A stretch of DNA of 64,000 bases from a virus. Shown here piece by piece: positions 1 to 64,000 of this stretch. The position numbers and the translations under genes are program-made. The stretch is taken from positions 62,001-126,000 of the IMG/VR virus record IMGVR_UViG_3300007770_001284; one strand, 5' to 3'. Numbering within the stretch: the stretch's first letter is position 1; each line of letters opens with the position of its first letter. A model generated the notes under the pieces. The model worked only from the letters and a program-made list of their open reading frames with translations, had not been told where the DNA came from and did no database searches.

Positions 1-638
1 TCTTAATCGACGCATCGACGATCAGGCTGGCACAGACTATGTTAAGCACCACACTGGATGGAGATGGCGTTGCTGATTTTATTTATCCATACGGTCATGG
101 CCAGTATTCTTTAAGGGTATGGGCAAAGCACCAGCTTGAGACCTCAAGCGCCCCCGACGGCCACCGCGAAGCTGAAGAAGCAGCTTCAGCGGAGTTGGCA
201 TATGCAATCATTGAATTGATTGCAAAAGACAATATTGATTTGTTATATTATCAAAATACAATATTAGACGTAGTGAGTGTTCCCTGGTCATCGGCCTTTG
301 GTCACATATTTTTTGCGAAGACAGAAGCTTATTTGAGGGCGTACGGAGAGAATGAGAATTTTGTTTCGTGGGGTGCTGAAGATATAGAGAGGTTTACTAG
401 GTTTTCGAAGCTTGGGTTTAAAGTTATGAGATTTCCTTATCCTGTTGTACATCTCGAGCATCCTCGAGGTCTTGATTCTGGAAAGTCTAATCCGCATTTT
501 CAATCGAATGAAGACTTGTGGGTTTCGCTACAAGACAAAGATGTTGATTGGATCAAGAATTATTATGAAAATTGTGAATATTACAAAGCTCGAAAATGGA
601 AGAGCCTGGACATGGGTGAATTATTTAAATGGCAATAG
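1..638 (+). CDS. Glycosyltransferase with GT7-type C-terminal motif (5' end outside window)
   Basis: This is the C-terminal part of a GT-A-fold sugar transferase. The reading frame is open back to base 3, upstream of the first ATG at 39. The upstream residues (LIDASTIRLAQTM) align with the DADILLPLGTM stretch of the gene at 1459-2424, so the true start lies before the window. The visible protein has the YPYGHG segment and the motif SWGAEDIERFTRF followed by HLEHPRG. That matches the W-G-x-E-D signature of the galactosyltransferase C-terminal (GT7-like) family, in which the acidic pair supports acceptor binding and catalysis. It is a clear paralogue of the gene two places downstream, and a GT11 gene lies between them. 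Donor and acceptor are unknown. Confident on the family, low on substrate. Confidence 0.8.
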   Translation, partial: LIDASTIRLAQTMLSTTLDGDGVADFIYPYGHGQYSLRVWAKHQLETSSAPDGHREAEEAASAELAYAIIELIAKDNIDLLYYQNTILDVVSVPWSSAFGHIFFAKTEAYLRAYGENENFVSWGAEDIERFTRFSKLGFKVMRFPYPVVHLEHPRGLDSGKSNPHFQSNEDLWVSLQDKDVDWIKNYYENCEYYKARKWKSLDMGELFKWQ

Positions 639-649
639 GTGAAAATTAG

Positions 650-1450
650 ATGTTTTTTTATTCTGAATTAGGAAAAAATGGAAGGATTGGAAATCAAATG
701 TTCCAATATGCCACGCTTTTTGCGTTGGGCAAAAATAGACAAATTGACATTGGTATACCTGCCGCTGCAGTTGAGGTGTTTAAGAATACTACAAAGCCGC
801 TTAGTATTGTTGAGGCCTTCCCCAATTTGTCCGCGAAAAAAATAGACGACATTGAGGCTAAAGGGCAATATCAAGAAGAGAGCTTTTTATTTTCACCAAA
901 CCTGTTTTTGTTAATGGACAATTGTGATATTCATGGTTACTTCCAGTCTCCCCTTTACTTCTCTAAATTCCAGGAGGAGTTGAGAGAAGAGTTTCAATTT
1001 AGCAGAGATATAGATTCTGTTGCTCAAGGAAAAATAGATGATATTCGATCTTCTGATTCTCTTGTATGTGCCGTACATTTCAGGCGCTCCGATTATCTAG
1101 AGTTCCCAAATTTTCACACTAATCTAGAAGCAGAATACTACAACACGGCAATCTCGATTATGCTAAATAAATTTCCTGACATTAAATTTGTAGCGTTTTC
1201 AGATGATGCTGAGTGGCTTCAAGAGACTTTGCCCCCAGAGATTTTGGCTTCCCCAGGTGAAAACCAATTCGAAGATATGTGTATGATGACTAAATGTGAC
1301 GCTCACGTAATCGCTAATTCTTCGTTTAGCTGGTGGGGGGCTTGGTTATCAACAAGTACTAATCTTGTTATCGCGCCCCAGCGCTGGTTTGGTCCTGAGG
1401 GGCCGAAAGACTGGAGTACAATTTACCCACCGGGATGGGGCTTGCTGTAG
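650..1450 (+). CDS. Alpha-1,2-fucosyltransferase-like protein (GT11)
   Basis: This probably transfers L-fucose from GDP-L-fucose to a glycan acceptor. The protein is 266 residues, near the usual GT11 size. It opens with GRIGNQMFQYATLFALG, the N-terminal GT11 signature. It carries HFRRSDY at residues 143-149, matching the HxRRxDY donor-site motif of fucosyltransferases. It ends with FSDDAEW and the strongly conserved ANSSFSWWGAWL. The start at 650 has AGGTGAAA just upstream. The window also encodes GDP-mannose 4,6-dehydratase (22845) and a GDP-fucose synthase-like protein (19067), so the donor could be made by the virus itself. Linkage and acceptor cannot be read from sequence. No signal peptide is seen, so it should act in the cytoplasm. 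Confidence 0.9.
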   Translation: MFFYSELGKNGRIGNQMFQYATLFALGKNRQIDIGIPAAAVEVFKNTTKPLSIVEAFPNLSAKKIDDIEAKGQYQEESFLFSPNLFLLMDNCDIHGYFQSPLYFSKFQEELREEFQFSRDIDSVAQGKIDDIRSSDSLVCAVHFRRSDYLEFPNFHTNLEAEYYNTAISIMLNKFPDIKFVAFSDDAEWLQETLPPEILASPGENQFEDMCMMTKCDAHVIANSSFSWWGAWLSTSTNLVIAPQRWFGPEGPKDWSTIYPPGWGLL

Positions 1451-1458
1451 GAGAAATA

Positions 1459-2424
1459 ATGTCTTGGTTTCCAGATGATATGAAAAATGCTGAGTGGGGT
1501 AACGTAGAGCTCGATACAGAGAGTACGTTATACAAATTGCTGTACCGTCCTGATGAGAAAAAACTCGACTTGAGCGATCACACATTTATTATTCCATATG
1601 CAACAGATTCTTATGTAAGATTATGGAATCTTGTAACCAGCGTTTTATACCTGCGAATTCATACATCTGCCAATATACTGATTTTCGCAGCAGAAGACCC
1701 AACTCTCAATATAGAACAAAATTTAGTTGCTGGGTTACAAGGCTTGTACACACCGAATATTACAAATGAATTTCTCCAAAAATTTATTGAAAGAGTAAAA
1801 ATAATAAGTGCTACTCGTTCGACTGATCAACCGTTCCATCGTACACGCTATTTGAATGAAATGTTGGCAGTCGTAGATACACCGTATGTCGTAAATTTCG
1901 ATGCAGACATATTGCTTCCATTGGGAACAATGGCAGTTTCTGCATTGGCACTTAGAGATGAAAATGCTGACTTTGTTTATCCGTATGGTCATGGTAAGAA
2001 CCAGCTTCGTCTTTTTATTGAAGATGACATGTCATCTGATAGAAAGATTGTAGACGCTATTATCCATTCTGATTTTGGTGGTATATTAAACGACCGCGGT
2101 CTTAGGTGGGGCGCAGCCTACGGCCAGGCGATATTTGCGAATACAGAGAAGTACAAACAAGCTGGCGGAGAAAATGAGGAATTTATTTCGTGGGGTGCCG
2201 AAGATGTTGAACGGTTTGTAAGGTTTATGAAGCTAGAGTATAATGTTTTAAGGCTACCATCTATCGTTTATCACTTAGAGCACCCACGAGGTCCTGATTC
2301 TGGTGTGACAAATCCAGCATTTCGACACAATGAACAGCTGTGGGAAACGCTTCAAAAAATGAGCAAAGACGAATTGATTGAATATTACAGCAAGTGTGGC
2401 TACCTAAAGAATCGCGGTTGGTAA
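1459..2424 (+). CDS. Glycosyltransferase, GT-A fold with GT7-type C-terminal motif
   Basis: This is a full-length paralogue (321 residues) of the truncated gene at the window start. Residues near 150 read VNFDADILLP, a DxD-type metal and nucleotide-sugar site. The C-terminal third has ISWGAEDVERFVRF and HLEHPRGPDSG, the W-G-x-E-D acceptor signature of galactosyltransferase-like families. The frame is open from a GTG-region start at 1435, but the ATG at 1459 is preferred because TAGGAG (1449-1454) sits five bases before it and the upstream codons overlap the GT11 gene. It is translated right after GT11, so the two probably act on the same glycan. Sugar specificity is unknown. Confidence 0.82.
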   Translation: MSWFPDDMKNAEWGNVELDTESTLYKLLYRPDEKKLDLSDHTFIIPYATDSYVRLWNLVTSVLYLRIHTSANILIFAAEDPTLNIEQNLVAGLQGLYTPNITNEFLQKFIERVKIISATRSTDQPFHRTRYLNEMLAVVDTPYVVNFDADILLPLGTMAVSALALRDENADFVYPYGHGKNQLRLFIEDDMSSDRKIVDAIIHSDFGGILNDRGLRWGAAYGQAIFANTEKYKQAGGENEEFISWGAEDVERFVRFMKLEYNVLRLPSIVYHLEHPRGPDSGVTNPAFRHNEQLWETLQKMSKDELIEYYSKCGYLKNRGW

Positions 2425-2428
2425 TAAA

Positions 2429-3826
2429 ATGAGTTTTGCTGATTATTTCAAGGAAGTGTTTTATAAAAGGTTGTTTCAACCCCAATTGCCAGCAACGAGA
2501 CCTCGCAATAGAGCAGATTCTTTGTTAAAGGTATTCGAAATTCTGGACGAAAGAAGTAAGAATGGCCAAGATTTTTTTCGCATTGTAGAAACGGGTACTG
2601 CTAGAGCAGACCATGGCCATTTGTGCTTTGGCGGTGACGGATGCTGTACTTACATTTTTGATAAGTTTGTGAATCATTATGATGGTGAAGTATTATCCGT
2701 TGATATCAATGAAAAAAATTGTCGGTATTCCACCTCTATTACTTCACAGAAAACAGTATTATACCATCAAGACTCCGTGGAGATGCTTTGGTCAATGCCA
2801 GAAGCCGACAAGGTGGACCTTCTTTATTTGGACACCATTGATTTTGATCCTGAAAATCCGTATCCTTCTATGTCTCAATGTATGAAAGAGCTTTGTGCTG
2901 CTATGAAAAATTTAAGACCTGAGTCCATAGTCATTATCGATTCTCATGATCCGCTCTTTACGGGAGGAAAGATGTGCAAGAGCTTGTACGTCAAGAACTT
3001 TATGAGTGATATAAAAGCAGATCTACTTTTTGAAGATTATCAAATTGGGTGGATTTTCGAAAGTGACGACACCAATATAGACGAAAAAGATACCAGTACG
3101 AATAAAAACGTCGATATGTCTGTAATGACTGAGACTCGTCATGCCGCGGCTCAAGAATACGAATGGGCTGCGACAGTTGACTGGGTAGGACATGCTCTTC
3201 CTACTTTGAATCATTGGGTCGAGGAGAGGAATGATACAGAATATTGGTGCGGTGAATCGGGTGAAATGGCCAACCTAAATCAATTTTTTCTTAATGATGA
3301 AGATGTTTGGTTAAAATTTGCAAAAGAAATTCAGGATAAGACTTTGTTGGAAATTGGGGGGTCTTGTTTTGGAACAGTGGCTAGATGGAGCTTTATAAAG
3401 ACTCGTATACATATTGAGCCGTTGTTACCGAAGATTAATCCTTTCCTTGAGAAAGCGCTCCAAGGCCGCGACTCCTGGTACAAGGATGTAATCGAGTATC
3501 CAGTTTGTGCCGAAGAATTTATATCTGAGCTCGAAGATAGAATTGATGGGTGCATTTATACTAGAAATTGTCTTGATCACACCAAGAATCCCTGGGCAAT
3601 TTTAGACAATATTGGTCGGTATGCTAAAAAGGGTTGTTATTTGTTATTGTGGACTGAAATAGCACACCTCGATGGTGGGGATGTTGGTCATATAGACATA
3701 ACTCATAATCCTGAAGATTTAGAGAGCTATATCAAGAATTTGGGCTTTGAAATTATAAGACCAGTCGTTGTTGGGAATTTAGAGCATACACTAGAATATG
3801 GTTGTTTTGCCATAAAGAATGAGTAA
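2429..3826 (+). CDS. Two-domain methyltransferase-like protein
   Basis: The N-terminal half (about residues 1-215) contains VETGTARADHGHLCFGGDG, then LSVDINEKN, then DLLYLDTIDFD and VIIDSHDP. This order suits a class I SAM-dependent methyltransferase-like Rossmann fold: glycine-rich loop, acidic residue after strand 2, and an acidic strand 4. The C-terminal half (about 280-465) begins with LLEIGGSCFGTVARW and includes CIYTRNCLDHTKNPW, resembling a second methyltransferase fold (Methyltransf_11/23 type). The N-terminal half is closely paralogous to the stand-alone gene at 10189-10833, so this looks like a fusion. The last 8 nt overlap the next gene (ATGAGTAA). A role in methylating sugars is inferred from context only. 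Confidence 0.65.
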   Translation: MSFADYFKEVFYKRLFQPQLPATRPRNRADSLLKVFEILDERSKNGQDFFRIVETGTARADHGHLCFGGDGCCTYIFDKFVNHYDGEVLSVDINEKNCRYSTSITSQKTVLYHQDSVEMLWSMPEADKVDLLYLDTIDFDPENPYPSMSQCMKELCAAMKNLRPESIVIIDSHDPLFTGGKMCKSLYVKNFMSDIKADLLFEDYQIGWIFESDDTNIDEKDTSTNKNVDMSVMTETRHAAAQEYEWAATVDWVGHALPTLNHWVEERNDTEYWCGESGEMANLNQFFLNDEDVWLKFAKEIQDKTLLEIGGSCFGTVARWSFIKTRIHIEPLLPKINPFLEKALQGRDSWYKDVIEYPVCAEEFISELEDRIDGCIYTRNCLDHTKNPWAILDNIGRYAKKGCYLLLWTEIAHLDGGDVGHIDITHNPEDLESYIKNLGFEIIRPVVVGNLEHTLEYGCFAIKNE

Positions 3827-4604
3827 TATGGAATTTGAAACGATATATTGCAATTACGCTGATGAAAATTATGAGCATCATCAAAGAAACATGGTGAACC
3901 ATGTGATTGAAAACGGTATATTCGATTACGTTTGTGACTACACAAGGGAATGGCTTGTGACGACAGAATTTTATAAAGAAAATAAGTCCATTTTAGATAG
4001 AGAGCGCTTAGCTGGGTATATGCTATGGAAACCGTTTATTATTTTAGACGTTTTAGAGAAAGCAAAAGAAAACCAGATTGTTGTTTATATGGACGTGGGT
4101 GATGTGCCCAACAAGGGTATTTCGGATTATGTAAAAAAATGGATGAAAAATAACGATTTATTAATTACGTTGGGCGGAAACAAAAATCGTCAAATGACGA
4201 AAAGAGACACCTTTATTTTAATGGATTGTGAAGAAGAAAAATATTATAACGCTATTCAAGTCGAGGCGGGTTTCTTTGCAGCAAAGAAAACTACAAGTAA
4301 TATTGCTTTTATTCGGGAGTGGCTAGAATATTGTAAGGATGAGAGAATACTAACAGATATTCCAAACCAGCTCGGCGTCTCTAATTTTGATGAGTTTATA
4401 GATCATCGTCATGATCAAAGTATTTTGTCACTTTTACAAGTAAAATATAATATCCAAACATCTTCTAAGCATAGAGGATACGTGGGGTTTAACGTTAATA
4501 TGCACAAAAAGGGTCACAAGTACGCAAATGGCGGGTCTAGTATTGGGACATCTGGGATATTTTCCCATTGGAATAATCGTGGGGAGTGGAGAGCAGAAGA
4601 ATGA
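3819..4604 (+). CDS. Glycosyltransferase-like protein, GT-A type
   Basis: This 261-residue protein contains YMLWKPFIILDVLEKA followed by IVVYMDVGDVPN. That is the W-K-P plus D-x-G-D pattern of a group of nucleotide-sugar-transferase-like proteins common in capsule loci and large viruses. Further on, VEAGFFAAKKT and EFIDHRHDQSILSLL match the acceptor-side and C-terminal motifs of the same group. The MDVGD acidic residues probably take the role of a DxD metal site. Its start overlaps the stop of the preceding gene and its stop overlaps the next start (ATGA), so it is translationally coupled on both sides. Donor and acceptor are unknown. Confidence 0.65.
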   Translation: MSNMEFETIYCNYADENYEHHQRNMVNHVIENGIFDYVCDYTREWLVTTEFYKENKSILDRERLAGYMLWKPFIILDVLEKAKENQIVVYMDVGDVPNKGISDYVKKWMKNNDLLITLGGNKNRQMTKRDTFILMDCEEEKYYNAIQVEAGFFAAKKTTSNIAFIREWLEYCKDERILTDIPNQLGVSNFDEFIDHRHDQSILSLLQVKYNIQTSSKHRGYVGFNVNMHKKGHKYANGGSSIGTSGIFSHWNNRGEWRAEE

Positions 4605-4927
4605 GTAGTGATAAAAAGACATATGTGTTTGATTTGGATAATACGCTATGCGACACGAAGCGAAACGCTGATGATACAGCGTGGGGGTATTTAGACTCTA
4701 AGCCACATCTCGACAGAATAGAGAGAGTAAATGAGCTGTTTCAACAAGGTCACACAATCATTATAGAGACAGCTCGTGGCTCGTTTTCCAAGGTTAATTG
4801 GTATATCCAGACCCATGAGCAATTAACGTCGTGGGGCCTGAAATTCCATCAGTTAAGAACGGGCGTAAAATTTGCTGCCGACTATTTTATTGATGACAAG
4901 GCAATAAATTCAGAGGAGTTTTTTTAG
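4601..4927 (+). CDS. Small HAD-family phosphatase, capsule-locus type
   Basis: This 108-residue minimal HAD protein has all the expected motifs. Motif I is FDLDNTLC, with nucleophile D11 and acid/base D13. Motif II is T57 in ETARG, motif III is probably K90, and motif IV is IDDKA with D98 and D99. There is no large cap domain. Such short HADs are frequent in capsule and LPS loci and probably dephosphorylate a sugar phosphate. It could supply the missing GmhB-like phosphatase step for the heptose enzymes encoded at 12.4-18.4 kb, but nothing in the sequence proves this. The ATG at 4601 overlaps the previous stop (ATGA) and has GGAGAG upstream. It is preferred to a GTG at 4586. Confidence 0.78.
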   Translation: MSSDKKTYVFDLDNTLCDTKRNADDTAWGYLDSKPHLDRIERVNELFQQGHTIIIETARGSFSKVNWYIQTHEQLTSWGLKFHQLRTGVKFAADYFIDDKAINSEEFF

Positions 4928-6264
4928 TGGCCGCCGAGATAGCAGCTTCGAATAGGCACATACCACTTTTCAAAAAGACCTATTATGGTTTAGTTCCTTT
5001 TGAGAGACGATACGGAAGCGCTTTCGATAAGACTTACAAGTTCTTATGCGAGTCTGAGTCATGGACTTTGCAGAGACTTCTAGATTATCAACACGTCCAA
5101 TTTAAGCTACTCATTTCTCATGTGTATAAGAACGTTCCATATTATAGGCGTTTAATGAATGAAAGGGGTCTTACTATTGATTCGTTTCGAACCATCGAAG
5201 ACCTTCATTTGCTGCCGTATCTTACTAAAGAAATTATTAGAGACAATATTCAAGATCTAATCGCAACAAACATGAATGATCGCCCGGTCGAGTTTAGAAC
5301 AAGCGGCTCAACAGGAAAGAAGTTAGTATTCTATGGCACTGACGATCTTTATAAAAAAGAAGCCGCGTTTATTTTAAGGGCTTTTCGCTCCCACGGTGCG
5401 ACGATGTACGATAAGCCCAGTGTGTGGATACGAAGGTACGTTCCTAAGAACAATAACTCTCCGCTTTGGTATTACGATCATGAGCTCAGGCGCCTATACA
5501 TGTCTGCTTACAATATCAATTCTGATACCATCAAGGATTATGTCACAGAGATTAATCGAAAGAAATATCACACTTTAGTTGGCTACCCGTCAAGCATCTA
5601 TATTTTTGCATGTATGTGCGAAGAATCAGGCTTATATCCGGCCGGTATAGAGGCAATCCATGTAGCATCAGAAAAAATGCTGGATAAATGGAAAGACAAA
5701 ATCGAAGAAGTTTTTGGGATAATTCCAAAGGCTCATTATGGTATGCAGGAAAAAGTTGTATTGCACCATCAGACGTCGCATTCGACTGCTTATATCGAAA
5801 ATTTTGAGTATGGCATTACTGAATTTGATAATACCGAAGGTCAAAATGTTATTGTAGGTACAGGATTTTTAAATTACTATATGCCTTTTATTCGATATCG
5901 CACAAGTGATGTGGGGATACTGAACCCGGATGGGGCCCCCTATCGTATGTTAGATATCGATGGAAGATGTGACGATATTCTTGTTTCAAAAAATGGTGCC
6001 CGCCTTCCTGGTGTTAATTTTTATACGATGATGTACAAGATTGACGGTGTAAAAATGTTCCAGATTATTCAGAAGACCAGGGAAACAATCGAATTTCTTT
6101 TAGTGCCCAATGAACACTACACAGAGGAAACGATATTAGAAATAACAACAGGCTTAAAACAGAGATTAGGAAATTTAGATATTAGTGTTCAAGTAGTCGA
6201 GAAAATCAAAAGAAGCCACGATACTGGCAAAATCAGGTGCATATTCAATGAGTGTGAAAGCTAA
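4927..6264 (+). CDS. CapK/PaaK-like adenylate-forming enzyme
   Basis: This 445-residue member of the phenylacetate-CoA ligase/CapK branch of the ANL superfamily probably activates a carboxylic acid as an acyl-adenylate for transfer to a sugar or thiol. The N-terminal part has the family pattern ISHVYKNVPYYRRLMNERG. The nucleotide-binding loop is TSGSTGK at residues 125-131. Later motifs include HYGMQEKV and IRYRTSDVG, then DIDGRCDDILVSKNGARLPG, the hinge region. CapK-like proteins are common in capsule clusters, but their substrates are mostly undefined. The start is GTG at 4927, overlapping the TAG of the HAD gene, with GAGGAG upstream. It sits next to an aminotransferase and UDP-glucose dehydrogenase, which suggests acyl or amide decoration. 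Confidence 0.82.
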   Translation: MAAEIAASNRHIPLFKKTYYGLVPFERRYGSAFDKTYKFLCESESWTLQRLLDYQHVQFKLLISHVYKNVPYYRRLMNERGLTIDSFRTIEDLHLLPYLTKEIIRDNIQDLIATNMNDRPVEFRTSGSTGKKLVFYGTDDLYKKEAAFILRAFRSHGATMYDKPSVWIRRYVPKNNNSPLWYYDHELRRLYMSAYNINSDTIKDYVTEINRKKYHTLVGYPSSIYIFACMCEESGLYPAGIEAIHVASEKMLDKWKDKIEEVFGIIPKAHYGMQEKVVLHHQTSHSTAYIENFEYGITEFDNTEGQNVIVGTGFLNYYMPFIRYRTSDVGILNPDGAPYRMLDIDGRCDDILVSKNGARLPGVNFYTMMYKIDGVKMFQIIQKTRETIEFLLVPNEHYTEETILEITTGLKQRLGNLDISVQVVEKIKRSHDTGKIRCIFNECES

Positions 6265-7306
6265 AAAGCGGGTGATGTCTTTAGAGCCCTACAACGTCGG
6301 AAAACGATTTGAATTACCCGTTGGGTGGGAATGCTTTGATTGGAATGAATCTGCATTTCCTCCAACTCCTCATGTTCGTAATGCTATTGAAGAGTTCATG
6401 AAAAGTGGCAAGATGGAAAAATATCCGGATATTTCAAATAAGCGTTTAAAGGAAGAACTTTCTCTTTATGTGAATTTACCCACAAGTCATATTGAGGCCT
6501 ATAATGGGTCTGACGCTGCACTAAGGGATATTTTTGCGGTTTTCGTAGATGAAGAAACACGGGTCCTATCCTATCAACCCTCATACACTCAGGTGGATAC
6601 CTTTATTGTTCTCAATACAGAGCATTATACGCAGGTACAAATCGAAGACCCTTTAGGCAATCATGTTTATGACTTTAGTCACTGTGCAAATTACGACGTG
6701 GTGTATCTTGTAACTCCCAACAATCCCACTGGAAAGACGATTTCACTTTCCGTGATTACTTCATTAGTGGAAAAATATAGAGAGACTTTGTTTGTAGTAG
6801 ACGAAGCGTATTACGAATATTCAGGTATTTCATGTTCAGACTTGGTTTTAGAGCATGAAAATCTTTTAGTAATAAGAACGTTTTCTAAGGCATTCGGCTT
6901 AGCAGCCCTTAGGTTAGGGTATGTGCTTGGACATCCTTCTTCTTTGTTCTTGTTAAGAAAAATTAAAAATGGGAAGAGCGTTAATGCACTTTCTCAAGTG
7001 GCTGGTATAGCTTGTTTGGAGGACTTATCATATCTCCATGCTCGTGTTAGTGAAATAAAGGAATCAAAAAGAGCGTTCATCGAAGGAGTAAACAGGTTTC
7101 CAGGTTTTTATGCCTTAGAAAGTGAAGCGAATTTTGTTTTACTTCGAGTACCAGATGTTTCTTCTTTTATTGACACCATGACACAAAACAAGATTGTAGT
7201 TCGTGATCGCAGCTATATAACAAATTTAGAAAATTGTGTTAGAATCACTATTGGATCATTGGTTCATGTGGATAACATTTTGAATATAATAGAGCGGAGC
7301 ACATAG
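6248..7306 (+). CDS. PLP-dependent aminotransferase, HisC-like fold type I
   Basis: This 352-residue class I/II aminotransferase resembles histidinol-phosphate aminotransferase and threonine-phosphate decarboxylase. Visible motifs are YNGSDAALRDIF (cofactor phosphate region), TPNNPTGKTIS, VVDEAYYEYSG (the Asp that contacts the pyridine nitrogen), and RTFSKAFGLAALRLGY with the Schiff-base lysine at K214. Family members transfer an amino group or decarboxylate a phospho-amino acid. In capsule loci similar enzymes make amino-alcohol or amino-acid substituents. It overlaps the CapK-like gene by 17 nt, so the pair may make and activate one substituent (inference). The function as an amino-acid biosynthetic enzyme is less likely in a virus. 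Confidence 0.85.
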   Translation: MSVKAKKRVMSLEPYNVGKRFELPVGWECFDWNESAFPPTPHVRNAIEEFMKSGKMEKYPDISNKRLKEELSLYVNLPTSHIEAYNGSDAALRDIFAVFVDEETRVLSYQPSYTQVDTFIVLNTEHYTQVQIEDPLGNHVYDFSHCANYDVVYLVTPNNPTGKTISLSVITSLVEKYRETLFVVDEAYYEYSGISCSDLVLEHENLLVIRTFSKAFGLAALRLGYVLGHPSSLFLLRKIKNGKSVNALSQVAGIACLEDLSYLHARVSEIKESKRAFIEGVNRFPGFYALESEANFVLLRVPDVSSFIDTMTQNKIVVRDRSYITNLENCVRITIGSLVHVDNILNIIERST

Positions 7307-8535
7307 TGGATATTTCTTTTATAGGTCTTGGGAAGCTAGGGCTACCCTTGGCATGCTGTCTTGCCAAGTCAAAAAACAGAGTGCTGTGTGTTGATAAAAA
7401 TGAACATGTATTAGACAAATTAAATCGTAAGACGCTTCCTTTTTTTGAGCCTGGATTAGAAGAGCTTTTGCTTGAGGTGAGTCCAAATATAATAGGCTTT
7501 ACTGATTCATATTTTCGAGCAATCAATGAGACAAATGCGACAATAATTTTAGTGAACACACAATTGGGCGATGATGGATATGCATCTGACTTTGTGGAGT
7601 CCGCACTTTCCGATATTGCTTTAAATCTTCGAATGAGCGATAAGCCGTATCATACAATCGTACTGTCTTCTACAATATTACCCAGTACAATCAAGACAAA
7701 GCTAATTCCTCTAGTAGAGAAAATTTCTAAAAGAAAGTATAAAGAAGGTTTCGGTTTCTCATACGTTCCAGATTTTGTGCGGTTAGGCGCTGTTATTCAA
7801 GATTTTAGAAATCCAGAATTTTTCTTGATAGGTGCGAATTGTGATTATGATTATAACGTAACAAAAGAGATTTTTGAAGGCTTACATGAAAATGATCCTC
7901 CAAACTACAAGTTGACACTTGAAGAAGCAGAGATTGCGAAAGTGGGATTAAACGCTTTTATTGTTAGCAAAATTACATTTGCAAATTTTCTTGGCCGGTT
8001 ATGCGATGATTTAGAAAATGTTGATATTCATAATATTACCGAAGCAATTGGAAATGATCGTAGAATTTCTCCGTTTTTCTTTCGATCGGGAGCGCCATAT
8101 GGCGGAACATGCTTCCCACGTGATACATGGGCCTTTATAAGATTTGCCCAAGACCGTGGTTATCAAGCGAAAAATTTAATATTTGCCGATGAAGTTAATG
8201 AAATGGTTTACCAAGACATCTTGAAGAAAGCATCGAGATTTGAGCGCATAGGAATTTTGGGATTGTCGTTTAAACCAAATTCACCAGTTACGATTGGGTC
8301 ACCGTCCGTTCGATTGATAAAGGACCTCAAAAAACTTGGGAAGCAAGTTTATACATTCGACCCACTTTTGGAAACATACGAAAATTTAGATGATGAAGTG
8401 ACAGCATGCAAAAGCCCACAGGCATGTGTCGATTGTTCTGACGTAGCAGTTGTAATGCACTATGATTTGAGATATAATGGATTATCATTTTTTGATACCA
8501 AAATTATCGACGTTTGGGGTATTGGTAATGAGTGA
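7306..8535 (+). CDS. UDP-glucose/GDP-mannose dehydrogenase family protein
   Basis: This probably oxidises a UDP-hexose to the corresponding uronic acid with two NAD+. The order is correct: Rossmann motif FIGLGKLGLPLA at residues 5-16, the FEPGLEELL segment, a central dehydrogenase dimerisation region, catalytic cysteine C269 in GGTCFPRD, and the C-terminal GILGLSFKPNSP motif. Its 409 residues are close to the usual length. The family's GGxCxPKD has Arg in place of Lys, which also occurs in divergent members. UDP-glucose 6-dehydrogenase is most likely, but UDP-HexNAc or GDP-mannose dehydrogenase is possible. The start is GTG, overlapping the TAG of the aminotransferase gene. Confidence 0.87.
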   Translation: MDISFIGLGKLGLPLACCLAKSKNRVLCVDKNEHVLDKLNRKTLPFFEPGLEELLLEVSPNIIGFTDSYFRAINETNATIILVNTQLGDDGYASDFVESALSDIALNLRMSDKPYHTIVLSSTILPSTIKTKLIPLVEKISKRKYKEGFGFSYVPDFVRLGAVIQDFRNPEFFLIGANCDYDYNVTKEIFEGLHENDPPNYKLTLEEAEIAKVGLNAFIVSKITFANFLGRLCDDLENVDIHNITEAIGNDRRISPFFFRSGAPYGGTCFPRDTWAFIRFAQDRGYQAKNLIFADEVNEMVYQDILKKASRFERIGILGLSFKPNSPVTIGSPSVRLIKDLKKLGKQVYTFDPLLETYENLDDEVTACKSPQACVDCSDVAVVMHYDLRYNGLSFFDTKIIDVWGIGNE

Positions 8536-8544
8536 GGATGAATC

Positions 8545-9396
8545 GTGCACAGTATTATATTGACCATCCATAATGGCGCGAGACGTATGGCTGATGGCGA
8601 AATATTACTGGAAAGAGTGCTAGATGGTCTCATCAATAATTCGGTGGGCGATTATGAATTATTATGTATGCTGGATGGATGTACCGACGGTTCAGAATTA
8701 ATTGTTGAAAAATATATTGATTCGAGTAAGCACTTAGACATTCGTGCAATTATCACACCAGACATATATGAGCTTCGAACAAATAACGTTGGATTTAAAG
8801 CGTCGAAAGGTGAGTATGTCATAGTCGTTCAGGATGATCAAATTGTGACAGAGCCCGGATGGAACCGGCGGATGCAAGAACCATTTGACGTATTTGATGA
8901 TGTCTTCGCAGTAACTGCCAGAACAGCGCACAATTGGATTTTGAATCCTAATAGCAAACATTTTGGAACAGATACGATTTTAGACAATTGTTGGTGTGAT
9001 ATTTTTCTAGCGACAGATCATGCTTATGGGTATCCTATACAGATGACAAATTATAAAAGAGATGAATTTGCTGTGAGAGGGACAGTTAACCGAGGACCCT
9101 TGATGATCAATCATAAAGATTTAAGAAGTATGAATTATCTCGATGATGAGTTCGCTCCTTGTGATATGGACGATCATGACTTAATGTTTAGAGCGTACAA
9201 ACAACTTGGGAAAATTTGCGGCGGTTATCGAATTGGTGTTGAGTCAAAACCAGCCTGGAGTGGGTCGACAGTCAGCGGATCTGTACCGCCATGGGCGCTA
9301 CGATCTCATCACAAAAATTGTAGAATTTTTTATAGTAGAAACAAAGATGTCCTGACTGAACGTCGTATTGTGGAAAATCGTAGAATTACTCATTAA
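8545..9396 (+). CDS. Glycosyltransferase family 2 protein
   Basis: This inverting GT-A glycosyltransferase has 283 residues. The N-terminus HSIILTIHNGA is the GT2 first strand. It is followed by MLDGCTDGSELIVEKY, then GFKASKGEYVIVVQDDQI, where the QDD acidic pair forms the metal/UDP-sugar site. MDDHDLMFRAY near residue 210 matches the ED-type catalytic base region of GT2 enzymes. No transmembrane helices are seen, so it should be cytosolic or peripheral. The start is GTG at 8545, nine bases after the dehydrogenase stop, with GAGGA upstream. Donor and acceptor are unknown, although the neighbouring UDP-sugar dehydrogenase could provide a UDP-uronic acid donor. Confidence 0.83.
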   Translation: MHSIILTIHNGARRMADGEILLERVLDGLINNSVGDYELLCMLDGCTDGSELIVEKYIDSSKHLDIRAIITPDIYELRTNNVGFKASKGEYVIVVQDDQIVTEPGWNRRMQEPFDVFDDVFAVTARTAHNWILNPNSKHFGTDTILDNCWCDIFLATDHAYGYPIQMTNYKRDEFAVRGTVNRGPLMINHKDLRSMNYLDDEFAPCDMDDHDLMFRAYKQLGKICGGYRIGVESKPAWSGSTVSGSVPPWALRSHHKNCRIFYSRNKDVLTERRIVENRRITH

Positions 9397-9420
9397 AAAT
9401 GGAGCAAGGATTTATAGACC

Positions 9421-10158
9421 ATGATTGATCTAACCAGAGGATTTGTCTTTATTCACATTGGTAATTGTGCAGGGACAAGTATAGAATACTCCTTACGTGC
9501 TCCATCGACCGAGCTGGTCCCCTGGGATAACAAAGGCGCTACACAGCACCTTACATATTCTGAAATTAAACGCTGGTATTTGGTTCGAGCCTCCCGACCT
9601 GGCCCAATTGGTAAGCATTTGGTACCAGATATATACGCTAAATTCGATAGCTTGTTTAAGTTTACAGTCATAAGAAACCCATGGGATAGAATGGTTGCGA
9701 AATATAGACATGAAGCAAGGCCTTGGAACCAGTGGCTCGAGATTTGCAAAAGCGGTGTGAAAGCAGGGCCCTCATTTAAAGAATTTCTTTTGGGGAGCAA
9801 AGATTGGAATGTTCATGATTTAAACGACCCATTGTTCGACCACCGCCACTGGGCACCATTCCTTAATTGGTTTGGGAAAGATGACCTAAATTTTTATATA
9901 GGGTTTGATAATCTGGACGAAGATTATCAAAAAGTGTGTGGAATACTGGGTATACAAGATGCTCCCTTAAAAGATTTATTTCCAGATATAGGCGGACCAA
10001 TTAGGGCTCCAAATAGGAAATTAGACGAAAGAGGTAATGCACGACGACATTACAGCTATTATTATGATCAAGAGTCAATAGATTTTATTGCAAAAAGATT
10101 TAAAGAAGACATTGATTTTTTTGGGTTTGAATTTGAAGACAAACGACATGCTAAATAA
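9421..10158 (+). CDS. Sulfotransferase family protein (Sulfotransfer_2-like)
   Basis: This probably transfers sulfate from PAPS to a glycan hydroxyl. The 245-residue protein begins with FVFIHIGNCAGTSIEYSL, which corresponds to the 5'-phosphosulfate-binding loop (normally HIPKTAGTS). FTVIRNPWDRMVAKYRH is the 3'-phosphate-binding motif with the conserved R-x-P-x-x-R. The oddity is that the catalytic lysine position of the 5' loop (PK) reads GN here, so activity could be altered or lost. No transmembrane anchor is present, unlike Golgi homologues. A second sulfotransferase lies at 10821, separated by one methyltransferase-like gene. A good ribosome site (GGAGCAAGGA) precedes the ATG. Confidence 0.8.
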   Translation: MIDLTRGFVFIHIGNCAGTSIEYSLRAPSTELVPWDNKGATQHLTYSEIKRWYLVRASRPGPIGKHLVPDIYAKFDSLFKFTVIRNPWDRMVAKYRHEARPWNQWLEICKSGVKAGPSFKEFLLGSKDWNVHDLNDPLFDHRHWAPFLNWFGKDDLNFYIGFDNLDEDYQKVCGILGIQDAPLKDLFPDIGGPIRAPNRKLDERGNARRHYSYYYDQESIDFIAKRFKEDIDFFGFEFEDKRHAK

Positions 10159-10188
10159 TCATTGGATTGTTGAGAATAGGAGAATAAA

Positions 10189-10833
10189 ATGAGCTTTGCT
10201 GAGTATTTCAAGAAAGAGTTTTATAACAGGCTGCTTAGTCCGAATCACCCTGCAACTGTGCCGCGTGATAGAGCGAGTTGTTTATTGAAGATATTTGAGT
10301 TACTAGATGAAAAAAAGAGTAATGGTCAAAATTATTTTCGTATAGTAGAAACGGGTACAACTCGTCCTGACCATGGACACTTGTGTTTTGGTGATGATGG
10401 GTGCGGTACTTACATTTTTGATAAATTTGTAAACCATTATGATGGGGAAGTATTGTCTGTTGATATCGATGAAAAAAATTGTCGGTACTCTAATGCTCTG
10501 ACATCTGAGAAAACGAAGGTATTCTGTCAAGATTCTGTTGAGATGTTATGGTCTTTACCCGTTGACTTTAAGATTGATTTTCTTTATCTCGATTCTTTTG
10601 ATTTTTCCGCTGAAGACCCCCACCCTTCGATGCTTCATCATGTGAAGGAGCTTTGCGCTGTTATGAAAAATTTAAATCCAGGTGCTTTAATTGTGGTTGA
10701 TGATCATAACGTCGTTGATGATGAGTCTTCGCCAGAGGGTAAAATAGGAAAAGGCTCTTATGTAAAAGACTTCATGTGTAATATAGGCGCGGAGCTGCTT
10801 TTTGAAGGATACCAGATTGGGTGGAAGCTGTGA
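10189..10833 (+). CDS. Methyltransferase-like protein, paralogue of the 2429 gene
   Basis: This 214-residue protein is a near copy, at protein level, of the N-terminal half of the gene at 2429-3826. Both begin MSFA(D/E)YFK, share VETGT with RPDHGHLCFG or RADHGHLCFG, share YIFDKFVNHYDGEVLSVDI, and end with YQIGW. The fold suggested is a class I SAM-dependent methyltransferase-like domain, with a glycine-poor first loop and the acidic motif LYLDSFDFS. Lacking the second domain of the longer paralogue, it represents the stand-alone form. It lies between the two sulfotransferases and overlaps the second by 13 nt. A glycan-modifying role is inferred from position only. The substrate is unknown. 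Confidence 0.6.
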   Translation: MSFAEYFKKEFYNRLLSPNHPATVPRDRASCLLKIFELLDEKKSNGQNYFRIVETGTTRPDHGHLCFGDDGCGTYIFDKFVNHYDGEVLSVDIDEKNCRYSNALTSEKTKVFCQDSVEMLWSLPVDFKIDFLYLDSFDFSAEDPHPSMLHHVKELCAVMKNLNPGALIVVDDHNVVDDESSPEGKIGKGSYVKDFMCNIGAELLFEGYQIGWKL

Positions 10834-11609
10834 CTTGGGGCCCCACTATAGTCTATTATCTAGATGAGCTTAAAATTGCTTATATAGAGATAAAAAAAGC
10901 CGGTTGCACGACTGTCAAGACCTCCCTTGCGAATTATCTTCTTGAAATTGCTGGGGGGTTAGGCCATCACCAAAAATATAAGCCCAATATAGACGGTGTT
11001 GATTACAATTACGGAACATCGATTCATGATGAGTATTTTACGTGGGCCGGGCAATGGAACAGAGTCCAGTCTTTAGGTGATGATTGGACTGTGTTTACTA
11101 TTGCAAGAGAACCAATCGAGAGGTTTGTTTCTGCATTCTATTCCAACGCAGATAGACCATTTTTATACTCGGATATTAACGAGTATATTACAAATCATTT
11201 CTTATATGAAGATGGTTTACTTTCGACCGTGGGCCACAAAAAAATAAATTTGCATAAATTTCGAGAGGATGGTCATATAGTACCGCAGCACAAAATTTTA
11301 GCCAACGTCTCGGCGCGCATCGACTATATAGGGCACTTAGATGATATGGATTCAGCTTCACATTACATAAGCAGCGTTATACGTGATGATAATTTTAAGT
11401 TTGTTCATGCAAATGCCCGTCCATTAAAAAAGCTCAGCGATGATCGCTTTGGACAACCTCGCGAGAAACGGAATTTCGGATGGCCCCGCTTGACAAAAGA
11501 GTCATTGGATATTTTGTTAGAGTTTGGATATAGACAAGATTATGAACTTTTTGATAGGTACGATCCGGAAAAATGGTTACACAATGTATGGGACGGAATT
11601 ATAAGATAG
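10821..11609 (+). CDS. Sulfotransferase family protein (Sulfotransfer_2-like)
   Basis: This second PAPS-dependent sulfotransferase-like protein has 262 residues. IEIKKAGCTTVKTSL is the 5'-phosphosulfate loop and, unlike the upstream paralogue, keeps lysines at the catalytic position. FTIAREPIERFVSAFYSN is the 3'-phosphate motif, matching R-x-P-x-x-R-x-x-S. The C-terminal stretch FGWPRLTKESLDILLEFGY with YRQDYELFDRY is typical of Sulfotransfer_2 proteins. The start is GTG at 10821, overlapping the previous gene. A GTG nine bases further on is an equally possible start. With the gene at 9421 this predicts sulfation of the glycan, using host PAPS, since no PAPS synthase is seen in the window. 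Confidence 0.82.
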   Translation: MEAVTWGPTIVYYLDELKIAYIEIKKAGCTTVKTSLANYLLEIAGGLGHHQKYKPNIDGVDYNYGTSIHDEYFTWAGQWNRVQSLGDDWTVFTIAREPIERFVSAFYSNADRPFLYSDINEYITNHFLYEDGLLSTVGHKKINLHKFREDGHIVPQHKILANVSARIDYIGHLDDMDSASHYISSVIRDDNFKFVHANARPLKKLSDDRFGQPREKRNFGWPRLTKESLDILLEFGYRQDYELFDRYDPEKWLHNVWDGIIR

Positions 11610-12394
11610 CGAACGCTTTGGAAGACATACGCATAGCCGCGTATTTTGGTGGACTGGGTGACAGCCTGCAATTTTCGACGCTTCCAGAACTATTTTCTGA
11701 AGCGGGACACGATGTTTATGTTTGGGACAAAGCATACTTCAGAAATCCTGAGATAAAAGAGCTTGTGTGGGACTGTAATCCTTTTGTGAAGGGAGAGAGA
11801 GCAGGACAATGGAATGCTGGAGACATCCCCGGGCTAAAGTATGAAAATTTATCTGGTAATGTTATCTCTAACTGGGAAACGTTGTTTGGGTTCAAGCCAA
11901 CAAACAAATACCCAAAAATATATTACGAGCCAAAAGATACAAGCAAGGCTAGAAATTCTATTTTGCTAGACTTAACATCAATATCTGGTGATTATCGAGG
12001 CTATTCCGTGTCGGAAGCCGTGGATAAACTGGTTTCTATGTATCCTGGAAGAAGCATATACCAATTGACATTTCACAACTCTTTGAACAACCCTCCAGCA
12101 AGCAATAAAATACAAGAACCATGGAGTAGTCCAAATAATCAAAGATTTTTGTACAATGATTTTGAAAGTGAAAAGATTGTGGTGAATTCGATATTCGAAT
12201 ATTGCGATATGATTTATTCTAGTGATGTTTTTATCACGCTTCATTCAGGGGGTCATGCAGTTTCTAGTGCGATCAAAGAATATAACAGCGATTTAGAGGT
12301 TCACTCTATAATTCGAAAAGTCGATTATGATTACTGCATTCCTCGTGGATTCTTTTTATTCGATAATATCAAATACTCTGTAATTGCCAGGTAA
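11588..12394 (+). CDS. Probable GT-B glycosyltransferase, GT9 (heptosyltransferase)-like
   Basis: This is a divergent protein of 268 residues counted from the ATG at 11588. An ATG at 11573 would add five residues and lengthen the overlap with the sulfotransferase. The N-terminus IAAYFGGLGDSLQFSTLP resembles the GT9 first strand and loop, where heptosyltransferases have a GLGDxxxxTP pattern. Near residue 220 SSDVFITLHSGGHAVSSAI resembles the GT9 C-terminal donor-site segment (D-x-x-x-x-x-D/H-S-G). It immediately precedes the heptose-type adenylyltransferase gene, which fits a transferase that uses ADP-heptose, but the similarity is weak. A structure-based search is needed to accept this call. 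Confidence 0.45.
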   Translation: MGRNYKIANALEDIRIAAYFGGLGDSLQFSTLPELFSEAGHDVYVWDKAYFRNPEIKELVWDCNPFVKGERAGQWNAGDIPGLKYENLSGNVISNWETLFGFKPTNKYPKIYYEPKDTSKARNSILLDLTSISGDYRGYSVSEAVDKLVSMYPGRSIYQLTFHNSLNNPPASNKIQEPWSSPNNQRFLYNDFESEKIVVNSIFEYCDMIYSSDVFITLHSGGHAVSSAIKEYNSDLEVHSIIRKVDYDYCIPRGFFLFDNIKYSVIAR

Positions 12395-12398
12395 TAAA

Positions 12399-12797
12399 TT
12401 GGACAGACATATTTCAAGAAAGGTTGTTTTTACAAATGGGTGTTTCGATATTTTGCACAGGGGACATATAGAGCTCCTACGCTATTGTAACTCTTTGGGG
12501 TACGTTATTGTTGGGTTAAATAGTGATACTAGCGTGAAGAAGTTGAAAGGTAATGGACGACCTTTTTTTTCTCAAGACGATCGAAAATTCATGCTTGAGG
12601 CATGTAGATACGTAGACGAAGTCCGTATTTTTGACGGTGATACGCCATTAGAGATGGTAAAAAATATTTCACCCGATGTGATGGTTAAGGGCGGTGATTA
12701 CGCGCCAGAAGAAGTCGCCGGGAGTGAAGTATGTGAAGTTAAGATATTCAAATTTATCGGTGGTTATTCTACAACAAAAATTCTAGAGAGAGGTTAG
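12399..12797 (+). CDS. Heptose-1-phosphate adenylyltransferase-like (HldE C-terminal domain type)
   Basis: This 132-residue nucleotidyltransferase is very similar in motif order to the C-terminal domain of HldE (RfaE), which makes ADP-D-glycero-beta-D-manno-heptose. It has FTNGCFDILHRGH with the HxGH catalytic motif (H20, H23), then GLNSDTSVKKLKG, DTPLEMVKNISPD, VKGGDYAPEEVAGSE and YSTTKIL. These segments follow HldE-C in order and favour it over TagD-type cytidylyltransferases. A TTG start at 12399 is preferred because AGGT (12389-12392) is well placed. A TTG at 12384 is an alternative. The matching kinase domain is a separate gene at 16893, so the usual bifunctional enzyme is split here. 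Confidence 0.86.
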   Translation: MDRHISRKVVFTNGCFDILHRGHIELLRYCNSLGYVIVGLNSDTSVKKLKGNGRPFFSQDDRKFMLEACRYVDEVRIFDGDTPLEMVKNISPDVMVKGGDYAPEEVAGSEVCEVKIFKFIGGYSTTKILERG

Positions 12798-12799
12798 AG

Positions 12800-13159
12800 T
12801 TGTCAACTTCATTAGAGATCAAATTTGTACCGAAAGGGTGGGGATTTGAGAAGTGGATTGTTAATTGCGATGAGTATTGCGGAAAGCTCCTGTATTTCGT
12901 TAGGGGGAAGTGTTGTTCTTGGCATTACCATGAGTTAAAAGACGAGGTGTTTTATGTCCAGTCGGGCCGAGTTTTAGTCAAGTACTCTGAGGGTGATGAC
13001 ATAAATGAAGCAGATGAAGTTGTTCTGGGCCCTGGCCAAAATTTTCATGTCTATAGGGGTCTTCGCCACAGAGTGATAGCTTTAGAAGACACAGAGCTTT
13101 TTGAATTTTCTACGCAACATTTTGATAGTGATAGTCTTAGGATTGAAAAGGGTGACTGA
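12800..13159 (+). CDS. Cupin-domain sugar isomerase-like protein
   Basis: This 119-residue single-domain cupin begins at TTG (12800), two bases after the adenylyltransferase stop, with AGAGAGG upstream. Metal-binding residues are visible: H42 and H44 in SWHYHELKD, E49, and a late histidine (H90) in YRGLRHRV. The pattern SWHYHELKDEVFYVQSG is shared with mannose-6-phosphate isomerase C-terminal domains and D-lyxose isomerase-like proteins. In sugar clusters such proteins isomerise or epimerise sugar phosphates or bind a metal for them. An intriguing possibility is that it performs an isomerase step near sedoheptulose phosphate, in place of the missing GmhA, but this is speculation. Confidence 0.72.
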   Translation: MSTSLEIKFVPKGWGFEKWIVNCDEYCGKLLYFVRGKCCSWHYHELKDEVFYVQSGRVLVKYSEGDDINEADEVVLGPGQNFHVYRGLRHRVIALEDTELFEFSTQHFDSDSLRIEKGD

Positions 13160-13813
13160 ATGCGCAGAGTTTTGATTACCGGTTGTAGCAGGGGTCTTGG
13201 AAAACACCTCATGAATCATTTTGATTTAAATGATTGTGAAGTTTTTAGGCATACTCGACAGCCTCTAAGCGGAAAAAACCAGTTAGCGGGTGATATAAAC
13301 GCTGATAATTTTTGTGATAATTTGGAAGCATTCGTGGAGGCCAACCAAATTGAGGTTTTTGTGAACAATGCTGCTATCCACAGCCCTCGCGCTTTTCTAG
13401 AATATAGTGAAGCAGATATCAAGGATGTTTTGAACACAAATTTAGTGTCTCAAATATTGATGATACAACGTGTATATAGGATTTTTAAAAAGCGTAATAA
13501 AGGCACAATAGTCAATATTAATTCTCTTGCCGGGCGAGGTCCGTCTGCCAACGAAACGGTGTATTGCGCAAGCAAATACGGTCTAAGAGGGTTTTCTGAG
13601 TCTTTGCAAATCGAGTCGATTGGAACCGATATAAAGATTCTTGATTTTTATCCAGGAGCAATGAAAACTGGCATGTGCAAAAACAGAAGCAATTATGACG
13701 ACCTCATGGACCCGGACGAAGTCGCAGAAACGATTGTTAATATTGTCTTAAAAGAAAGAACTACAATTCTTCCGACAGAAACGATAATTCGTCGATTTTT
13801 GTCAGGAAAGTAA
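13160..13813 (+). CDS. Short-chain dehydrogenase/reductase
   Basis: This 217-residue classical SDR oxidises or reduces a hydroxyl/carbonyl group with NAD(P). It has the cofactor loop ITGCSRGLGKH (TGxxxGxG), VNNAAIHSP (the NNAG-equivalent stabilising motif), a catalytic serine in NINSLAGRG, and YCASK giving Y135 and K139. Arginine in the loop after TGCS suggests NADP(H) preference, which is an inference. It follows the cupin gene directly (stop at 13159, ATG at 13160) and precedes an MDR dehydrogenase, so the two redox enzymes could perform sequential oxidation and reduction of a sugar. The substrate is unknown. Confidence 0.85.
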   Translation: MRRVLITGCSRGLGKHLMNHFDLNDCEVFRHTRQPLSGKNQLAGDINADNFCDNLEAFVEANQIEVFVNNAAIHSPRAFLEYSEADIKDVLNTNLVSQILMIQRVYRIFKKRNKGTIVNINSLAGRGPSANETVYCASKYGLRGFSESLQIESIGTDIKILDFYPGAMKTGMCKNRSNYDDLMDPDEVAETIVNIVLKERTTILPTETIIRRFLSGK

Positions 13814-13823
13814 GGAAATGATT

Positions 13824-14834
13824 ATGAGAGCAGCAATTTTAGAAAAGCTTAATTCTCCACTGACCATCAGAGAGGTTGAACTAACCCCCTTGAAGGTTGG
13901 TCAAGTGCTGGTTAGGATATTAGTAAGCGGGTTATGTGGCGCGCAGTTGCACGAAATAAGGGGACACAAGGGTAACGCAAAATTTCTACCGCACTTAATG
14001 GGACACGAGGGCTGTGGTATTGTTGAGAGCATCGGTAGCGGTGTGACAACAGTTTCCCCGGGTGATAAGGTGGTGATGCACTGGAGGCCCAGTACAGGTA
14101 TCGAAGCGCCATTCCCTGAATACATCCTTAATGGAAAAAAAATAAGCAGCGGAAAGGTAACAACGTTAAGCGAATACTCGATTGTTTCTGAAAACAGATT
14201 GACTGTTGTTCCTCCAGACACTCCCGATAATTTTTGCGCTTTGCTTGGGTGTGGATTGACAACAGCGCTTGGAATTATAGACAACGAAATAGATCTTAAA
14301 ATGGGCGAAAGTGTACTGGTTGTTGGATGCGGAGGTGTGGGGCTGAACCTAATACAAGGTGCAAAGCTAAAGAGCGCTTATCCAATTATCGCTGTTGACG
14401 TTTCCGAAGATAAGCGTATAAAAACCCTCGAGGTCGGTGCATCAACCTTTATTAATCCGCTTAAAGATGATATGACTGCTATTTCTGTCGATGTCATTAT
14501 AGACACAACAGGAAATTCAAGGGTGATTGGCTCTATGGTTCATCATCTTTCTAAAAACGGTAGAATTGTTCTTGTGGGACAGCCCTCCCCAGAAGAAGAA
14601 CTAACTATCCCTAATGGCGTTACTCTTTTTGGTGGCTCTGGAAAATCTATTAAAGCTAGCCAGGGTGGAAAAACTAATCCAGCTGAAGATATACCTCGGT
14701 ATGTTAAGATGCACGATGCAGGTCTCCTAGACGTTGATAAAATTGTTACTCATACATTTACGCTAGAGCAAGTCAATGAAGCGTTTGATCTTTTGCAAAC
14801 GGGTACTGCTGGTCGAATTATGGTGAAGATGTGA
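13824..14834 (+). CDS. Zinc-type alcohol dehydrogenase-like protein (MDR family)
   Basis: This 336-residue medium-chain dehydrogenase has catalytic-zinc residues C38 (GLCGAQLHEIRG) and H61-E62 (GHEGCGIVESIG). A further cysteine, in CALLGCGLTTALG, is the usual third ligand region. The Rossmann motif is VVGCGGVGLNLIQGA. The loop that normally holds four structural-zinc cysteines (about residues 85-115) has none, as in some sugar-cluster MDRs. The ATG at 13824 is chosen because AAGGA (13812-13816) lies seven bases before it. The ATG at 13818 is too close. It probably oxidises or reduces a polyol or keto-sugar. The stop overlaps the next GTG start. Confidence 0.82.
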   Translation: MRAAILEKLNSPLTIREVELTPLKVGQVLVRILVSGLCGAQLHEIRGHKGNAKFLPHLMGHEGCGIVESIGSGVTTVSPGDKVVMHWRPSTGIEAPFPEYILNGKKISSGKVTTLSEYSIVSENRLTVVPPDTPDNFCALLGCGLTTALGIIDNEIDLKMGESVLVVGCGGVGLNLIQGAKLKSAYPIIAVDVSEDKRIKTLEVGASTFINPLKDDMTAISVDVIIDTTGNSRVIGSMVHHLSKNGRIVLVGQPSPEEELTIPNGVTLFGGSGKSIKASQGGKTNPAEDIPRYVKMHDAGLLDVDKIVTHTFTLEQVNEAFDLLQTGTAGRIMVKM

Positions 14835-15643
14835 GTGGTAGCGTTCAAAGATTTTTAGAAGAAATTAAGATTTATGATTGCGGGTTTCAAAAAATAAGAA
14901 TCGGAAACAAGTCAGACGGTGGATATGTTGCTCTTCATGAAATCTGTGAAAATACCAGAACACTATACGCTTTCGGCGTAGAGGATAATATTACGTTTGA
15001 ACAGGATTTTGTAGATAAGTTCCCACACACAGCTGTGAAATTATTCGACCACACAGTCGATAGGCTACCAGCAGAACACCCCAATTTTGCTTTTATTAAA
15101 AAAGGAATTGCCGCAAAAAAGTCAGATCAATTTTTAGCATTGTCAGACATGATTGATTCTGAGGTCGGTGGTTTGACTATTAAGATGGATATTGAGTGGG
15201 ATGAATGGGCAACGCTAGCATCTCTTAGTAGCAAGCAATTGAAAAAGATTGATCAGTTATTAGTTGAATTTCATTTAATCGCTGTGGACACTGATGAAAA
15301 ATTTATTGCCAATCCCAACGATGACTACGGGCTAACTCCTTATTTTGATTCATTTTATAGATCAGTTTATCAGAAGATAAATGTTGGATTGTTTGACATG
15401 TATTACGATGTGATGAAGACCCTTAATGAAAATTTTTACGCTTTTCATATCCACCCAAATAATTCTTTGGGAAAGATTAACGTCGATGGGCATTGTTTTC
15501 CTCCGCTTATTGAAGTAAGTTTTGTGAGAAAAGCGCTGGTAAAAGATGTCAGCGCTTCAACGTGTAATTTTCCTATATCGGGATTAGATTTTCCAAATAA
15601 ACCTTACAAAAAAGAAATTCAAGATTATTATCCATTAGCTTGA
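14831..15643 (+). CDS. Methyltransferase-like protein (METTL24/Methyltransf_22 type)
   Basis: This 270-residue protein has the pattern RIGNKSDGGYVALHE followed by LYAFGVEDNITFEQDF. That is the R-x-G-x-x-x-D-G-G-Y-V and S/A-F-G-x-x-D-x-x-F-E signature of the Methyltransf_22 (METTL24-like) and FkbM-related group. TIKMDIEWDEWATL is the acidic substrate or metal site (D-x-E) characteristic of the same group. The start is GTG at 14831, overlapping the TGA of the preceding dehydrogenase gene (GTGA). It probably methylates a sugar hydroxyl or carboxyl, but the family is poorly characterised. Its place inside the heptose-type sub-cluster (12.4-18.4 kb) suggests the same product. Confidence 0.7.
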   Translation: MSGSVQRFLEEIKIYDCGFQKIRIGNKSDGGYVALHEICENTRTLYAFGVEDNITFEQDFVDKFPHTAVKLFDHTVDRLPAEHPNFAFIKKGIAAKKSDQFLALSDMIDSEVGGLTIKMDIEWDEWATLASLSSKQLKKIDQLLVEFHLIAVDTDEKFIANPNDDYGLTPYFDSFYRSVYQKINVGLFDMYYDVMKTLNENFYAFHIHPNNSLGKINVDGHCFPPLIEVSFVRKALVKDVSASTCNFPISGLDFPNKPYKKEIQDYYPLA

Positions 15644-15652
15644 GGGGAAAGA

Positions 15653-16393
15653 ATGCTGAACAAAAGATCAAAACAGATAAGACGCGAAACCATAAAGCTA
15701 TCCAAAGCAAACGGTGGCTATCATTACGGTGGTTGTTTTTCCGCTGTTGAATTGTTGGTTTCTTTATACGATTATGTGTTAACAGACAACGACAAATTTA
15801 TCTTAAGTAAGGGTCATGCTTGCTGGCCCTATTATGTTTTATTGAGAGAGAGGGGATTCAATCCAAGGTTACAGGGTCACCCCACACTAGACGAAAAGAA
15901 CGGAATTCATTATACCACCGGTAGTGAGGGGCATGGTTTTCCAGCCGCGATAGGAATGGCGCTAGCTAGAAAAATGAAAAACAAGCCCGGGAAAATATAC
16001 GTGATTGTAGGCGATGGAGAGTGTCAGGAGGGAACGACATGGGAATCGTTGCTGCTAGCAGCGCATTACAAGCTAGACAATCTTGTCATAATAGCTGACT
16101 GGAACGGGATACAGGGATCTGGATATACGAAAGACATTTTGCCTATTCCGAATATGGAAAAAGTTACAGCGCTTCTTGGATGGCATGTTTCACAAGTTGA
16201 TGGACATTCTTATGCTGAAATCTTGGCTGCTCTAGAGGAACACGAAAAAGATAAGCCCAGATTTATAATAGCTAATACGATAAAGGGGAAAGGAGTCAGC
16301 TATATGGAGAACCAACCATGTTGGCACGCTCAGTGGCCGGCCCCTGATTATGAAGAACAGGCGATGAAAGAGCTGGAGGATTGTGAAGAATGA
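15653..16393 (+). CDS. Transketolase N-terminal subunit
   Basis: This is the thiamine-diphosphate-binding (PP) domain of a two-subunit transketolase. The 246-residue protein has KANGGYHYGGCFSAVELL, ILSKGHACWPYYVLL, TTGSEGHGFPAAIGMA, and the ThDP/metal motif VGDGECQEGTTWESLL leading to IIADWN. GKGVSYMENQPCWH at the C-terminus supplies the active-site histidine. Length matches stand-alone TktA-type subunits. It is translationally coupled to the Pyr-domain subunit (ATGA overlap at 16390). Transketolase moves two-carbon units between sugar phosphates and could supply sedoheptulose-7-phosphate, the precursor of ADP-heptose, or a rarer ketose. Confidence 0.9.
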   Translation: MLNKRSKQIRRETIKLSKANGGYHYGGCFSAVELLVSLYDYVLTDNDKFILSKGHACWPYYVLLRERGFNPRLQGHPTLDEKNGIHYTTGSEGHGFPAAIGMALARKMKNKPGKIYVIVGDGECQEGTTWESLLLAAHYKLDNLVIIADWNGIQGSGYTKDILPIPNMEKVTALLGWHVSQVDGHSYAEILAALEEHEKDKPRFIIANTIKGKGVSYMENQPCWHAQWPAPDYEEQAMKELEDCEE

Positions 16394-16872
16394 GACGTGC
16401 TTTTGGAAGAGTAATTGTGAAGTTGGCTGAAAAAGATGAGAACATTGTTTTAGTGACTGGAGATGTTGAACAAGAGATGGAGGAATTCAAAGATCGATGG
16501 CCAGAACGATATTTGAACGCTGGGCTCTGTGAGCAATCAATGATCAGTATGGTTGCAGGAATGGCTCTGGAGGGCTTACGTCCAGTTGTCTATTCTATTA
16601 CCCCCTTTCTTATTGAGAGACCGTTTGAGCAGATCAAAATAGACATCGATGAGCAGAAGTTACCTGTAATGCTGGTAGGACAAGCTGATTATCCGACCCA
16701 TGGACCGACACACCGCCCATTAAACCCAGAGGGGCTGATTGGGCTTTTAAAAAATACAATTGGGTATTTCCCCAGAAATCAACAGGAAACTGAAAAAGCA
16801 ATGATCGACGCATATCTTATGGCTGAACCAGCGATTATCTGCATTAAGAGAGACGGTCTTCCCTTTTTCTAA
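16390..16872 (+). CDS. Transketolase C-terminal (Pyr-domain) subunit, short
   Basis: This partner of the preceding gene carries the pyrimidine-binding domain. RRAFGRVIVKLAEKDENIV is the family start. LNAGLCEQSMISMVAGMA contains the catalytic glutamate, E48. VGQADYPTHGPTHRP resembles the conserved loop of the Pyr domain. At 160 residues it is much shorter than usual (around 300), because the third, C-terminal transketolase domain is absent. That domain is not needed for cofactor binding, so activity is plausible. Such short pairs occur in other polysaccharide clusters. The ATGA overlap with the N subunit suggests equal translation. A frameshifted single gene is unlikely, because the break falls cleanly between the domains. 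Confidence 0.86.
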   Translation: MRRAFGRVIVKLAEKDENIVLVTGDVEQEMEEFKDRWPERYLNAGLCEQSMISMVAGMALEGLRPVVYSITPFLIERPFEQIKIDIDEQKLPVMLVGQADYPTHGPTHRPLNPEGLIGLLKNTIGYFPRNQQETEKAMIDAYLMAEPAIICIKRDGLPFF

Positions 16873-16892
16873 AATTTAAGTTAAGCGTGAGA

Positions 16893-17636
16893 ATGAAAAA
16901 GATATTGGTCATAGGAGAAAGTTGTCAGGATATTTTTGTCTATTGTAATGCAAGCCGCTTATGTCCAGATATTCCTGTTCCTGTTCTAAATGAAAAATAT
17001 CGGACTGACAACCCGGGTATGGCTGCTAATGTTCATCGAAACATTCACGCCTTGGGTGTGACAAGCGATATTATTACAAACGATAACTGGGGGGATATTA
17101 CTAAAAAACGGTACGTTCATGAAGAGAGTAATCACATGTTCTTTAGGGCCGATTCGGTAGACGAAATAGAAAGAATAGACTTAAGCGTGATATCATATGA
17201 TTATGACCTGATTGTAATATCAGACTATGATAAGGGTTTCTTGACTGAAGCAGATATAAAAATAATATGCTCAAACCATAATAACGTATTTATTGATTCT
17301 AAGAAAATTTTAGGGACGTGGGTTCATGATGCTAGATATATCAAGATCAATCATACAGAATACCAGCGCTCGAAAAGCTATATTGATAAAACAATGTTCG
17401 AAAAAATTATTCGGACTGAAGGCCCAAGAGGGTGTGTATATAGGGAAGTGGTCTATCCAGTCAACAAGGCTGAGGTAAAAGATGTATCGGGCGCGGGCGA
17501 TAGTTTTCTAGCGGCTCTTGTGGTAAAGTTTTTAGAAAATTCTGATATAATAGAAAGTATAAAATTTGCAAATAAGTGCGCTTCTGAAATTGTTACAAAG
17601 AGGGGGGTTTCAACGATACAATGCAACGTGTATTAG
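16893..17636 (+). CDS. PfkB-family kinase, heptose-7-phosphate kinase-like (HldE N-terminal domain type)
   Basis: This 247-residue ribokinase-fold kinase resembles the N-terminal domain of HldE. It has ILVIGESCQDIFVYCNASR at the start, then CPDIPVPVLNEK, where HldE has S-P-E-A-P-V-P-V. NPGMAANVHRNIHALG is the substrate-binding segment, followed by VISDYDKGFLT and the PfkB signature DVSGAGDSFLAAL, holding the catalytic Asp and anion hole. It is shorter than the typical HldE kinase (about 315 residues), with the middle part compressed. The ATG at 16893 is preferred to a GTG at 16887. With the adenylyltransferase at 12399 it would supply both HldE activities. Another sugar-phosphate kinase role cannot be excluded. 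Confidence 0.8.
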   Translation: MKKILVIGESCQDIFVYCNASRLCPDIPVPVLNEKYRTDNPGMAANVHRNIHALGVTSDIITNDNWGDITKKRYVHEESNHMFFRADSVDEIERIDLSVISYDYDLIVISDYDKGFLTEADIKIICSNHNNVFIDSKKILGTWVHDARYIKINHTEYQRSKSYIDKTMFEKIIRTEGPRGCVYREVVYPVNKAEVKDVSGAGDSFLAALVVKFLENSDIIESIKFANKCASEIVTKRGVSTIQCNVY

Positions 17637-18439
17637 TCACAGGAGCTGACGGTTTTATTGGGAAGAATCTTGCCGCAACCCTAAAAGAAGAAGCGCAAAT
17701 TTTTTGTTTGTCTGAAGACAATTTGGATGACGCTAGATGGAAAGACGTGTGGAACCATTTTCTGGAAGAGGCGTCTCCTGCTGTCATTTTTCATGTCGGC
17801 GCGTGTTCCGACACATTAGAACAAAACGTTAATTTTATGATGCATCGAAATTATGAGACAACAAAGTTTCTAATGGATTGGTGCGTCAACAATAGCGTTC
17901 CAATGATTTACTCTTCTTCTGCTGCAAGCTATGGAGTGACTGAAGACTATCCATCGAACTTATATGGATGGAGTAAGTACGTCGCAGAAGATTATGTGGT
18001 GAGTAATTCTGGCATCGCATTACGTTATTTTAATGTGTATGGCCCGGGGGAGGAACGCAAGGGGAAGATGGCGTCGATTGTGTATCAGATGTACAAAAGG
18101 CACCAAGGAAATTTGGAGTGCAAGTTATTTCCAAAACGACCTCTTCGAGATTTTGTGTATGTGAAAGATGTTGTGTCTGCAAACATTCATGCTTACAAGA
18201 ATTACGAATCGTTAAGAGGATCATACTACGATGTTGGTAGCGGTCAATCAAGGGCATTTGAGGATATTCTTGATTTGCTAGAAATCGAATATTCTTATCA
18301 CTCCACTCACACGATTCCAGAGGGCTATCAATTTTTCACCTGCAGCGATAAAGAAAAGTGGCTACCGGGCTGGGCCCCAGAGTATCAGCTCGAAGCAGGA
18401 ATCGAGGATTATGGAAAAGTATTACGATTACAGCGTTGA
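17621..18439 (+). CDS. ADP-heptose 6-epimerase-like extended SDR (HldD type)
   Basis: This 272-residue extended SDR has the nucleotide loop VTGADGFIGKNLA, then HVGACSDTLEQN and YGWSK with Y115 and K119. RYFNVYGPGEERKGKMASI and RDFVYVKDVVSANI follow. The H-x-G-A-C-S-x-T-x-E motif and the G-x-M-A-S segment are diagnostic of HldD, which inverts C-6 of ADP-D-glycero-D-manno-heptose. It overlaps the kinase gene by 16 nt, so kinase and epimerase are coupled. This is the strongest single indicator that the sub-cluster makes a nucleotide-activated heptose. It is somewhat shorter than E. coli HldD (310 residues). A related epimerase with another substrate remains possible. Confidence 0.84.
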   Translation: MQRVLVTGADGFIGKNLAATLKEEAQIFCLSEDNLDDARWKDVWNHFLEEASPAVIFHVGACSDTLEQNVNFMMHRNYETTKFLMDWCVNNSVPMIYSSSAASYGVTEDYPSNLYGWSKYVAEDYVVSNSGIALRYFNVYGPGEERKGKMASIVYQMYKRHQGNLECKLFPKRPLRDFVYVKDVVSANIHAYKNYESLRGSYYDVGSGQSRAFEDILDLLEIEYSYHSTHTIPEGYQFFTCSDKEKWLPGWAPEYQLEAGIEDYGKVLRLQR

Positions 18440-19070
18440 CGATTATCAATTCGTCGAAGCCATATCTGGTTTATTTGATTGTGGTAATTTACAGTATCTG
18501 CATGAAATGCACATTGACGAATATGAGTTTTTTGATAAGCCGGGAAAAGATTCGGATACCATATTCCATCAAAAGTTTTATAACAAAATGAGATCTGGCT
18601 GGCCAGAATTTCTTGAATTATATCAAAAATTTATTAGAGAATTTATAGCTCCCATTACTAATGCGAAAGACCAACTCATATATCAAAAGTGGCCTACATT
18701 TCGGGTACACCTCCCAAATAACGTAGCAGTGGGCGGATGGCATAAGGATAGCGACTACAATCACCCTCTTGGGGAGACAAATTTTATACTTGCATTAACT
18801 CCTATGTTCGAGAGTAATACAACTATTGCGGAAAGCGAGCCGGGGAAGATGGATTTTCATCAGCTTGAATTAATGCCTGGTCAGATTGTGCGCTTTAATG
18901 GAAACCAGTGCACTCATGGAAACCTCCCTAACAAGACTGGCGTTACCAGGGTGAGTTTCGATTTTAGGATCATGATGCCAGAAGACTATAACTCAAATTA
19001 TCGCTTAACTTCGCTAAGCAAAGGAAACAAATTTCTTATTGGTCACTATTATGAGGTTATGGAGATATGA
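18411..19070 (+). CDS. Fe(II)/2-oxoglutarate-dependent oxygenase-like protein (StrG-like)
   Basis: This 219-residue protein has the iron-binding facial triad of 2OG-dependent oxygenases. H111-x-D113 lies in GGWHKDSDYNHPLGE and a distal histidine, H169, in QCTHGNLPNKTG. VTRVSFDFR carries the arginine expected to bind 2-oxoglutarate. WHKDSDYNHP and the overall length resemble StrG, a protein of streptomycin clusters, and similar proteins in polysaccharide loci. It probably hydroxylates or oxidises a sugar or sugar nucleotide. The exact step is unknown even for StrG. It overlaps the HldD-like gene by 29 nt and the next gene by 4 nt, so it belongs to the same transcript. Confidence 0.75.
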   Translation: MEKYYDYSVDDYQFVEAISGLFDCGNLQYLHEMHIDEYEFFDKPGKDSDTIFHQKFYNKMRSGWPEFLELYQKFIREFIAPITNAKDQLIYQKWPTFRVHLPNNVAVGGWHKDSDYNHPLGETNFILALTPMFESNTTIAESEPGKMDFHQLELMPGQIVRFNGNQCTHGNLPNKTGVTRVSFDFRIMMPEDYNSNYRLTSLSKGNKFLIGHYYEVMEI

Positions 19071-19993
19071 GGGTTGTAATCACAGGCGGAACAGGGATGG
19101 TCGGAGCTGGATTTCGAAGCATAGAGACAGAGCATGAACTTATATTTGTTGGCTCGAAAGATTATGACTTAAGATATCTTGATGATACTCGATGTATGGT
19201 GAGGGACCACTGTCCTGAAGCAATAATACATCTTGCTGCCAGGGTGGGCGGAGTAAAGGGCAACTCTGATTTTGTCGCGGACTTTTTTTCTGATAATATT
19301 CGGATAAATACAAACGTCTTGTCGGTTGCACATAAGCTTGGAGTAGGGAAGGTTGTTTCTTTGTTATCAACTTGCGTATACCCTGATGCAGTTGTGTATC
19401 CTCTAACAGAAGAGCAGATTCATGACGGTGAGCCGCACCCCAGCAACTTTGGTTATGCGTACGCTAAGAGGATGCTGGACGTACACTCAAGGGCCCTTCG
19501 TCAGCAATATGGATGTAACTTCATCTGCGCAGTGCCAAACAATCTGTACGGTCCTTATGATAATTTTGATTTAGAAAATGGGCATGTCATACCATCGATA
19601 ATAAGAAAGGTGTGGGAAGCAAAGCAAACGGGAAATCCACCTGTTCTTTGGGGCGATGGGTCTCCATTAAGGGAATTTACGTACTCAAGAGATATTGCAA
19701 TTGCGTTGCTTTTTTTATTAGAAAATTATGATTTGGCTGCTCCTGTGAATATAGGCACGACAAACGAGGTAAGCATCAAAAACATAGTGAGCATGATTTG
19801 TGAAAGTTTAGAATACGACGGAGAAATTGTTTGGGATATTACAAAGCCAAGCGGTCAATTTAAGAAACCAAGCTCTAATAAGCGCTTTCTTTCTCTTGGT
19901 TGGCCATCTGCCTCGTATACGCCTCTGCGGAAGGGTATACAATTGACATGCAAATGGTTTAAGGAAAGCTATCCAAATGTAAGGGGAGTTTGA
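19067..19993 (+). CDS. fcl: GDP-L-fucose synthase-like epimerase/reductase
   Basis: This is an extended SDR of 308 residues, the usual length of GDP-fucose synthase, which epimerises and reduces GDP-4-keto-6-deoxymannose to GDP-L-fucose. Motifs in order are VITGGTGMVG at residues 4-13, HLAARVGGVKGN (GDP-fucose synthase-type A-A-x-V-G-G), LLSTCVYPD with the catalytic serine, YAYAKRMLDVHSRAL with Tyr/Lys, and NLYGPYDNFDLENGHVIPS, a strong signature of this family. DGSPLREFTYSRDIA completes the match. The GDP-mannose 4,6-dehydratase that makes its substrate is at 22845 and a GT11 enzyme is at 650. It could also make a related 6-deoxyhexose, but fucose is the simplest reading. Confidence 0.88.
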   Translation: MRVVITGGTGMVGAGFRSIETEHELIFVGSKDYDLRYLDDTRCMVRDHCPEAIIHLAARVGGVKGNSDFVADFFSDNIRINTNVLSVAHKLGVGKVVSLLSTCVYPDAVVYPLTEEQIHDGEPHPSNFGYAYAKRMLDVHSRALRQQYGCNFICAVPNNLYGPYDNFDLENGHVIPSIIRKVWEAKQTGNPPVLWGDGSPLREFTYSRDIAIALLFLLENYDLAAPVNIGTTNEVSIKNIVSMICESLEYDGEIVWDITKPSGQFKKPSSNKRFLSLGWPSASYTPLRKGIQLTCKWFKESYPNVRGV

Positions 19994-19995
19994 AA

Positions 19996-20703
19996 ATGAA
20001 TGTCTTAGTTCCAATGGCTGGCGCGGGCAGTCGATTTATGTCTGCGGGCTACGTTCTACCAAAGCCATTAATCGACGTTGATGGTACTCCAATGATACAA
20101 ACTGTTGTTGAAAATCTCGGTTATGATGCAACTTATATTTTTGTCGTTCAGGCTTCGCATTACCACGAATATGGTCTTGCAAGTTTTTTGGAATCTATAG
20201 CTCCAGGGTGTAAAATAGTCTTGGTAGACGGAATGACAGAGGGAGCAGCGTGTACAACACTTTTGGCTAGAGACTATATCGCTAATAATGACTCGCTACT
20301 GATTGTTAATTCTGACAATGTATTCGATTGGGACAACATGGCATTCTTAAGAGACGCAACGCAACCCGGCGTTGATGGGTGTATTCTTGTATTTAACGGT
20401 ACGAACCCAAAATGGAGCTTCGCGAAGACGGACGAAACAGGCCGAGTAACGGAAGTAGCTGAAAAAAAGCCCATCAGCGATATAGCCACTGCTGGAGCAT
20501 ATTTTTGGGCAAGAGGCTCTGATTACGTACAAGCAGCAAGTCAAATGATAGAAAAAGATATAAGGACTAATAACGAATTCTATGTCTGTCCAGTATACAA
20601 TGAGTTAATCAATAATGGTGGCTACGTTACAGTGTCATACGTCGAGAAGATGTGGGGACTTGGAACGCCAGAAGACTTACAATATTATTTGGAGCATCAC
20701 TAG
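19996..20703 (+). CDS. Sugar-1-phosphate nucleotidyltransferase-like protein
   Basis: This 235-residue GT-A-fold nucleotidyltransferase begins with VPMAGAGSRFMSAGY and LPKPLIDVDG. That is the G-x-G-x-R-x(8-10)-K-P activation motif of sugar nucleotidyltransferases (RmlA, GalU, RfbF types). IVNSDNVFDW gives an acidic metal site, and GAYFWARGSDY and VEKMWGLGTPEDL match the later family motifs. Size agrees with single-domain members such as glucose-1-phosphate cytidylyl- or thymidylyltransferase-like enzymes. The sugar and base are not predictable. The ATG at 19996 is chosen over a TTG at 19990 because AAGGGGAG (19981-19988) is ideally placed. It may serve the RmlB-like dehydratase at 21838. Confidence 0.82.
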   Translation: MNVLVPMAGAGSRFMSAGYVLPKPLIDVDGTPMIQTVVENLGYDATYIFVVQASHYHEYGLASFLESIAPGCKIVLVDGMTEGAACTTLLARDYIANNDSLLIVNSDNVFDWDNMAFLRDATQPGVDGCILVFNGTNPKWSFAKTDETGRVTEVAEKKPISDIATAGAYFWARGSDYVQAASQMIEKDIRTNNEFYVCPVYNELINNGGYVTVSYVEKMWGLGTPEDLQYYLEHH

Positions 20704-20704
20704 T

Positions 20705-21337
20705 TTGGGATATACGTCTTTTATTTTTGACAATGACGGGGTGCTTGTAGACACCACTGAGCTACAAGTTAAAGCAACGCTAGCAGCAATTGACGAGGTC
20801 TTGAATTTAAAGCTAACAACTCAAGAAGATATTTCTGTCCTTAAGTCAACTATAACTACTCGTGATAAGCTCATAAAGCTTTGTCAAAAGGGGTACTTTA
20901 CTCTTAATAAAGTAGACGCTGTATACGAAAGAAAAAAAATAATCACAAATAAAATGATGAGTATGTTAGACTCTGAAGACTATCAAGACAAAATTGAAAT
21001 GTTTGAATTTTTACGACGAGAAAATAAAAACATAGCGGTAGTAACGAATGCGAACCGTGCTTCGACAGTTACACTACTAAATAATCTTGGTTTTATGAAG
21101 TACCTAGATGTGTTAATAACGAATAATGATGTAAAGAACACAAAGCCACACGCCGAACCATATGTTAGGGCGATGCTTCAATTAGGCGGCTCAATTGAGG
21201 ACTTCATAATATTCGAAGACTCTGTAACAGGTTTAGCCTCGGCTCGCGGCTCAGGCGCAACTGTTTACGAGATCAGCAATTTTAGAGATGTAAATACCCA
21301 ATTGATGGAAGAAATAATAGCGGGAAATTACAAATGA
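20705..21337 (+). CDS. HAD-family phosphatase/phosphoglucomutase-like
   Basis: This 210-residue HAD protein of the beta-phosphoglucomutase-like subfamily has a helical cap inserted after motif I. Motif I is FIFDNDGVLVDT with D9 and D11. VVTNANRAST is motif II, KPHAEPYVRAM gives the motif III lysine, and IIFEDSVTGLASARGSG is motif IV. The start is taken as TTG at 20705, two bases after the previous stop, because GGAG lies nine bases upstream and the protein then begins right before motif I. Longer readings would run back into the nucleotidyltransferase gene. It probably hydrolyses or isomerises a sugar phosphate, and is one of two HAD candidates for the heptose-bisphosphate phosphatase step. 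Confidence 0.8.
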   Translation: MGYTSFIFDNDGVLVDTTELQVKATLAAIDEVLNLKLTTQEDISVLKSTITTRDKLIKLCQKGYFTLNKVDAVYERKKIITNKMMSMLDSEDYQDKIEMFEFLRRENKNIAVVTNANRASTVTLLNNLGFMKYLDVLITNNDVKNTKPHAEPYVRAMLQLGGSIEDFIIFEDSVTGLASARGSGATVYEISNFRDVNTQLMEEIIAGNYK

Positions 21338-21792
21338 TTTTTATTGCTCATCGAGGAAACACCAACGGCCCCGTGCCGTCCTTAGAAAATAATCCAGACT
21401 ATATTGATAAAGCGCTACAGGCAGGTTTCTATGCTGAGGTCGATGTTCGGCAGGGTGAAAGTTCCGAAACGTTTATTGTGGGTCATGATTTTGGTGAATA
21501 CCAATTAGATATTTCTTGGTTCCTCCAGCGCAGAGAAAAATTGTTTATTCATGCTAAAGACTTAAGCACGTATGCTTATTTTCTAAGTGATAATCAAGTG
21601 TGGCATGTTTTCTGGCATCAAAACGACGCATACACCATGACATCTTCCGGATATATATGGGCGTATCCCGGTAGCGAATTAAACGATAAGTGTATATGTG
21701 TGATGCCAGAAACAGCGTCATATTCCTCTGAGCAATTATCGATATGTGCAGGTATTTGCAGCGATTATGTTGCTTCAATGTACAGCGGGTAG
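21334..21792 (+). CDS. Short glycerophosphodiester phosphodiesterase-like protein
   Basis: This 152-residue protein starts IFIAHRGNTNGPVPSLENN and continues AGFYAEVDVRQGES and VGHDFGEY. These match the GDPD catalytic signatures: HRG with N in place of the usual ENT arrangement, E-x-D metal ligands, and H-D. Canonical GDPDs are 230-300 residues, so this is a minimal version that keeps the N-terminal half of the barrel and lacks several later strands. Similar short proteins occur in capsule clusters, often near HAD and nucleotidyltransferase genes as here. Removal of a phosphodiester-linked group from a glycan precursor is a guess. It overlaps the HAD gene by 4 nt. Confidence 0.65.
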   Translation: MIFIAHRGNTNGPVPSLENNPDYIDKALQAGFYAEVDVRQGESSETFIVGHDFGEYQLDISWFLQRREKLFIHAKDLSTYAYFLSDNQVWHVFWHQNDAYTMTSSGYIWAYPGSELNDKCICVMPETASYSSEQLSICAGICSDYVASMYSG

Positions 21793-21837
21793 TGTATGCT
21801 AAAACATCTTCTAAAATTCTAATATTATTTTGTTTAT

Positions 21838-22848
21838 ATGGAAAACACAAAAAAAGAGACTGTTCTAATAACAGGGGGCGCGGGATTTATTGGCCACGCG
21901 ATAATAGAGCACTTATTAAGGACTACCGATTTTGATATTGTATCGCTTGATCGGCTGGATACATCTGGATGTCTAGACAGGATAAGTGATGTTATTGCGA
22001 AAAACCCATCGTGGCGCCGACGCACTCATGTAATTTGGCACGATCTCAAAGCGCCTTTGAGCGACCATGTTATACACAAGCTGGGGAGAATAGACTACAT
22101 CTTGCATCTTGCAGCAGGTTCTCATGTAAATCGTAGTATACAATATCCTCTTGAGTTTGTGATGGACAATGTGGTTGGTACTTGTAATTTACTGAACTAC
22201 GCGAAGGAACGCTGTGAAACGTTAAAACTGTTTTTATATTTCAGCACTGATGAGGTTTTTGGTCCAGCACCGCCAGGAACCACGTTCAAAGAAAACGACA
22301 GGTATAATGCTAAAAATCCCTACGCTGCAACAAAAGCAGCGGCCGAGGAGCTGTGTAATGCATATGCAAACACGTATAAACTTCCTGTTATCGTCACGCA
22401 TACAATGAACGCATATGGCCCACGACAGCATCTCGAGAAATTTATTCCTATAGTAATAAAGAAGTTACAAAATAATGAAAGTATTGTGATTCACTCAGAC
22501 CGAGGAGGTACAAGACCTTCGAGCCGTCGCTACCTTTTTTCTAGAGACGTTGCTGAAGCTGTAAGATTTTTAATGCTGACGCATACCATTGGGGAAAAAT
22601 ATAACGTTCGAGCGGATGCTGAAACAGATAATTTAACGCTTGCGAAGATGATCGCTTCCATTATGGGAAAAGAGTTAAGGTATGAGTTGAAGTACCCAGA
22701 GCGCACAAGACCAGGAAACGATTTTAGGTATTCTGTGTGCGGGGAAAAATTACAAAAAATGGGGTGGAGGCAGCAAACAAGTTTGGAACAAGGCCTTGAG
22801 GAAACGATACGCTGGTATCTGGACAATCCGACGTGGGGCGTTTTATGA
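21838..22848 (+). CDS. NDP-sugar 4,6-dehydratase-like protein (RmlB-like)
   Basis: This extended SDR of 336 residues resembles dTDP-glucose 4,6-dehydratase. It has TGGAGFIG at residues 12-19, LHLAAGSHVNRSI, STDEVFGP with the T-D-E catalytic triad typical of dehydratases, and NPYAATKAAAEEL with Y162 and K166. NAYGPRQHLEKFIP closes the active-site region. These favour an RmlB-type or related UDP/CDP-sugar dehydratase over a simple epimerase. No RmlC or RmlD is seen, so its keto-sugar product would be used otherwise, perhaps by the aminotransferase. There is a 45-bp gap before the start and no strong Shine-Dalgarno there. Confidence 0.8.
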   Translation: MENTKKETVLITGGAGFIGHAIIEHLLRTTDFDIVSLDRLDTSGCLDRISDVIAKNPSWRRRTHVIWHDLKAPLSDHVIHKLGRIDYILHLAAGSHVNRSIQYPLEFVMDNVVGTCNLLNYAKERCETLKLFLYFSTDEVFGPAPPGTTFKENDRYNAKNPYAATKAAAEELCNAYANTYKLPVIVTHTMNAYGPRQHLEKFIPIVIKKLQNNESIVIHSDRGGTRPSSRRYLFSRDVAEAVRFLMLTHTIGEKYNVRADAETDNLTLAKMIASIMGKELRYELKYPERTRPGNDFRYSVCGEKLQKMGWRQQTSLEQGLEETIRWYLDNPTWGVL

Positions 22849-23897
22849 AAATAGCAATGATCACGGGGGTAACAGGCCAAGACGGATCATATCTTGCCGA
22901 ATTTTTGCTTGAAAAGGGGTATCGTGTTATTGGGTTGAAGAGAAGAACAAGTCTAATTACAACAGACCGAGTGAATGAAATTTATGATAATCCAAATTTT
23001 GAATTGCGATATTACTCTCTGCATGATCCCACAACATTATATCGGTTGCTAGAAGAATACAGACCCTCTGAATTTTATAACCTTGCTGCTCAATCTCATG
23101 TGCGTGTTTCTTTTGACGTCCCCATTGAGACTGTAGACTCGATTGCAATGGGTACATTGCGCATTTTTGAAGCGATTCGTCATGTAGATAAAGAAATAAA
23201 AATATATCAGGCTTCATCTTCAGAGATGTACGGTGATAATCCTACCCATCCCCAGAATGAGAGTACGACATTTATGCCTGTCAGCCCTTACGCTTGCGCT
23301 AAATTATTTGCACATAATCTGTGCCGGAATTATCGTGAAGGATATGGCATGCATATTTCTAGCGGAATTCTTTTTAATCATGAATCACCGCGTCGGGGAG
23401 AAACGTTTGTAACAAAGAAGATAACCCGCGCCGCGGCCAGAATTAAGCTGGGGCTACAAGAAAAATTATATCTCGGGAATTTAGACGCAAAGCGTGACTG
23501 GGGATATGCAGGTGACTATGTGGAGATGATGTGGTTAATGCTACAACAGGACAACCCTGACGATTATGTAATTGCAACAGGAGAAACTCACTCTGTTAGA
23601 GATTGGCTCGAGGCAGTCTTTAAGGAAGCTGGGTTACCGATCGATGGGAACGTAGAGATCGATCATCGCTTGTTTAGACCACATGAAGTACCCTTGCTGC
23701 TGGGTGATCCGTCTAAGGCTAAGGAAAAGCTTGGGTGGGAACCAAAGATGAAATTTCAACAATTAGCAAAGCTAATGTACCAGGCTGATCGACTGGAGGC
23801 CGAAAGAGACCTTCGAGCCGCAGGTCGTGATTTAAAGCTTCAAGGCTTGATGGATGGTCAGAAAATACCATTTCGAGGTTTTAAAAAAATAGAGTAA
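22845..23897 (+). CDS. gmd: GDP-mannose 4,6-dehydratase
   Basis: This converts GDP-D-mannose to GDP-4-keto-6-deoxy-D-mannose. The 350-residue protein has AMITGVTGQDGSYLAEFLL at the N-terminus, the near-invariant Gmd signature, and GLKRRTS, the NADP-binding region. AAQSHVRVSFD, YQASSSEMYG and VSPYACAK (Y149, K153) follow, and GILFNHESPRRGETFVTKK is the strictly conserved substrate loop. LGNLDAKRDWGYAGDYVE adds further support. The ATG at 22845 overlaps the preceding stop (ATGA). The adjacent fucose synthase-like gene at 19067 completes the pathway to GDP-L-fucose. It is one of the most secure calls in the window. Confidence 0.96.
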   Translation: MKIAMITGVTGQDGSYLAEFLLEKGYRVIGLKRRTSLITTDRVNEIYDNPNFELRYYSLHDPTTLYRLLEEYRPSEFYNLAAQSHVRVSFDVPIETVDSIAMGTLRIFEAIRHVDKEIKIYQASSSEMYGDNPTHPQNESTTFMPVSPYACAKLFAHNLCRNYREGYGMHISSGILFNHESPRRGETFVTKKITRAAARIKLGLQEKLYLGNLDAKRDWGYAGDYVEMMWLMLQQDNPDDYVIATGETHSVRDWLEAVFKEAGLPIDGNVEIDHRLFRPHEVPLLLGDPSKAKEKLGWEPKMKFQQLAKLMYQADRLEAERDLRAAGRDLKLQGLMDGQKIPFRGFKKIE

Positions 23898-23914
23898 ATG
23901 CATATCACAACTTC

Positions 23915-23922
23915 TATAATAT
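23915..23922 (+). promoter_or_regulatory. Candidate late-type promoter box TATAATAT
   Basis: The 41-bp gap after gmd holds TATAATAT, one of two such boxes seen (the other is at 59316). gp55-type sigma factors recognise a TATAAATA-like element without a -35 box, so this is a possible late promoter for the nuclease gene. The distance to the ATG at 23939 is short, putting the expected start close to the Shine-Dalgarno AGGAAG. A direct repeat, ATGCATAT at 23898 and 23939, flanks it. Sequence alone gives weak support. Confidence 0.25.
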
Positions 23923-23938
23923 ATCATAGGAAGTTTAT

Positions 23939-24811
23939 ATGCATATTAGGTTACCAGAAGAGATAGAATTTCGTACCGGAAAGCCCCACGTATCGTTTTC
24001 TGAAGTGCGCTGCTGGAAAGAGTGCGCCTATCGACATAAGCTTCTTTATATTGACAAGCTTGGCACTGATGAGCCCTCTCCATATCTTTCTTATGGTACT
24101 GCTGTACATGAGGCAATCGAAAACTTTCTGAATACAGGCAAAATGGACGCTTCTATTGCTGTTACGATGATAGAAAGTGAGTGGGAAAAACATGGGTTCG
24201 AATCCCAGGCCTTTATTGATAATCATGCTGCGTATCGAAAGTCACAAGGGTGGAAACCTAAACCACACCCGCCCCTCGTCGAATGGAAAGAATACGCAGA
24301 AACAGCCCTTTCTAGATTACCAGAATTTTTAACTGAAACGTTCGGGAAATACGAAATAGTCTCTGCTGAAGAAGAGCTGTACGAGTATTATGCAGATTCT
24401 GATATCTTTTTCAAGGGTTTTATCGATGCGCTTATTAAAACAAGCGTTCGTGGTAAAGATGTTTATTACGTCATTGATTGGAAGACCGCGGGCGACAAGG
24501 GGTGGTTTAGGGATAAGCGCCAAGATATTTTGACCTGGGCTCAGATTGCGCTTTATAAGACTTTTTGGAGAAACAAACTTGGGCTTGGTACGAAACAGGT
24601 TCGGTGTGGCTTTGTTCTCCTGAAACGAGGCGCACCTTTCGAAAATGTGTGCGAATTTGTGAACGTATCTGTTGGTCCTAAAGCAGAAGAAAAGTCGATG
24701 AGCATTTTACGAAGTATGGTAAAAACAGTGCGCAGGGGTATTTTTTTGAAAAATAGAAATTCGTGCTTGTTTTGTGAATTTAAGAACACTTCTAATTGCC
24801 CTGGCGGCTAA
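23939..24811 (+). CDS. RecB/Cas4-like PD-(D/E)XK nuclease with four-cysteine staple
   Basis: This 290-residue nuclease of the PDDEXK_1 superfamily has the GTAVHEAIE segment (catalytic-region His), FIDALIK with D163, and VIDWKTA with D180 and K182. Q in the ILTWAQIALYK segment follows as usual. Cysteines C29, C276, C279 and C287 (CLFC...NC) form the pattern that binds a 4Fe-4S cluster in Cas4, AddB and Dna2-type nucleases. It probably processes DNA ends during replication or recombination. It is the first gene after the sugar island and before two GT4 genes, so it is out of functional context here. TAGGAAG lies at 23928. Confidence 0.85.
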   Translation: MHIRLPEEIEFRTGKPHVSFSEVRCWKECAYRHKLLYIDKLGTDEPSPYLSYGTAVHEAIENFLNTGKMDASIAVTMIESEWEKHGFESQAFIDNHAAYRKSQGWKPKPHPPLVEWKEYAETALSRLPEFLTETFGKYEIVSAEEELYEYYADSDIFFKGFIDALIKTSVRGKDVYYVIDWKTAGDKGWFRDKRQDILTWAQIALYKTFWRNKLGLGTKQVRCGFVLLKRGAPFENVCEFVNVSVGPKAEEKSMSILRSMVKTVRRGIFLKNRNSCLFCEFKNTSNCPGG

Positions 24812-24874
24812 AAGCATTATGTAGCATATACGATAAGCCCTTGTCATTTATGATTATCTCGATGAGGTACGTGT

Positions 24875-26128
24875 ATGAAGAAATATAAAATACTAATGCT
24901 GTCTGACCACGCTCTTTCAACATCGGGTGTTGGATGTCAGTCAAGGTTTCTTATTAATGGATTGATTGAGAAGGGTTGCTGGACTGTAAGACAGTTCGGG
25001 GCAGCATTGAAGCATAACAATTACGACGTTGTGCAAGTCTCTGAAGACTTTGTTATTAAGCCAATAGACGGATTTGGAAATCCAGATATGCTTAGAATTG
25101 CATTAGCAACAGAGCGTCCGGACGTCGTATTACTTTTTACTGACCCAAGATTTTTTACTTGGTTGTGGGAAATGGAAGATGAAGTTCACCAGTTGTGTCC
25201 CATTGCATATTGGCATGTATGGGACAATCGTCCCCGCCCGACGTTCAACGACAAGTATTACGCTGCAACAGACTTAATAAATTGTCATTCATACCCAACG
25301 TATGAAATTGTGAGTGAAAAATTTCCCGAAAGAACGAATTTTATTCCTCATGCTTTACCTACCGATGTGTTTTTTCCACTTCCAGAGCTTGAAAAGAAAC
25401 GATGGCGCCAAGATATTTTGGGGTATCAAAAGAAAGATGACTTTGTTGTGTTGTGGATTAATCGGAACGCAAAGCGGAAGAGGCCAGCCGATGTTTTGTG
25501 GGCATGGAGCTTGTTTCTCGAGAAGCATAATATCACTGATGCCACACTTTTGATGCATACGGACCCCCATGATCAGGAGGGCCCAGATTTAGTGGCAGTA
25601 GCGGAGATGTTGGGTGTTCAACACTCGGTGTTGTTTTCCCCAGAAAGAGTAGACTTCACAAAAATGAACATACTTCACAATATCTCTGATTGCTGTGTGA
25701 ATATTGCATATGCTGAAGGGTTCGGGTTATCTACGCTGGAAGCGATGCAAGTGGGAAACCCAGTGGTCGCAGTTAAGACTGGCGGCTTAACACGTCAAGT
25801 TGTTAATCATCGTGATGGTACTGAGAACGGAGTTGCCTTAGACGTTAAGCATACGACATTAGTGGGTTCGCAAAACGTACCCTTCATATATGAGGACTAT
25901 GCTGACGTGCACGATGTCGCAGATGGTTTTTATAAACTATATTCGATGGATGAAAGTGAGAGAGCCGCTCTAAGCGAAAAATGTAAAGAATACGCTTCCA
26001 AAGAATTTGATTTGCAAACGACAATTGATGATTGGCATGGTACGCTATTAAATCTTGTTGAAAAATGGCAAGCTGGAGAGCGAATGACCCCACGTTTTGA
26101 AGTGATTGAAATGGGAGCATCGGACTAA
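24875..26128 (+). CDS. Glycosyltransferase family 4 protein
   Basis: This 417-residue GT-B retaining glycosyltransferase starts ILMLSDHALSTSGVGCQSR, the GT4 N-terminal glycine loop region. The middle reads DFVVLWINRNAKRKRPADVL. AEGFGLSTLEAMQVGNPVV at residues 280-298 contains the E-x-F-G-x-x-x-x-E donor-binding motif. The start has GATGAGG upstream in a 63-bp gap. It is followed by a second GT4. The pair is separated from the sugar island by the nuclease gene and leads into the sigma-factor and baseplate genes, so it may act in another process such as virion or DNA glucosylation. The substrate is unknown. Confidence 0.83.
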   Translation: MKKYKILMLSDHALSTSGVGCQSRFLINGLIEKGCWTVRQFGAALKHNNYDVVQVSEDFVIKPIDGFGNPDMLRIALATERPDVVLLFTDPRFFTWLWEMEDEVHQLCPIAYWHVWDNRPRPTFNDKYYAATDLINCHSYPTYEIVSEKFPERTNFIPHALPTDVFFPLPELEKKRWRQDILGYQKKDDFVVLWINRNAKRKRPADVLWAWSLFLEKHNITDATLLMHTDPHDQEGPDLVAVAEMLGVQHSVLFSPERVDFTKMNILHNISDCCVNIAYAEGFGLSTLEAMQVGNPVVAVKTGGLTRQVVNHRDGTENGVALDVKHTTLVGSQNVPFIYEDYADVHDVADGFYKLYSMDESERAALSEKCKEYASKEFDLQTTIDDWHGTLLNLVEKWQAGERMTPRFEVIEMGASD

Positions 26129-26129
26129 C

Positions 26130-27290
26130 ATGAAAGTAATAATAAGGGCGCCACTGCTGAGTGTAACAGGATACGGCGTACACGCTCGTCAAGTTTTTTC
26201 TTGGGCATTATCAAAAAATTGGGATGTATACGCTTCGATTGTGCCGTGGGGGATATGCACGTATTACCTCGACCCAACTGCTTTAGATGGTTTGATAGGT
26301 AAGGTCATGGACCGATCCGCGCCTGTTCAAGATCCTGATCTTTCGTTTCAGGTTCAATTACCTGATGAGTGGGATCCGGGTCTTGCACGAGTGAATATCG
26401 GTGTGACTGCCGGTGTTGAGACAAACCTATGTTCACAGTCTTGGGTCGAAGCGTGTAAGAAAATGCACATGGTAATTGTTCCAAGCACATTTACAAAGAA
26501 GACGTTTGTTGACTCTGGTGTACCAGAACACAAGATTGCTGTGATACCAGAGGCGCATAGCTACAGCGACGAAATTTCACTAAAGCTAGATAAGCAGCTG
26601 AGCGATTTGCCTACATCATTTAATTTTTTGATGTTTGGGCAAGTAACTGGAAATAATCCAGAGAATGATCGAAAAAATACATTTTATGCGCTGAAGTGGT
26701 TAGCGGAAACGTTTAAGAGCGATAAGGATGTTGGAATTATCGTGAAGACCAACTTGGGACGTTTTACCACTGCTGATAGAGAAAGGTCGGTGGTGATGTT
26801 TAAGCAGCTAATAAATGAAATAAAACAAGGGCCCTATCCGCGCTTTTATTTGGCTCATGGTATGCTGGATGAGGGAGAAATTTCTACGCTGTATAAAAAT
26901 GAAAACGTAAAAGCGTTGTTGGCACCAACCCGCGGAGAGGGTTGGGGTCTACCCATTTTAGATGCCGCCGCGGCAGGTCTTCCCGTTATCGCAACAGATT
27001 ATTCTGGCCATTTAGACTTTTTGAAGCACATTAAATTTCTTTCACTAGATTATGACATGGTTCCTGTTCATCCGTCCCGTCATGACGGCCGTGTCTTTAT
27101 AGAGGGTACCGCATGGGCAGATGTAAAAGAAGGGTCTTTCAAGGCCAGAGTCAAAAAATTCAGGAAGGCACCCTCTCTTCCCCAGCGCTGGGCACAAACT
27201 GGCTCAGGAATATTAAGGGAAAAATTTTCGCTAGACGCCATAAAAGAGCAGTATGACGCATTTATGGAGCGTATAGTTGACGACTCTTGA
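26130..27290 (+). CDS. Glycosyltransferase family 4 protein
   Basis: This second GT-B retaining glycosyltransferase has 386 residues. The N-terminus VIIRAPLLSVTGYGVHARQV contains the glycine loop. FNFLMFGQVTGNNPENDRKN is the start of the C-terminal domain. RGEGWGLPILDAAAAGLPVI at residues 268-287 is the donor-binding E-G-x-G-x-x-x-x-x-x motif in which Asp takes the usual second Glu position. The ATG at 26130 follows the previous stop by one base. A TTG eight codons earlier is an alternative start with a better-spaced Shine-Dalgarno. It is only weakly similar to the upstream GT4, so the two are not a recent duplication. Sugar and acceptor unknown. Confidence 0.82.
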   Translation: MKVIIRAPLLSVTGYGVHARQVFSWALSKNWDVYASIVPWGICTYYLDPTALDGLIGKVMDRSAPVQDPDLSFQVQLPDEWDPGLARVNIGVTAGVETNLCSQSWVEACKKMHMVIVPSTFTKKTFVDSGVPEHKIAVIPEAHSYSDEISLKLDKQLSDLPTSFNFLMFGQVTGNNPENDRKNTFYALKWLAETFKSDKDVGIIVKTNLGRFTTADRERSVVMFKQLINEIKQGPYPRFYLAHGMLDEGEISTLYKNENVKALLAPTRGEGWGLPILDAAAAGLPVIATDYSGHLDFLKHIKFLSLDYDMVPVHPSRHDGRVFIEGTAWADVKEGSFKARVKKFRKAPSLPQRWAQTGSGILREKFSLDAIKEQYDAFMERIVDDS

Positions 27291-27603
27291 AACAGCACTA
27301 GTCTGTGGGCTTGTTTTAGCAACAGTTATTGCCATTATTGCAATTTCATTTGCTGTTAAATTTGCTTTACTAATCTTGCGAGTCGAAGATGCGCTTGAAG
27401 AGAGTTTAGATATTTTAGATGAGCGCTACACATCAATAACAGAGATTGTCGAAATACCATTGTTTTCAGACAGTCCACAGATCCGTCAGGTCCATACAGA
27501 CCTGGTGCGTTCTAGAGAAGCTATTCTTTTAATAGCCAACACTTTAACGGACGATTTTAGTCGTTTGAAGGACAATGAGGATGGCACGAAAGAAAATACG
27601 TAG
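27277..27603 (+). CDS. Small single-pass membrane protein
   Basis: This 108-residue protein has one strongly hydrophobic segment at residues 6-33 (ALVCGLVLATVIAIIAI onwards). An acidic, helical cytoplasmic-type domain follows, with ALEESLDILDERYTSITEI and VHTDLVRSREAILLIANTL. The start is TTG at 27277 with GGAG seven bases upstream, overlapping the GT4 gene by 14 nt. It overlaps the late sigma-factor gene by 23 nt, so the two are translationally coupled. I do not recognise its function. The conserved look of the soluble part suggests a real protein. It could be a membrane tether or lysis-timing factor, without direct support. Confidence 0.6.
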   Translation: MTTLETALVCGLVLATVIAIIAISFAVKFALLILRVEDALEESLDILDERYTSITEIVEIPLFSDSPQIRQVHTDLVRSREAILLIANTLTDDFSRLKDNEDGTKENT

Positions 27604-28306
27604 AAACCCCGGTAAGCCGAGGAACATGTATTTCAATAAAGATACTCAAGCATCGATTGAAGAATATCAGAACGAAGACGACTCAAAGAAAAGAGAGACA
27701 GTCTATAAAGAGAAGATCCTTCCGGCATTCGATCAATTAGCAGAGAGCTTGATTTTTGTTTACGGATTTAATTCTCCGTACGATGGGTTTCATGCGTTGA
27801 AGTCAGACTGCGTTACGTTCTTATACGAGACAATTCACAAATGGGATCCTGCTCGCGGCACAAAGGCTTTTTCTTATTTTAACGTTGTAGCAAAAAATTG
27901 GTTGATTATTCGTTGTCGAAATGCGAAAAAAGAAGACAGAAGACATGTTTCGATGTCCGATCTAACAACTATGTCGTCAAGAGATAAACATACTGTTGCA
28001 AACAGCAGTGTTGCTCCCTCCCCCCAGGAGATTATGGAATTGGGAGAGCTTCGTGACAATATAGTAAGGGTTATCGATGAAATTGACAAACGTATTACGA
28101 AAGAGAATGAAAAAATCTGTGTGCAGGCCATTCGAACAGTTTTTCAGAACATTGATAATTTGGACTTTTTAAACAAGCGTGCTATTTACGTTTATGTGAG
28201 GGAAATTTCGGGATTGACATCGAAGCAGCTTTCCGTTGCGATGTCGAAGATACGAAAGCATTACAAAGATATTGTGCATGATTCTCGAATCGTGGATTTG
28301 CTTTAA
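27581..28306 (+). CDS. T4 gp55-like late-transcription sigma factor
   Basis: This 241-residue protein is a sigma-70-family factor of the phage late-gene type. KSDCVTFLYETIHKWDPARG and GTKAFSYFNVVAKNWLIIRC form a region-2-like core, as in T4 gp55, which directs host RNA polymerase to late promoters with the sliding clamp as activator. The C-terminal part SGLTSKQLSVAMSKIRKHY looks like a helix-turn-helix-type tail. The ATG at 27581 is preferred because AAGGA at 27568 lies eight bases before it. Location just upstream of the baseplate genes agrees with late control of the structural region. The match is to the family in general, not to T4 itself. Confidence 0.85.
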   Translation: MARKKIRRNPGKPRNMYFNKDTQASIEEYQNEDDSKKRETVYKEKILPAFDQLAESLIFVYGFNSPYDGFHALKSDCVTFLYETIHKWDPARGTKAFSYFNVVAKNWLIIRCRNAKKEDRRHVSMSDLTTMSSRDKHTVANSSVAPSPQEIMELGELRDNIVRVIDEIDKRITKENEKICVQAIRTVFQNIDNLDFLNKRAIYVYVREISGLTSKQLSVAMSKIRKHYKDIVHDSRIVDLL

Positions 28307-28315
28307 GGATGAATG

Positions 28316-28684
28316 ATGGGTGATAAAGTCGAAAAAAGCTTACAGGATCTAGAGCAAACAAAGAAGAAGATGAAAGACTTCGAGGGAGTCTTAAAAAAGA
28401 TAAAGCATGCTGATGAAAAGAAAAGAATACTCTGGAAAGAGATATATGACAACGCGTTAATAGATCGTCAGAATGCCCACATTTTATTTGTCGAGGCATA
28501 CACATGCATGACGCAAAGTGCATCAGAACATGTCAGTCTCGGTAGCACTTTGGCAAAATATTTAGAGCGCATGGGAAAGTCCAACGAGCAATTACTGAAA
28601 TTAGCAGATTTGATATCGAAGTCTGAAGCTGCACATAATGCAATAAATGCTGACGAATTATTTTCTCAAATACAGGATGAGTGA
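28316..28684 (+). CDS. Small helical protein of unknown function
   Basis: This 122-residue, highly charged and probably all-helical protein has coiled-coil character in the first half (EKSLQDLEQTKKKMKDFEG). A second helical segment is LAKYLERMGKSNEQLLKLADL. The start at 28316 lies six bases after AAGGA. An ATG one codon earlier is possible. Its stop overlaps the next start (TGATG). I do not recognise it. Position between the late sigma factor and the hub gene could suit a transcription coactivator or a small structural chaperone, but nothing in the sequence decides. Confidence 0.55.
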   Translation: MGDKVEKSLQDLEQTKKKMKDFEGVLKKIKHADEKKRILWKEIYDNALIDRQNAHILFVEAYTCMTQSASEHVSLGSTLAKYLERMGKSNEQLLKLADLISKSEAAHNAINADELFSQIQDE

Positions 28685-30432
28685 TGGCAAAGGGTTCGGG
28701 AACAGATGCAGTTGCAAAGATCAATAATCCCACCAGCGATGTCGGCGATGTCGTTGAAGAAGCTGGAACAGCAGGCCCGACGCAAGTACTGCAACGTGCA
28801 GTGGTCGTGGAAATCCTATATGATTTAGCTGCGTTTACTGAAGAAGAATTCACAGAGCTACAGGAGCTTGTGTCTACTCCAGATTTGCTGGCTTCTGCCC
28901 CTCGAAATTCTGTGATCGCTCGTTCTGTGACCGCGGGAGCAGACAAAAGAGCGACTGTAGAAACAGATGAAGAATCCAACGAGGAGAAGGGCACAGTAGG
29001 CATTCTGTGTTACCCATTTTTCCCTCCCCACCTGTGTTTCCCTATAAAGCCCGGGGAGCAGGTATGGGTGATTAACGATTCCCCTGATGTTACTGCGGGG
29101 GTGTCTTATTGGATGTGTAGGATTCCAGAGCCAGACCATATCGATGGTGTCAATTACACTCACGGAGATAGGAAGTTTGTCGGATCAACAGGTGAGAAGA
29201 GTTCCTCGGAAAAGTCCGCATCGGCTCAGGGCGAGGAGTTAGACGCAGACGCTGAGATTTTTGGCTTTCCAAACGGTCCCGGCACGGAAGACGCATTTTC
29301 TTTAAACACTGAGCTGGCATACGAAGAAATCGTTAACGCGTCGCTGTCGTATCTTTCATTTATTCCCGAGCCAGTTCCACGTTTTACGAAGCGCCCGGGA
29401 GATCTTGTTATTCAAGGCTCAAACAACGCTTTGATATGTCTTGGTCAAGATCGTGGATGGACCCACCCAGACAGCAGTGTTACACGTACAGATGCTGATG
29501 GTGCAGAAGCCTCTAACGCGACATTGGAAGATGGTGATACCACGCTGGATGCTTCGATAAGCACTGGCTGCATCGATATCGTTGCCGGACGCGGCCGTTA
29601 CGATTTCAGAGTCCTTGGCGGAAGTGTCGATGCGGAACCCGAGTTGACGGCTTCCAGGTCGGTTAAGAATGTTCCGCCCGAAGAAGGTGGCCGAGACGCG
29701 TATGATGAAACAAATAAAAATCCTGTTGGAGACGACACTGCCGACGTGAATCGGCTTGATACTCCAGCAGAGGGCGATCCCGATTTGGAGAACGACGCAG
29801 CGCGGCTGTACGTGGCGATGGCAATGCAGGTCGACAAAAGTTTCCACATCGATAAGGAGGGTGATACAATCCCATCTGCAATTGATGGTAACATAGCTCC
29901 CGCAGAAGATGAGTCTTCTATTGAGTTTCCTGCTGCTATTGTTGCAAAGTCTGATGAGATTCGTTTGATTGCCAGAAGAAAAGAGTCAGATGATCCCGTC
30001 TCTGGAGCCCCAGAGATAAATGGCAGTATAAGATTGATCAAGGAAGGTGATATCAGCGATGACGCATGCGCTATATACCTCTTACCTGATGGCACGATTC
30101 AGATCAGTGGAAAGCAGATATTGATAGGAAGAAAGTCAAGTGATCAGTCTGAACGTTCGTCTATCTACGCTATGGGAGATGGTGGAGACCCAATGGGTCC
30201 CAACGGCACTGAACCGTGGGTGAGGTTTTCTGATTTGAAGAAGTTGTTTACGCAGTTGTACGAAGCGTTAGATGATTTTTGTACGACGCTTCAATCCAAT
30301 CAATGCCCTCTTTGGGGGCCAAACCCTCAAGTTACAGCAGCCTCCACGCAGCTACAGGCACTACTTAAAATTCATAAAACAAGAACAGAAGATTTCGATC
30401 AGTTGGCGTCAACAAGAATTTGGGGAGAATAA
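28684..30432 (+). CDS. Probable baseplate hub/spike protein with OB-like domain
   Basis: This 582-residue acidic protein has an OB-fold-like segment near residues 100-140 (GTVGILCYPFFPPHLCFP, then PGEQVWVIND). That arrangement is typical of T4 gp5-type hub/spike OB domains. A second beta segment is near 295-305 (CIDIVAGRGRY), and a C-terminal beta repeat reads LLPDGTIQISGKQILIGRK. A helical tail follows. It lacks a visible lysozyme domain. It heads the baseplate gene block and is followed by an unknown gene and then gp25 and gp6, an order that fits a central hub component. The call rests on fold-like patterns and context. Confidence 0.6.
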   Translation: MAKGSGTDAVAKINNPTSDVGDVVEEAGTAGPTQVLQRAVVVEILYDLAAFTEEEFTELQELVSTPDLLASAPRNSVIARSVTAGADKRATVETDEESNEEKGTVGILCYPFFPPHLCFPIKPGEQVWVINDSPDVTAGVSYWMCRIPEPDHIDGVNYTHGDRKFVGSTGEKSSSEKSASAQGEELDADAEIFGFPNGPGTEDAFSLNTELAYEEIVNASLSYLSFIPEPVPRFTKRPGDLVIQGSNNALICLGQDRGWTHPDSSVTRTDADGAEASNATLEDGDTTLDASISTGCIDIVAGRGRYDFRVLGGSVDAEPELTASRSVKNVPPEEGGRDAYDETNKNPVGDDTADVNRLDTPAEGDPDLENDAARLYVAMAMQVDKSFHIDKEGDTIPSAIDGNIAPAEDESSIEFPAAIVAKSDEIRLIARRKESDDPVSGAPEINGSIRLIKEGDISDDACAIYLLPDGTIQISGKQILIGRKSSDQSERSSIYAMGDGGDPMGPNGTEPWVRFSDLKKLFTQLYEALDDFCTTLQSNQCPLWGPNPQVTAASTQLQALLKIHKTRTEDFDQLASTRIWGE

Positions 30433-30435
30433 TGT

Positions 30436-31455
30436 ATGTCTAAAGAATCAGGTAGTGGAATTGGTCAATCTAGCTGGTCATTTTCGCTCGGCAAATTACA
30501 AATAGACGAAGACGCCCAGCTGGCCGCGGCGACAGCAGCACTTCTCGATTCCTTTGTTGAACCCACTGCGGAAGAGGTTACGATTTCCGCCGCCGCAGTT
30601 GGCGCCGCCGCTACTCTTGGTGGCGCCCTGGCGTTAACACTACCGCTGGCATTTGACGTCGATGTCCCCGAAATCGCGTTGCCTGCTAAAAGCGGGAGTA
30701 GTGCTGACGTAGAGGGAGATGAAGAAACAATTGAGACCTTTAACGCATTACAGGCATCTTCCGATGCACAAGCTTCGATGGGTGACGCTGTTTTTCAAAC
30801 GCTAGATCCGATCCTGAATGGTATCAGAGCCGAAGACGATCCAGCTGTCCTTGCCATATACGAAGCTGCCGATAAGGCCATTAGCGATGCTGGTATAGAT
30901 GACAAGGACACTGTGCCACCAATTCCGTATGATGGTAATTTCATAACGAGTGTTGTACCCTCAATTGCAAGAATGCAATTATTCGATGAGATAGCATACG
31001 CTTTCCGACGATCTGGGATGGCTGCAGGAGCAGAAGATCCAGAAGCTCCAGGTAAAATTCTAGCAGCTTATATTGCTTTGGCGGTTGAAAAATTTGTGAG
31101 GAGAGCGATCATTAAAGTGTCTTTACCAGATGATAACTACATCAAGTTGCTGTCCGAACTAACTACGTTTGGAACAAACGCTGCCGCTTCCGCGGCGGTG
31201 GGGTCTCCGAATGTTGCTCTGACCACAACGGTAGAAGGCGGAAATGCCCAGGGATCGTATACACTTGACTCAGCTGACATGATGCTTGGCGTTAACGTTG
31301 TTCCTTTACTTAATTTTTATGGTGGAATAAAGAGAGTTGTTGACTACGGGGATAATTTTGTTCATGATGGGTATGTTGATGATGGTGCTGAGGCAAAGAT
31401 GGTGAACATGGACGCTATCTTATTAATGCTAGAAAATGGAATAAACTTCGTATAG
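30436..31455 (+). CDS. Unknown probable virion/baseplate protein
   Basis: This 339-residue protein is alanine-rich in its first third. It has a hydrophobic stretch near residues 50-75 (AAAVGAAATLGGALALTLPL) that could be a transmembrane or buried helix. A middle region is mostly helical, and a C-terminal part mixes beta and helix (SADMMLGVNVVPLLNFYGG). I do not recognise the family. Between the hub-like gene and gp25 one would expect a baseplate or tail-tube-initiator protein. GGGGAG precedes the ATG by eight bases. There is a 44-bp gap after it. Confidence 0.5.
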   Translation: MSKESGSGIGQSSWSFSLGKLQIDEDAQLAAATAALLDSFVEPTAEEVTISAAAVGAAATLGGALALTLPLAFDVDVPEIALPAKSGSSADVEGDEETIETFNALQASSDAQASMGDAVFQTLDPILNGIRAEDDPAVLAIYEAADKAISDAGIDDKDTVPPIPYDGNFITSVVPSIARMQLFDEIAYAFRRSGMAAGAEDPEAPGKILAAYIALAVEKFVRRAIIKVSLPDDNYIKLLSELTTFGTNAAASAAVGSPNVALTTTVEGGNAQGSYTLDSADMMLGVNVVPLLNFYGGIKRVVDYGDNFVHDGYVDDGAEAKMVNMDAILLMLENGINFV

Positions 31456-31499
31456 CGTGGTGAATTTATAGAAGTTGATAATTAACCCCAGGTGGTTGT

Positions 31500-31997
31500 A
31501 TGGCGTTAACGAAATTAGGAGATAGACAAGTTTACTCTTTTAGGTCTGTTGGTGAACAAGCCGAGGCCCGGAAGCTTCGACAGAAAGAGCAAAAAAGGAA
31601 TATAGCTTTTGGGATTAAAACCCCCGTGGCGCTGTCGTCGGAGGGAACTGAGTTTATTAAAATGAATTATTCTATGGCTGATCAAGTTAGCGATAATTTT
31701 AAGAACTTAATCCTCACAAATCACGGTGAACGGTTGGGGTTTCCTGATTTCGGTGCGAACTTAATGGAGTTGTCGTTTGAGCTTCAAAGCGAAGATGGGC
31801 AAACTGAGGCGATAAATAGGATAAGTCGCGCCGTCGGTAAATACATGCCCTATGTGATTCCATCCACATTCGAACCCATTACTGAGTATTTTGACAACAA
31901 GAACGTCGCAAAAGTCGGTGTTAGAATCACTTATAGTGTTCCGAAGTTAAACGTCCAGAACAGGATTCTTGAAGTAATAATCTATAGCGCGAGTTGA
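31500..31997 (+). CDS. Baseplate wedge protein gp25-like
   Basis: This 165-residue protein belongs to the GPW/gp25 family, the conserved wedge subunit that joins sheath and wedge in contractile tails. Diagnostic segments are MADQVSDNFKNLILTNHGER, then LGFPDFGANLMELSFEL with the R-x-x-x-P-x-F-G core. The family tail VGVRITYSVPKLNVQNRILE follows. The N-terminus has about 45 extra residues. An AGGTGG ribosome site lies ten bases before the ATG. It is coupled to the gp6-like gene, as in T4-type baseplates. This is one of the firm markers of a contractile-tail phage here. Confidence 0.9.
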   Translation: MALTKLGDRQVYSFRSVGEQAEARKLRQKEQKRNIAFGIKTPVALSSEGTEFIKMNYSMADQVSDNFKNLILTNHGERLGFPDFGANLMELSFELQSEDGQTEAINRISRAVGKYMPYVIPSTFEPITEYFDNKNVAKVGVRITYSVPKLNVQNRILEVIIYSAS

Positions 31998-31999
31998 CA

Positions 32000-33844
32000 A
32001 TGGCATCAGACATCAAAAAAGACCTTAAGAAAGAATTACAGCGAAGTTATCTTGCAAAAGATTTCAATTCTTTTCGAGCAGAATTATTAACGCATGCGAG
32101 GGTTTACTTTCCTGATAAGATAAGAGATTTCACTGAAGCTAGCTTAGGAGGGTTGCTGCTTGATATGGCTGCGTTTGTCGGTGATTCGATGGCGTTTTAT
32201 TTGGACCACCAATTTAACGAATTGAATTGGGCTACTGCCATCGAGAGCAAAAATGTACAAAAACACTTAAAAAGCGCGGGTGTTAAAGTCCGGGGCGCAG
32301 CGCCGGCTGTTTGCGGGGTTACATTTTATTTTGAAATCCCAGCCGAGCTTGTGGGTAGCGAGTATGAGCCTTCTCCAACGCTGCTACCAAAAGTTGGACA
32401 GGGTACAAGGCTAGCCTCTGCTAAGGGTGTTCCATTTTCTCTGGTAGAAGATCTGGATTTTACAGAGAAAGATTATCTCGGAAACTATCTTTACAATGCA
32501 GTCCTTGTAGAGGCCGATGACTCTGGGAATCCAGTCAGTTATGTTGTTACTAGGTTAGGAATTTGTCTTTCTGGTGAAGAAAAAACGGAGTCGATAAAAA
32601 TTCCAAATGTTCATAAACCCTATAGAACACTAACATTAGCGTCTGAAAATATAACAGAAATAATAAGCGTGAAAGATGTAGAAGAGAACGTGTACTATGA
32701 AGTGAACAACCTAACACAAGACACCGTTTTTGAGGTGGTTGCAAATACTACTGAAGATGCTGATCAAGTTCCTAATAATATTGAAATAATTCCTGCGCCC
32801 TACAGATTCACAACGACTTATGATTACAACACAAAATTAACTAAATTAAGGTTCGGCGCCGGTGATGCCTCAACGCTGGACAATGATATTGTTCCGGACC
32901 CTGCTGAACTAGCGTTGCCGCTATATGGTAAGAAGACGTTTGGTAAATTTACGATTGACCCCAATTCGTTGCTTCAAACTCACACTCTTGGTATAGCACC
33001 AAAGAATACTACACTAAAAATTACGTATCGTTTCGGCGGTGGATTGAACCATAATGTTGCTGCATCGACAATTAAGACTGTCGACTCGCTAATACTGACG
33101 TTTGATAGCAGGGCGCCGGCATCTGGTGCAGCTGCAGTCCGAGCGTCAGTGGATGTGCTGAATGACGATCCCGCTTCCGGTGCTGATAACGCCCCTACGC
33201 TAGAAGAACTTCGAGTTCAGATTCCTGCCTCCCGACAAGCGCAGAACAGAATTATCACGAAAGAAGATTTGGTTTCTAGAATATACACTTTACCCAATAA
33301 ATTTGGGAGAGTGTACCGTGTTGGTGTTCGTCCGAACCCAATTAATTCATTGGCATCACAGATATTTGTTGTGTCTCGAGACAAAGATAAAAAGCTGGGC
33401 CTAACTCCAGATACGCTAAAGAAGAACCTACGGAAATATCTAAACGAATTTCGGGCCGTAAGTGATGCATTTGATATTTTAGATGCGCAAGTTGTTAATT
33501 TTGCTGTAAGCTTGGAAATAGTTGCGCATCCAACATCAAACAAGACACAAGTCGCCCAGTCGTGTATCAAGGCTTTGACAAGAATATTAGACACAAAAAA
33601 CTTCCAAATTGATATGCCAATAGCGTTGTCGGATATTACGAATGTAGTACTGAACACGCAAGGAGTAATTTCATTGGTCGATCTCAAAGTAACGAATGTT
33701 ACGGGGACTGTAGAGGAAAGAGTTTATAGCGATGTATCGTTCAACGTCGACGCGAACACATTTCAACAAATGGTAATAGGGCCAGATGGTTCAATCTTTG
33801 AATTAAAATATCCAGATACCGATATCAAGATTTCCGTAAGGTGA
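32000..33844 (+). CDS. Baseplate wedge protein gp6-like
   Basis: This 614-residue protein is probably the gp6 component of the contractile-tail wedge. The N-terminal region DFTEASLGGLLLDMAAFVGD with MAFYLDHQFNELNWATA matches the gp6/gpJ baseplate family pattern. The middle is beta-rich. The C-terminal domain contains the family segment EDLVSRIYTLPNKFGRVYRV with FVVSRDKDKKLGLTPDTLK. KKNLRKYLNEFRAVSDAFDI and the conserved domain that dimerises the wedge ring follow. The ATG at 32000 is preferred to a TTG at 31994. It follows gp25 within three bases, as is usual for this pair. Confidence 0.88.
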   Translation: MASDIKKDLKKELQRSYLAKDFNSFRAELLTHARVYFPDKIRDFTEASLGGLLLDMAAFVGDSMAFYLDHQFNELNWATAIESKNVQKHLKSAGVKVRGAAPAVCGVTFYFEIPAELVGSEYEPSPTLLPKVGQGTRLASAKGVPFSLVEDLDFTEKDYLGNYLYNAVLVEADDSGNPVSYVVTRLGICLSGEEKTESIKIPNVHKPYRTLTLASENITEIISVKDVEENVYYEVNNLTQDTVFEVVANTTEDADQVPNNIEIIPAPYRFTTTYDYNTKLTKLRFGAGDASTLDNDIVPDPAELALPLYGKKTFGKFTIDPNSLLQTHTLGIAPKNTTLKITYRFGGGLNHNVAASTIKTVDSLILTFDSRAPASGAAAVRASVDVLNDDPASGADNAPTLEELRVQIPASRQAQNRIITKEDLVSRIYTLPNKFGRVYRVGVRPNPINSLASQIFVVSRDKDKKLGLTPDTLKKNLRKYLNEFRAVSDAFDILDAQVVNFAVSLEIVAHPTSNKTQVAQSCIKALTRILDTKNFQIDMPIALSDITNVVLNTQGVISLVDLKVTNVTGTVEERVYSDVSFNVDANTFQQMVIGPDGSIFELKYPDTDIKISVR

Positions 33845-33851
33845 TTTCAAC

Positions 33852-35405
33852 ATGTTTTATATCTTAACGGCTAGCGCTGATACATACATCACAAATAAAA
33901 TTATTGATAATAGTTTTAGAGCCACCGACACGAATGTTGGAAGGGCTGGTACACTGGATTTGTTTAAGCTCTACGATGAGTCTACGTATACTTCTGGGTC
34001 TACTAGGGTTACGTCATCTGTTAGTGAGCTGTCACGCTTATTAGTAAAATTCGATTACAGCACGCTATCCACACTCGCGAGTTCTTCTCTAGATTTTACG
34101 AACTCGAGCTTCAGAGCAACGCTTGAATTAACTGAGGTAGAAACAGGATCACCAGTTCCTAGAAATTTTTGGGTTGTTGCTTATCCACTGGCTAAAGCTT
34201 TTTCTGAAGGCTCTGGTCGTGATGTTAACCGCTTTCTAGATGTCGACGCCGCAAATTTTTTGACGGCATCCTATTCTTCTTCCGGCTCACCGGTATTATG
34301 GAGTCTGTCGGGCTCTGGTAAAGCTGGGTTTATGGGGGATTCGGGAATTGATTATATCACAACTGGCGTCCTGGGATCTTCCATAACTGACTTCGGAGCG
34401 TCTCAATATTTCAGTGATGGGCCTGGGAAAATATCACTTGACGTAACAAAGGTTGTTTCTTCATCATTGGCTGGTGATTTATCAAACCACGGCTTTAGAA
34501 TTTCTTTTAGCGGGTCATACGAAACAGATTCAAAAACAAGGTTCGCTAAAAGGTTCGCCTCTCGCCACGTTAGAAACAAAATATTGGCACCCCGAATTCT
34601 TGTAACATGGAATAATACCATAAAAGACAGTCATCAAAGCTTCATATTTAATTCTACTGCGAGCTTGTTCCTAAAAAATATTGTTGGGGGAACTGCAACT
34701 AACATTAGATCTGGTGCATCTGATACGGCACTGACAGGTCAGAATTGCATACTACTGACGTTGATCAGTGGGTCTGGACCAACTGCTAAATCAATTTTTG
34801 TAACAGGATCTCAACATACCGGGTCCGCAACTGGTGCGGGAATGACTGGAGTGTACTCTGCCTCATTTTCCCTTAACAGGTTTGATTCTACATTTTTTAA
34901 GACCTTGAGAAGTCAGGATGAGCTTGTCTTGAAAGAGATTTGGTCTTCTATCGATAGAACTATTGGATATCTGACAAGTTCTATTACAGTGAAGAAGTCC
35001 GCAGTCGGAACTGATAATTTTGTTAATAGAAGCTTGGTGTTCTCTGCGCTGAATGCGCAGCCAGAGTATAAGCAATACTCGACCGCGAAAATTCGTCTCT
35101 TTATAGAAGATATCGACGCGCAATTAAAAGACAAAGCTTACAAGCTACCACGAAAATTAAAGACAGCTGTGGTTGATAGAGTATATTATAGGATAAGAGA
35201 TATTGAAACGAATACGGTTATTATACCATTCGATGACGTAACGGATTCGACAAGGCTTTGTACTGATGCTGCTGGAATGTATATTGATTTATTAACTGCT
35301 GGTCTTCCATTAAATAGAAGCTATACTATAGACTTGCTTGTGAAGGATAGCGGGGTTTCGGAAATTGTGGAGCTTAGGGATATTTCTTTTAAGGTTGTTT
35401 CTTAA
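33852..35405 (+). CDS. Probable baseplate/tail protein, beta-rich
   Basis: This 517-residue protein is rich in Ser, Thr and beta strands. The start FYILTASADTYITNKII with FRATDTNVGRAGTLDLF and then SRLLVKFDYST resembles the DNRLRE-type beta-sandwich fold, which typically begins with a D-T-Y-I/V motif and has R-x-L-x-x-F-D. FSEGSGRDV in the middle supports this. The C-terminal part has KDKAYKLPRKLKTAVVDRVY and further strands. Its position after gp6 suggests a wedge or peripheral baseplate component. Family identity is uncertain. Its stop overlaps the next start (TAATG). Confidence 0.55.
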   Translation: MFYILTASADTYITNKIIDNSFRATDTNVGRAGTLDLFKLYDESTYTSGSTRVTSSVSELSRLLVKFDYSTLSTLASSSLDFTNSSFRATLELTEVETGSPVPRNFWVVAYPLAKAFSEGSGRDVNRFLDVDAANFLTASYSSSGSPVLWSLSGSGKAGFMGDSGIDYITTGVLGSSITDFGASQYFSDGPGKISLDVTKVVSSSLAGDLSNHGFRISFSGSYETDSKTRFAKRFASRHVRNKILAPRILVTWNNTIKDSHQSFIFNSTASLFLKNIVGGTATNIRSGASDTALTGQNCILLTLISGSGPTAKSIFVTGSQHTGSATGAGMTGVYSASFSLNRFDSTFFKTLRSQDELVLKEIWSSIDRTIGYLTSSITVKKSAVGTDNFVNRSLVFSALNAQPEYKQYSTAKIRLFIEDIDAQLKDKAYKLPRKLKTAVVDRVYYRIRDIETNTVIIPFDDVTDSTRLCTDAAGMYIDLLTAGLPLNRSYTIDLLVKDSGVSEIVELRDISFKVVS

Positions 35406-38400
35406 TGGCTAAGGGACCCAAGATAAGGCGGGTTTTTGAAAACCAGCGACTTTTCACCCCGCAGGTGATCCGAAGGTATACAGACTCTTCGGGGGTGTTA
35501 AAGCACCAGAGCGCCGCCTCGCTTTCTGGATCTGCACCGTCCTCTACAACAGGTTCGTTTCGATATGACCCTCCGGGATCACCCCTTAAGTCATCTCAGC
35601 AGCTTCCATTAGATTTTTCAAAATTTGAAAACCATACATTTTTTGCTTCTGCTGAATCAAACGTTAATATCGCATTTGAGAAGATAATAAATCAATTTCC
35701 GTTCGACGGAACGCGTGAGGAGTATGAAGACTTCTTGGATGACCTGACAGGATTTGAGAAACATGTCTTAGATTCTTTCCCAAGCTATACTGGGTATCTC
35801 ACCTTCTCAAGTTCTTTAAAGCAATATATCGAAATAAAAGATAGAGCAGGTGTTCTTTTTCCAGCACTTTCTAGAATCCGCTCTGCAAAAACAATATTAG
35901 ATCCTTTAGATCGCTCTTTTTCGGTAGAGTGTCGTCTTTTTTTGCCTCCCATAGCGAATGATAATCAGATAATTTTTAGTCATATGAGTGATGGAGGGGT
36001 GGGCTATGCTGCCTTTCTAGATTCAGGCGATGCATCGGCTGCTAATATAAACTTTGCTGTCATTAGCGGGTCTGATCATATTTCTGCATCTTATTCTTTA
36101 CCAAAAGACCAATTTCATTTTCTAAATTTCGTTTATGACAAGAGGCCAGGCAAGAAATTTGCAGCTATAATGAGCAGTTCTGCGATAACAGCTAAGTCTC
36201 GACGCTTTAAGTTTGGATCGTTGTCTACCCGCGGAGCCTCTTTTTTTATAGCGACTGGTAGCACATTACAACTGGGAGGGTCAGAATTTATTCCAGCTGA
36301 AACATTTAGCGGATCCATTGACGAATTCAGAGTGTTTTCTGATGTACGTACTACGGAAGACATAGAGTATTACAACCAGCGAACGATGTTCGCGAAAGAC
36401 GGTCTTAGGCTGTCATTACGTTTTAATGAACCAACAGGATCGTATACGAACAACGATGTTGTTTTAGACCACTCTGGGATGAGCTTACATTCACGGATAA
36501 GCAATTTTGCCGCTTCGATGCGGACTGTTGATACTGATAACATTCCGCCAATGCTATTTGAGGCGTCTGTAAAGCATCCTGTGCTTTTTCCATCGTACCC
36601 CACCGTATTAACGCTCAACGAACAATTATTATTGACTGCCTCATCATACGATACAAACAATCCTAACTTAATTACAAAGTTGATTCCAGAACATTATTTG
36701 GCAGAGGCCGCGGCGACGCTTGATGTGTCGTCTGACCCTGATGGTTCGTTGATGGACGGCTTATCATCAACTACTTCCGTCGACTACAGCGCACCTGGCG
36801 GCGCGCAGTTGGGACAACCCCAGATTATTTCTTCGCTTCTTTTTGTGTGGGCAAGAGAGTTTGACTTGATCAAATCGATGCTTGATCATGCTAGTAATTT
36901 AGTGTTCGCAGAATATGATACAGAAGAATCAATTGCTGATCAATTTTTACCAGTTCTGGCGCATCATTATGGTATCGAGCTGCCAAATATGTTTAGAAAC
37001 GCAAAAATGAATCAATTTTTTGCTGGCGAAGAAATTGTTGATGGGAAGATAACAAAAAGTCTGCAGTTTGTTCAAAACGAGATTTGGCGACGTCTTTTAA
37101 CGAACATCCGCGAAATTATAATTTCGAAAGGTACAAAACATGCCATGAAGGCTGTCTTTAGGGCCTCTGGTATAGACCCCAATCGCATATTCAGATTTGT
37201 CGAATATGGTGGCACTTCGACACAACGCTTGGGTCTTGCAAGAGAAAAAGCAACAGAAGTGTCTACGTTACTAGATTTTTCTGGGAGTATGGCGAATATG
37301 ACGGGTGTTGAAGATGCGCATGGTTTTTATAGCGTGAAGCCAGCCGTGCAAAGCGTGTTTCTGTCTGCATCACGTGTTGAGAGGGGATACCCGAACATAT
37401 CAGGCGATTTTGTTGCACATCCCGACGGAGGTACATATTCAGACGCCGCCCGAGACGGCTTATTAACGTCAGGCAGCTGGACGATCGAAACTCGAGTGAA
37501 GTTTCCAATGGCGCGAGACATCACCTGGAACCAGAGCTTATTTCGCCTCCACGTAACTGCGTCAGAGGACGAGGGTAATCCCAGCGCTGCTGATAATTCT
37601 CACAGGGTATTACTGAACCTCGTTGCGACTCCGCCAATATCTCGTGCTGTATACGCCGAGAAAACAGGCGAGCAGCTCACATTGTATTGTCGACCAGGTT
37701 TCAATTCATCAGCACCTTTGCTTGCTCTTCCGTTAACCGGCGCCGATATTTTTGATGGCAAAACTTGGTATATTTCTTGTGGTCGAATTCGATCAGAGCA
37801 TGCTGGATCGTATGTGTCTTCGAGCTATTTTATAAGAGCTGGCCGCCAAGAGTATGGAGACGTTTCTGAGTATTATGTAACTTCTTCGCACTTTGCTGAA
37901 AACGATTATTCTGATCTTCCCGGTGAAAATTTATTTCAACGAAAAAATGCAGTGTCTGATCCGATCCTTAATGCTAGCGGCTCGTTTATAGTGGTTGGTA
38001 CTCAAAATATCCACACTGGCACCGGCTTTTACCAATTAAACGATAGTGCTATAAGCAACACTGCAAGAACAACTCGTTTTGACGGCCTTTGGGGGCATTG
38101 CAGGTTCTGGTCAAAAGCGCTCGATGAAGATGAATCGAAAGAACATATTTTAAATTTCAAGTCGCTTGGCGTGAAGGACCCGCTTGTTAACTTTGGCTTT
38201 TCGTCAGATGTAACGGGTTCATTTGAGAAGCTTCGTATTGATGTTTCGACAGATCAGCCTAGCACAGAAAGCAATGAATTGGGTACTTTACCGCTGGTTG
38301 ATTTTTCGCAAAACTTCAATCCTGTTTCCGCCGGTGGCAATGCTAGCGGCGCAACGGCATTTGGATTTGAAGCCAAAAAACGTATTATACAGCCCGAGCG

Positions 38401-38980
38401 TTTTGATTTTAGCTTTTTATCCCCAAATTACGATGAGATGCCAGAACAGAATAAGGTTCGAGTGGCCGGGTTCACTCAAGGAAAAAATCTTTTTGAGCTG
38501 GGCGGTAATCCAGCCCCAGTTTATGAGATCGTTAAATCCGCTGAACCAGTTGATGACACCCGGTTTATGATTGAATTTTCTATAATGCAAGCCCTTGACG
38601 AAGACATAATGAACATCTATGCGACTCTCGACGCACTTGATCTCGCGTTAGGCGCCCCAGAGCTGATGTTTGCAGAAGAGTATCCAGATCTTGCTAGATT
38701 AAGAAAAATATATTTTAATCGCTTAACAGAGTCCATTAATTACAAAAAGCTGTTTGATTTCTTTAGATGGCTTGATGATTCATTTGATGTGATTATTGAG
38801 AGCCTTATTCCTCGAAAGACAAATTATCTGGGGTTCAATTTTATAATTGAGGGCCATGGCCTCGAGCGACCGAAGGTCGCGTATGGTTCTGGTGATGTAT
38901 ATCTCGGCGAGAGTACTCGTAGAAATCTTAAGGGGATAATACTACTCCGACAACTTGTTGGTGATATGAGGAAGTACTGA
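35405..38980 (+). CDS. Large baseplate protein with two LamG-like domains
   Basis: This 1191-residue virion protein has two concanavalin/LamG-like beta-sandwich regions. The first, about residues 172-328, has SFSVECRLFLPP and SGSIDEFRVFSDVRTTEDIE. The second, about 691-915, has SGSWTIETRVKFP and GLWGHCRFWSKALDEDE. Between them lies a helical stretch, FVQNEIWRRLLTNIREIIIS and KGTKHAMKAVFRASGI, similar in feel to phage tail protein I / baseplate connectors. A C-terminal helical segment reads LARLRKIYFNRLTESINYKK. It could take the gp7-like peripheral wedge role, with LamG domains exposed for glycan binding. That assignment is inference. Confidence 0.65.
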   Translation: MAKGPKIRRVFENQRLFTPQVIRRYTDSSGVLKHQSAASLSGSAPSSTTGSFRYDPPGSPLKSSQQLPLDFSKFENHTFFASAESNVNIAFEKIINQFPFDGTREEYEDFLDDLTGFEKHVLDSFPSYTGYLTFSSSLKQYIEIKDRAGVLFPALSRIRSAKTILDPLDRSFSVECRLFLPPIANDNQIIFSHMSDGGVGYAAFLDSGDASAANINFAVISGSDHISASYSLPKDQFHFLNFVYDKRPGKKFAAIMSSSAITAKSRRFKFGSLSTRGASFFIATGSTLQLGGSEFIPAETFSGSIDEFRVFSDVRTTEDIEYYNQRTMFAKDGLRLSLRFNEPTGSYTNNDVVLDHSGMSLHSRISNFAASMRTVDTDNIPPMLFEASVKHPVLFPSYPTVLTLNEQLLLTASSYDTNNPNLITKLIPEHYLAEAAATLDVSSDPDGSLMDGLSSTTSVDYSAPGGAQLGQPQIISSLLFVWAREFDLIKSMLDHASNLVFAEYDTEESIADQFLPVLAHHYGIELPNMFRNAKMNQFFAGEEIVDGKITKSLQFVQNEIWRRLLTNIREIIISKGTKHAMKAVFRASGIDPNRIFRFVEYGGTSTQRLGLAREKATEVSTLLDFSGSMANMTGVEDAHGFYSVKPAVQSVFLSASRVERGYPNISGDFVAHPDGGTYSDAARDGLLTSGSWTIETRVKFPMARDITWNQSLFRLHVTASEDEGNPSAADNSHRVLLNLVATPPISRAVYAEKTGEQLTLYCRPGFNSSAPLLALPLTGADIFDGKTWYISCGRIRSEHAGSYVSSSYFIRAGRQEYGDVSEYYVTSSHFAENDYSDLPGENLFQRKNAVSDPILNASGSFIVVGTQNIHTGTGFYQLNDSAISNTARTTRFDGLWGHCRFWSKALDEDESKEHILNFKSLGVKDPLVNFGFSSDVTGSFEKLRIDVSTDQPSTESNELGTLPLVDFSQNFNPVSAGGNASGATAFGFEAKKRIIQPERFDFSFLSPNYDEMPEQNKVRVAGFTQGKNLFELGGNPAPVYEIVKSAEPVDDTRFMIEFSIMQALDEDIMNIYATLDALDLALGAPELMFAEEYPDLARLRKIYFNRLTESINYKKLFDFFRWLDDSFDVIIESLIPRKTNYLGFNFIIEGHGLERPKVAYGSGDVYLGESTRRNLKGIILLRQLVGDMRKY

Positions 38981-41646
38981 TGCCAAAATATGTCATAACG
39001 ACGCCAGTCAATAATACTGCATATTATAATCTTACTGCATCGATGTACGTTGGTGGTCCACCTCCAGTTGCACAATATACTGCGCATAGTTCATTAGCTG
39101 GATGGTGGCGGTTAAATGAAGACGTTTCCGCTGCTGGTTCTATTACTGATGCAAGCGGAATGGGACTCCCCGGCTCGTTTGCAGCTCTCACCGAACGACC
39201 GAGCTTTTCGATATCAACACCGTCATCGAATATCCAAATGAGGACATGTTTATTTGACGGATCTTCTGACGTCGTCACAGTTGCGGTACCCGCTGATGCA
39301 ACTGCGCTTTCGTTCGGTGACGGCGCTACCGACACACCATTTTCTGTAAGCGCTTGGGTTTACCGTACTGGAACCGGATCTCTGACATATGACACTATAA
39401 TCCACAAAGGTGAGCAGAGTGGTGTTAATTTGGAGTACCAGCTGGTCTTGTATGATGCCAATGGCGACGGAAATTCTAGAATACGATTTAAGGTTGGTGA
39501 TGATAGCGTAAATGCAAACCTGCTAGCACAAACTCCAGCTGCTTCATTAACAGGAGGTAGCTGGCACCATATAGTCGCGACATATGACGGGACCGGGGCA
39601 GAGACAATCGCTGCAGGCGGCGATGCGACGGGCTGCATGTCAATTTATATTGATGGCGTCGCGCAATCCCTGTCTGATGATTCTACTCTTGCTTCATCTT
39701 ATGTTGCGATGGAGAATTCCGCCGAGTCTCTTTATGTGGGTGCGAGACAAACTGTAAATTATTACAACGGAAATATGGCCGATGTTGCGATCTGGGGAGT
39801 TGTATTATCTGAAGCTGATGTGACAGCGCTATATAACGCCACCGGTGGCTCCTTTTATTATACGTATCGAAATTATGACCTCATCGGCTATGGCGAAAGG
39901 CTATCTCCTACCGGTTCGCAGTACGAGATGTCCCTGCAGGGCCTTGACGCACAGAAAGATGGCATCTACTACCCAAGCCTCCTTCCAAGGATCAGACAGG
40001 GCGCTCCAATGTCGTTATGGCGAAATGGAGACAAGCTCCCTGACACGTATTTTGACGATACGCTACAAATGAATCCAGACCCAAATGATATGCGCGGCGA
40101 AAATGATGTGAAAATAAATCAACGTATTGATTTTGATATGGAGAAATTAGATTTCGGACAGGCACCGACCGTCCAGCAGGGCATGCCCTATGTCGAGACG
40201 CAACGCTACGATCCAGTTGCCTATTTGCAAGCATCGGAAGAGACGATGTGGCCTGTGCATCTTTTTAATCTTGGTTCATTGCTCGATCACGAATTTGATG
40301 GTATCATTGAGCCGCTAGATGTTAGACCAGAAATACTGGGCATGTCCGACCATCGTTATGAGGGCCACGCCGTGAGAGGTGGCTTGACGGGGGGCGCTGC
40401 TGAGACATACTTCGGAAGTAAGCAGATCGTTGATACGTGGAAGACCTCAGATACAAAAGTTGCCCATTTTTTAGATGCTCCGCTAAATTGGGGGACGATA
40501 CCCGTAGGAGCGTACTCAAATATCACTCAGGAATCTGACACTGCTTTTTTTGACACGACAGCATTTGATGCCACAAACGGTGTATTATTTTTGAACAATC
40601 AATTAATGAGCAGTGGGATGTCAGCACCTTACGATCTTGTCGATACAGATGCAATATTCTCTATGGACCTCGCAAACTCGGACTTCCACGCCATGAGATA
40701 TCGTTTTCCGGCTTCCAATAGGCTTGCTCTTTGGTTTAGGTTCAATGAAGACAACTCATACGCTACCGATCCCTCCGGCGACGTGGTGGACAGTAGCGGA
40801 AATGGTAGAGATGGTTCCATGCAAAACTCGTATGACCACCCGGTCTTCTTTGAGTGGCAAGACCCTGATGGTCCTTCGTCATCCACCTCTTCTCCATCAG
40901 CATTGATCCAGACAGGAAGCGCTGGATTTGCGTGGGGGGGGGACGATCCTTGTCGTGTAATTTCCTCTAACGCCGCTGACTGGGAGGCCACATCTTGGGG
41001 AAGTGGCGGTGGATATTGTTCTATATCGGTTTGGGTCTGGTGGGATGCTCCTACCTCACGAGTGATAAACACGGGAGTGAACGAAGAGTCGTCTATTGTT
41101 ACAATCGGAAACGGTAATGTTAGGCTCTATATTGACGATACCACTGGCTATCTAACATTTAAGAGAATTTACACAAGCCAGGTTGGTAAGTGGGAATCGA
41201 GAAATCCAGTCCCCGAGAAAGAATGGGTCCACCTCGCGATTACGTACTTAACTTCCGACTACCCGTTCTTGTTTGACCCGACGATGTATATCAATGGTAG
41301 AATTGTTCCTATTACAGAAGACACGCCCGGCAATGGAACTCCAGACGCCATCAACTCCTACGGGCTTATTGTGAGTACATCCGGCACTCGTGTGAAGACA
41401 TTCTCGGGTATCATATCGGATCTTGCTGTGTGGAGTCATCATGACTTAAAGCCGAGCGAGGTACGTGCGATATACAACGCACGTTTCGGCACGTACGAGG
41501 ACTCTTTAGCTGAAGATAATTTAATAGCGGCGATGCGTTTGATGAACACAGGATCTCAAGCTACCGCCGACCCGACAGAAGAGCGGGCAAATCATGGATT
41601 TTACTTTGACAAAAATGCTGGTTCAATTACGTACGGAGACTTGTAA
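38980..41646 (+). CDS. Virion protein with two LamG (Laminin_G_3-like) domains
   Basis: This 888-residue protein has two clear LamG-like units. Unit 1, about residues 37-289, starts LAGWWRLNEDV and includes FSVSAWVYRTGTGS, GGSWHHIVATYDG, SIYIDGVAQSL and MADVAIWGVVLSEADVTALY. Unit 2, about 581-837, starts RLALWFRFNEDNS and includes YCSISVWVWWD, EWVHLAITYLT, MYINGRIVPI and ISDLAVWSHHDLKPSEVRAI. These are the standard order of W-x-W, HHI-x-x-T-Y-D, Y-I/V-D-G and D-x-x-I-W motifs. It probably binds sugars or scaffolds the tail tip. Start and stop both overlap neighbours by one base (TGATG, TAATG). Confidence 0.72.
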   Translation: MPKYVITTPVNNTAYYNLTASMYVGGPPPVAQYTAHSSLAGWWRLNEDVSAAGSITDASGMGLPGSFAALTERPSFSISTPSSNIQMRTCLFDGSSDVVTVAVPADATALSFGDGATDTPFSVSAWVYRTGTGSLTYDTIIHKGEQSGVNLEYQLVLYDANGDGNSRIRFKVGDDSVNANLLAQTPAASLTGGSWHHIVATYDGTGAETIAAGGDATGCMSIYIDGVAQSLSDDSTLASSYVAMENSAESLYVGARQTVNYYNGNMADVAIWGVVLSEADVTALYNATGGSFYYTYRNYDLIGYGERLSPTGSQYEMSLQGLDAQKDGIYYPSLLPRIRQGAPMSLWRNGDKLPDTYFDDTLQMNPDPNDMRGENDVKINQRIDFDMEKLDFGQAPTVQQGMPYVETQRYDPVAYLQASEETMWPVHLFNLGSLLDHEFDGIIEPLDVRPEILGMSDHRYEGHAVRGGLTGGAAETYFGSKQIVDTWKTSDTKVAHFLDAPLNWGTIPVGAYSNITQESDTAFFDTTAFDATNGVLFLNNQLMSSGMSAPYDLVDTDAIFSMDLANSDFHAMRYRFPASNRLALWFRFNEDNSYATDPSGDVVDSSGNGRDGSMQNSYDHPVFFEWQDPDGPSSSTSSPSALIQTGSAGFAWGGDDPCRVISSNAADWEATSWGSGGGYCSISVWVWWDAPTSRVINTGVNEESSIVTIGNGNVRLYIDDTTGYLTFKRIYTSQVGKWESRNPVPEKEWVHLAITYLTSDYPFLFDPTMYINGRIVPITEDTPGNGTPDAINSYGLIVSTSGTRVKTFSGIISDLAVWSHHDLKPSEVRAIYNARFGTYEDSLAEDNLIAAMRLMNTGSQATADPTEERANHGFYFDKNAGSITYGDL

Positions 41647-44600
41647 TGTTTAGAGGGAAGAAAACACCGTTTATTCCAGACCTTTCGCGTTTTATTTCGT
41701 CGGAAGGTGCACACGGTAAGAGGTGGGATCTGTCCAGCAGCTGTCTAGCGCACTATCGCTTTAACGAGTATGTTGATGGCGGTGACGACTCCGCCGCGAT
41801 AATTCCCGACAGGTCGGGGAAACAGGGCGGGATGAATGTTGTGACGGGGAGCATTACATTGGGCAGTATGCTTCCAGCCCTTCCTCCAGAACTTTCTCTC
41901 GATCGGGAGATGTTCACTGACAACAGGGGGGATCCATCTACCGTATACTCGGCTGAATTGATTCCCGGTACAGATCGACGAGCCATCCGTCCGTATCCGA
42001 AACGCACGTTTGATTTTTCTACTCGAGGCGGCCGGTTTCTTCTTCAGGAAGGTTTACAAGGTATAGATCCAGTAAGTACCAAGGGGTGTACATTCGTTTT
42101 TCGTTTTAAATTCGCAAAATCCTCCACCAGTACCTTTAACGAGCTGATTTTCTCTATATCTCAATTGAACACCACACAAGTGTCTTTTTCTGTTACTAGC
42201 ACTTCTGGGGTTCCCACAATCGAATTACGAGTTTTTACCAACCAGTCCGAAACTGCTGCCAACGTTAGTATAACCCAACAAGAATGGTACACGATCGTTG
42301 GGTGTGTAAAAGATGGTTCCACGAGTCTTGAAGCATGGAAGGAAGCTGATGGCTCGCAACGTCCCAAGAACGCGCAAAGCATAAGCGGAATTCCTGTTAC
42401 GTTAACGAACCCACAGATATTTGTCGGTTACGGTGACTATAATTCATCTCCCAATTCAAGCTTTAATGACAGCAACGATTGGGGGCAATGCTCTAGAATT
42501 AGTGAATTGGCGATATTCGATGGATGGATATCTGATGAATTGTCACAAGCAATAGGTTCCGGCTGGAGTGACGGCTCCCCCGGTACCACAACTTCACACA
42601 CTGCTAGATTTAATCGGCATACATCCGGACTGGATAACCGAGGTCCGCGCACCGTTCTTAAGCGTATGGATAATGAGCTCCGGACATACCCGTCGATTAG
42701 CAGAACCGGTGATCAGGGACGGCTTGGAAATGAGCCGGTAACTCCGTTTAGTGATGAAGACACGCTTGTGTTTACCACAGACACGCCCGTTATGTTTCCA
42801 GATATGCTACCCACATATCTTTATGAGTCAACTCGTCAAGGCCACCTTAGATCTTATCATTCGGGCTCCGGCGATCGTTCGGGAGATGATCATCGTATAG
42901 AGACACGTATAACTGCGTCAGCAGATCTTTCCCACCGCGTTCGTCCGGGTTTGATGAATAAAGAAGTCTTCATTATGAACATGTCTGGTAGCACTGCTGA
43001 CGCTGGGCTGCGCGGTGGGGTTGAAGGCACCATGGCGCCATTCGACGATAGTCGTATCGATACGTCTCTGACAACAGCGACAATAGCGACTGCCAAAGAA
43101 ACGATGCTGGGGTTCGATCAAAAACTGGGAGATAGGATCGCGATCGTTATAGACCTCAGTAGCGAGACAGACACCACAATGGGTCATAGGTCAACGCTTT
43201 TGATATCACCCAATTCCGAGGGCCCGTACGATTCATATCCATATCCTCTTAGCCAGGACACCGTCCGCCATCCCGACCCTGCGAGCATCAATAGTATATG
43301 CTATTATAATTTCAATACCAAGGGTTGGGATGTCACTGGGACAGTTTCGCTAGATGAGGTAGGTTCAGCACCCTCCGGCGGAGTTGAGGTCCCAGGCACT
43401 GGTGCATCAGGTTCTTTCCTGATGGCGAGTACGTCGATTGCCTTCGCCGCAACGACAGGTTTTGCGATATCTCCTGATGAAGCAGAGCCTCTCCTTCCTC
43501 TGGCAGCCCGCGGCCGGCCGACTGATTGGTTCGGATTTCCGTTCGATCAAAAGTGGGATGCTTCCGATAGCCAGCTTCTTGATATGTCGAAGTATATATC
43601 TGCTCCATTTTTGTTGGAAAAGATGGAGATCACCCATGATATGGAATTTATAGAGTCGGGTGATGATGGGCTCGGATACGTCGTAAGAGACGGTAGCGAT
43701 CCCGGGACGCTCCTTGCGGTTTCATCTTCGGATTCCAGTAAAGCGATCCCCGGTCGAGCGCGTGCCGATAGAGGGGCCGGCACTACATTGGTAACAACTA
43801 ATGACCTCCAGGGAGACCTGGGACATGTCCCAGGTCATGGCGGTGAAGGTATAGGAACAGTACTGTGCGGTGACACAAGCCTTCAGAACCTGACAGACAA
43901 GAATGGCAATGAGTACCCGGGCGCCCATGTGCCTCCTGAGTCTGCCTCTTGTCTCACCGGACCACAAGGTGGCCAGCGACGGTACACTAACCCTCGGGGG
44001 CCGTGGCTCCGGTACCGAATGGATCACGATCCTAACTTTTCCGGCAAAATATACGATAGCCATCCTGAGGGCTGCCGTGATTCCGCCGACATCGGCCTCG
44101 GCGAAACCCTCTTCGCGTTCGATCAGTTAGGTCGAACGCCTTGGGATGGATTTCTCCGCGCCGTCGCGCCGAGCGCCGCTCTCACCATGCCGACTCTCGA
44201 TCGTAACCAAACGCCGAGTAGAGGACTACAGGGTTGTTCTTACGCCTTCAATGGCGGTACGAATGGGTTTGTTATCGGAAGTGGTTCTCAGATGAATTCG
44301 TATATCGGTCCCCATAATCCATATCGCGGTAATAATGGTCAAGCTCTCGCTTACGGCGATATATGGTTTTCGATGTGGTTCAGGTACCTCGGCGCCGGCG
44401 GCGGCAGCTACGGTCGGCTATTCCACTTTGGCGACGATAGCAACACAGGTCTCGGTAATATGGCTGCTTTCTTCTATGACGCCGGGCCGGGCCCAAAACT
44501 TTATTTTAATGCCAATTATTACCAGCCAGCGCTGACGTCTTCCGCAGGCAGCATGCATGAAGCCCAGTGGGGCACAAATGATGTGGTGATCGATCCAAGC

Positions 44601-47600
44601 AATGGGGCATGGTACCATCTTGTGCTTAGGTTCCACCCTGGGGAGTTCGCTCAGTCCGCTTCTCGCGGTGAGTACACCGGTACTGGAAACCCCGCGTCCT
44701 GCCAGGCATGGATAACAAGCGACCTCCCTGGTGTCACCATAGAAGGAGAAGACGCCGAAACCGTGCCGGCACAATGGGGCACTTACAAGGCGATGACTGC
44801 GACAATCGATCCGTCTGATTACGGCTCGATATATTGGGCCGGTTTCGAGGACGCTAACCATGACTGTGTGATAGGTAACCGTAACGACGGAGCGCGCGGC
44901 TTCAATGGCCAACTTGCCGATTTCCAGGTATGGAAGATGGAGGAAGGGTGCATCCCACACACAGGCGACACGGACACCAATCTCTCCGGATCTCTACGTT
45001 TTTTCCAGAATAACGACCTGGGCGTCACCGGTGCGCGCAACAGATTAGGAACTACGTTACCAGAATGGTACATGGAAGCACCGTCAAAATATAGTCCGAA
45101 GGCGCCGGGAGTACTTTCCCATGACGTTTTCTCGTATGGCCGATTTCCGCTTATGGGTGGTATGGGTGGTCAGCACGGCGACCAAGCCAATAGTCACCTC
45201 AGCAATCTCGGTAAGGGGATGTTGTTACCATCGGATGACGGATTTTACAAGGTCGTACAAAATCCAATGTTCGCCGGCGGGACCCCCGCCACCCAAGCGC
45301 CTAAGACGACGTTCAACGGAGCTATTCGTGAATTGATACCAACTATGTCTGTTCAAACCCCTGGCGGAGTACCTTTCTGGAGATGTGATACGTTCTTTCT
45401 AATGAGACAAGCAAAGGGCACTGTCGATCGCTCAAGCCCACAAAAAGCGCAGTACTCGACATTAGCGTCTCCTCAACGCTCGCGGCAGTGGCCAATGGAA
45501 GGCCGGAAGAAAGATTGGGATCCTGTTGTTCCCGACAAGTTTCCAATCACTTCCGTCTCAACCGATAAAATTAGAGAATTGATAACGTACGGTCAGATAG
45601 CTCATTACGGCTACACTCGTTCTACGTCCGACTGTCAGGCATTCAAGAGTGGTTCATCCTGGCAAGAAACTCACGTCTTGCGCAGCGGTATGTCTGGGTC
45701 AACCAACAAGTTCTATAATGTGGGCGCCTCTCCGAGGTCGGGGTTTCCGCACTCACTCTTCACGACGGTCAAACAACAATACCTCGATCCGATGGGGCTT
45801 GGATACCGGTCCCCAGATTCGTCAGGTCTCCCTTACGCCGACCTCCGCGGTGGTTCGCGACATCCCACAAAAGACATGCAGAACCCAGCGATCAAGTCGG
45901 AGTACGTCGGTCTCAATTTCTCGAATGCTTATTATCCATTCCAGGCGCGCTACAATACGCTTGGTATAGATACAGCGAATCTCGCCACGGGCAAGGGGGG
46001 CGCGCCTTCTGCTAACCTCCAAGGTCTTCCCACAATTTTTGTAGGTCAGCCGCACTCTGGATCGTACGAAGCGGGAGGTGGTTCTTTTGTTTCGAATCCG
46101 CTGTTATTCGTTTCTGAAGCAGCGGCAGTAGGATTGAATGAAGAGAATGCCACCATCGGCCACGGCGCGAATGATTTTTTTACGTGGGGCGGTTTTGGGA
46201 TTACTGGATCCTTGACGGGACAGACTCTTCTCGAAGCTGGTCTTCGCCGTGAGACTTCGATCAGATTGGATCACGGTGAGCGATTCGTTAAGCTGTGGGC
46301 TGCTGATCCCACACCTGGCGTATTAGGGTGGCGGGGTGGTGTCCCGCGCGGAGTTTGGGATCCAGCCACCGGCGACCTGGTCTCGACACCATGGTATAAG
46401 CTCAAGCCTTCCTCCGCGTATCTCGTCGCGACGGCGAGTCGGGAGCCGTGGCCAACCAATGTCCAATATTATCATACTGCTAGCCAGAATATCTTGAGCT
46501 CAGGAACATTTACGATGTTAACTGACATCAAGAATTCCAACGCCGCCGGCGCCGTCGCTGGAGGAACTTTCAACACTCTCTTTTACCAATATGATGCTCG
46601 CTGGGGGCCGGCCACCACTGTCGGTTCTTATGTTACTCCTGTCGTACCCCAGAATATAAGCGATAGCGAAGAAGGCGTCTTCTACCCGAGAGAAAGTAGT
46701 TATGTCCATCAAATTGACGAATTCACCAGCGTAAGTCATGTGTTCAGGAGTGTCGGCCTATCGTCTGGAAGATCAATCGTCAAGTCCGTCCCGGGGGATG
46801 TACCCACATCACAAAAATTATCGTATGTGCCCTCCGTGAAGGGGGTAGTGACGGGTGCATATAGCGACTTTCTCGAGTCATGGGATCCGCGATCTTTTTG
46901 GGGGGACTATGGGTGGACCGGTCCGATTGGCTCGGCTCATTTTGTCCAGACGTCCAGCTTTCAACCGATTGATTTTTCTAACCTAAGATCTACACTAACC
47001 CAGCAGGGTAATCAAGCGTATAGCGACTGGGTGGCCGTTTCACAGTATCACTTGAACCAATCACTGCCGTATGCCCCAGGCGCAGACTCTGAAGAATGGT
47101 CGACCACTTTCGAAGCACTGAAGTCGGCTTCTACAAACAATTCTGGTTATTTCGTCGCTGCAAATGCGGTAACGAACTGGCCGTTTTGTATCGGTGCGAT
47201 GACCCAAACGACAGGTACCCTAGCTCGTACATATACGTATAATTCTCCTTATGTACTAGAGCCTGGAGATAAACTGGTGCTTGGCTTCCAGCCGGCGATC
47301 GGTGGAATGAATGAGGGTGCTCCTAAGCCGTTGAACAGTATTTCTGGGCCATTTTCTAGAGCTGACGAGAAAGGGTATCAGGGTGTCGAGGGCAACGATT
47401 TCAGCGCAAAGAACGACCAGAGCACCCCAAATTATGTACCGAATGAGTTCCGACCTGGGGTCAATCGAAGGAACCTGTCTGAGCAGATCCGTCAAACTGT
47501 CTTGAAAGCCGGTAAAGCGCGACTTGTCTTGTACGGTACTCTGTTACGTGATAATAAACCTCATCCCGCGGAGTTGAACCAGCCCCTGGTCACAAACGCC

Positions 47601-48842
47601 GTACACGAGGCCCTTCACTTCGATAACCCGGTCATGGACCAGTTCTTGGTCGATGACAAGACAGCATACAGCGGTTCTTACCTGGATCAATATATAACAG
47701 GTAGCGCTCGATACATACCACAGGACGATAAGAAGGACAACCCCTTTTCGGGTGATCGTAATATCTACGTCCGGAAGGTGGCAGCCACTGGCTGGGATGG
47801 AAACCTGTCTTTTAACAAGTCATTGCAACGATTTGTGGTCTTGCCAGACCAAAGTGAAGTGTATTGGGACTCCGTTCTGCCCACTGTATCACAGATCTGG
47901 AAAATTGACGGGAAGACTCCCGACACATCTGGTCAGAATCTGTTCTATAGACTCCAGGCCTCGACTCGGTATTCCGATCCTAGCAGCAGCGAAGGGCTTG
48001 CCGCTGTAAATAATGGGTGGGTCGGCGCATTTCCTTTTGAGAGTAGATATGATGACGTGGATAGAGTATTGAAAGACCCCGCCGACCAATCGAGCTACCG
48101 CACCATTCCGCAACCAGGGCTGAACTACGGCTGGGCCCAGCTCATCCCCAGGCCTTTTAGGTGGGGATGGGCACGTCTCGGTCCGCCCCGAAGTCTTACT
48201 GCTTATCTCCAAAGCCCGCTGGTAAAGGCGGCTTACGCGTCGAGGGGGAAGCTCCTCACAGACCCGACTCTGGAGTGTCGACAATCAGAAGACACAGCAG
48301 ACAAGGCAATGGCTGCCGCTCTATTTGGATTCGCAACAACTGGTGGCGCATATTTCTATGATGGCTCGGGCTATCTTTCTTCCACCGGAGGTACCACAAA
48401 TGGATTTACCTGGAACCGCAAAAGCTTAAATACATACGCCATCCCCTCCAGCCAGCAGGCCTTCTCCATGCGTCTTGACCATCCAGAAGGTGTCAAGTAT
48501 GGCCTTAAGAATTATGTTTGGTCTTACACAAACGCAGTTTTTCGACCGGATAGATACGGCCAGCTGAGGGACATGTTAGAGCAACGACGTTATACGAAGT
48601 TCTTCAACACAGGAGACGATGAGACGCCTCGAGGGACAGGTGACGCCGCTGTTTCTTGTATTTTTGTTGATGCTGACGGTAATCCTATAGATGATGCTAG
48701 CAAAACATCATGCCAGAACATAAGCACGTTTATGACTTCTTCCATCCCGTATTTTGAGGGTGAGGCCCAACGGACTCCTACAACAAACCCATTCGTGTCT
48801 ATCGATATCGGTAATATGGTTTCTCGAACGACGCTTAGATAA
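41646..48842 (+). CDS. Giant 2398-residue LamG-domain virion protein
   Basis: This is the largest gene in the window. Residues about 30-300 form a LamG-like unit (LAHYRFNEYVDGGDDSA, then QCSRISELAIFDGWISDEL). A second LamG-like unit is at about 900-1105 (YGDIWFSMWFRYLGAG, then AWYHLVLRFHPG, then LADFQVWKMEEG). The rest, including the 1300 C-terminal residues, has no family I recognise. It is rich in Gly, Ser, Pro, Tyr and Trp with little repetition, as in large marine-phage structural proteins. The gene is more GC-rich than the sugar region, clearly so from about 43.9 kb on. Possible roles are a long fibre, whisker or tail-tip adhesin. No transmembrane segment or signal peptide seen. Confidence 0.65.
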   Translation: MFRGKKTPFIPDLSRFISSEGAHGKRWDLSSSCLAHYRFNEYVDGGDDSAAIIPDRSGKQGGMNVVTGSITLGSMLPALPPELSLDREMFTDNRGDPSTVYSAELIPGTDRRAIRPYPKRTFDFSTRGGRFLLQEGLQGIDPVSTKGCTFVFRFKFAKSSTSTFNELIFSISQLNTTQVSFSVTSTSGVPTIELRVFTNQSETAANVSITQQEWYTIVGCVKDGSTSLEAWKEADGSQRPKNAQSISGIPVTLTNPQIFVGYGDYNSSPNSSFNDSNDWGQCSRISELAIFDGWISDELSQAIGSGWSDGSPGTTTSHTARFNRHTSGLDNRGPRTVLKRMDNELRTYPSISRTGDQGRLGNEPVTPFSDEDTLVFTTDTPVMFPDMLPTYLYESTRQGHLRSYHSGSGDRSGDDHRIETRITASADLSHRVRPGLMNKEVFIMNMSGSTADAGLRGGVEGTMAPFDDSRIDTSLTTATIATAKETMLGFDQKLGDRIAIVIDLSSETDTTMGHRSTLLISPNSEGPYDSYPYPLSQDTVRHPDPASINSICYYNFNTKGWDVTGTVSLDEVGSAPSGGVEVPGTGASGSFLMASTSIAFAATTGFAISPDEAEPLLPLAARGRPTDWFGFPFDQKWDASDSQLLDMSKYISAPFLLEKMEITHDMEFIESGDDGLGYVVRDGSDPGTLLAVSSSDSSKAIPGRARADRGAGTTLVTTNDLQGDLGHVPGHGGEGIGTVLCGDTSLQNLTDKNGNEYPGAHVPPESASCLTGPQGGQRRYTNPRGPWLRYRMDHDPNFSGKIYDSHPEGCRDSADIGLGETLFAFDQLGRTPWDGFLRAVAPSAALTMPTLDRNQTPSRGLQGCSYAFNGGTNGFVIGSGSQMNSYIGPHNPYRGNNGQALAYGDIWFSMWFRYLGAGGGSYGRLFHFGDDSNTGLGNMAAFFYDAGPGPKLYFNANYYQPALTSSAGSMHEAQWGTNDVVIDPSNGAWYHLVLRFHPGEFAQSASRGEYTGTGNPASCQAWITSDLPGVTIEGEDAETVPAQWGTYKAMTATIDPSDYGSIYWAGFEDANHDCVIGNRNDGARGFNGQLADFQVWKMEEGCIPHTGDTDTNLSGSLRFFQNNDLGVTGARNRLGTTLPEWYMEAPSKYSPKAPGVLSHDVFSYGRFPLMGGMGGQHGDQANSHLSNLGKGMLLPSDDGFYKVVQNPMFAGGTPATQAPKTTFNGAIRELIPTMSVQTPGGVPFWRCDTFFLMRQAKGTVDRSSPQKAQYSTLASPQRSRQWPMEGRKKDWDPVVPDKFPITSVSTDKIRELITYGQIAHYGYTRSTSDCQAFKSGSSWQETHVLRSGMSGSTNKFYNVGASPRSGFPHSLFTTVKQQYLDPMGLGYRSPDSSGLPYADLRGGSRHPTKDMQNPAIKSEYVGLNFSNAYYPFQARYNTLGIDTANLATGKGGAPSANLQGLPTIFVGQPHSGSYEAGGGSFVSNPLLFVSEAAAVGLNEENATIGHGANDFFTWGGFGITGSLTGQTLLEAGLRRETSIRLDHGERFVKLWAADPTPGVLGWRGGVPRGVWDPATGDLVSTPWYKLKPSSAYLVATASREPWPTNVQYYHTASQNILSSGTFTMLTDIKNSNAAGAVAGGTFNTLFYQYDARWGPATTVGSYVTPVVPQNISDSEEGVFYPRESSYVHQIDEFTSVSHVFRSVGLSSGRSIVKSVPGDVPTSQKLSYVPSVKGVVTGAYSDFLESWDPRSFWGDYGWTGPIGSAHFVQTSSFQPIDFSNLRSTLTQQGNQAYSDWVAVSQYHLNQSLPYAPGADSEEWSTTFEALKSASTNNSGYFVAANAVTNWPFCIGAMTQTTGTLARTYTYNSPYVLEPGDKLVLGFQPAIGGMNEGAPKPLNSISGPFSRADEKGYQGVEGNDFSAKNDQSTPNYVPNEFRPGVNRRNLSEQIRQTVLKAGKARLVLYGTLLRDNKPHPAELNQPLVTNAVHEALHFDNPVMDQFLVDDKTAYSGSYLDQYITGSARYIPQDDKKDNPFSGDRNIYVRKVAATGWDGNLSFNKSLQRFVVLPDQSEVYWDSVLPTVSQIWKIDGKTPDTSGQNLFYRLQASTRYSDPSSSEGLAAVNNGWVGAFPFESRYDDVDRVLKDPADQSSYRTIPQPGLNYGWAQLIPRPFRWGWARLGPPRSLTAYLQSPLVKAAYASRGKLLTDPTLECRQSEDTADKAMAAALFGFATTGGAYFYDGSGYLSSTGGTTNGFTWNRKSLNTYAIPSSQQAFSMRLDHPEGVKYGLKNYVWSYTNAVFRPDRYGQLRDMLEQRRYTKFFNTGDDETPRGTGDAAVSCIFVDADGNPIDDASKTSCQNISTFMTSSIPYFEGEAQRTPTTNPFVSIDIGNMVSRTTLR
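43815..43836. repeat. Perfect 22-bp palindrome inside the giant gene
   Basis: The half-site GACCTGGGACA is followed directly by its exact reverse complement. It lies in coding sequence and encodes part of DLGHVPGHG. It could form a cruciform or an RNA hairpin, or be a two-fold symmetric protein-binding site, or be chance. No U-tract follows, so it is not a terminator. Confidence 0.6.
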
Positions 48843-48898
48843 TACCGGCTACCACGTTGCTTTTCGTAATATTTAGTGTTACGTAACGGGAATGTTGA

Positions 48899-51800
48899 AT
48901 GGCACGTGAATCAAGGACATCTTTAAATAAATCTGATTTTTTGGTCATAAGATCGAAAACTGACGATTCTATCTTAAAGATAGTTTCTCCCCAGCACTTC
49001 CAGATCGGGTTCGATGATAAGGAATTTCATCGGATTCTCGCTGTCCATGGTAATGTTGAGGCCACAACGGTGTACGCTCCATCATTGTCTGGTTCTTTAA
49101 CACGCCTTGCTGATGGTACTACGTATCTACGCGAAGGGAACAATGTAACGATTACAACTGGTTCAGACGGCGCTGTTACGATTGCCGCGGGTACAGGCGC
49201 GCTGGTCGGGACGCTGTCGGGAGTAGAGGCGGACGGAATTCAAGACTTTACTTATGACGGAAGCGGAAACGCATCAGTAAAGGTAGACTTATATGACCGC
49301 GGAGGAATTACATTCTCTTCAAGTGGTCTGGGTCTGAATCCAAATGATGTAGACTCAGAATTAGCTGTGACCCCCGCCTCCGGAGACTTGCTGTTCATCT
49401 ACGATCTTGATGACCCCACTGCACGCAATGTAAAAAAGGTTTCCGTCTCCAACTTAATGGCGGCAGGCGCCGGTGGCACTTTGGCGAATGCCATTACTTT
49501 TGGAGACGGAATTTATGATTCTGCTTCTGGCGCAAGCTCATATAATAATACTGCCGCGGCAACAATCGCAGTAGATCTTGCGACAAATTCTGGTTTAGAA
49601 TTTAGTTCAAATAAATTAAAAGCCGATCTGGATGGCTCAACGTTAAGTGTAAATTCGTCTGGACTAAGCGTTGCGTCAGTACCGAATGCTTTAACACATG
49701 GAACGGGAATATCATCATTTAGTTATGACGGCGGCACAGCTAGCGTGGCAGTCGGTATCGATACATCTACGGTTCCTCTTTTGGCAAGTAGCAATACATG
49801 GTCTGGAACAAATACATTTGGTACACTGTTGGGGAAGCATGATGAGGTGTCTTCTGGCGTTCCATATCTTGTGGGCGGTAGCAACGTTACAATTTCTTAT
49901 GATACCCCGACTTCTGGCCAGATAACAATCGCTGCTTCGCTTGGTGCCGGAGGAGATCTTACCGCCGGGTCAGGTATTGGCACTTTTACGTATAATGGCA
50001 CAGGTGCAGCAACAGTTGGATTAGACGCAACATCGTTGTCTTCTGCTGGTACAAGGTCTTCATCTCTATTTGTGTCTGACGGCGGGACTACAATAACAAA
50101 ATCTACTGTGGGTACGTTGGTTGACCTGGTTGACAGAACCGTGCTGATGGCCGCGGCTTCGAACGGCGGGATCAACCTGAACTTTCAAGGTGCTGAGCTA
50201 CCAACTTTATTTTCTATTGATTTAGATGGCAGTACCCTTTCGATCGGAAATAACGGGATATCTGTTGCAAATTTGCCGTATGCAATTTCTCAAGGAACAG
50301 GCATTGATACATTTTCGTTTGACGGCTCTTCTACCCAGACAGTTGCAATCGACACTGCAGTGGTTCCTCGAAAGGGTGTCGACAATACGTGGACAGGGAA
50401 AAATACGTTTGGTATATCAACAACAGCGGGCTTAACTGGCTCTCTACAAGAAGTGTCTTCTGGTGTACCATATCTTGCCTGCGGTACAGGTGTAAGCATC
50501 GTTACGTCATCGAACGGACAGATAGTCGTTTCAACAGATGGCACAGAAATTACTGGTGTTACCGCTGGCCAGGGATTGACAGGTGGCGGTGCTTCCGGCG
50601 ATGTAACCCTGGCGGTTGATCTTGCATCAACCGCAGGCCTAGAATTTAGCTCTGATAAATTAAGGGTCAAGCTTGACGGCAGCACAATCGATATGGGTTC
50701 TTCTGGTATAAGCGTGGCGAATGTTCCAAATTCTTTGGCTCAAGGAACAGGGATATCAACGTTCACTTATGATGGTGGGACTTCTGGTATTACTGTTGGT
50801 ATTGATAATTCTGTCGTCGCGACATTAACTGGGTCTCAATTTAGCGGACCTGTTGTCTTTAATGCTGGTTTGTCTGGGTCGTTGACGCGGCTTCCTGATG
50901 GTACGTCATATCTCCGGCAGGGTGATAACGTCACGATAACGACGGGGTCTTCTGGTGAGATTACAATTAGCGCAATCGCTGGTGGTGGTGGCGTCGCGGA
51001 TGGTAATGCACAATATCTTGTTTTGGCCGCGACTAGTTCTCTCGCGCAAGAGAGAGTTATTACAATGGGGACAGGCCTTGCATCTAGCGACGACGGTGCA
51101 GGTAATGCGTACACTCTACGAGTGAAAGATAGCGAGTTTGCTGCATTAACTGGCTCGATTTTTTCCGGTGATGTTGTTGCGCAAGCAGGACTTTCCGGGT
51201 CCTTACAAGCGCTGTCTGATGGCACGTCATACCTCCGCGAGGGCTCGAATATTGCAATAGCAAGTTCCTCAGCGGGATATGTCACAGTGTCTTCTACTGA
51301 TACAACATACACAGCTGGTTCCGGCCTGGATCTTTCGGGTACCGCATTTAGTGTCGATCTTAAGAGCGGATCTGGCTTAGTAATTGACTCTGCCGAGCTT
51401 TCAATTGATGATTCTGTTTTAGCGACGATTACTGGGTCTACTTTTACTGGTACCGTGACCGCCCCAGCTCTTTCGGGTTCGCTTACAAGACTACAAGACG
51501 GGACTTCCTATCTACGACCAGGTAATGCTAATGTTATCATAACCTCTGCCTCAGCTGGGTATATTTCAATATCATCTACTGACACAGACACAACATACAC
51601 TGCTGGCGATGGTCTAGATCTTTCAGGCACCGAATTCAGTGTCGATCTTAAGAGCAACTCTGGGTTGGTGATTGATTCAACAGAGCTCTCTATAGACGAT
51701 TCGATTATTGCAACGATCACTGGATCGACCTTCACAGGCACGGTTACTGCTCCAGCTCTTTCTGGTTCACTCACCAAACTACAAGATGGGACATCTTACC

Positions 51801-53737
51801 TGATCGCAGGAAGTAACGTGACCATTACTACTGGCTCCTCTGGAGCTGTGACAGTAGCTGCGTCCGGTGGAGAAATATCAGTTGTTTCCGGTTCTTCTAG
51901 CGTTTCAAGCATCAGCACTCTAAACTTATCTAAGCTTGGAGTTATAAGCGATCTGGGCGGTGGCGTCGTCGCAGTCACTGGGTCTATAGGAGATGCTGAA
52001 GACGGTTCATATTCTGATGGGTTATTCACCGATTTCAGTACTGTAACACCAGTTGGGACAGCGGTGGATAGGTTTAACGAGGTCTTGAAGGGGCTTGCAC
52101 CCTCCGCCGCCCCAGGTCTAGACGATATGAACTGTTCAGACTCTGGTACTTCGGCTGTCCTTTCCTTCGGATCATCGCAGTCAATTTCCGGTTATACAAA
52201 TGCACGACCTTCCACGTTGACGCCCACTGACAATCTTTCTGATATCGATATTAATGGAACGTTTAATTCAACTGCCGCAAGTAATGACTTACGGCGCGCT
52301 TGTTTCGGCGGCTCGACAGTGATCAACGGAACGCTGAACGCCGACGTGTCAGCAGATGGTGTAAATTACGCCGCTTATTCATTCGGCAACGGTAATCAGG
52401 GAACTTTGAAACTTTTTGTAAATGATAATTCCACTGCAATACACTCTGTAGATTTAAGTTCATTCGGGTCTGGGAATTCTTTGAACGGAAACGGGTCTGG
52501 GTTTAACCTTTCTGCAACCACGCCAGGCCATTTTAGCGATAGCAGCAATTTCGAAACTTTCCAACACCGGCAAGGTACATACACAATCACCGCCGCTGAT
52601 CAGCAGAGCGGGTGGAACTACGCGAGGGTGGTGCACACAATAGCAGGCGCAGATATAACATGCAACTATGTGGAGTGGGTGAACGATCCCGATTCCAATG
52701 CATTGTCTTCCGATAATTCTGCCATGGATTCGCTTTCCATGACAGGAACTAAAAATCTTTCGGGAGTGAAATATAACACTGGCGGAACCGCTGAATATAG
52801 GATCCGCGTCTTGAATGCGTATCGTAATGTATATTCTACATCTACAATATCTTTTAACGGCACAAATTGCTCAGTCTCGTCTCAAGCGTTTCCATCTATC
52901 AATCATGCAGGCGGCGAAGATGAAACGAAAATTCTGCATCTTACTGGATCAGCGACGATTACAGGCGATCCTATTTTAGATGGGTCGATTTCTGTAAGTA
53001 CTAATGTACCCGCACCGCTAAAATCGAATCTTTCCAGCGCCGGCTCACAGTCAATAAGCGGAATTTTGTTATACGATCTATCTGATACATCCACCGCCAC
53101 GTCTGAGACGTTCAGGGGTGAAAGTTATAGATTAATATCAGGTAGCTATAATACTCAAGCTAACGTTACCGCTGGAGGGAGTGCTTGGGATTCTACAACA
53201 AGCCTCGCCGGCGTTGATGGCTTGCTTTTTTATAATAGCCGACTTTACGCGCCGCCCCAAGGAGGAGATTCTGGAGATTTTAGAAACACTTCTGACGGCG
53301 GGTCAATAACAAACGGTCCAAGTAGCAATGTAAATTATAGCGGTATCACGTCAGGCACAAGAACGTTTTATAGATATTTTCAGAACACATCAGGGGGCTC
53401 AAAGACAGGTTTCGATCTTACTATCAACGGATCAGGAACTATCGCTTCTCAAGCGACTACATTGACAACGTCGAACCTTCACGTGTTGATTAAGCTTCCG
53501 ACCACAACTGCTGCCTTTGAAACTGGGTGGATGGATTTGGCAATCTCATTCGCGACGGGACAAACCTCCGACGGCGACGGCTGCTTAGATGGAAGCTTAG
53601 ACTCATCGCTCAATGCGACTAACACTGCGACCTTCGGAACACAGTCAGTAGGCAGTAATGAATATATAGTTGTGAAAATAGAGGCAGACGCTTCATCAAC
53701 TGGGTACATTTCTAGTATGAGCGTTTCGTGGAGCTAA
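48899..53737 (+). CDS. Modular tail-fibre-like protein, 1612 residues
   Basis: This Gly/Ser/Thr-rich fibre protein has about 990 N-terminal residues made of repeats. Seven copies of a cassette of the form LSGSLxxLxDGTSYLxxGxN followed by VTITTGSSGAVTI are seen at about 49084, 49840, 50435, 50871, 51190, 51472 and 51760. Interspersed are units such as GTGISTFTYDGGT and AGLEFSSDKLRVKLDGSTI. The C-terminal 600 residues begin SYSDGLFTDFSTVTPVGTAV and contain several beta-rich segments without repeats, resembling a structural-protein tip seen in marine phages. The repeats look like a trimeric beta-helical shaft. The C-terminus is the probable receptor-binding or virion-attachment part. A 56-bp gap precedes it. 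Confidence 0.7.
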   Translation: MARESRTSLNKSDFLVIRSKTDDSILKIVSPQHFQIGFDDKEFHRILAVHGNVEATTVYAPSLSGSLTRLADGTTYLREGNNVTITTGSDGAVTIAAGTGALVGTLSGVEADGIQDFTYDGSGNASVKVDLYDRGGITFSSSGLGLNPNDVDSELAVTPASGDLLFIYDLDDPTARNVKKVSVSNLMAAGAGGTLANAITFGDGIYDSASGASSYNNTAAATIAVDLATNSGLEFSSNKLKADLDGSTLSVNSSGLSVASVPNALTHGTGISSFSYDGGTASVAVGIDTSTVPLLASSNTWSGTNTFGTLLGKHDEVSSGVPYLVGGSNVTISYDTPTSGQITIAASLGAGGDLTAGSGIGTFTYNGTGAATVGLDATSLSSAGTRSSSLFVSDGGTTITKSTVGTLVDLVDRTVLMAAASNGGINLNFQGAELPTLFSIDLDGSTLSIGNNGISVANLPYAISQGTGIDTFSFDGSSTQTVAIDTAVVPRKGVDNTWTGKNTFGISTTAGLTGSLQEVSSGVPYLACGTGVSIVTSSNGQIVVSTDGTEITGVTAGQGLTGGGASGDVTLAVDLASTAGLEFSSDKLRVKLDGSTIDMGSSGISVANVPNSLAQGTGISTFTYDGGTSGITVGIDNSVVATLTGSQFSGPVVFNAGLSGSLTRLPDGTSYLRQGDNVTITTGSSGEITISAIAGGGGVADGNAQYLVLAATSSLAQERVITMGTGLASSDDGAGNAYTLRVKDSEFAALTGSIFSGDVVAQAGLSGSLQALSDGTSYLREGSNIAIASSSAGYVTVSSTDTTYTAGSGLDLSGTAFSVDLKSGSGLVIDSAELSIDDSVLATITGSTFTGTVTAPALSGSLTRLQDGTSYLRPGNANVIITSASAGYISISSTDTDTTYTAGDGLDLSGTEFSVDLKSNSGLVIDSTELSIDDSIIATITGSTFTGTVTAPALSGSLTKLQDGTSYLIAGSNVTITTGSSGAVTVAASGGEISVVSGSSSVSSISTLNLSKLGVISDLGGGVVAVTGSIGDAEDGSYSDGLFTDFSTVTPVGTAVDRFNEVLKGLAPSAAPGLDDMNCSDSGTSAVLSFGSSQSISGYTNARPSTLTPTDNLSDIDINGTFNSTAASNDLRRACFGGSTVINGTLNADVSADGVNYAAYSFGNGNQGTLKLFVNDNSTAIHSVDLSSFGSGNSLNGNGSGFNLSATTPGHFSDSSNFETFQHRQGTYTITAADQQSGWNYARVVHTIAGADITCNYVEWVNDPDSNALSSDNSAMDSLSMTGTKNLSGVKYNTGGTAEYRIRVLNAYRNVYSTSTISFNGTNCSVSSQAFPSINHAGGEDETKILHLTGSATITGDPILDGSISVSTNVPAPLKSNLSSAGSQSISGILLYDLSDTSTATSETFRGESYRLISGSYNTQANVTAGGSAWDSTTSLAGVDGLLFYNSRLYAPPQGGDSGDFRNTSDGGSITNGPSSNVNYSGITSGTRTFYRYFQNTSGGSKTGFDLTINGSGTIASQATTLTTSNLHVLIKLPTTTAAFETGWMDLAISFATGQTSDGDGCLDGSLDSSLNATNTATFGTQSVGSNEYIVVKIEADASSTGYISSMSVSWS
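51302..51880 (+). repeat. Tandem 288-bp repeat in the fibre gene
   Basis: Segments starting ACAACATACAC at 51302 and 51590 are offset by exactly 288 bp (96 codons), with GTGTCGATCT also at 51351 and 51639. Each unit holds a TYTAGxGLDLSG segment, an SGLVIDS segment and a cassette LSGSL. The copies differ by point changes but stay in frame, so they are a recent in-frame duplication within the shaft. Confidence 0.75.
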
Positions 53738-53740
53738 CCT

Positions 53741-56104
53741 ATGGCGTATGATGCAAAAACTGAGCGCTTGATTTCGCTTAAGAAATTAGCGGGTAAAGCG
53801 CAGACATCAAACGATAAGGGTCTTTCTAACGAGGGACTGCCGTCAGGTATAACTACAACTTCTGAAAATATATTCGGAGAATCGGTCACTACCAGCCCAT
53901 CCAACACCGCGCTATATACAATCACGGGACAGGTGGAATACCTCAGATTTCCCGCAACGTTTATTGCCGGTAGCGATACATCGGATGGTCGACACGGATT
54001 TGAATTAAAGCTTCCATCTGATTATGAATCCAATTCATCGAATTCAAAGGCGGGTACGTACCCGTTCCAGAATGATCAAGTCATTAATATAACGTCTGGA
54101 TCGTTACAACTTATACCTCCATCTTTTGCGTCATCATACGAGGCAAAGCCGTATTACGGTGGTAATTCGTCCAAGGGATCAGGTACACTAATTCCGCTAC
54201 TGGACGCTCGAGATTGGTATCTAGATTATTTTAACGGAGTGTTCTTCCAGCAGGACCCATCTGGAACTGGAGACCAGGCGGATAATCCTGACTTTATTGA
54301 GGGCTATCTGTATATTGGTGATATGCTGGACACTGTTGTCGCGTCAGCTGGCGGTGCAGGAGATGGTGATCCTGCTGCACAATATCTTGTTTTGGCCGCC
54401 ACCGCATCGCTATCGAATGAGCGTGTGTTTACAGCAGGAACAGGAATAAAGACTACTGATTCTGGTGCCGGTGCTGCCTATACGATCGCAGTTAGAGATT
54501 CAATTGTCGCAACTTTAACTGGTTCAACATTTTCAGGAACAGTTTCTGCTCCCGCATTGTCCGGTTCATTAACGAATCTGCAGGATGGTACTAGCTACTT
54601 GATTGCTGGAAGTAATACGACAATAGTGACAGGTTCTTCAGGAGCCATTACAATTTCATCGACTGGAGGTATTGATGGTTCTGGAGCAGCAAACAGAATT
54701 GCGACCTGGTCAGATTCAGATACGCTAACATCTGATGCTGACTTTACGTGGAACGGGTCTCTTTTAGATGTCCAGGGTGACGTAAATCTTAACGGAACTG
54801 TGGTGGTAAACCAGAGCGGAGTCGATAAAAACTTTAGGGTAGAAACCCAAAATAAAAGTAGCGCCTTGCAGGTAGACGGTGAAACAGACCAAGTACTTCT
54901 ATTTTCCGGAAGTCTTTCTGATGCTTCTGGTCACGGCTCGTCAGCAGCAGACCCTGACCCAAGAACGTTCACTGACACTAATTTCTTCGTGTCTGGATCT
55001 ATCGATTCTCGAAATACTTCAAGGAGAGGTACTTCTGTTTTCGGTGGTGATGTTGTAGTATCCGGAACGTTATCTGTCAACAGGGGTCAGGCGGGTGTTG
55101 GTAGCATGTTTACCGTTACATCAGATGGTAAAGTTGGCATTGGGTCTGATACTCCTTCTTATAAGCTTTCTGTTGGCGGAAATATGGACGTGGGAGAGTA
55201 CATCTACCACAAAAATGATGCCAACACTTTTATTCGGTTTCAGCCAGATGATATAAACATTCAAGCTGGTGGTGTCGATCTTATAAAAATGACAGAATCA
55301 GGTGCCAATACACAGATACTGATTTTATCTGGTGGCGGCACCTCAGATCCCAACCCCGCTAATTTTGGTGATACTAGTTTCTTTGTATCTGGAAGTATAG
55401 GGAGTATTGGGACATCAACAGGGGGTTCATCTGTTTTCGGTGGGGATGTACTTGCTTCTGGGTCTGTTGTAGCGTTGGCCGGCCTATCCGCGTCTTTACA
55501 ACAACTTAGCGATGGTACATCATATCTTCGGGAAGGGCCGAACGTTACTATAACATCAGCCTCTGATGGTTCAATAACTATTTCTTCGACAGGAGGCAGC
55601 GGTTCTCCCGGCGGAAGCAATACGCAGATTCAATTTAACGATAGTAACACTTTTGGTGGCGACAGCACATTCACGTTTAATAAGGTAACGAATACTTTAA
55701 GCGTGCCCGCATTGTCGGGTTCATTGACGCGGCTCGTTGACGGTACGTCGTATCTTCGGTCTGGTACTGGTATCTCTATAACCACCGGATCATCTGGTTA
55801 TGTTCAAGTTAGTAATACTGGGGTATCCGAAAGACAGAGACAGAGCTATTTTCTAGCACAATCGTATTCTGCCGGGGTGAATGTTCCAGTGTCATCGACA
55901 AATTTTGCGACGGTATCTTATGACATTGGTTTGATCGACGTTTTATTGAATGGACAGTTATTGCATTCTGGCACAGCAGCGCAGGTAACAGCAGATCCTG
56001 TGGAACGAGATTACTATGTGACTGGTGCATCATCATTAAAATTTGCGTTTGATATTGAAATTGATGATGTTCTCGATGTAATGGTATACAAGGTAGTAAG
56101 CTAG
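53741..56104 (+). CDS. Second modular tail-fibre-like protein, 787 residues
   Basis: This is a fibre protein with the same cassettes as the preceding gene. LSGSLTNLQDGTSYLIAGSN lies at about 54558, LSASLQQLSDGTSYLREGPN at 55486 and LSGSLTRLVDGTSYLRSGTG at 55710. It also has the AQYLVLAATASLSNERVFTA unit shared with the first fibre. The N-terminal 190 residues are unique and probably attach the fibre. Residues around 440-500 contain GKVGIGSDTPSYKLSVGG, a phage tail-fibre shaft/linker pattern. The C-terminal 90 residues (VLLNGQLLHSG ... DDVLDVMVY) are homologous to the end of the 56477 protein. It starts three bases after the previous stop, with GGAG upstream. Confidence 0.7.
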   Translation: MAYDAKTERLISLKKLAGKAQTSNDKGLSNEGLPSGITTTSENIFGESVTTSPSNTALYTITGQVEYLRFPATFIAGSDTSDGRHGFELKLPSDYESNSSNSKAGTYPFQNDQVINITSGSLQLIPPSFASSYEAKPYYGGNSSKGSGTLIPLLDARDWYLDYFNGVFFQQDPSGTGDQADNPDFIEGYLYIGDMLDTVVASAGGAGDGDPAAQYLVLAATASLSNERVFTAGTGIKTTDSGAGAAYTIAVRDSIVATLTGSTFSGTVSAPALSGSLTNLQDGTSYLIAGSNTTIVTGSSGAITISSTGGIDGSGAANRIATWSDSDTLTSDADFTWNGSLLDVQGDVNLNGTVVVNQSGVDKNFRVETQNKSSALQVDGETDQVLLFSGSLSDASGHGSSAADPDPRTFTDTNFFVSGSIDSRNTSRRGTSVFGGDVVVSGTLSVNRGQAGVGSMFTVTSDGKVGIGSDTPSYKLSVGGNMDVGEYIYHKNDANTFIRFQPDDINIQAGGVDLIKMTESGANTQILILSGGGTSDPNPANFGDTSFFVSGSIGSIGTSTGGSSVFGGDVLASGSVVALAGLSASLQQLSDGTSYLREGPNVTITSASDGSITISSTGGSGSPGGSNTQIQFNDSNTFGGDSTFTFNKVTNTLSVPALSGSLTRLVDGTSYLRSGTGISITTGSSGYVQVSNTGVSERQRQSYFLAQSYSAGVNVPVSSTNFATVSYDIGLIDVLLNGQLLHSGTAAQVTADPVERDYYVTGASSLKFAFDIEIDDVLDVMVYKVVS

Positions 56105-56127
56105 TGGACACCATAATTTAAATTAGT

Positions 56128-56346
56128 ATGCAAGACACATCTCAATATATTACCGCGGATATCGGATTAGCAGCGTTTCTTCTTTTGAAGGGGTGTGAGC
56201 TCCTCTCTGCGGGTCGAGAGAAAAACAGATATAAATTTGTGTTTAAAGACAATGTTGAGTGTACAAAGTACGCTGTTGGGTACATCAACAGTGATTATTC
56301 ACGCTTCGATGCGATACTAAAAAACTTGAAAAATCTCGTGCACTAA
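56128..56346 (+). CDS. DUF5659-like small protein
   Basis: This 72-residue protein has the pattern TADIGLAAFLLLKGCELLSAG followed by YKFVFKDNVECTKYAVGYIN and a short C-terminal helix. It matches the layout of DUF5659 proteins: D-x-x-L-A-A-F-L-x-x-K-G near the start, V-x-F in the middle. Function is unknown. The family turns up in phage and mobile-element contexts. It lies between two fibre genes with 23 bp before it. A 130-bp gap follows, in which I see no hairpin or clear promoter. Short length lowers certainty, but the family motif supports it as real. Confidence 0.65.
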   Translation: MQDTSQYITADIGLAAFLLLKGCELLSAGREKNRYKFVFKDNVECTKYAVGYINSDYSRFDAILKNLKNLVH

Positions 56347-56476
56347 CGCTAAGACTTGTATAGTTAGAGGCAAGTTCGTTCGTTTCCTATTAGTTTGTTT
56401 TCCCCGTATGTTTTTTACGTTGATTTCTTCGTTTATGTGTTTGTAGAACACTAATTTCGAAAAAGGAAAATAAATT

Positions 56477-59233
56477 ATGCCCCAAAAAACAAAAATGAGA
56501 TTGCTCCAGCTCTCTGGTGGACTCGCAAGCAACAATGCTGCTGCTTTTGAATTCGTCGATGGTTCTGGCGCATCTGATCAATCATATTTAAGATTTGATA
56601 CGGTATCAGGTCAATCAGAGTTTGGTGCTCCTGTCGTTATCGGTACCGATGGTGCCACTGCCGGTGATATCAAGCTCACCACAGACAATAACGGTGAGAT
56701 CATCTGGGAAGGCTCTTCCGCTGATGGTAACGAGAATAAGCTGCGCGCTGAAGACGGTGCTGGCGTAAACACGTTACCTGCATCGACAGGTACTATCCTG
56801 ACAACCGCCACCGCTGTTACAGTGGAACAAGGTGGTACAGGAGCAACATCGCTAACAGACGGTGGTATCCTACTTGGTAACGGCTCTGGCGCTATTCAGG
56901 CGATGAACGTTCTTTCCGATGGTGAGATGCTTGTTGGTGACGGTACGACTGACCCCGCCGTTGAAAGCGGAGCAACACTTCGCACAAGCATTGGTGTTGG
57001 TACTGGTGACAGTCCACAATTTACAGGTATTGAACTTGGTCATGCATCTGACACTACACTTACAAGGCAAGGTTCTGGCGATGTTAACATTGAAGGAAAC
57101 ATCATCTACCGTGCTGGTGGAACAGACGTTGCGATTGCTGATGGTGGAACCGGTGCTTCAACTGCCGCTGCTGCTGCAAGCGCTTTGGGTGTTGGAACTG
57201 AGGATAGCCCACAGTTTACTGGCTTGAATCTCGAGTCTTCTACCTCCAACTTGCCGCTGGCGATCCTGAAAAACACCAACTCCGACGCCTTAGGTGCTCG
57301 TCTTCGGTTTGTTAAAGATAAGGGCGCCGCAGGTGCTGATGGCGATGATGTTGGTAGCATTGAGTGGCTCGGTGATGATGCTGGTCAAAACGCGACCGCG
57401 TTTGGAAAAATTCTGGTAGAGGTCTCTGAGTCTGATGATACTGACGAAGCAGGTAAAATGTCATTGTTCGTCGCAGAAAGTAACGGGACAACGACAACTC
57501 TTACTGCTGGTCTGATACTAGAGGGTGAGCACGCAACAGATGGCCAGGTTGATGTAACAATCGGCGCTGGTTCTGCGTCTACAACGACAATTGTGGGCGA
57601 GGCAATTATTGCTGGTGATCTAACTGTTCAGGGAACGACAACTACAGTCAACCAGACGATTATCGAGAGTACAGTAGATGTCCTCGTGTTCGAAGGTGCT
57701 ACTGCCAATGCCCACGAGACTACGCTTAAGGTTGTTGAACCAACTGCTGATTGTTCTTTCGCATTGCCAACGCTGACTGCGGGTAACTACTTCATTCCAG
57801 CAATCACTGATACAGCTACTGATGCGTCTACGGCTGTTACTGCTGCGGAGTTTGCACTCCTCGACGGTGACTCAAATGTTGCAACTGTTACTGTTGCCGA
57901 CAACGACGGTGTGCTCTTCAACGACGCCGGCACAATGAAGCAGGTCACGGTACAGTCTCTTGCTGCATACTATGATGATGAGATAACAGCTATGCCAAAC
58001 CTTGTTACAATCGGTAAGGCTGCTGCTACAACAGATATCGCAGCTGGTGACCTCACCATGTACAATGCTGTAAACGATGGTAACCCCACAATCAGAGTAG
58101 GTAAAGATGCTGCTGACAGCCTCGGTATCGCAGTGAGCTACGCGTCAGGTGCTCAGACCCTTGAAAAGGTCGAGTTCTCCACCGCGTCGTCCACAGGTAA
58201 TGCTGACGACGGTAAATTTGTCTTTGATGTTGATGGGACAGATATTCTGTCCATCGGTGACGCAGGCGTCAGCATATCAGCAAGCATGGCTTACGCGGTA
58301 GCTGGCACTGCGATTCTGTCCGACAGTGGCGGCACAATGACGCTGTCAAATGTTGATGCTATTGACGCAACAACTGAAAGCACTATTGAAGCTGCGATTG
58401 ATTCCCTCGTTGAACTTACTACAATCGGTAAGGCTGCTGCTACAACCAACATTGCCGCTGGCGATGTTACGATGTACAATGCTGTAAATGATGGTAATCC
58501 TTCGATCAGAGTAGGTAAAGATGCTGCTGACAGCCTTGGCATAACAGTGAGCTACGCGTCAGGTGCTCAGACCCTTGAAAAGGTCGAGTTTGCCACCGCG
58601 TCGTCCACAGCTAATGCTGACGACGGTAGGTTCATCTTCGATGTCGACGGTACTGATATAGTCACAATCGGTGATGCTGGGCTAGAGCTCAAGGACGACG
58701 CCACGATTGGGAGCCTCTCGGACCATGACTTGTTAACTCTTGGGAATGCCATTCTCACTGTTGCGGGTGAAGTATCTATGACTACGCTCGATATCGGCGG
58801 GACAAACGTGACTGCAACCGCTACAGAGCTTAGTTTGCTGGACGGTGATGTTGGCAATGACGCTTCGATAACGATTGCCGACACTGATGGAATCCTTGTC
58901 GACGACGGCGGGGCAATGAAGAAGGTACCTGCTAGCGATCTTAAGACTTTCATCGGTTCCGGTCAAACCACAAAAGGCTACACCGAAGTCGGTACGGCCG
59001 TTGCTGCCGACGCTAACGTGTCTGTGCCTACGATCAATGCAGCCTCTTGGGGACAAGCTGATATATCCGCCGCTACTGATAGAGAGATATACCTGAACGG
59101 TCAGCTCTTGATGCCTGGAGCTTCTGCTGCATCAAACAAGGACTGGTATAACGAGGGTACAACTAATGGCATCGTCCGATTCGAGTTTGGTCTTGAAGTC
59201 GGTGATGTTTTGACATTCGTTCTTAGATCTTAA
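56477..59233 (+). CDS. Third modular fibre-like protein, 918 residues
   Basis: This fibre or adhesin has an N-terminus MPQKTKMRLLQLSGG and then beta-rich, Thr/Gly/Ala-rich repeats. It has GGTGATSLTDGGILLGNGSG and DVAIADGGTGASTAAAAASA, the latter a shaft repeat common in marine phage fibres. TTVNQTIIESTVDVLVFEG follows. A unit of about 86 residues (TIGKAAATT ... DVDGTDI) occurs twice, spaced by 138 codons. An ALLDGD...DNDGVLFNDAGTMKQV unit also recurs near 58830. The C-terminal 80 residues (EIYLNGQLL ... GDVLTFVLRS) match the end of the 53741 protein. AAAAGGAAA precedes the ATG. The gene ends just before the strong terminator at 59263. Confidence 0.7.
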   Translation: MPQKTKMRLLQLSGGLASNNAAAFEFVDGSGASDQSYLRFDTVSGQSEFGAPVVIGTDGATAGDIKLTTDNNGEIIWEGSSADGNENKLRAEDGAGVNTLPASTGTILTTATAVTVEQGGTGATSLTDGGILLGNGSGAIQAMNVLSDGEMLVGDGTTDPAVESGATLRTSIGVGTGDSPQFTGIELGHASDTTLTRQGSGDVNIEGNIIYRAGGTDVAIADGGTGASTAAAAASALGVGTEDSPQFTGLNLESSTSNLPLAILKNTNSDALGARLRFVKDKGAAGADGDDVGSIEWLGDDAGQNATAFGKILVEVSESDDTDEAGKMSLFVAESNGTTTTLTAGLILEGEHATDGQVDVTIGAGSASTTTIVGEAIIAGDLTVQGTTTTVNQTIIESTVDVLVFEGATANAHETTLKVVEPTADCSFALPTLTAGNYFIPAITDTATDASTAVTAAEFALLDGDSNVATVTVADNDGVLFNDAGTMKQVTVQSLAAYYDDEITAMPNLVTIGKAAATTDIAAGDLTMYNAVNDGNPTIRVGKDAADSLGIAVSYASGAQTLEKVEFSTASSTGNADDGKFVFDVDGTDILSIGDAGVSISASMAYAVAGTAILSDSGGTMTLSNVDAIDATTESTIEAAIDSLVELTTIGKAAATTNIAAGDVTMYNAVNDGNPSIRVGKDAADSLGITVSYASGAQTLEKVEFATASSTANADDGRFIFDVDGTDIVTIGDAGLELKDDATIGSLSDHDLLTLGNAILTVAGEVSMTTLDIGGTNVTATATELSLLDGDVGNDASITIADTDGILVDDGGAMKKVPASDLKTFIGSGQTTKGYTEVGTAVAADANVSVPTINAASWGQADISAATDREIYLNGQLLMPGASAASNKDWYNEGTTNGIVRFEFGLEVGDVLTFVLRS
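58007..58680 (+). repeat. Duplicated 86-codon unit in the third fibre gene
   Basis: Starting at 58007 and 58421 (offset 414 bp), the sequence ACAATCGGTAAGGCTGCTGC recurs and stays highly similar for about 250 bp, through the codons for FDVDGTDI. Stretches such as GTGAGCTACGCGTCAGGTGC are identical. The remaining 150 bp between copies is not shared. It is an in-frame duplication that encodes two shaft modules. Confidence 0.8.
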
Positions 59234-59238
59234 GAAAC

Positions 59239-59297
59239 AAGCTGAAATCAGCTTTTATGTCTGGGGGGACCTTTCGAGGTCCCCCCTTTTTATTTTT
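59239..59297 (+). terminator. Tandem hairpins with strong intrinsic terminator
   Basis: Just after the third fibre gene stop is a small perfect hairpin AAGCTGA-AA-TCAGCTT (59239-59254). Then comes a very strong one, GGGGGGACC-TTTCGA-GGTCCCCCC (59263-59286), followed by TTTTTATTTTT. This is a textbook Rho-independent terminator. It is the only one I can recognise in the window, so it probably ends the long sugar-to-fibre transcription unit or its last part. Confidence 0.92.
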
Positions 59298-59315
59298 ACC
59301 CTTCGAACATTAAGT

Positions 59316-59323
59316 TATAATAT
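59316..59323 (+). promoter_or_regulatory. Candidate late-type promoter box TATAATAT
   Basis: TATAATAT occurs 19 bp before the ATG at 59342, downstream of the strong terminator, where a new promoter is needed. It equals the box at 23915 and resembles the TATAAATA element of gp55-type late promoters. The expected start would be close to the Shine-Dalgarno GGGAGG at 59330. Plausible by position, weak by sequence. Confidence 0.35.
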
Positions 59324-59341
59324 TCCACTGGGAGGTAATTT

Positions 59342-59863
59342 ATGGAAGATGATTTCGCCGCCGTGATCAAGGGAAAATTGGTTGATGTTCAAGAAAGAAT
59401 AAAAAATCAAAATACTAAAGTACTGAATCCACAGTATCACTCTCGAAGGCTAACAGAGGTGCTACAGGAGGCAGTAGAAAATATTGACGTTAATGATGGA
59501 GAGCAGAAGGTTGTTGAGCAGCTTGTAGCAATTCTGAACAGAGCTCCCGGGTATGTTGCAGGTGGGTTCACAGACGCGTTACAGCAAGTAGCTTATTTAA
59601 AGCAAGAATTAGGTGTGTGGGTTTCCGTTAATACAGAGTGGCAAAATTTTGAATCTCGTATTCTGGAAGACAAGAATAGAAAAGAAGAATTGAAAGCAGC
59701 AATTGCTTCTGGTGCGATTGAAGAACGAAGTAGCAGCACTAAGCGAGAAGTCGGTGCACACCCAGGTCCGACTACAGCCGTGATTCGAGAAGCGAAAGCT
59801 GAGATAAAAGCTGAGCTTGAGGAGGCAGAGCGAAAAGCTGAGCTTGAGGAATCTGGTAGCTAA
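59342..59863 (+). CDS. Unknown helical protein, probably virion-associated
   Basis: This 173-residue, mostly helical protein is the first gene after the terminator, with a strong GGGAGGT ribosome site. The middle contains VNDGEQKVVEQLVAILNRAP and LQQVAYLKQELGVWVSVNTEW. The C-terminal 35 residues are a charged helix with repeats of KAEIKAELEEAERKAELEE, which should form a coiled coil. I do not recognise the family. Operon position ahead of three probable virion genes suggests a structural or assembly role, such as a small chaperone or neck component. Confidence 0.5.
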   Translation: MEDDFAAVIKGKLVDVQERIKNQNTKVLNPQYHSRRLTEVLQEAVENIDVNDGEQKVVEQLVAILNRAPGYVAGGFTDALQQVAYLKQELGVWVSVNTEWQNFESRILEDKNRKEELKAAIASGAIEERSSSTKREVGAHPGPTTAVIREAKAEIKAELEEAERKAELEESGS

Positions 59864-59874
59864 TACTTAGATGC

Positions 59875-60822
59875 ATGGCTGGAATTTTAAATCCCAAAAC
59901 AAGATTTATGGATACGTTCCTGACGCAGGTCGGACGGAGTCAGTCAGCGCATTGGGAATTACGTTTTTCCTTCGCAACTTTTTCTGATTACGCAACCTTT
60001 TACGAGGCTGATGGTACCGACCCAAAACGTGCCACCGACACTACAAACCGTATATTCTTTGAAGCTCACAATAGGCCACAAGACCAAGTAATTCCAGAAT
60101 TCGATGATGATGGTCAAATATCATTTCCCGCTGGAGATTTTGAGCTAACAAACGGTTCGATGCTTGTACTTTCCGGGGCTTCTGGAGGAACAGCATTTTT
60201 GGCTGGCGACACGTTAGTCTCTAGTGCTAGTACCGCGTTTACAGACTGTGTTGATTCGCTGAAGGATATGCAGCCCCTTCGATCGAGTGATCCCCTCGAC
60301 GAAAATGATGATTTTAAAGTTAGCACATATTCTCACACATTTTTTGTAACTTGTAATCTACCTATTCCATCTACAAAACCTCGTAGAATATCTCTACAAA
60401 ATGCCGAAAGCTTATGGCAAGACAAGAAATTAACCCACATACCGAATTTCCAATTTATGTCACCAGTAAACAAGACATCGGGTGCTGTATTAAGAGACTA
60501 TCCAAAACTTCAACAACCCGCTCCATTAAATTACCAAGATCTTATGGTTTCACTTGGGGCAAACGATCCCAGCGGTGAAACCGGTGTAGGCGCCCCTTTG
60601 AGCGTTACATTTCCGGAGACTTCAAAAGACAATAATTTAGTGTGCCAGGTCTTTGAAGTTTGTAGCGGCAGCGTAAATAAGCTTAGGGTTATAGATTTCG
60701 GTGAGTTCGAAGATGAAGACCCATTCAGCCCAGGAAAGCATGTATTTTTTGTCGGCAAGCTATTTAATGATGACGCGGGCGAAGATACTTTTATAAATCT
60801 GTTTACCGTTGTATTTGATTGA
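59875..60822 (+). CDS. Unknown probable virion protein
   Basis: This 315-residue mixed beta protein begins AGILNPKTRFMDTFLTQVGR, then HWELRFSFATFSDYATFYEA. The C-terminal part includes VCQVFEVCSGSVNKLRVIDF and HVFFVGKLFNDDAGEDTFIN. The pattern of short strands, no signal peptide and position in the late region are consistent with a virion protein such as a neck, completion or tail-terminator component. No family is recognised. It starts 11 bases after the previous stop and lies 8 bases before the FN3-like gene. Confidence 0.5.
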   Translation: MAGILNPKTRFMDTFLTQVGRSQSAHWELRFSFATFSDYATFYEADGTDPKRATDTTNRIFFEAHNRPQDQVIPEFDDDGQISFPAGDFELTNGSMLVLSGASGGTAFLAGDTLVSSASTAFTDCVDSLKDMQPLRSSDPLDENDDFKVSTYSHTFFVTCNLPIPSTKPRRISLQNAESLWQDKKLTHIPNFQFMSPVNKTSGAVLRDYPKLQQPAPLNYQDLMVSLGANDPSGETGVGAPLSVTFPETSKDNNLVCQVFEVCSGSVNKLRVIDFGEFEDEDPFSPGKHVFFVGKLFNDDAGEDTFINLFTVVFD

Positions 60823-60830
60823 GTTGATAG

Positions 60831-63287
60831 ATGCTATTTAAACCGCAAATTTCACCCGACGTAGTGACGATACCTAGCCAGTACGCAAAGTTGCTTCGTG
60901 TGTATGGAGAACCTGGTTCTAGATCGTTCATATATCGATTTACTTTTTCTATCGATATTACCCAAGCCGTGAGGTCTGATGCGTTATTTTTAGAAGTACG
61001 ACTCCTCGCGAAAAAACCAGAAAAATCGAAGGTAAAACCAGCTGCTGTTTCTACAAAGTCTTTTAAAAAATCTACAAAGAGGCTAGAAAAAGCTGCTCAG
61101 AAAAAGGTAAAGACAAGAAAGGCTCAGCAGTTTGCCTATCTAAAGACAGAAATAACAGACGCTATACCAAACGAAAATGCAAGGTGGATTGCATCAGGAA
61201 GGCTAGCTTACCGTCGGCCTGTTAAGAGAAAGACTGTTCCAATTTTAAATTCAGAATTATATACTCTACCTTTATCAGGTAGTTTGCCTCGTCGAAAGCG
61301 GGTGAGCTTACAGAAAGTGTCAAATGCTTTTGTTTCTACGAGACGTGACCCCGCACAAATTGTCAGCTCTAGAAGAAAAAGTCGCTTTAAAAAATCAAGG
61401 CCAGATGCGCTTTCATTTTTAGGACCATCTGACGCGATGCTAGCTCAGAAAGTTATGTTTCGTGAAACAAAGAAAGAGGTTGTTCCAAAAATATTTACTG
61501 TGTTTTTAAGAAATGCGAAATTAAAGCGTATGGTAAGGCTTTCTGAAAAGCGCTTAAAGAGCAGGTCAACATTTTATCTTCATGCAACATTACGATCAAG
61601 CAAGGGTGTTGTTGTCGGCGAAGCAGGTGTTGTGGTCTCCCACGCGAAAATCTTAAATGATTTTTTGACGCCAACAAAGCCTCCAGCACTATCTGTTTCT
61701 CAATTGGGCATTGGTGAATTATCGGTGGGGGTGACGCAGTTAGACTCTAAGGCGTCAAGAGTCAAATTATTTCGTCGATTGGCTCCAACAGATAATTCTG
61801 CTGGAACAGGTTGGGTATCAATATTAGACACAGACCTTGATGTTGGCGATGGAGAAATTCGTTTTCGTGACAAGGTTGCAACTGCAAGTCCTGTCATGTA
61901 TAGAGCAACGGCTGTTGGCGCTAATTCTCGTCCCACTGAAGAGTTTTCGTCTACAGTGATAACACCTCGTCAGGAGGTCAAGCTGGACTATTCTGGGAAA
62001 GGGACAGCGACAGCAAAGCTCGAATCGAACGTAATAACAACTACAGTGACAGATTTCCCCAAGAATGCAATCTCAGTGGCATTAAGAAGATATAATCTTA
62101 CGAATAATTCATATTCTAAAAAGCAAGCACAGACAGGGAGCGGATTCACGCTTGTGGGATCAGGTTCAGTAGATGACCAGATTCAATCCGTGACGTCTGA
62201 GGATGATGTAGTGAGTTTCCGTGATAAGCCTCTTCCAGGATCAATGTACAAGTACGTTCCACTGACCTATACACTTTATGGGAAAGAAGTGCTTGGAAAA
62301 GCCGCCATTATAGATTTTATTGAATCGCAAGAAGATAACAAGAAAGTTGATATGAAAGTTGGTTCAGCAACGCTGACGTCGACTCAAAATAGTAAATCAG
62401 TGAGTTTTTCTATTGCTGGAAGCTTTACTGAATTTGGATTTGAGGAAATTGAGGCAACATTATCTGATGCAAATCAAGCAGGCCTGTTTGGCGGTGATGT
62501 TTCTTCGAACCGTGATAAATTCTCTTCTTTAATTGTATTTCTTGTAGAAAGAGAAAATTTTAAAACTGGGGAGGTTGAGTCATTTGGGTCCCAAGAGGCT
62601 GGAACATTTACAGATTCACAAGCACTCCAGCAAGAAAAGAATGTCAAACCTCTTGCTGCTGGAACTAGATACGCCTATAAAGTAACAGCGTGCATTCGAC
62701 CAGCCGATACTTTGTTTCCTGATTTGGTAACAACAGAAATAGACCAGACAACGCTGCTCTCTTTTTCCAGATCCGTTCAAAAATTTAGGGGGCCAATGCA
62801 ATTACGAAAGAGTACACTGGCATCAACAGCTCGCCAGCTTGATGCCAACGCGCCGTCTGCGTTAGAACCGATTGATCCTTTTCTTGCGGGCAAAACCGCC
62901 GTTCAAGTAACAACTGAAATAGCAGTTCCAAACTCAATAACGAAGGGCTCTTCCGCCACTGTCGAGAAGCGGATGGACAATAATCTTATAAAGTGGTCAT
63001 ATATTGGCGATATGGCAAGATTAGATCACTTCCAGGTATTCCTTACATCGGCCGGCGGTTTTGAATTGCTAGGAACGGTCCATGCCGATTCTTCTTCAAT
63101 GAATTTTTCATATCGTCACTTCATAAACCGGGAAATACCATATAATTCCAGCTATGCTTACGAGATTAGACCAATTAATATTTCTTTCAAGGAATTATCA
63201 TCTTTGAGAACTACACTCATACCAGCGAATCCTATGGCGGGTTTAACGACTAAAGAACTTCGTAATGTTAGGATTATACAAAGATAA
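60831..63287 (+). CDS. Large virion protein with tandem FN3-like domains
   Basis: This 818-residue protein has a very basic region at about residues 60-220, with many Lys/Arg clusters (KSFKKSTKRLEKAAQKKVK). Four beta-sandwich-like units follow at about 285-385, 390-505, 510-640 and 715-805. The units share FN3-like wording: an internal V-x-L-x-R-R strand, then a F-R-D-K turn, then a Y-x-x-x-A/P strand (PVMYRATAVGANSRP, MYKYVPLTYTLYG). FN3-like domains are common on phage tails. The basic stretch could contact DNA, another virion protein or acidic surface sugars. Its stop overlaps the next gene's ATG (TAATG). Confidence 0.55.
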   Translation: MLFKPQISPDVVTIPSQYAKLLRVYGEPGSRSFIYRFTFSIDITQAVRSDALFLEVRLLAKKPEKSKVKPAAVSTKSFKKSTKRLEKAAQKKVKTRKAQQFAYLKTEITDAIPNENARWIASGRLAYRRPVKRKTVPILNSELYTLPLSGSLPRRKRVSLQKVSNAFVSTRRDPAQIVSSRRKSRFKKSRPDALSFLGPSDAMLAQKVMFRETKKEVVPKIFTVFLRNAKLKRMVRLSEKRLKSRSTFYLHATLRSSKGVVVGEAGVVVSHAKILNDFLTPTKPPALSVSQLGIGELSVGVTQLDSKASRVKLFRRLAPTDNSAGTGWVSILDTDLDVGDGEIRFRDKVATASPVMYRATAVGANSRPTEEFSSTVITPRQEVKLDYSGKGTATAKLESNVITTTVTDFPKNAISVALRRYNLTNNSYSKKQAQTGSGFTLVGSGSVDDQIQSVTSEDDVVSFRDKPLPGSMYKYVPLTYTLYGKEVLGKAAIIDFIESQEDNKKVDMKVGSATLTSTQNSKSVSFSIAGSFTEFGFEEIEATLSDANQAGLFGGDVSSNRDKFSSLIVFLVERENFKTGEVESFGSQEAGTFTDSQALQQEKNVKPLAAGTRYAYKVTACIRPADTLFPDLVTTEIDQTTLLSFSRSVQKFRGPMQLRKSTLASTARQLDANAPSALEPIDPFLAGKTAVQVTTEIAVPNSITKGSSATVEKRMDNNLIKWSYIGDMARLDHFQVFLTSAGGFELLGTVHADSSSMNFSYRHFINREIPYNSSYAYEIRPINISFKELSSLRTTLIPANPMAGLTTKELRNVRIIQR

Positions 63288-64000
63288 TGGGAAGCCTACT
63301 AGACAACGCTAATCTGTCGCCGCTAACGAGCGTTGACCAAGATGATATAATCAGCTTATCAGAGTTATTATTGGGCGAAGAAAAAATAGAGACTACGATA
63401 ATAAAAAGAGCTGCATCTGTTGAGCCTACAAAAAAGACAAAATCAGGCCGTGCTGCAAGGCTATCTAAGACAAAAAGTTCATCGACAAGTACCAGGGGGA
63501 AAACAGCGGCTCCTATCCAAAGTGCTGAACAACATAGAATAGAGAAAAAAAACCAGCAAGCCGAACGTCAGAGGCTAGAAGCGTATCAATTACAGCAAGG
63601 AAAGAAGAAAAGTGGTACGCCCTCCGCCCCCAGAACTATTGGGTCTAAGAAAAGCTCTACTGCATTATTGACAGAGACTAGAGATAATTCGCTTGTAATC
63701 AATACTACGCTTCGCCCTGTCGTGCTGGGAATGATGGATTTTTTGCCGACGCTTGATCCAACAGGGACAAAAGCAACGTCAGTGGGAAATATTCTAAAAA
63801 TTAATAGAGCAATCAAGGTATTAAATATCGAAAATCTCCCGGAAGGCATTGACATATCTTTGCAAGAAGCCCTGAATCTAGAGTATTTAGAGACATATTC
63901 CCAATACATCAGCCAGCGTGCAGCTTTCTTAAAAAGTTTGGATGCTTCAAATTTTAGTATTTTAGATGACGTAGTTAGTTTTCTTTCTTTAGCTAATGAG
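63287..64000 (+). CDS. Unknown protein, 3' end outside window
   Basis: An open frame starts at the ATG at 63287, overlapping the previous stop, and runs to the last base, giving at least 238 residues. It begins MGSLLDNANLSPLTSVDQDD. It has a long low-complexity Lys/Ser/Thr/Gln-rich stretch at about residues 45-115 (KKTKSGRAARLSKTKSSSTS), then a more ordered helical part (LQEALNLEYLETYSQYISQR). No family is recognised. It is coupled to the FN3-like gene, so another virion or assembly component is likely. The basic linker recalls that of the upstream protein. Confidence 0.55.
   Translation, partial: MGSLLDNANLSPLTSVDQDDIISLSELLLGEEKIETTIIKRAASVEPTKKTKSGRAARLSKTKSSSTSTRGKTAAPIQSAEQHRIEKKNQQAERQRLEAYQLQQGKKKSGTPSAPRTIGSKKSSTALLTETRDNSLVINTTLRPVVLGMMDFLPTLDPTGTKATSVGNILKINRAIKVLNIENLPEGIDISLQEALNLEYLETYSQYISQRAAFLKSLDASNFSILDDVVSFLSLANE

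Follow-up and report, generated by a model that had tools for sequence, protein, structure and literature searches.

We propose that the phage in IMG/VR record IMGVR_UViG_3300007770_001284 probably carries the genes for making a nucleotide-activated heptose (NDP-heptose) in five steps, with a small metal-binding cupin as its phosphoheptose isomerase. The basis for this is homology, retained catalytic motifs, conserved gene clustering, a gene fusion and the mutual exclusion of the cupin and GmhA in archaea, and from these we infer the substrates, the nucleotide, the order of the steps and the final use of the product. The genes lie in a window of 64,000 nucleotides (positions 62001–126000 of a virus record of 254,743 bp, i.e. 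254.7 kb), all on the forward strand. The reading frames named in a first-pass annotation of this window are all intact, and lie at or very near where it placed them. A T4-like cyanophage identity was rejected for this phage: it has no psbA family match, and a baseplate-like protein encoded at 31994 is only ~30% identical to those of Microcystis and Flavobacterium phages.

Three of the genes are related to the enzymes of the bacterial ADP-heptose pathway. These are a nucleotidyltransferase (12384–12797, with TTG starts at both 12384 and 12399) that aligns with the C-terminal domain of E. coli HldE, a short PfkB kinase (16887–17636) and an epimerase (17621–18439). The best NCBIfam matches are TIGR02199 for the nucleotidyltransferase (146.3 bits, the next distinct function scoring 52), TIGR02198 for the kinase (114.6 bits, next 42) and TIGR02197 for the epimerase (202.1 bits, next 49). 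All three fall short of the equivalog cut-offs, which are 181.5 bits for HldC/HldE-C, 345 for HldA/HldE-N and 274.6 for HldD. The first-pass annotation had recognized a split HldE and an HldD on the phage, and these homologues are divergent but real, with the heptose families best by wide margins and no other kinase or epimerase as the best match. The kinase may work like a divergent HldA: it lies far below the cut-off, yet HldA is by far the best family by profile, the best match among PDB sequences and the best fold, taking all of the top Foldseek matches to the predicted model (pLDDT 92.6). The HldA signature RxxPxxPVPV...K-x-R...N..RxD is also kept. The best PDB sequence matches of the epimerase are HldD, and its residues S100, Y115, K119 and K147 align with the E. 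coli HldD serine, tyrosine, lysine and second lysine (K178), which we take to be the catalytic residues. A point against the ADP-heptose reading is that the PDB sequence searches with the nucleotidyltransferase matched cytidylyltransferases.

Two HAD proteins had been put forward as GmhB. The one at 20705 was dropped, as it is beta-phosphoglucomutase-like and lies outside the conserved gene set. The other, a C0-type HAD (4601–4927), stands as a candidate phosphatase and GmhB analogue; it matches TIGR01689 (E 5e-6) and PHROG 1238, is homologous to the cyanophage family T4-GC 306 (E 1.4e-13), and residues D11, D13, T57, K90 and D99 are kept throughout its family. It is a different small HAD from the HAD-IIIA GmhB family, whose model TIGR00213 is not among its matches. 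T4-GC 306 is itself annotated as a phosphoheptose isomerase. We rejected this function for the family, which has HAD motifs, HAD-like structures and no SIS match, and the database label looks wrong for what is a HAD phosphatase.

The absence of GmhA was confirmed across the whole 254,743-bp record, in which no SIS_2/GmhA match was found at E<=1. The cupin (12800–13159), which had been noticed as an isomerase-like gene in the gap between the split HldE genes, now appears likely to be the missing isomerase. It is 58–66% identical to cyanophage copies, and its metal ligands HxH...E...H (H42, H44, E49 and H90) are invariant in 44 sequences. Metal-dependent cupin sugar isomerases, e.g. D-lyxose isomerase (2y0o/7nzo) and the phosphomannose isomerase of T. 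kodakarensis (7zvy), share its fold and HxH-E-H metal site. However, they are only ~20% identical to it and other cupin functions score similarly. Fold matches include KdgF as well as the D-lyxose and phosphomannose isomerases, but also cysteine dioxygenase, quercetinase and CapF, and because isomerases and dioxygenases are mixed in this way the fold alone does not establish an isomerase. RefSeq and PHROGs call the family cysteine dioxygenase.

The replacement of GmhA by the cupin is suggested by archaeal gene fusion and mutual exclusion. In DPANN-type archaeal metagenome-assembled genomes (MAGs) a full-length HldA kinase (TIGR02198, 320–333 bits) carries the same cupin as a fusion partner, and in several cases these HldA::cupin genes adjoin GmhB, HldC and HldD. 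One GmhB::cupin::HldC fusion was also found, and two loci (L293 and L294) carry cupin-HldD-HldA-GmhB::HldC operons. In the heptose operons with HldA::cupin (L044, L045, L049 and L274–L283) the cupin is 38–44% identical to that of the phage, is tied to the HldA step and occurs where GmhA is absent, although these operons differ from the phage set in having a full-length kinase and a canonical GmhB, and in belonging to cellular genomes. Among 284 related genomes, the 29 with an HldA of at least 300 bits were counted: 14 have the cupin only, 11 GmhA only, none both and four neither (p=5e-5 by Fisher's test, which ignores phylogeny and MAG incompleteness). One genome (G282) encodes HldA::GmhA, with GmhA at the fusion point used elsewhere by the cupin. 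Counting against the replacement, five related loci also encode a GmhA-like SIS protein. The two that were examined, however, pair it with a dedicated HddA-like GHMP kinase, HAD::nucleotidyltransferase and epimerase, and the SIS protein there carries the changes E65 to D and Q172 to E. We found no published description of the archaeal HldA::cupin fusion, and a literature search joining cupins with phosphoheptose isomerase also found nothing. On balance, we favour the view that this cupin family, which is unrelated to GmhA, is a phosphoheptose isomerase in many marine phages and DPANN-type archaea, and that the phage ADP-heptose pathway is self-contained, with two of its five steps carried out by unrelated enzymes. 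The label ‘cysteine dioxygenase’ is then probably wrong for a family of probable phosphoheptose isomerases. This points to an enzyme family that has gone unrecognized and would catalyse the first committed step in making heptose.

In the proposed route, the cupin would isomerize sedoheptulose-7-phosphate (S7P) from the host pentose-phosphate pathway to a heptose-7-phosphate, in place of GmhA. The short HldA-type kinase would then phosphorylate O1, the C0 HAD would remove the 7-phosphate in place of GmhB, the HldC-like enzyme would transfer a nucleotide, probably adenylate, and the HldD-like enzyme would invert C6. These are the same five logical steps as in the bacterial ADP-heptose pathway, with a homologous kinase, nucleotidyltransferase and epimerase that keep the catalytic motifs. 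The differences are that the phage kinase is shorter by ~60 residues and is encoded apart from the transferase, and that the cupin and the C0 HAD stand in for GmhA and GmhB. The activated heptose may be used by the surrounding glycosyltransferases, sulfotransferases and oxygenase for a phage-made glycan on the virion or host surface. Heptose is reportedly absent from the LPS of cyanobacteria (PMC4390846), so a phage-made activated heptose is most likely for the virus's own glycan or for remodelling of the infected host.

As a bare observation the gene set is not new, since the same families are already annotated as LPS genes in cyanophages. An earlier paper named four of these five ‘LPS’ families without giving a pathway (Sullivan et al. 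2010, PMC3037559). All five (T4-GC 304–308: nucleotidyltransferase, kinase, HAD, cupin and epimerase, respectively) are present in our record, and they occur together in P-SSM2, S-SM2, S-SSM7, P-TIM68 and Sf-FS3, and also in S-CAM3, where the nucleotidyltransferase is found by profile only. Compared with P-SSM2, S-SM2 and S-SSM7 the families are 29–66% identical and likewise clustered, but our phage is of another background (its baseplate is ~30% identical to any known phage), its HAD lies 8 kb away, and its thiamine diphosphate (ThDP) enzyme is of the transketolase rather than the E1 type. Of 59 non-redundant cupin-anchored viral loci, 42 have the cupin together with the kinase, nucleotidyltransferase and HAD inside 6 kb (a four-gene core), with no GmhA at 60 bits or more. 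Less in line with the proposal, many viral loci have no epimerase, and in many loci anchored on the kinase the nucleotidyltransferase, HAD and cupin are missing within 10 kb. An apparent Prochlorococcus host copy (L032) was discounted, as by eye the reading frames on its contig resemble T4-type replication genes. A literature search for ADP-heptose pathways in phages found nothing.

The 2010 study left undecided whether such cyanophage genes are functional or ‘stuffer DNA’, and traced the surplus DNA in the largest cyanophage genomes to large LPS clusters (PMC3037559). Both this and the sporadic distribution would suit functionless cargo. We consider this highly improbable for the present genes, given their intact reading frames, active-site residues that are invariant across 40–44 diverse sequences and a clustering that recurs in unrelated phages; the proposed route instead gives a testable function to the set. 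It is also unlikely that the cupin is a later tailoring enzyme or dioxygenase, with GmhA activity coming from the host. The dioxygenase fold matches and database labels would fit this, but the fusion to HldA, the exclusion of GmhA (14/11/0) and the GmhA at the same fusion position in G282 argue for an isomerase, while the co-occurring SIS protein sits in a separate kinase, HAD, nucleotidyltransferase and epimerase set.

Two further readings turn on the genes between the cupin and the kinase. These include a short-chain dehydrogenase (SDR; 13160–13813, PF00106), a zinc alcohol dehydrogenase (Zn-ADH; 13818–14834, PF08240/PF00107), a transketolase N-terminal, ThDP-binding subunit-like protein (15653–16393, PF00456, 102 bits) and a transketolase pyrimidine-binding domain (16390–16872, PF02779, 75 bits). 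The order of Zn-ADH, ThDP enzyme and kinase is kept, with the SDR 5′ of them in several phages. The first-pass annotation had this transketolase feed S7P into the heptose pathway, which we now find doubtful. The pair lies directly upstream of the kinase and, compared with TktA, keeps H26, H66, H100, H261, E411, H473 and the Mg/ThDP motif. However, the PF02780 C-terminal domain had no match in these proteins and the equivalents of S385, H461 and D469 are changed, so the pair lacks both the three-domain architecture of a transketolase and the substrate-phosphate residues. Moreover, a PDH-E1-like fusion occupies the same slot in cyanophages, an adjacent transketolase is missing from most viral loci with the four-gene core, and transaldolase was not found in the record. 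In any case, a host that has a pentose-phosphate pathway already makes S7P itself. The other reading, to which we give a low but real probability, is that re-purposed homologues of heptose enzymes make a different activated sugar; the ThDP enzyme, Zn-ADH and SDR would then assemble a skeleton other than S7P, and the nucleotide would be one other than ADP. The divergence of all three heptose-enzyme homologues, the filling of the ThDP slot by either transketolase-like or PDH-E1-like proteins beside a Zn-ADH and the kinase, and the occurrence of that block without nucleotidyltransferase, HAD or cupin are consistent with this. There is also a precedent, in that a nucleotidyltransferase-SDR pair of C. 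jejuni proved to make CDP-6-D-glucitol (PMC10918830). Against it are the retained HldD catalytic and motif residues and HldA signature residues, the tie between the archaeal cupin and true HldA/GmhB/HldC operons, and the existence of the four-gene core without the Zn-ADH and ThDP genes.

Of the neighbouring genes, the one at 11573–12394 had been suggested as a GT9-like heptosyltransferase, and this was dropped for want of any Pfam, NCBIfam or PHROG match. An oxygenase-like gene of the 2OG-Fe(II) type (18411–19070, TIGR04324, E 4e-4) is linked to the set by association only. Finally, the reading frame at 14831–15643 resembles an FkbM methyltransferase by eye only, with no match among NCBIfam, Pfam or PHROG profiles, and is kept beside the transketolase-type ThDP enzyme, with homologues in three other loci (L014, L137 and L139).

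Every gene named in the first-pass annotation proved to be an intact open reading frame, correctly placed within the window, which spans positions 62001-126000 of the 254,743-base virus record. The best-matching models for the nucleotidyltransferase (12384-12797), PfkB kinase (16887-17636) and epimerase (17621-18439) are HldE-C (146 bits), HldE-N (115 bits) and HldD (202 bits), where the best family of another function reaches 52, 42 and 49 bits. All three score under the equivalog cut-offs, which makes them, judging by sequence, divergent members of these branches and not certified equivalogs. The kinase is about 60 residues shorter than E. coli HldE and retains, when aligned with it, the RxxPxxPVPV, K-x-R, N...RxD, SDYxKG and GAGD motifs; the epimerase aligned with E. 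coli HldD keeps the catalytic Ser, the Tyr-x3-Lys and the second Lys. HldA is the best solved relative of a profile made from 40 viral and related kinases (E 4e-24; the next, 6e-10), and HldA chains provide the first seven fold matches to the predicted kinase structure (pLDDT 92.6).

The set is larger than the first-pass annotation recognised, as searches of annotated phages showed. Cyanophages P-SSM2, S-SM2, S-SSM7, P-TIM68, Sf-FS3 and S-CAM3 carry the kinase (family T4-GC 305), nucleotidyltransferase (T4-GC 304) and epimerase (T4-GC 308) beside T4-GC 306 and a cupin (T4-GC 307), annotated as a cysteine dioxygenase, and the window cupin (12800-13159) is 58-66% identical to the cyanophage cupins. 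Sullivan et al. (PMC3037559) reported seven LPS genes occurring together in three phages, with T4-GC 304, 305, 307 and 308 among the seven, and could not say whether genes of this kind are functional or stuffer DNA. T4-GC 306 is a protein of about 110 residues annotated as phosphoheptose isomerase (PHROG 1238; L022:12725-13069, L023:12275-12613 and L024:11658-11993). Its HAD motifs and solved relatives, one a capsule-biosynthesis protein and one uncharacterised, rule it out as a SIS isomerase. The HAD gene at 4601-4927 of the window encodes its homologue in the virus record (E 1.4e-13). In the nearest relatives of the window phage (L014-L016) the HAD lies between nucleotidyltransferase and cupin, in the order N-H-C-SDR-ADH-ORF-TK-TK-K-E. 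The RefSeq and PHROGs label of T4-GC 306 is misplaced on what its motifs identify as a small HAD phosphatase family, and the neighbouring family labelled cysteine dioxygenase (PHROG 7851) is probably the isomerase.

The association recurs, as seen in the best 80 hits per scan, which are not population frequencies: of 59 non-redundant cupin-anchored viral loci, 47 have a kinase within 6 kb, 48 a nucleotidyltransferase, 50 a HAD and 42 all three, with an epimerase also present in 10 and GmhA (at least 60 bits) in none. The 73 kinase-anchored loci hold the nucleotidyltransferase in 44, HAD in 35, cupin in 36 and ThDP enzyme in 34. Even the closest phage records share only about 30% identity with the baseplate protein of the window phage, and a search for a photosystem gene family gave no match, so the module has apparently moved between unrelated phages. 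Module contigs filed under Prochlorococcus (L032, L318, L319), Bifidobacterium breve and Rhodobacteraceae (L035, L037) look like phage contigs that lie within or next to the genome of a cell, an appearance examined, by eye, for the Prochlorococcus contig only.

Archaea offer a view of the isomerase step. The kinase profile led to three archaeal MAGs (L044, L045, L049) in which a full-length HldA kinase (TIGR02198, 320-333 bits) carries the same cupin as its C-terminal domain. The fusion adjoins GmhB and HldC in L044 and L045, with HldD and a GT9-like protein (assigned by eye) also in L044, and no SIS_2 protein was found in any of the three genomes. Among 284 genomes related to that of L049, 29 have HldA at 300 bits or more; 14 of these have the cupin, 11 GmhA (E<1e-20), none both and 4 neither (p = 5e-5 by Fisher's test without correction for phylogeny). 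Lowering the HldA limit to 200 bits gives one genome in 45 with both (p = 5e-4). One genome, G282, has an HldA::GmhA fusion (L299:1474-3006), with GmhA where the cupin stands in others, in the ADP-heptose operon HldD-HldC-HldA::GmhA-GmhB. Other loci show a GmhB::cupin::HldC three-domain fusion (L284:1009-2520, minus strand) or the order cupin-HldD-HldA-GmhB::HldC. A further 43 genomes from loci of the same scan, mostly with canonical HldA or HldE, include the cupin in only 3, one on the phage-like contig L032. In a tree of 66 cupins the viral proteins group together (98/90), and the archaeal cupins from fusions form a clade of their own (90/79). Such a distribution is as expected for non-orthologous replacement of the isomerase.

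Apparent exceptions are five loci (L036, L137, L138, L148, L159) in which a GmhA-like SIS protein accompanies the cupin. In the two inspected, L137 and L148, this protein differs from E. coli GmhA in having D for E65 and E for Q172, and its gene belongs to a second sugar-activation block beside that of the cupin (L137:8377-12200; L148:10713-14556), with an HddA-like GHMP kinase, a HAD::nucleotidyltransferase fusion and another SDR epimerase. Both blocks thus come with an isomerase candidate, a kinase, a phosphatase and a nucleotidyltransferase of their own, and in L137 with an epimerase too, which fits a role for the cupin as the putative isomerase of the first block. The cupin model is confident (pLDDT 95.4) and its metal ligands H42, H44, E49 and H90 are invariant. 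Among its fold matches are D-lyxose isomerase, phosphomannose isomerase and KdgF, but cysteine dioxygenase, quercetinase and CapF as well, so the reaction cannot be read from the structure.

The sugar and nucleotide of the proposed phage pathway are inferred. We give roughly one fifth of the weight to the rival reading that the module makes a different activated sugar, because a Campylobacter nucleotidyltransferase-SDR pair unexpectedly made CDP-6-D-glucitol (PMC10918830). The confidences given to rival readings are not mutually exclusive, as the transketolase and the isomerase pose distinct questions. The proposal that the phage's own transketolase supplies sedoheptulose-7-phosphate was not supported. 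The ThDP proteins of the window (15653-16393 and 16390-16872) retain what we take to be the residues with which TktA binds ThDP, and several of its catalytic ones, but the transketolase C-terminal domain is absent and the equivalents of S385, H461 and D469, presumably of functional importance in TktA, are altered, where alignment is uncertain. A PDH-E1-like fusion fills the same slot in S-SM2 and P-TIM68, and the ADH-ThDP enzyme-kinase block occurs also without the rest of the module. For these reasons we treat the ThDP enzyme as a likely accessory unit rather than a source of sedoheptulose-7-phosphate. In L124, L127 and L130-L133 the ADH-ThDP enzyme-kinase block has neither nucleotidyltransferase nor HAD nor cupin within 10 kb.

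Heptose has been described as lacking in cyanobacterial LPS (PMC4390846). Our preferred, tentative use for the product is in a phage-made glycan, on the virion or the host surface. Around the module lie, among others, genes for glycosyltransferases, sulfotransferases, an oxygenase and proteins resembling GDP-mannose dehydratase and fucose synthase. The sulfotransferase-like genes (9421-10158 and 10821-11609, with a Pfam match for the second only) suggest a sulfated glycan, and the GDP-fucose-synthase-like (19067-19993) and GDP-mannose-4,6-dehydratase-like (22833-23897, by sequence only) genes may provide a second activated sugar. Near-duplicate proteins, both beginning MSFA.YFK..FY.RL, are encoded at 2429-3826 and 10189-10833, the longer with an extra C-terminal part. 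Two more cytidylyltransferase-fold genes lie elsewhere in the virus record (G000:34862-35152 and G000:250180-250455).
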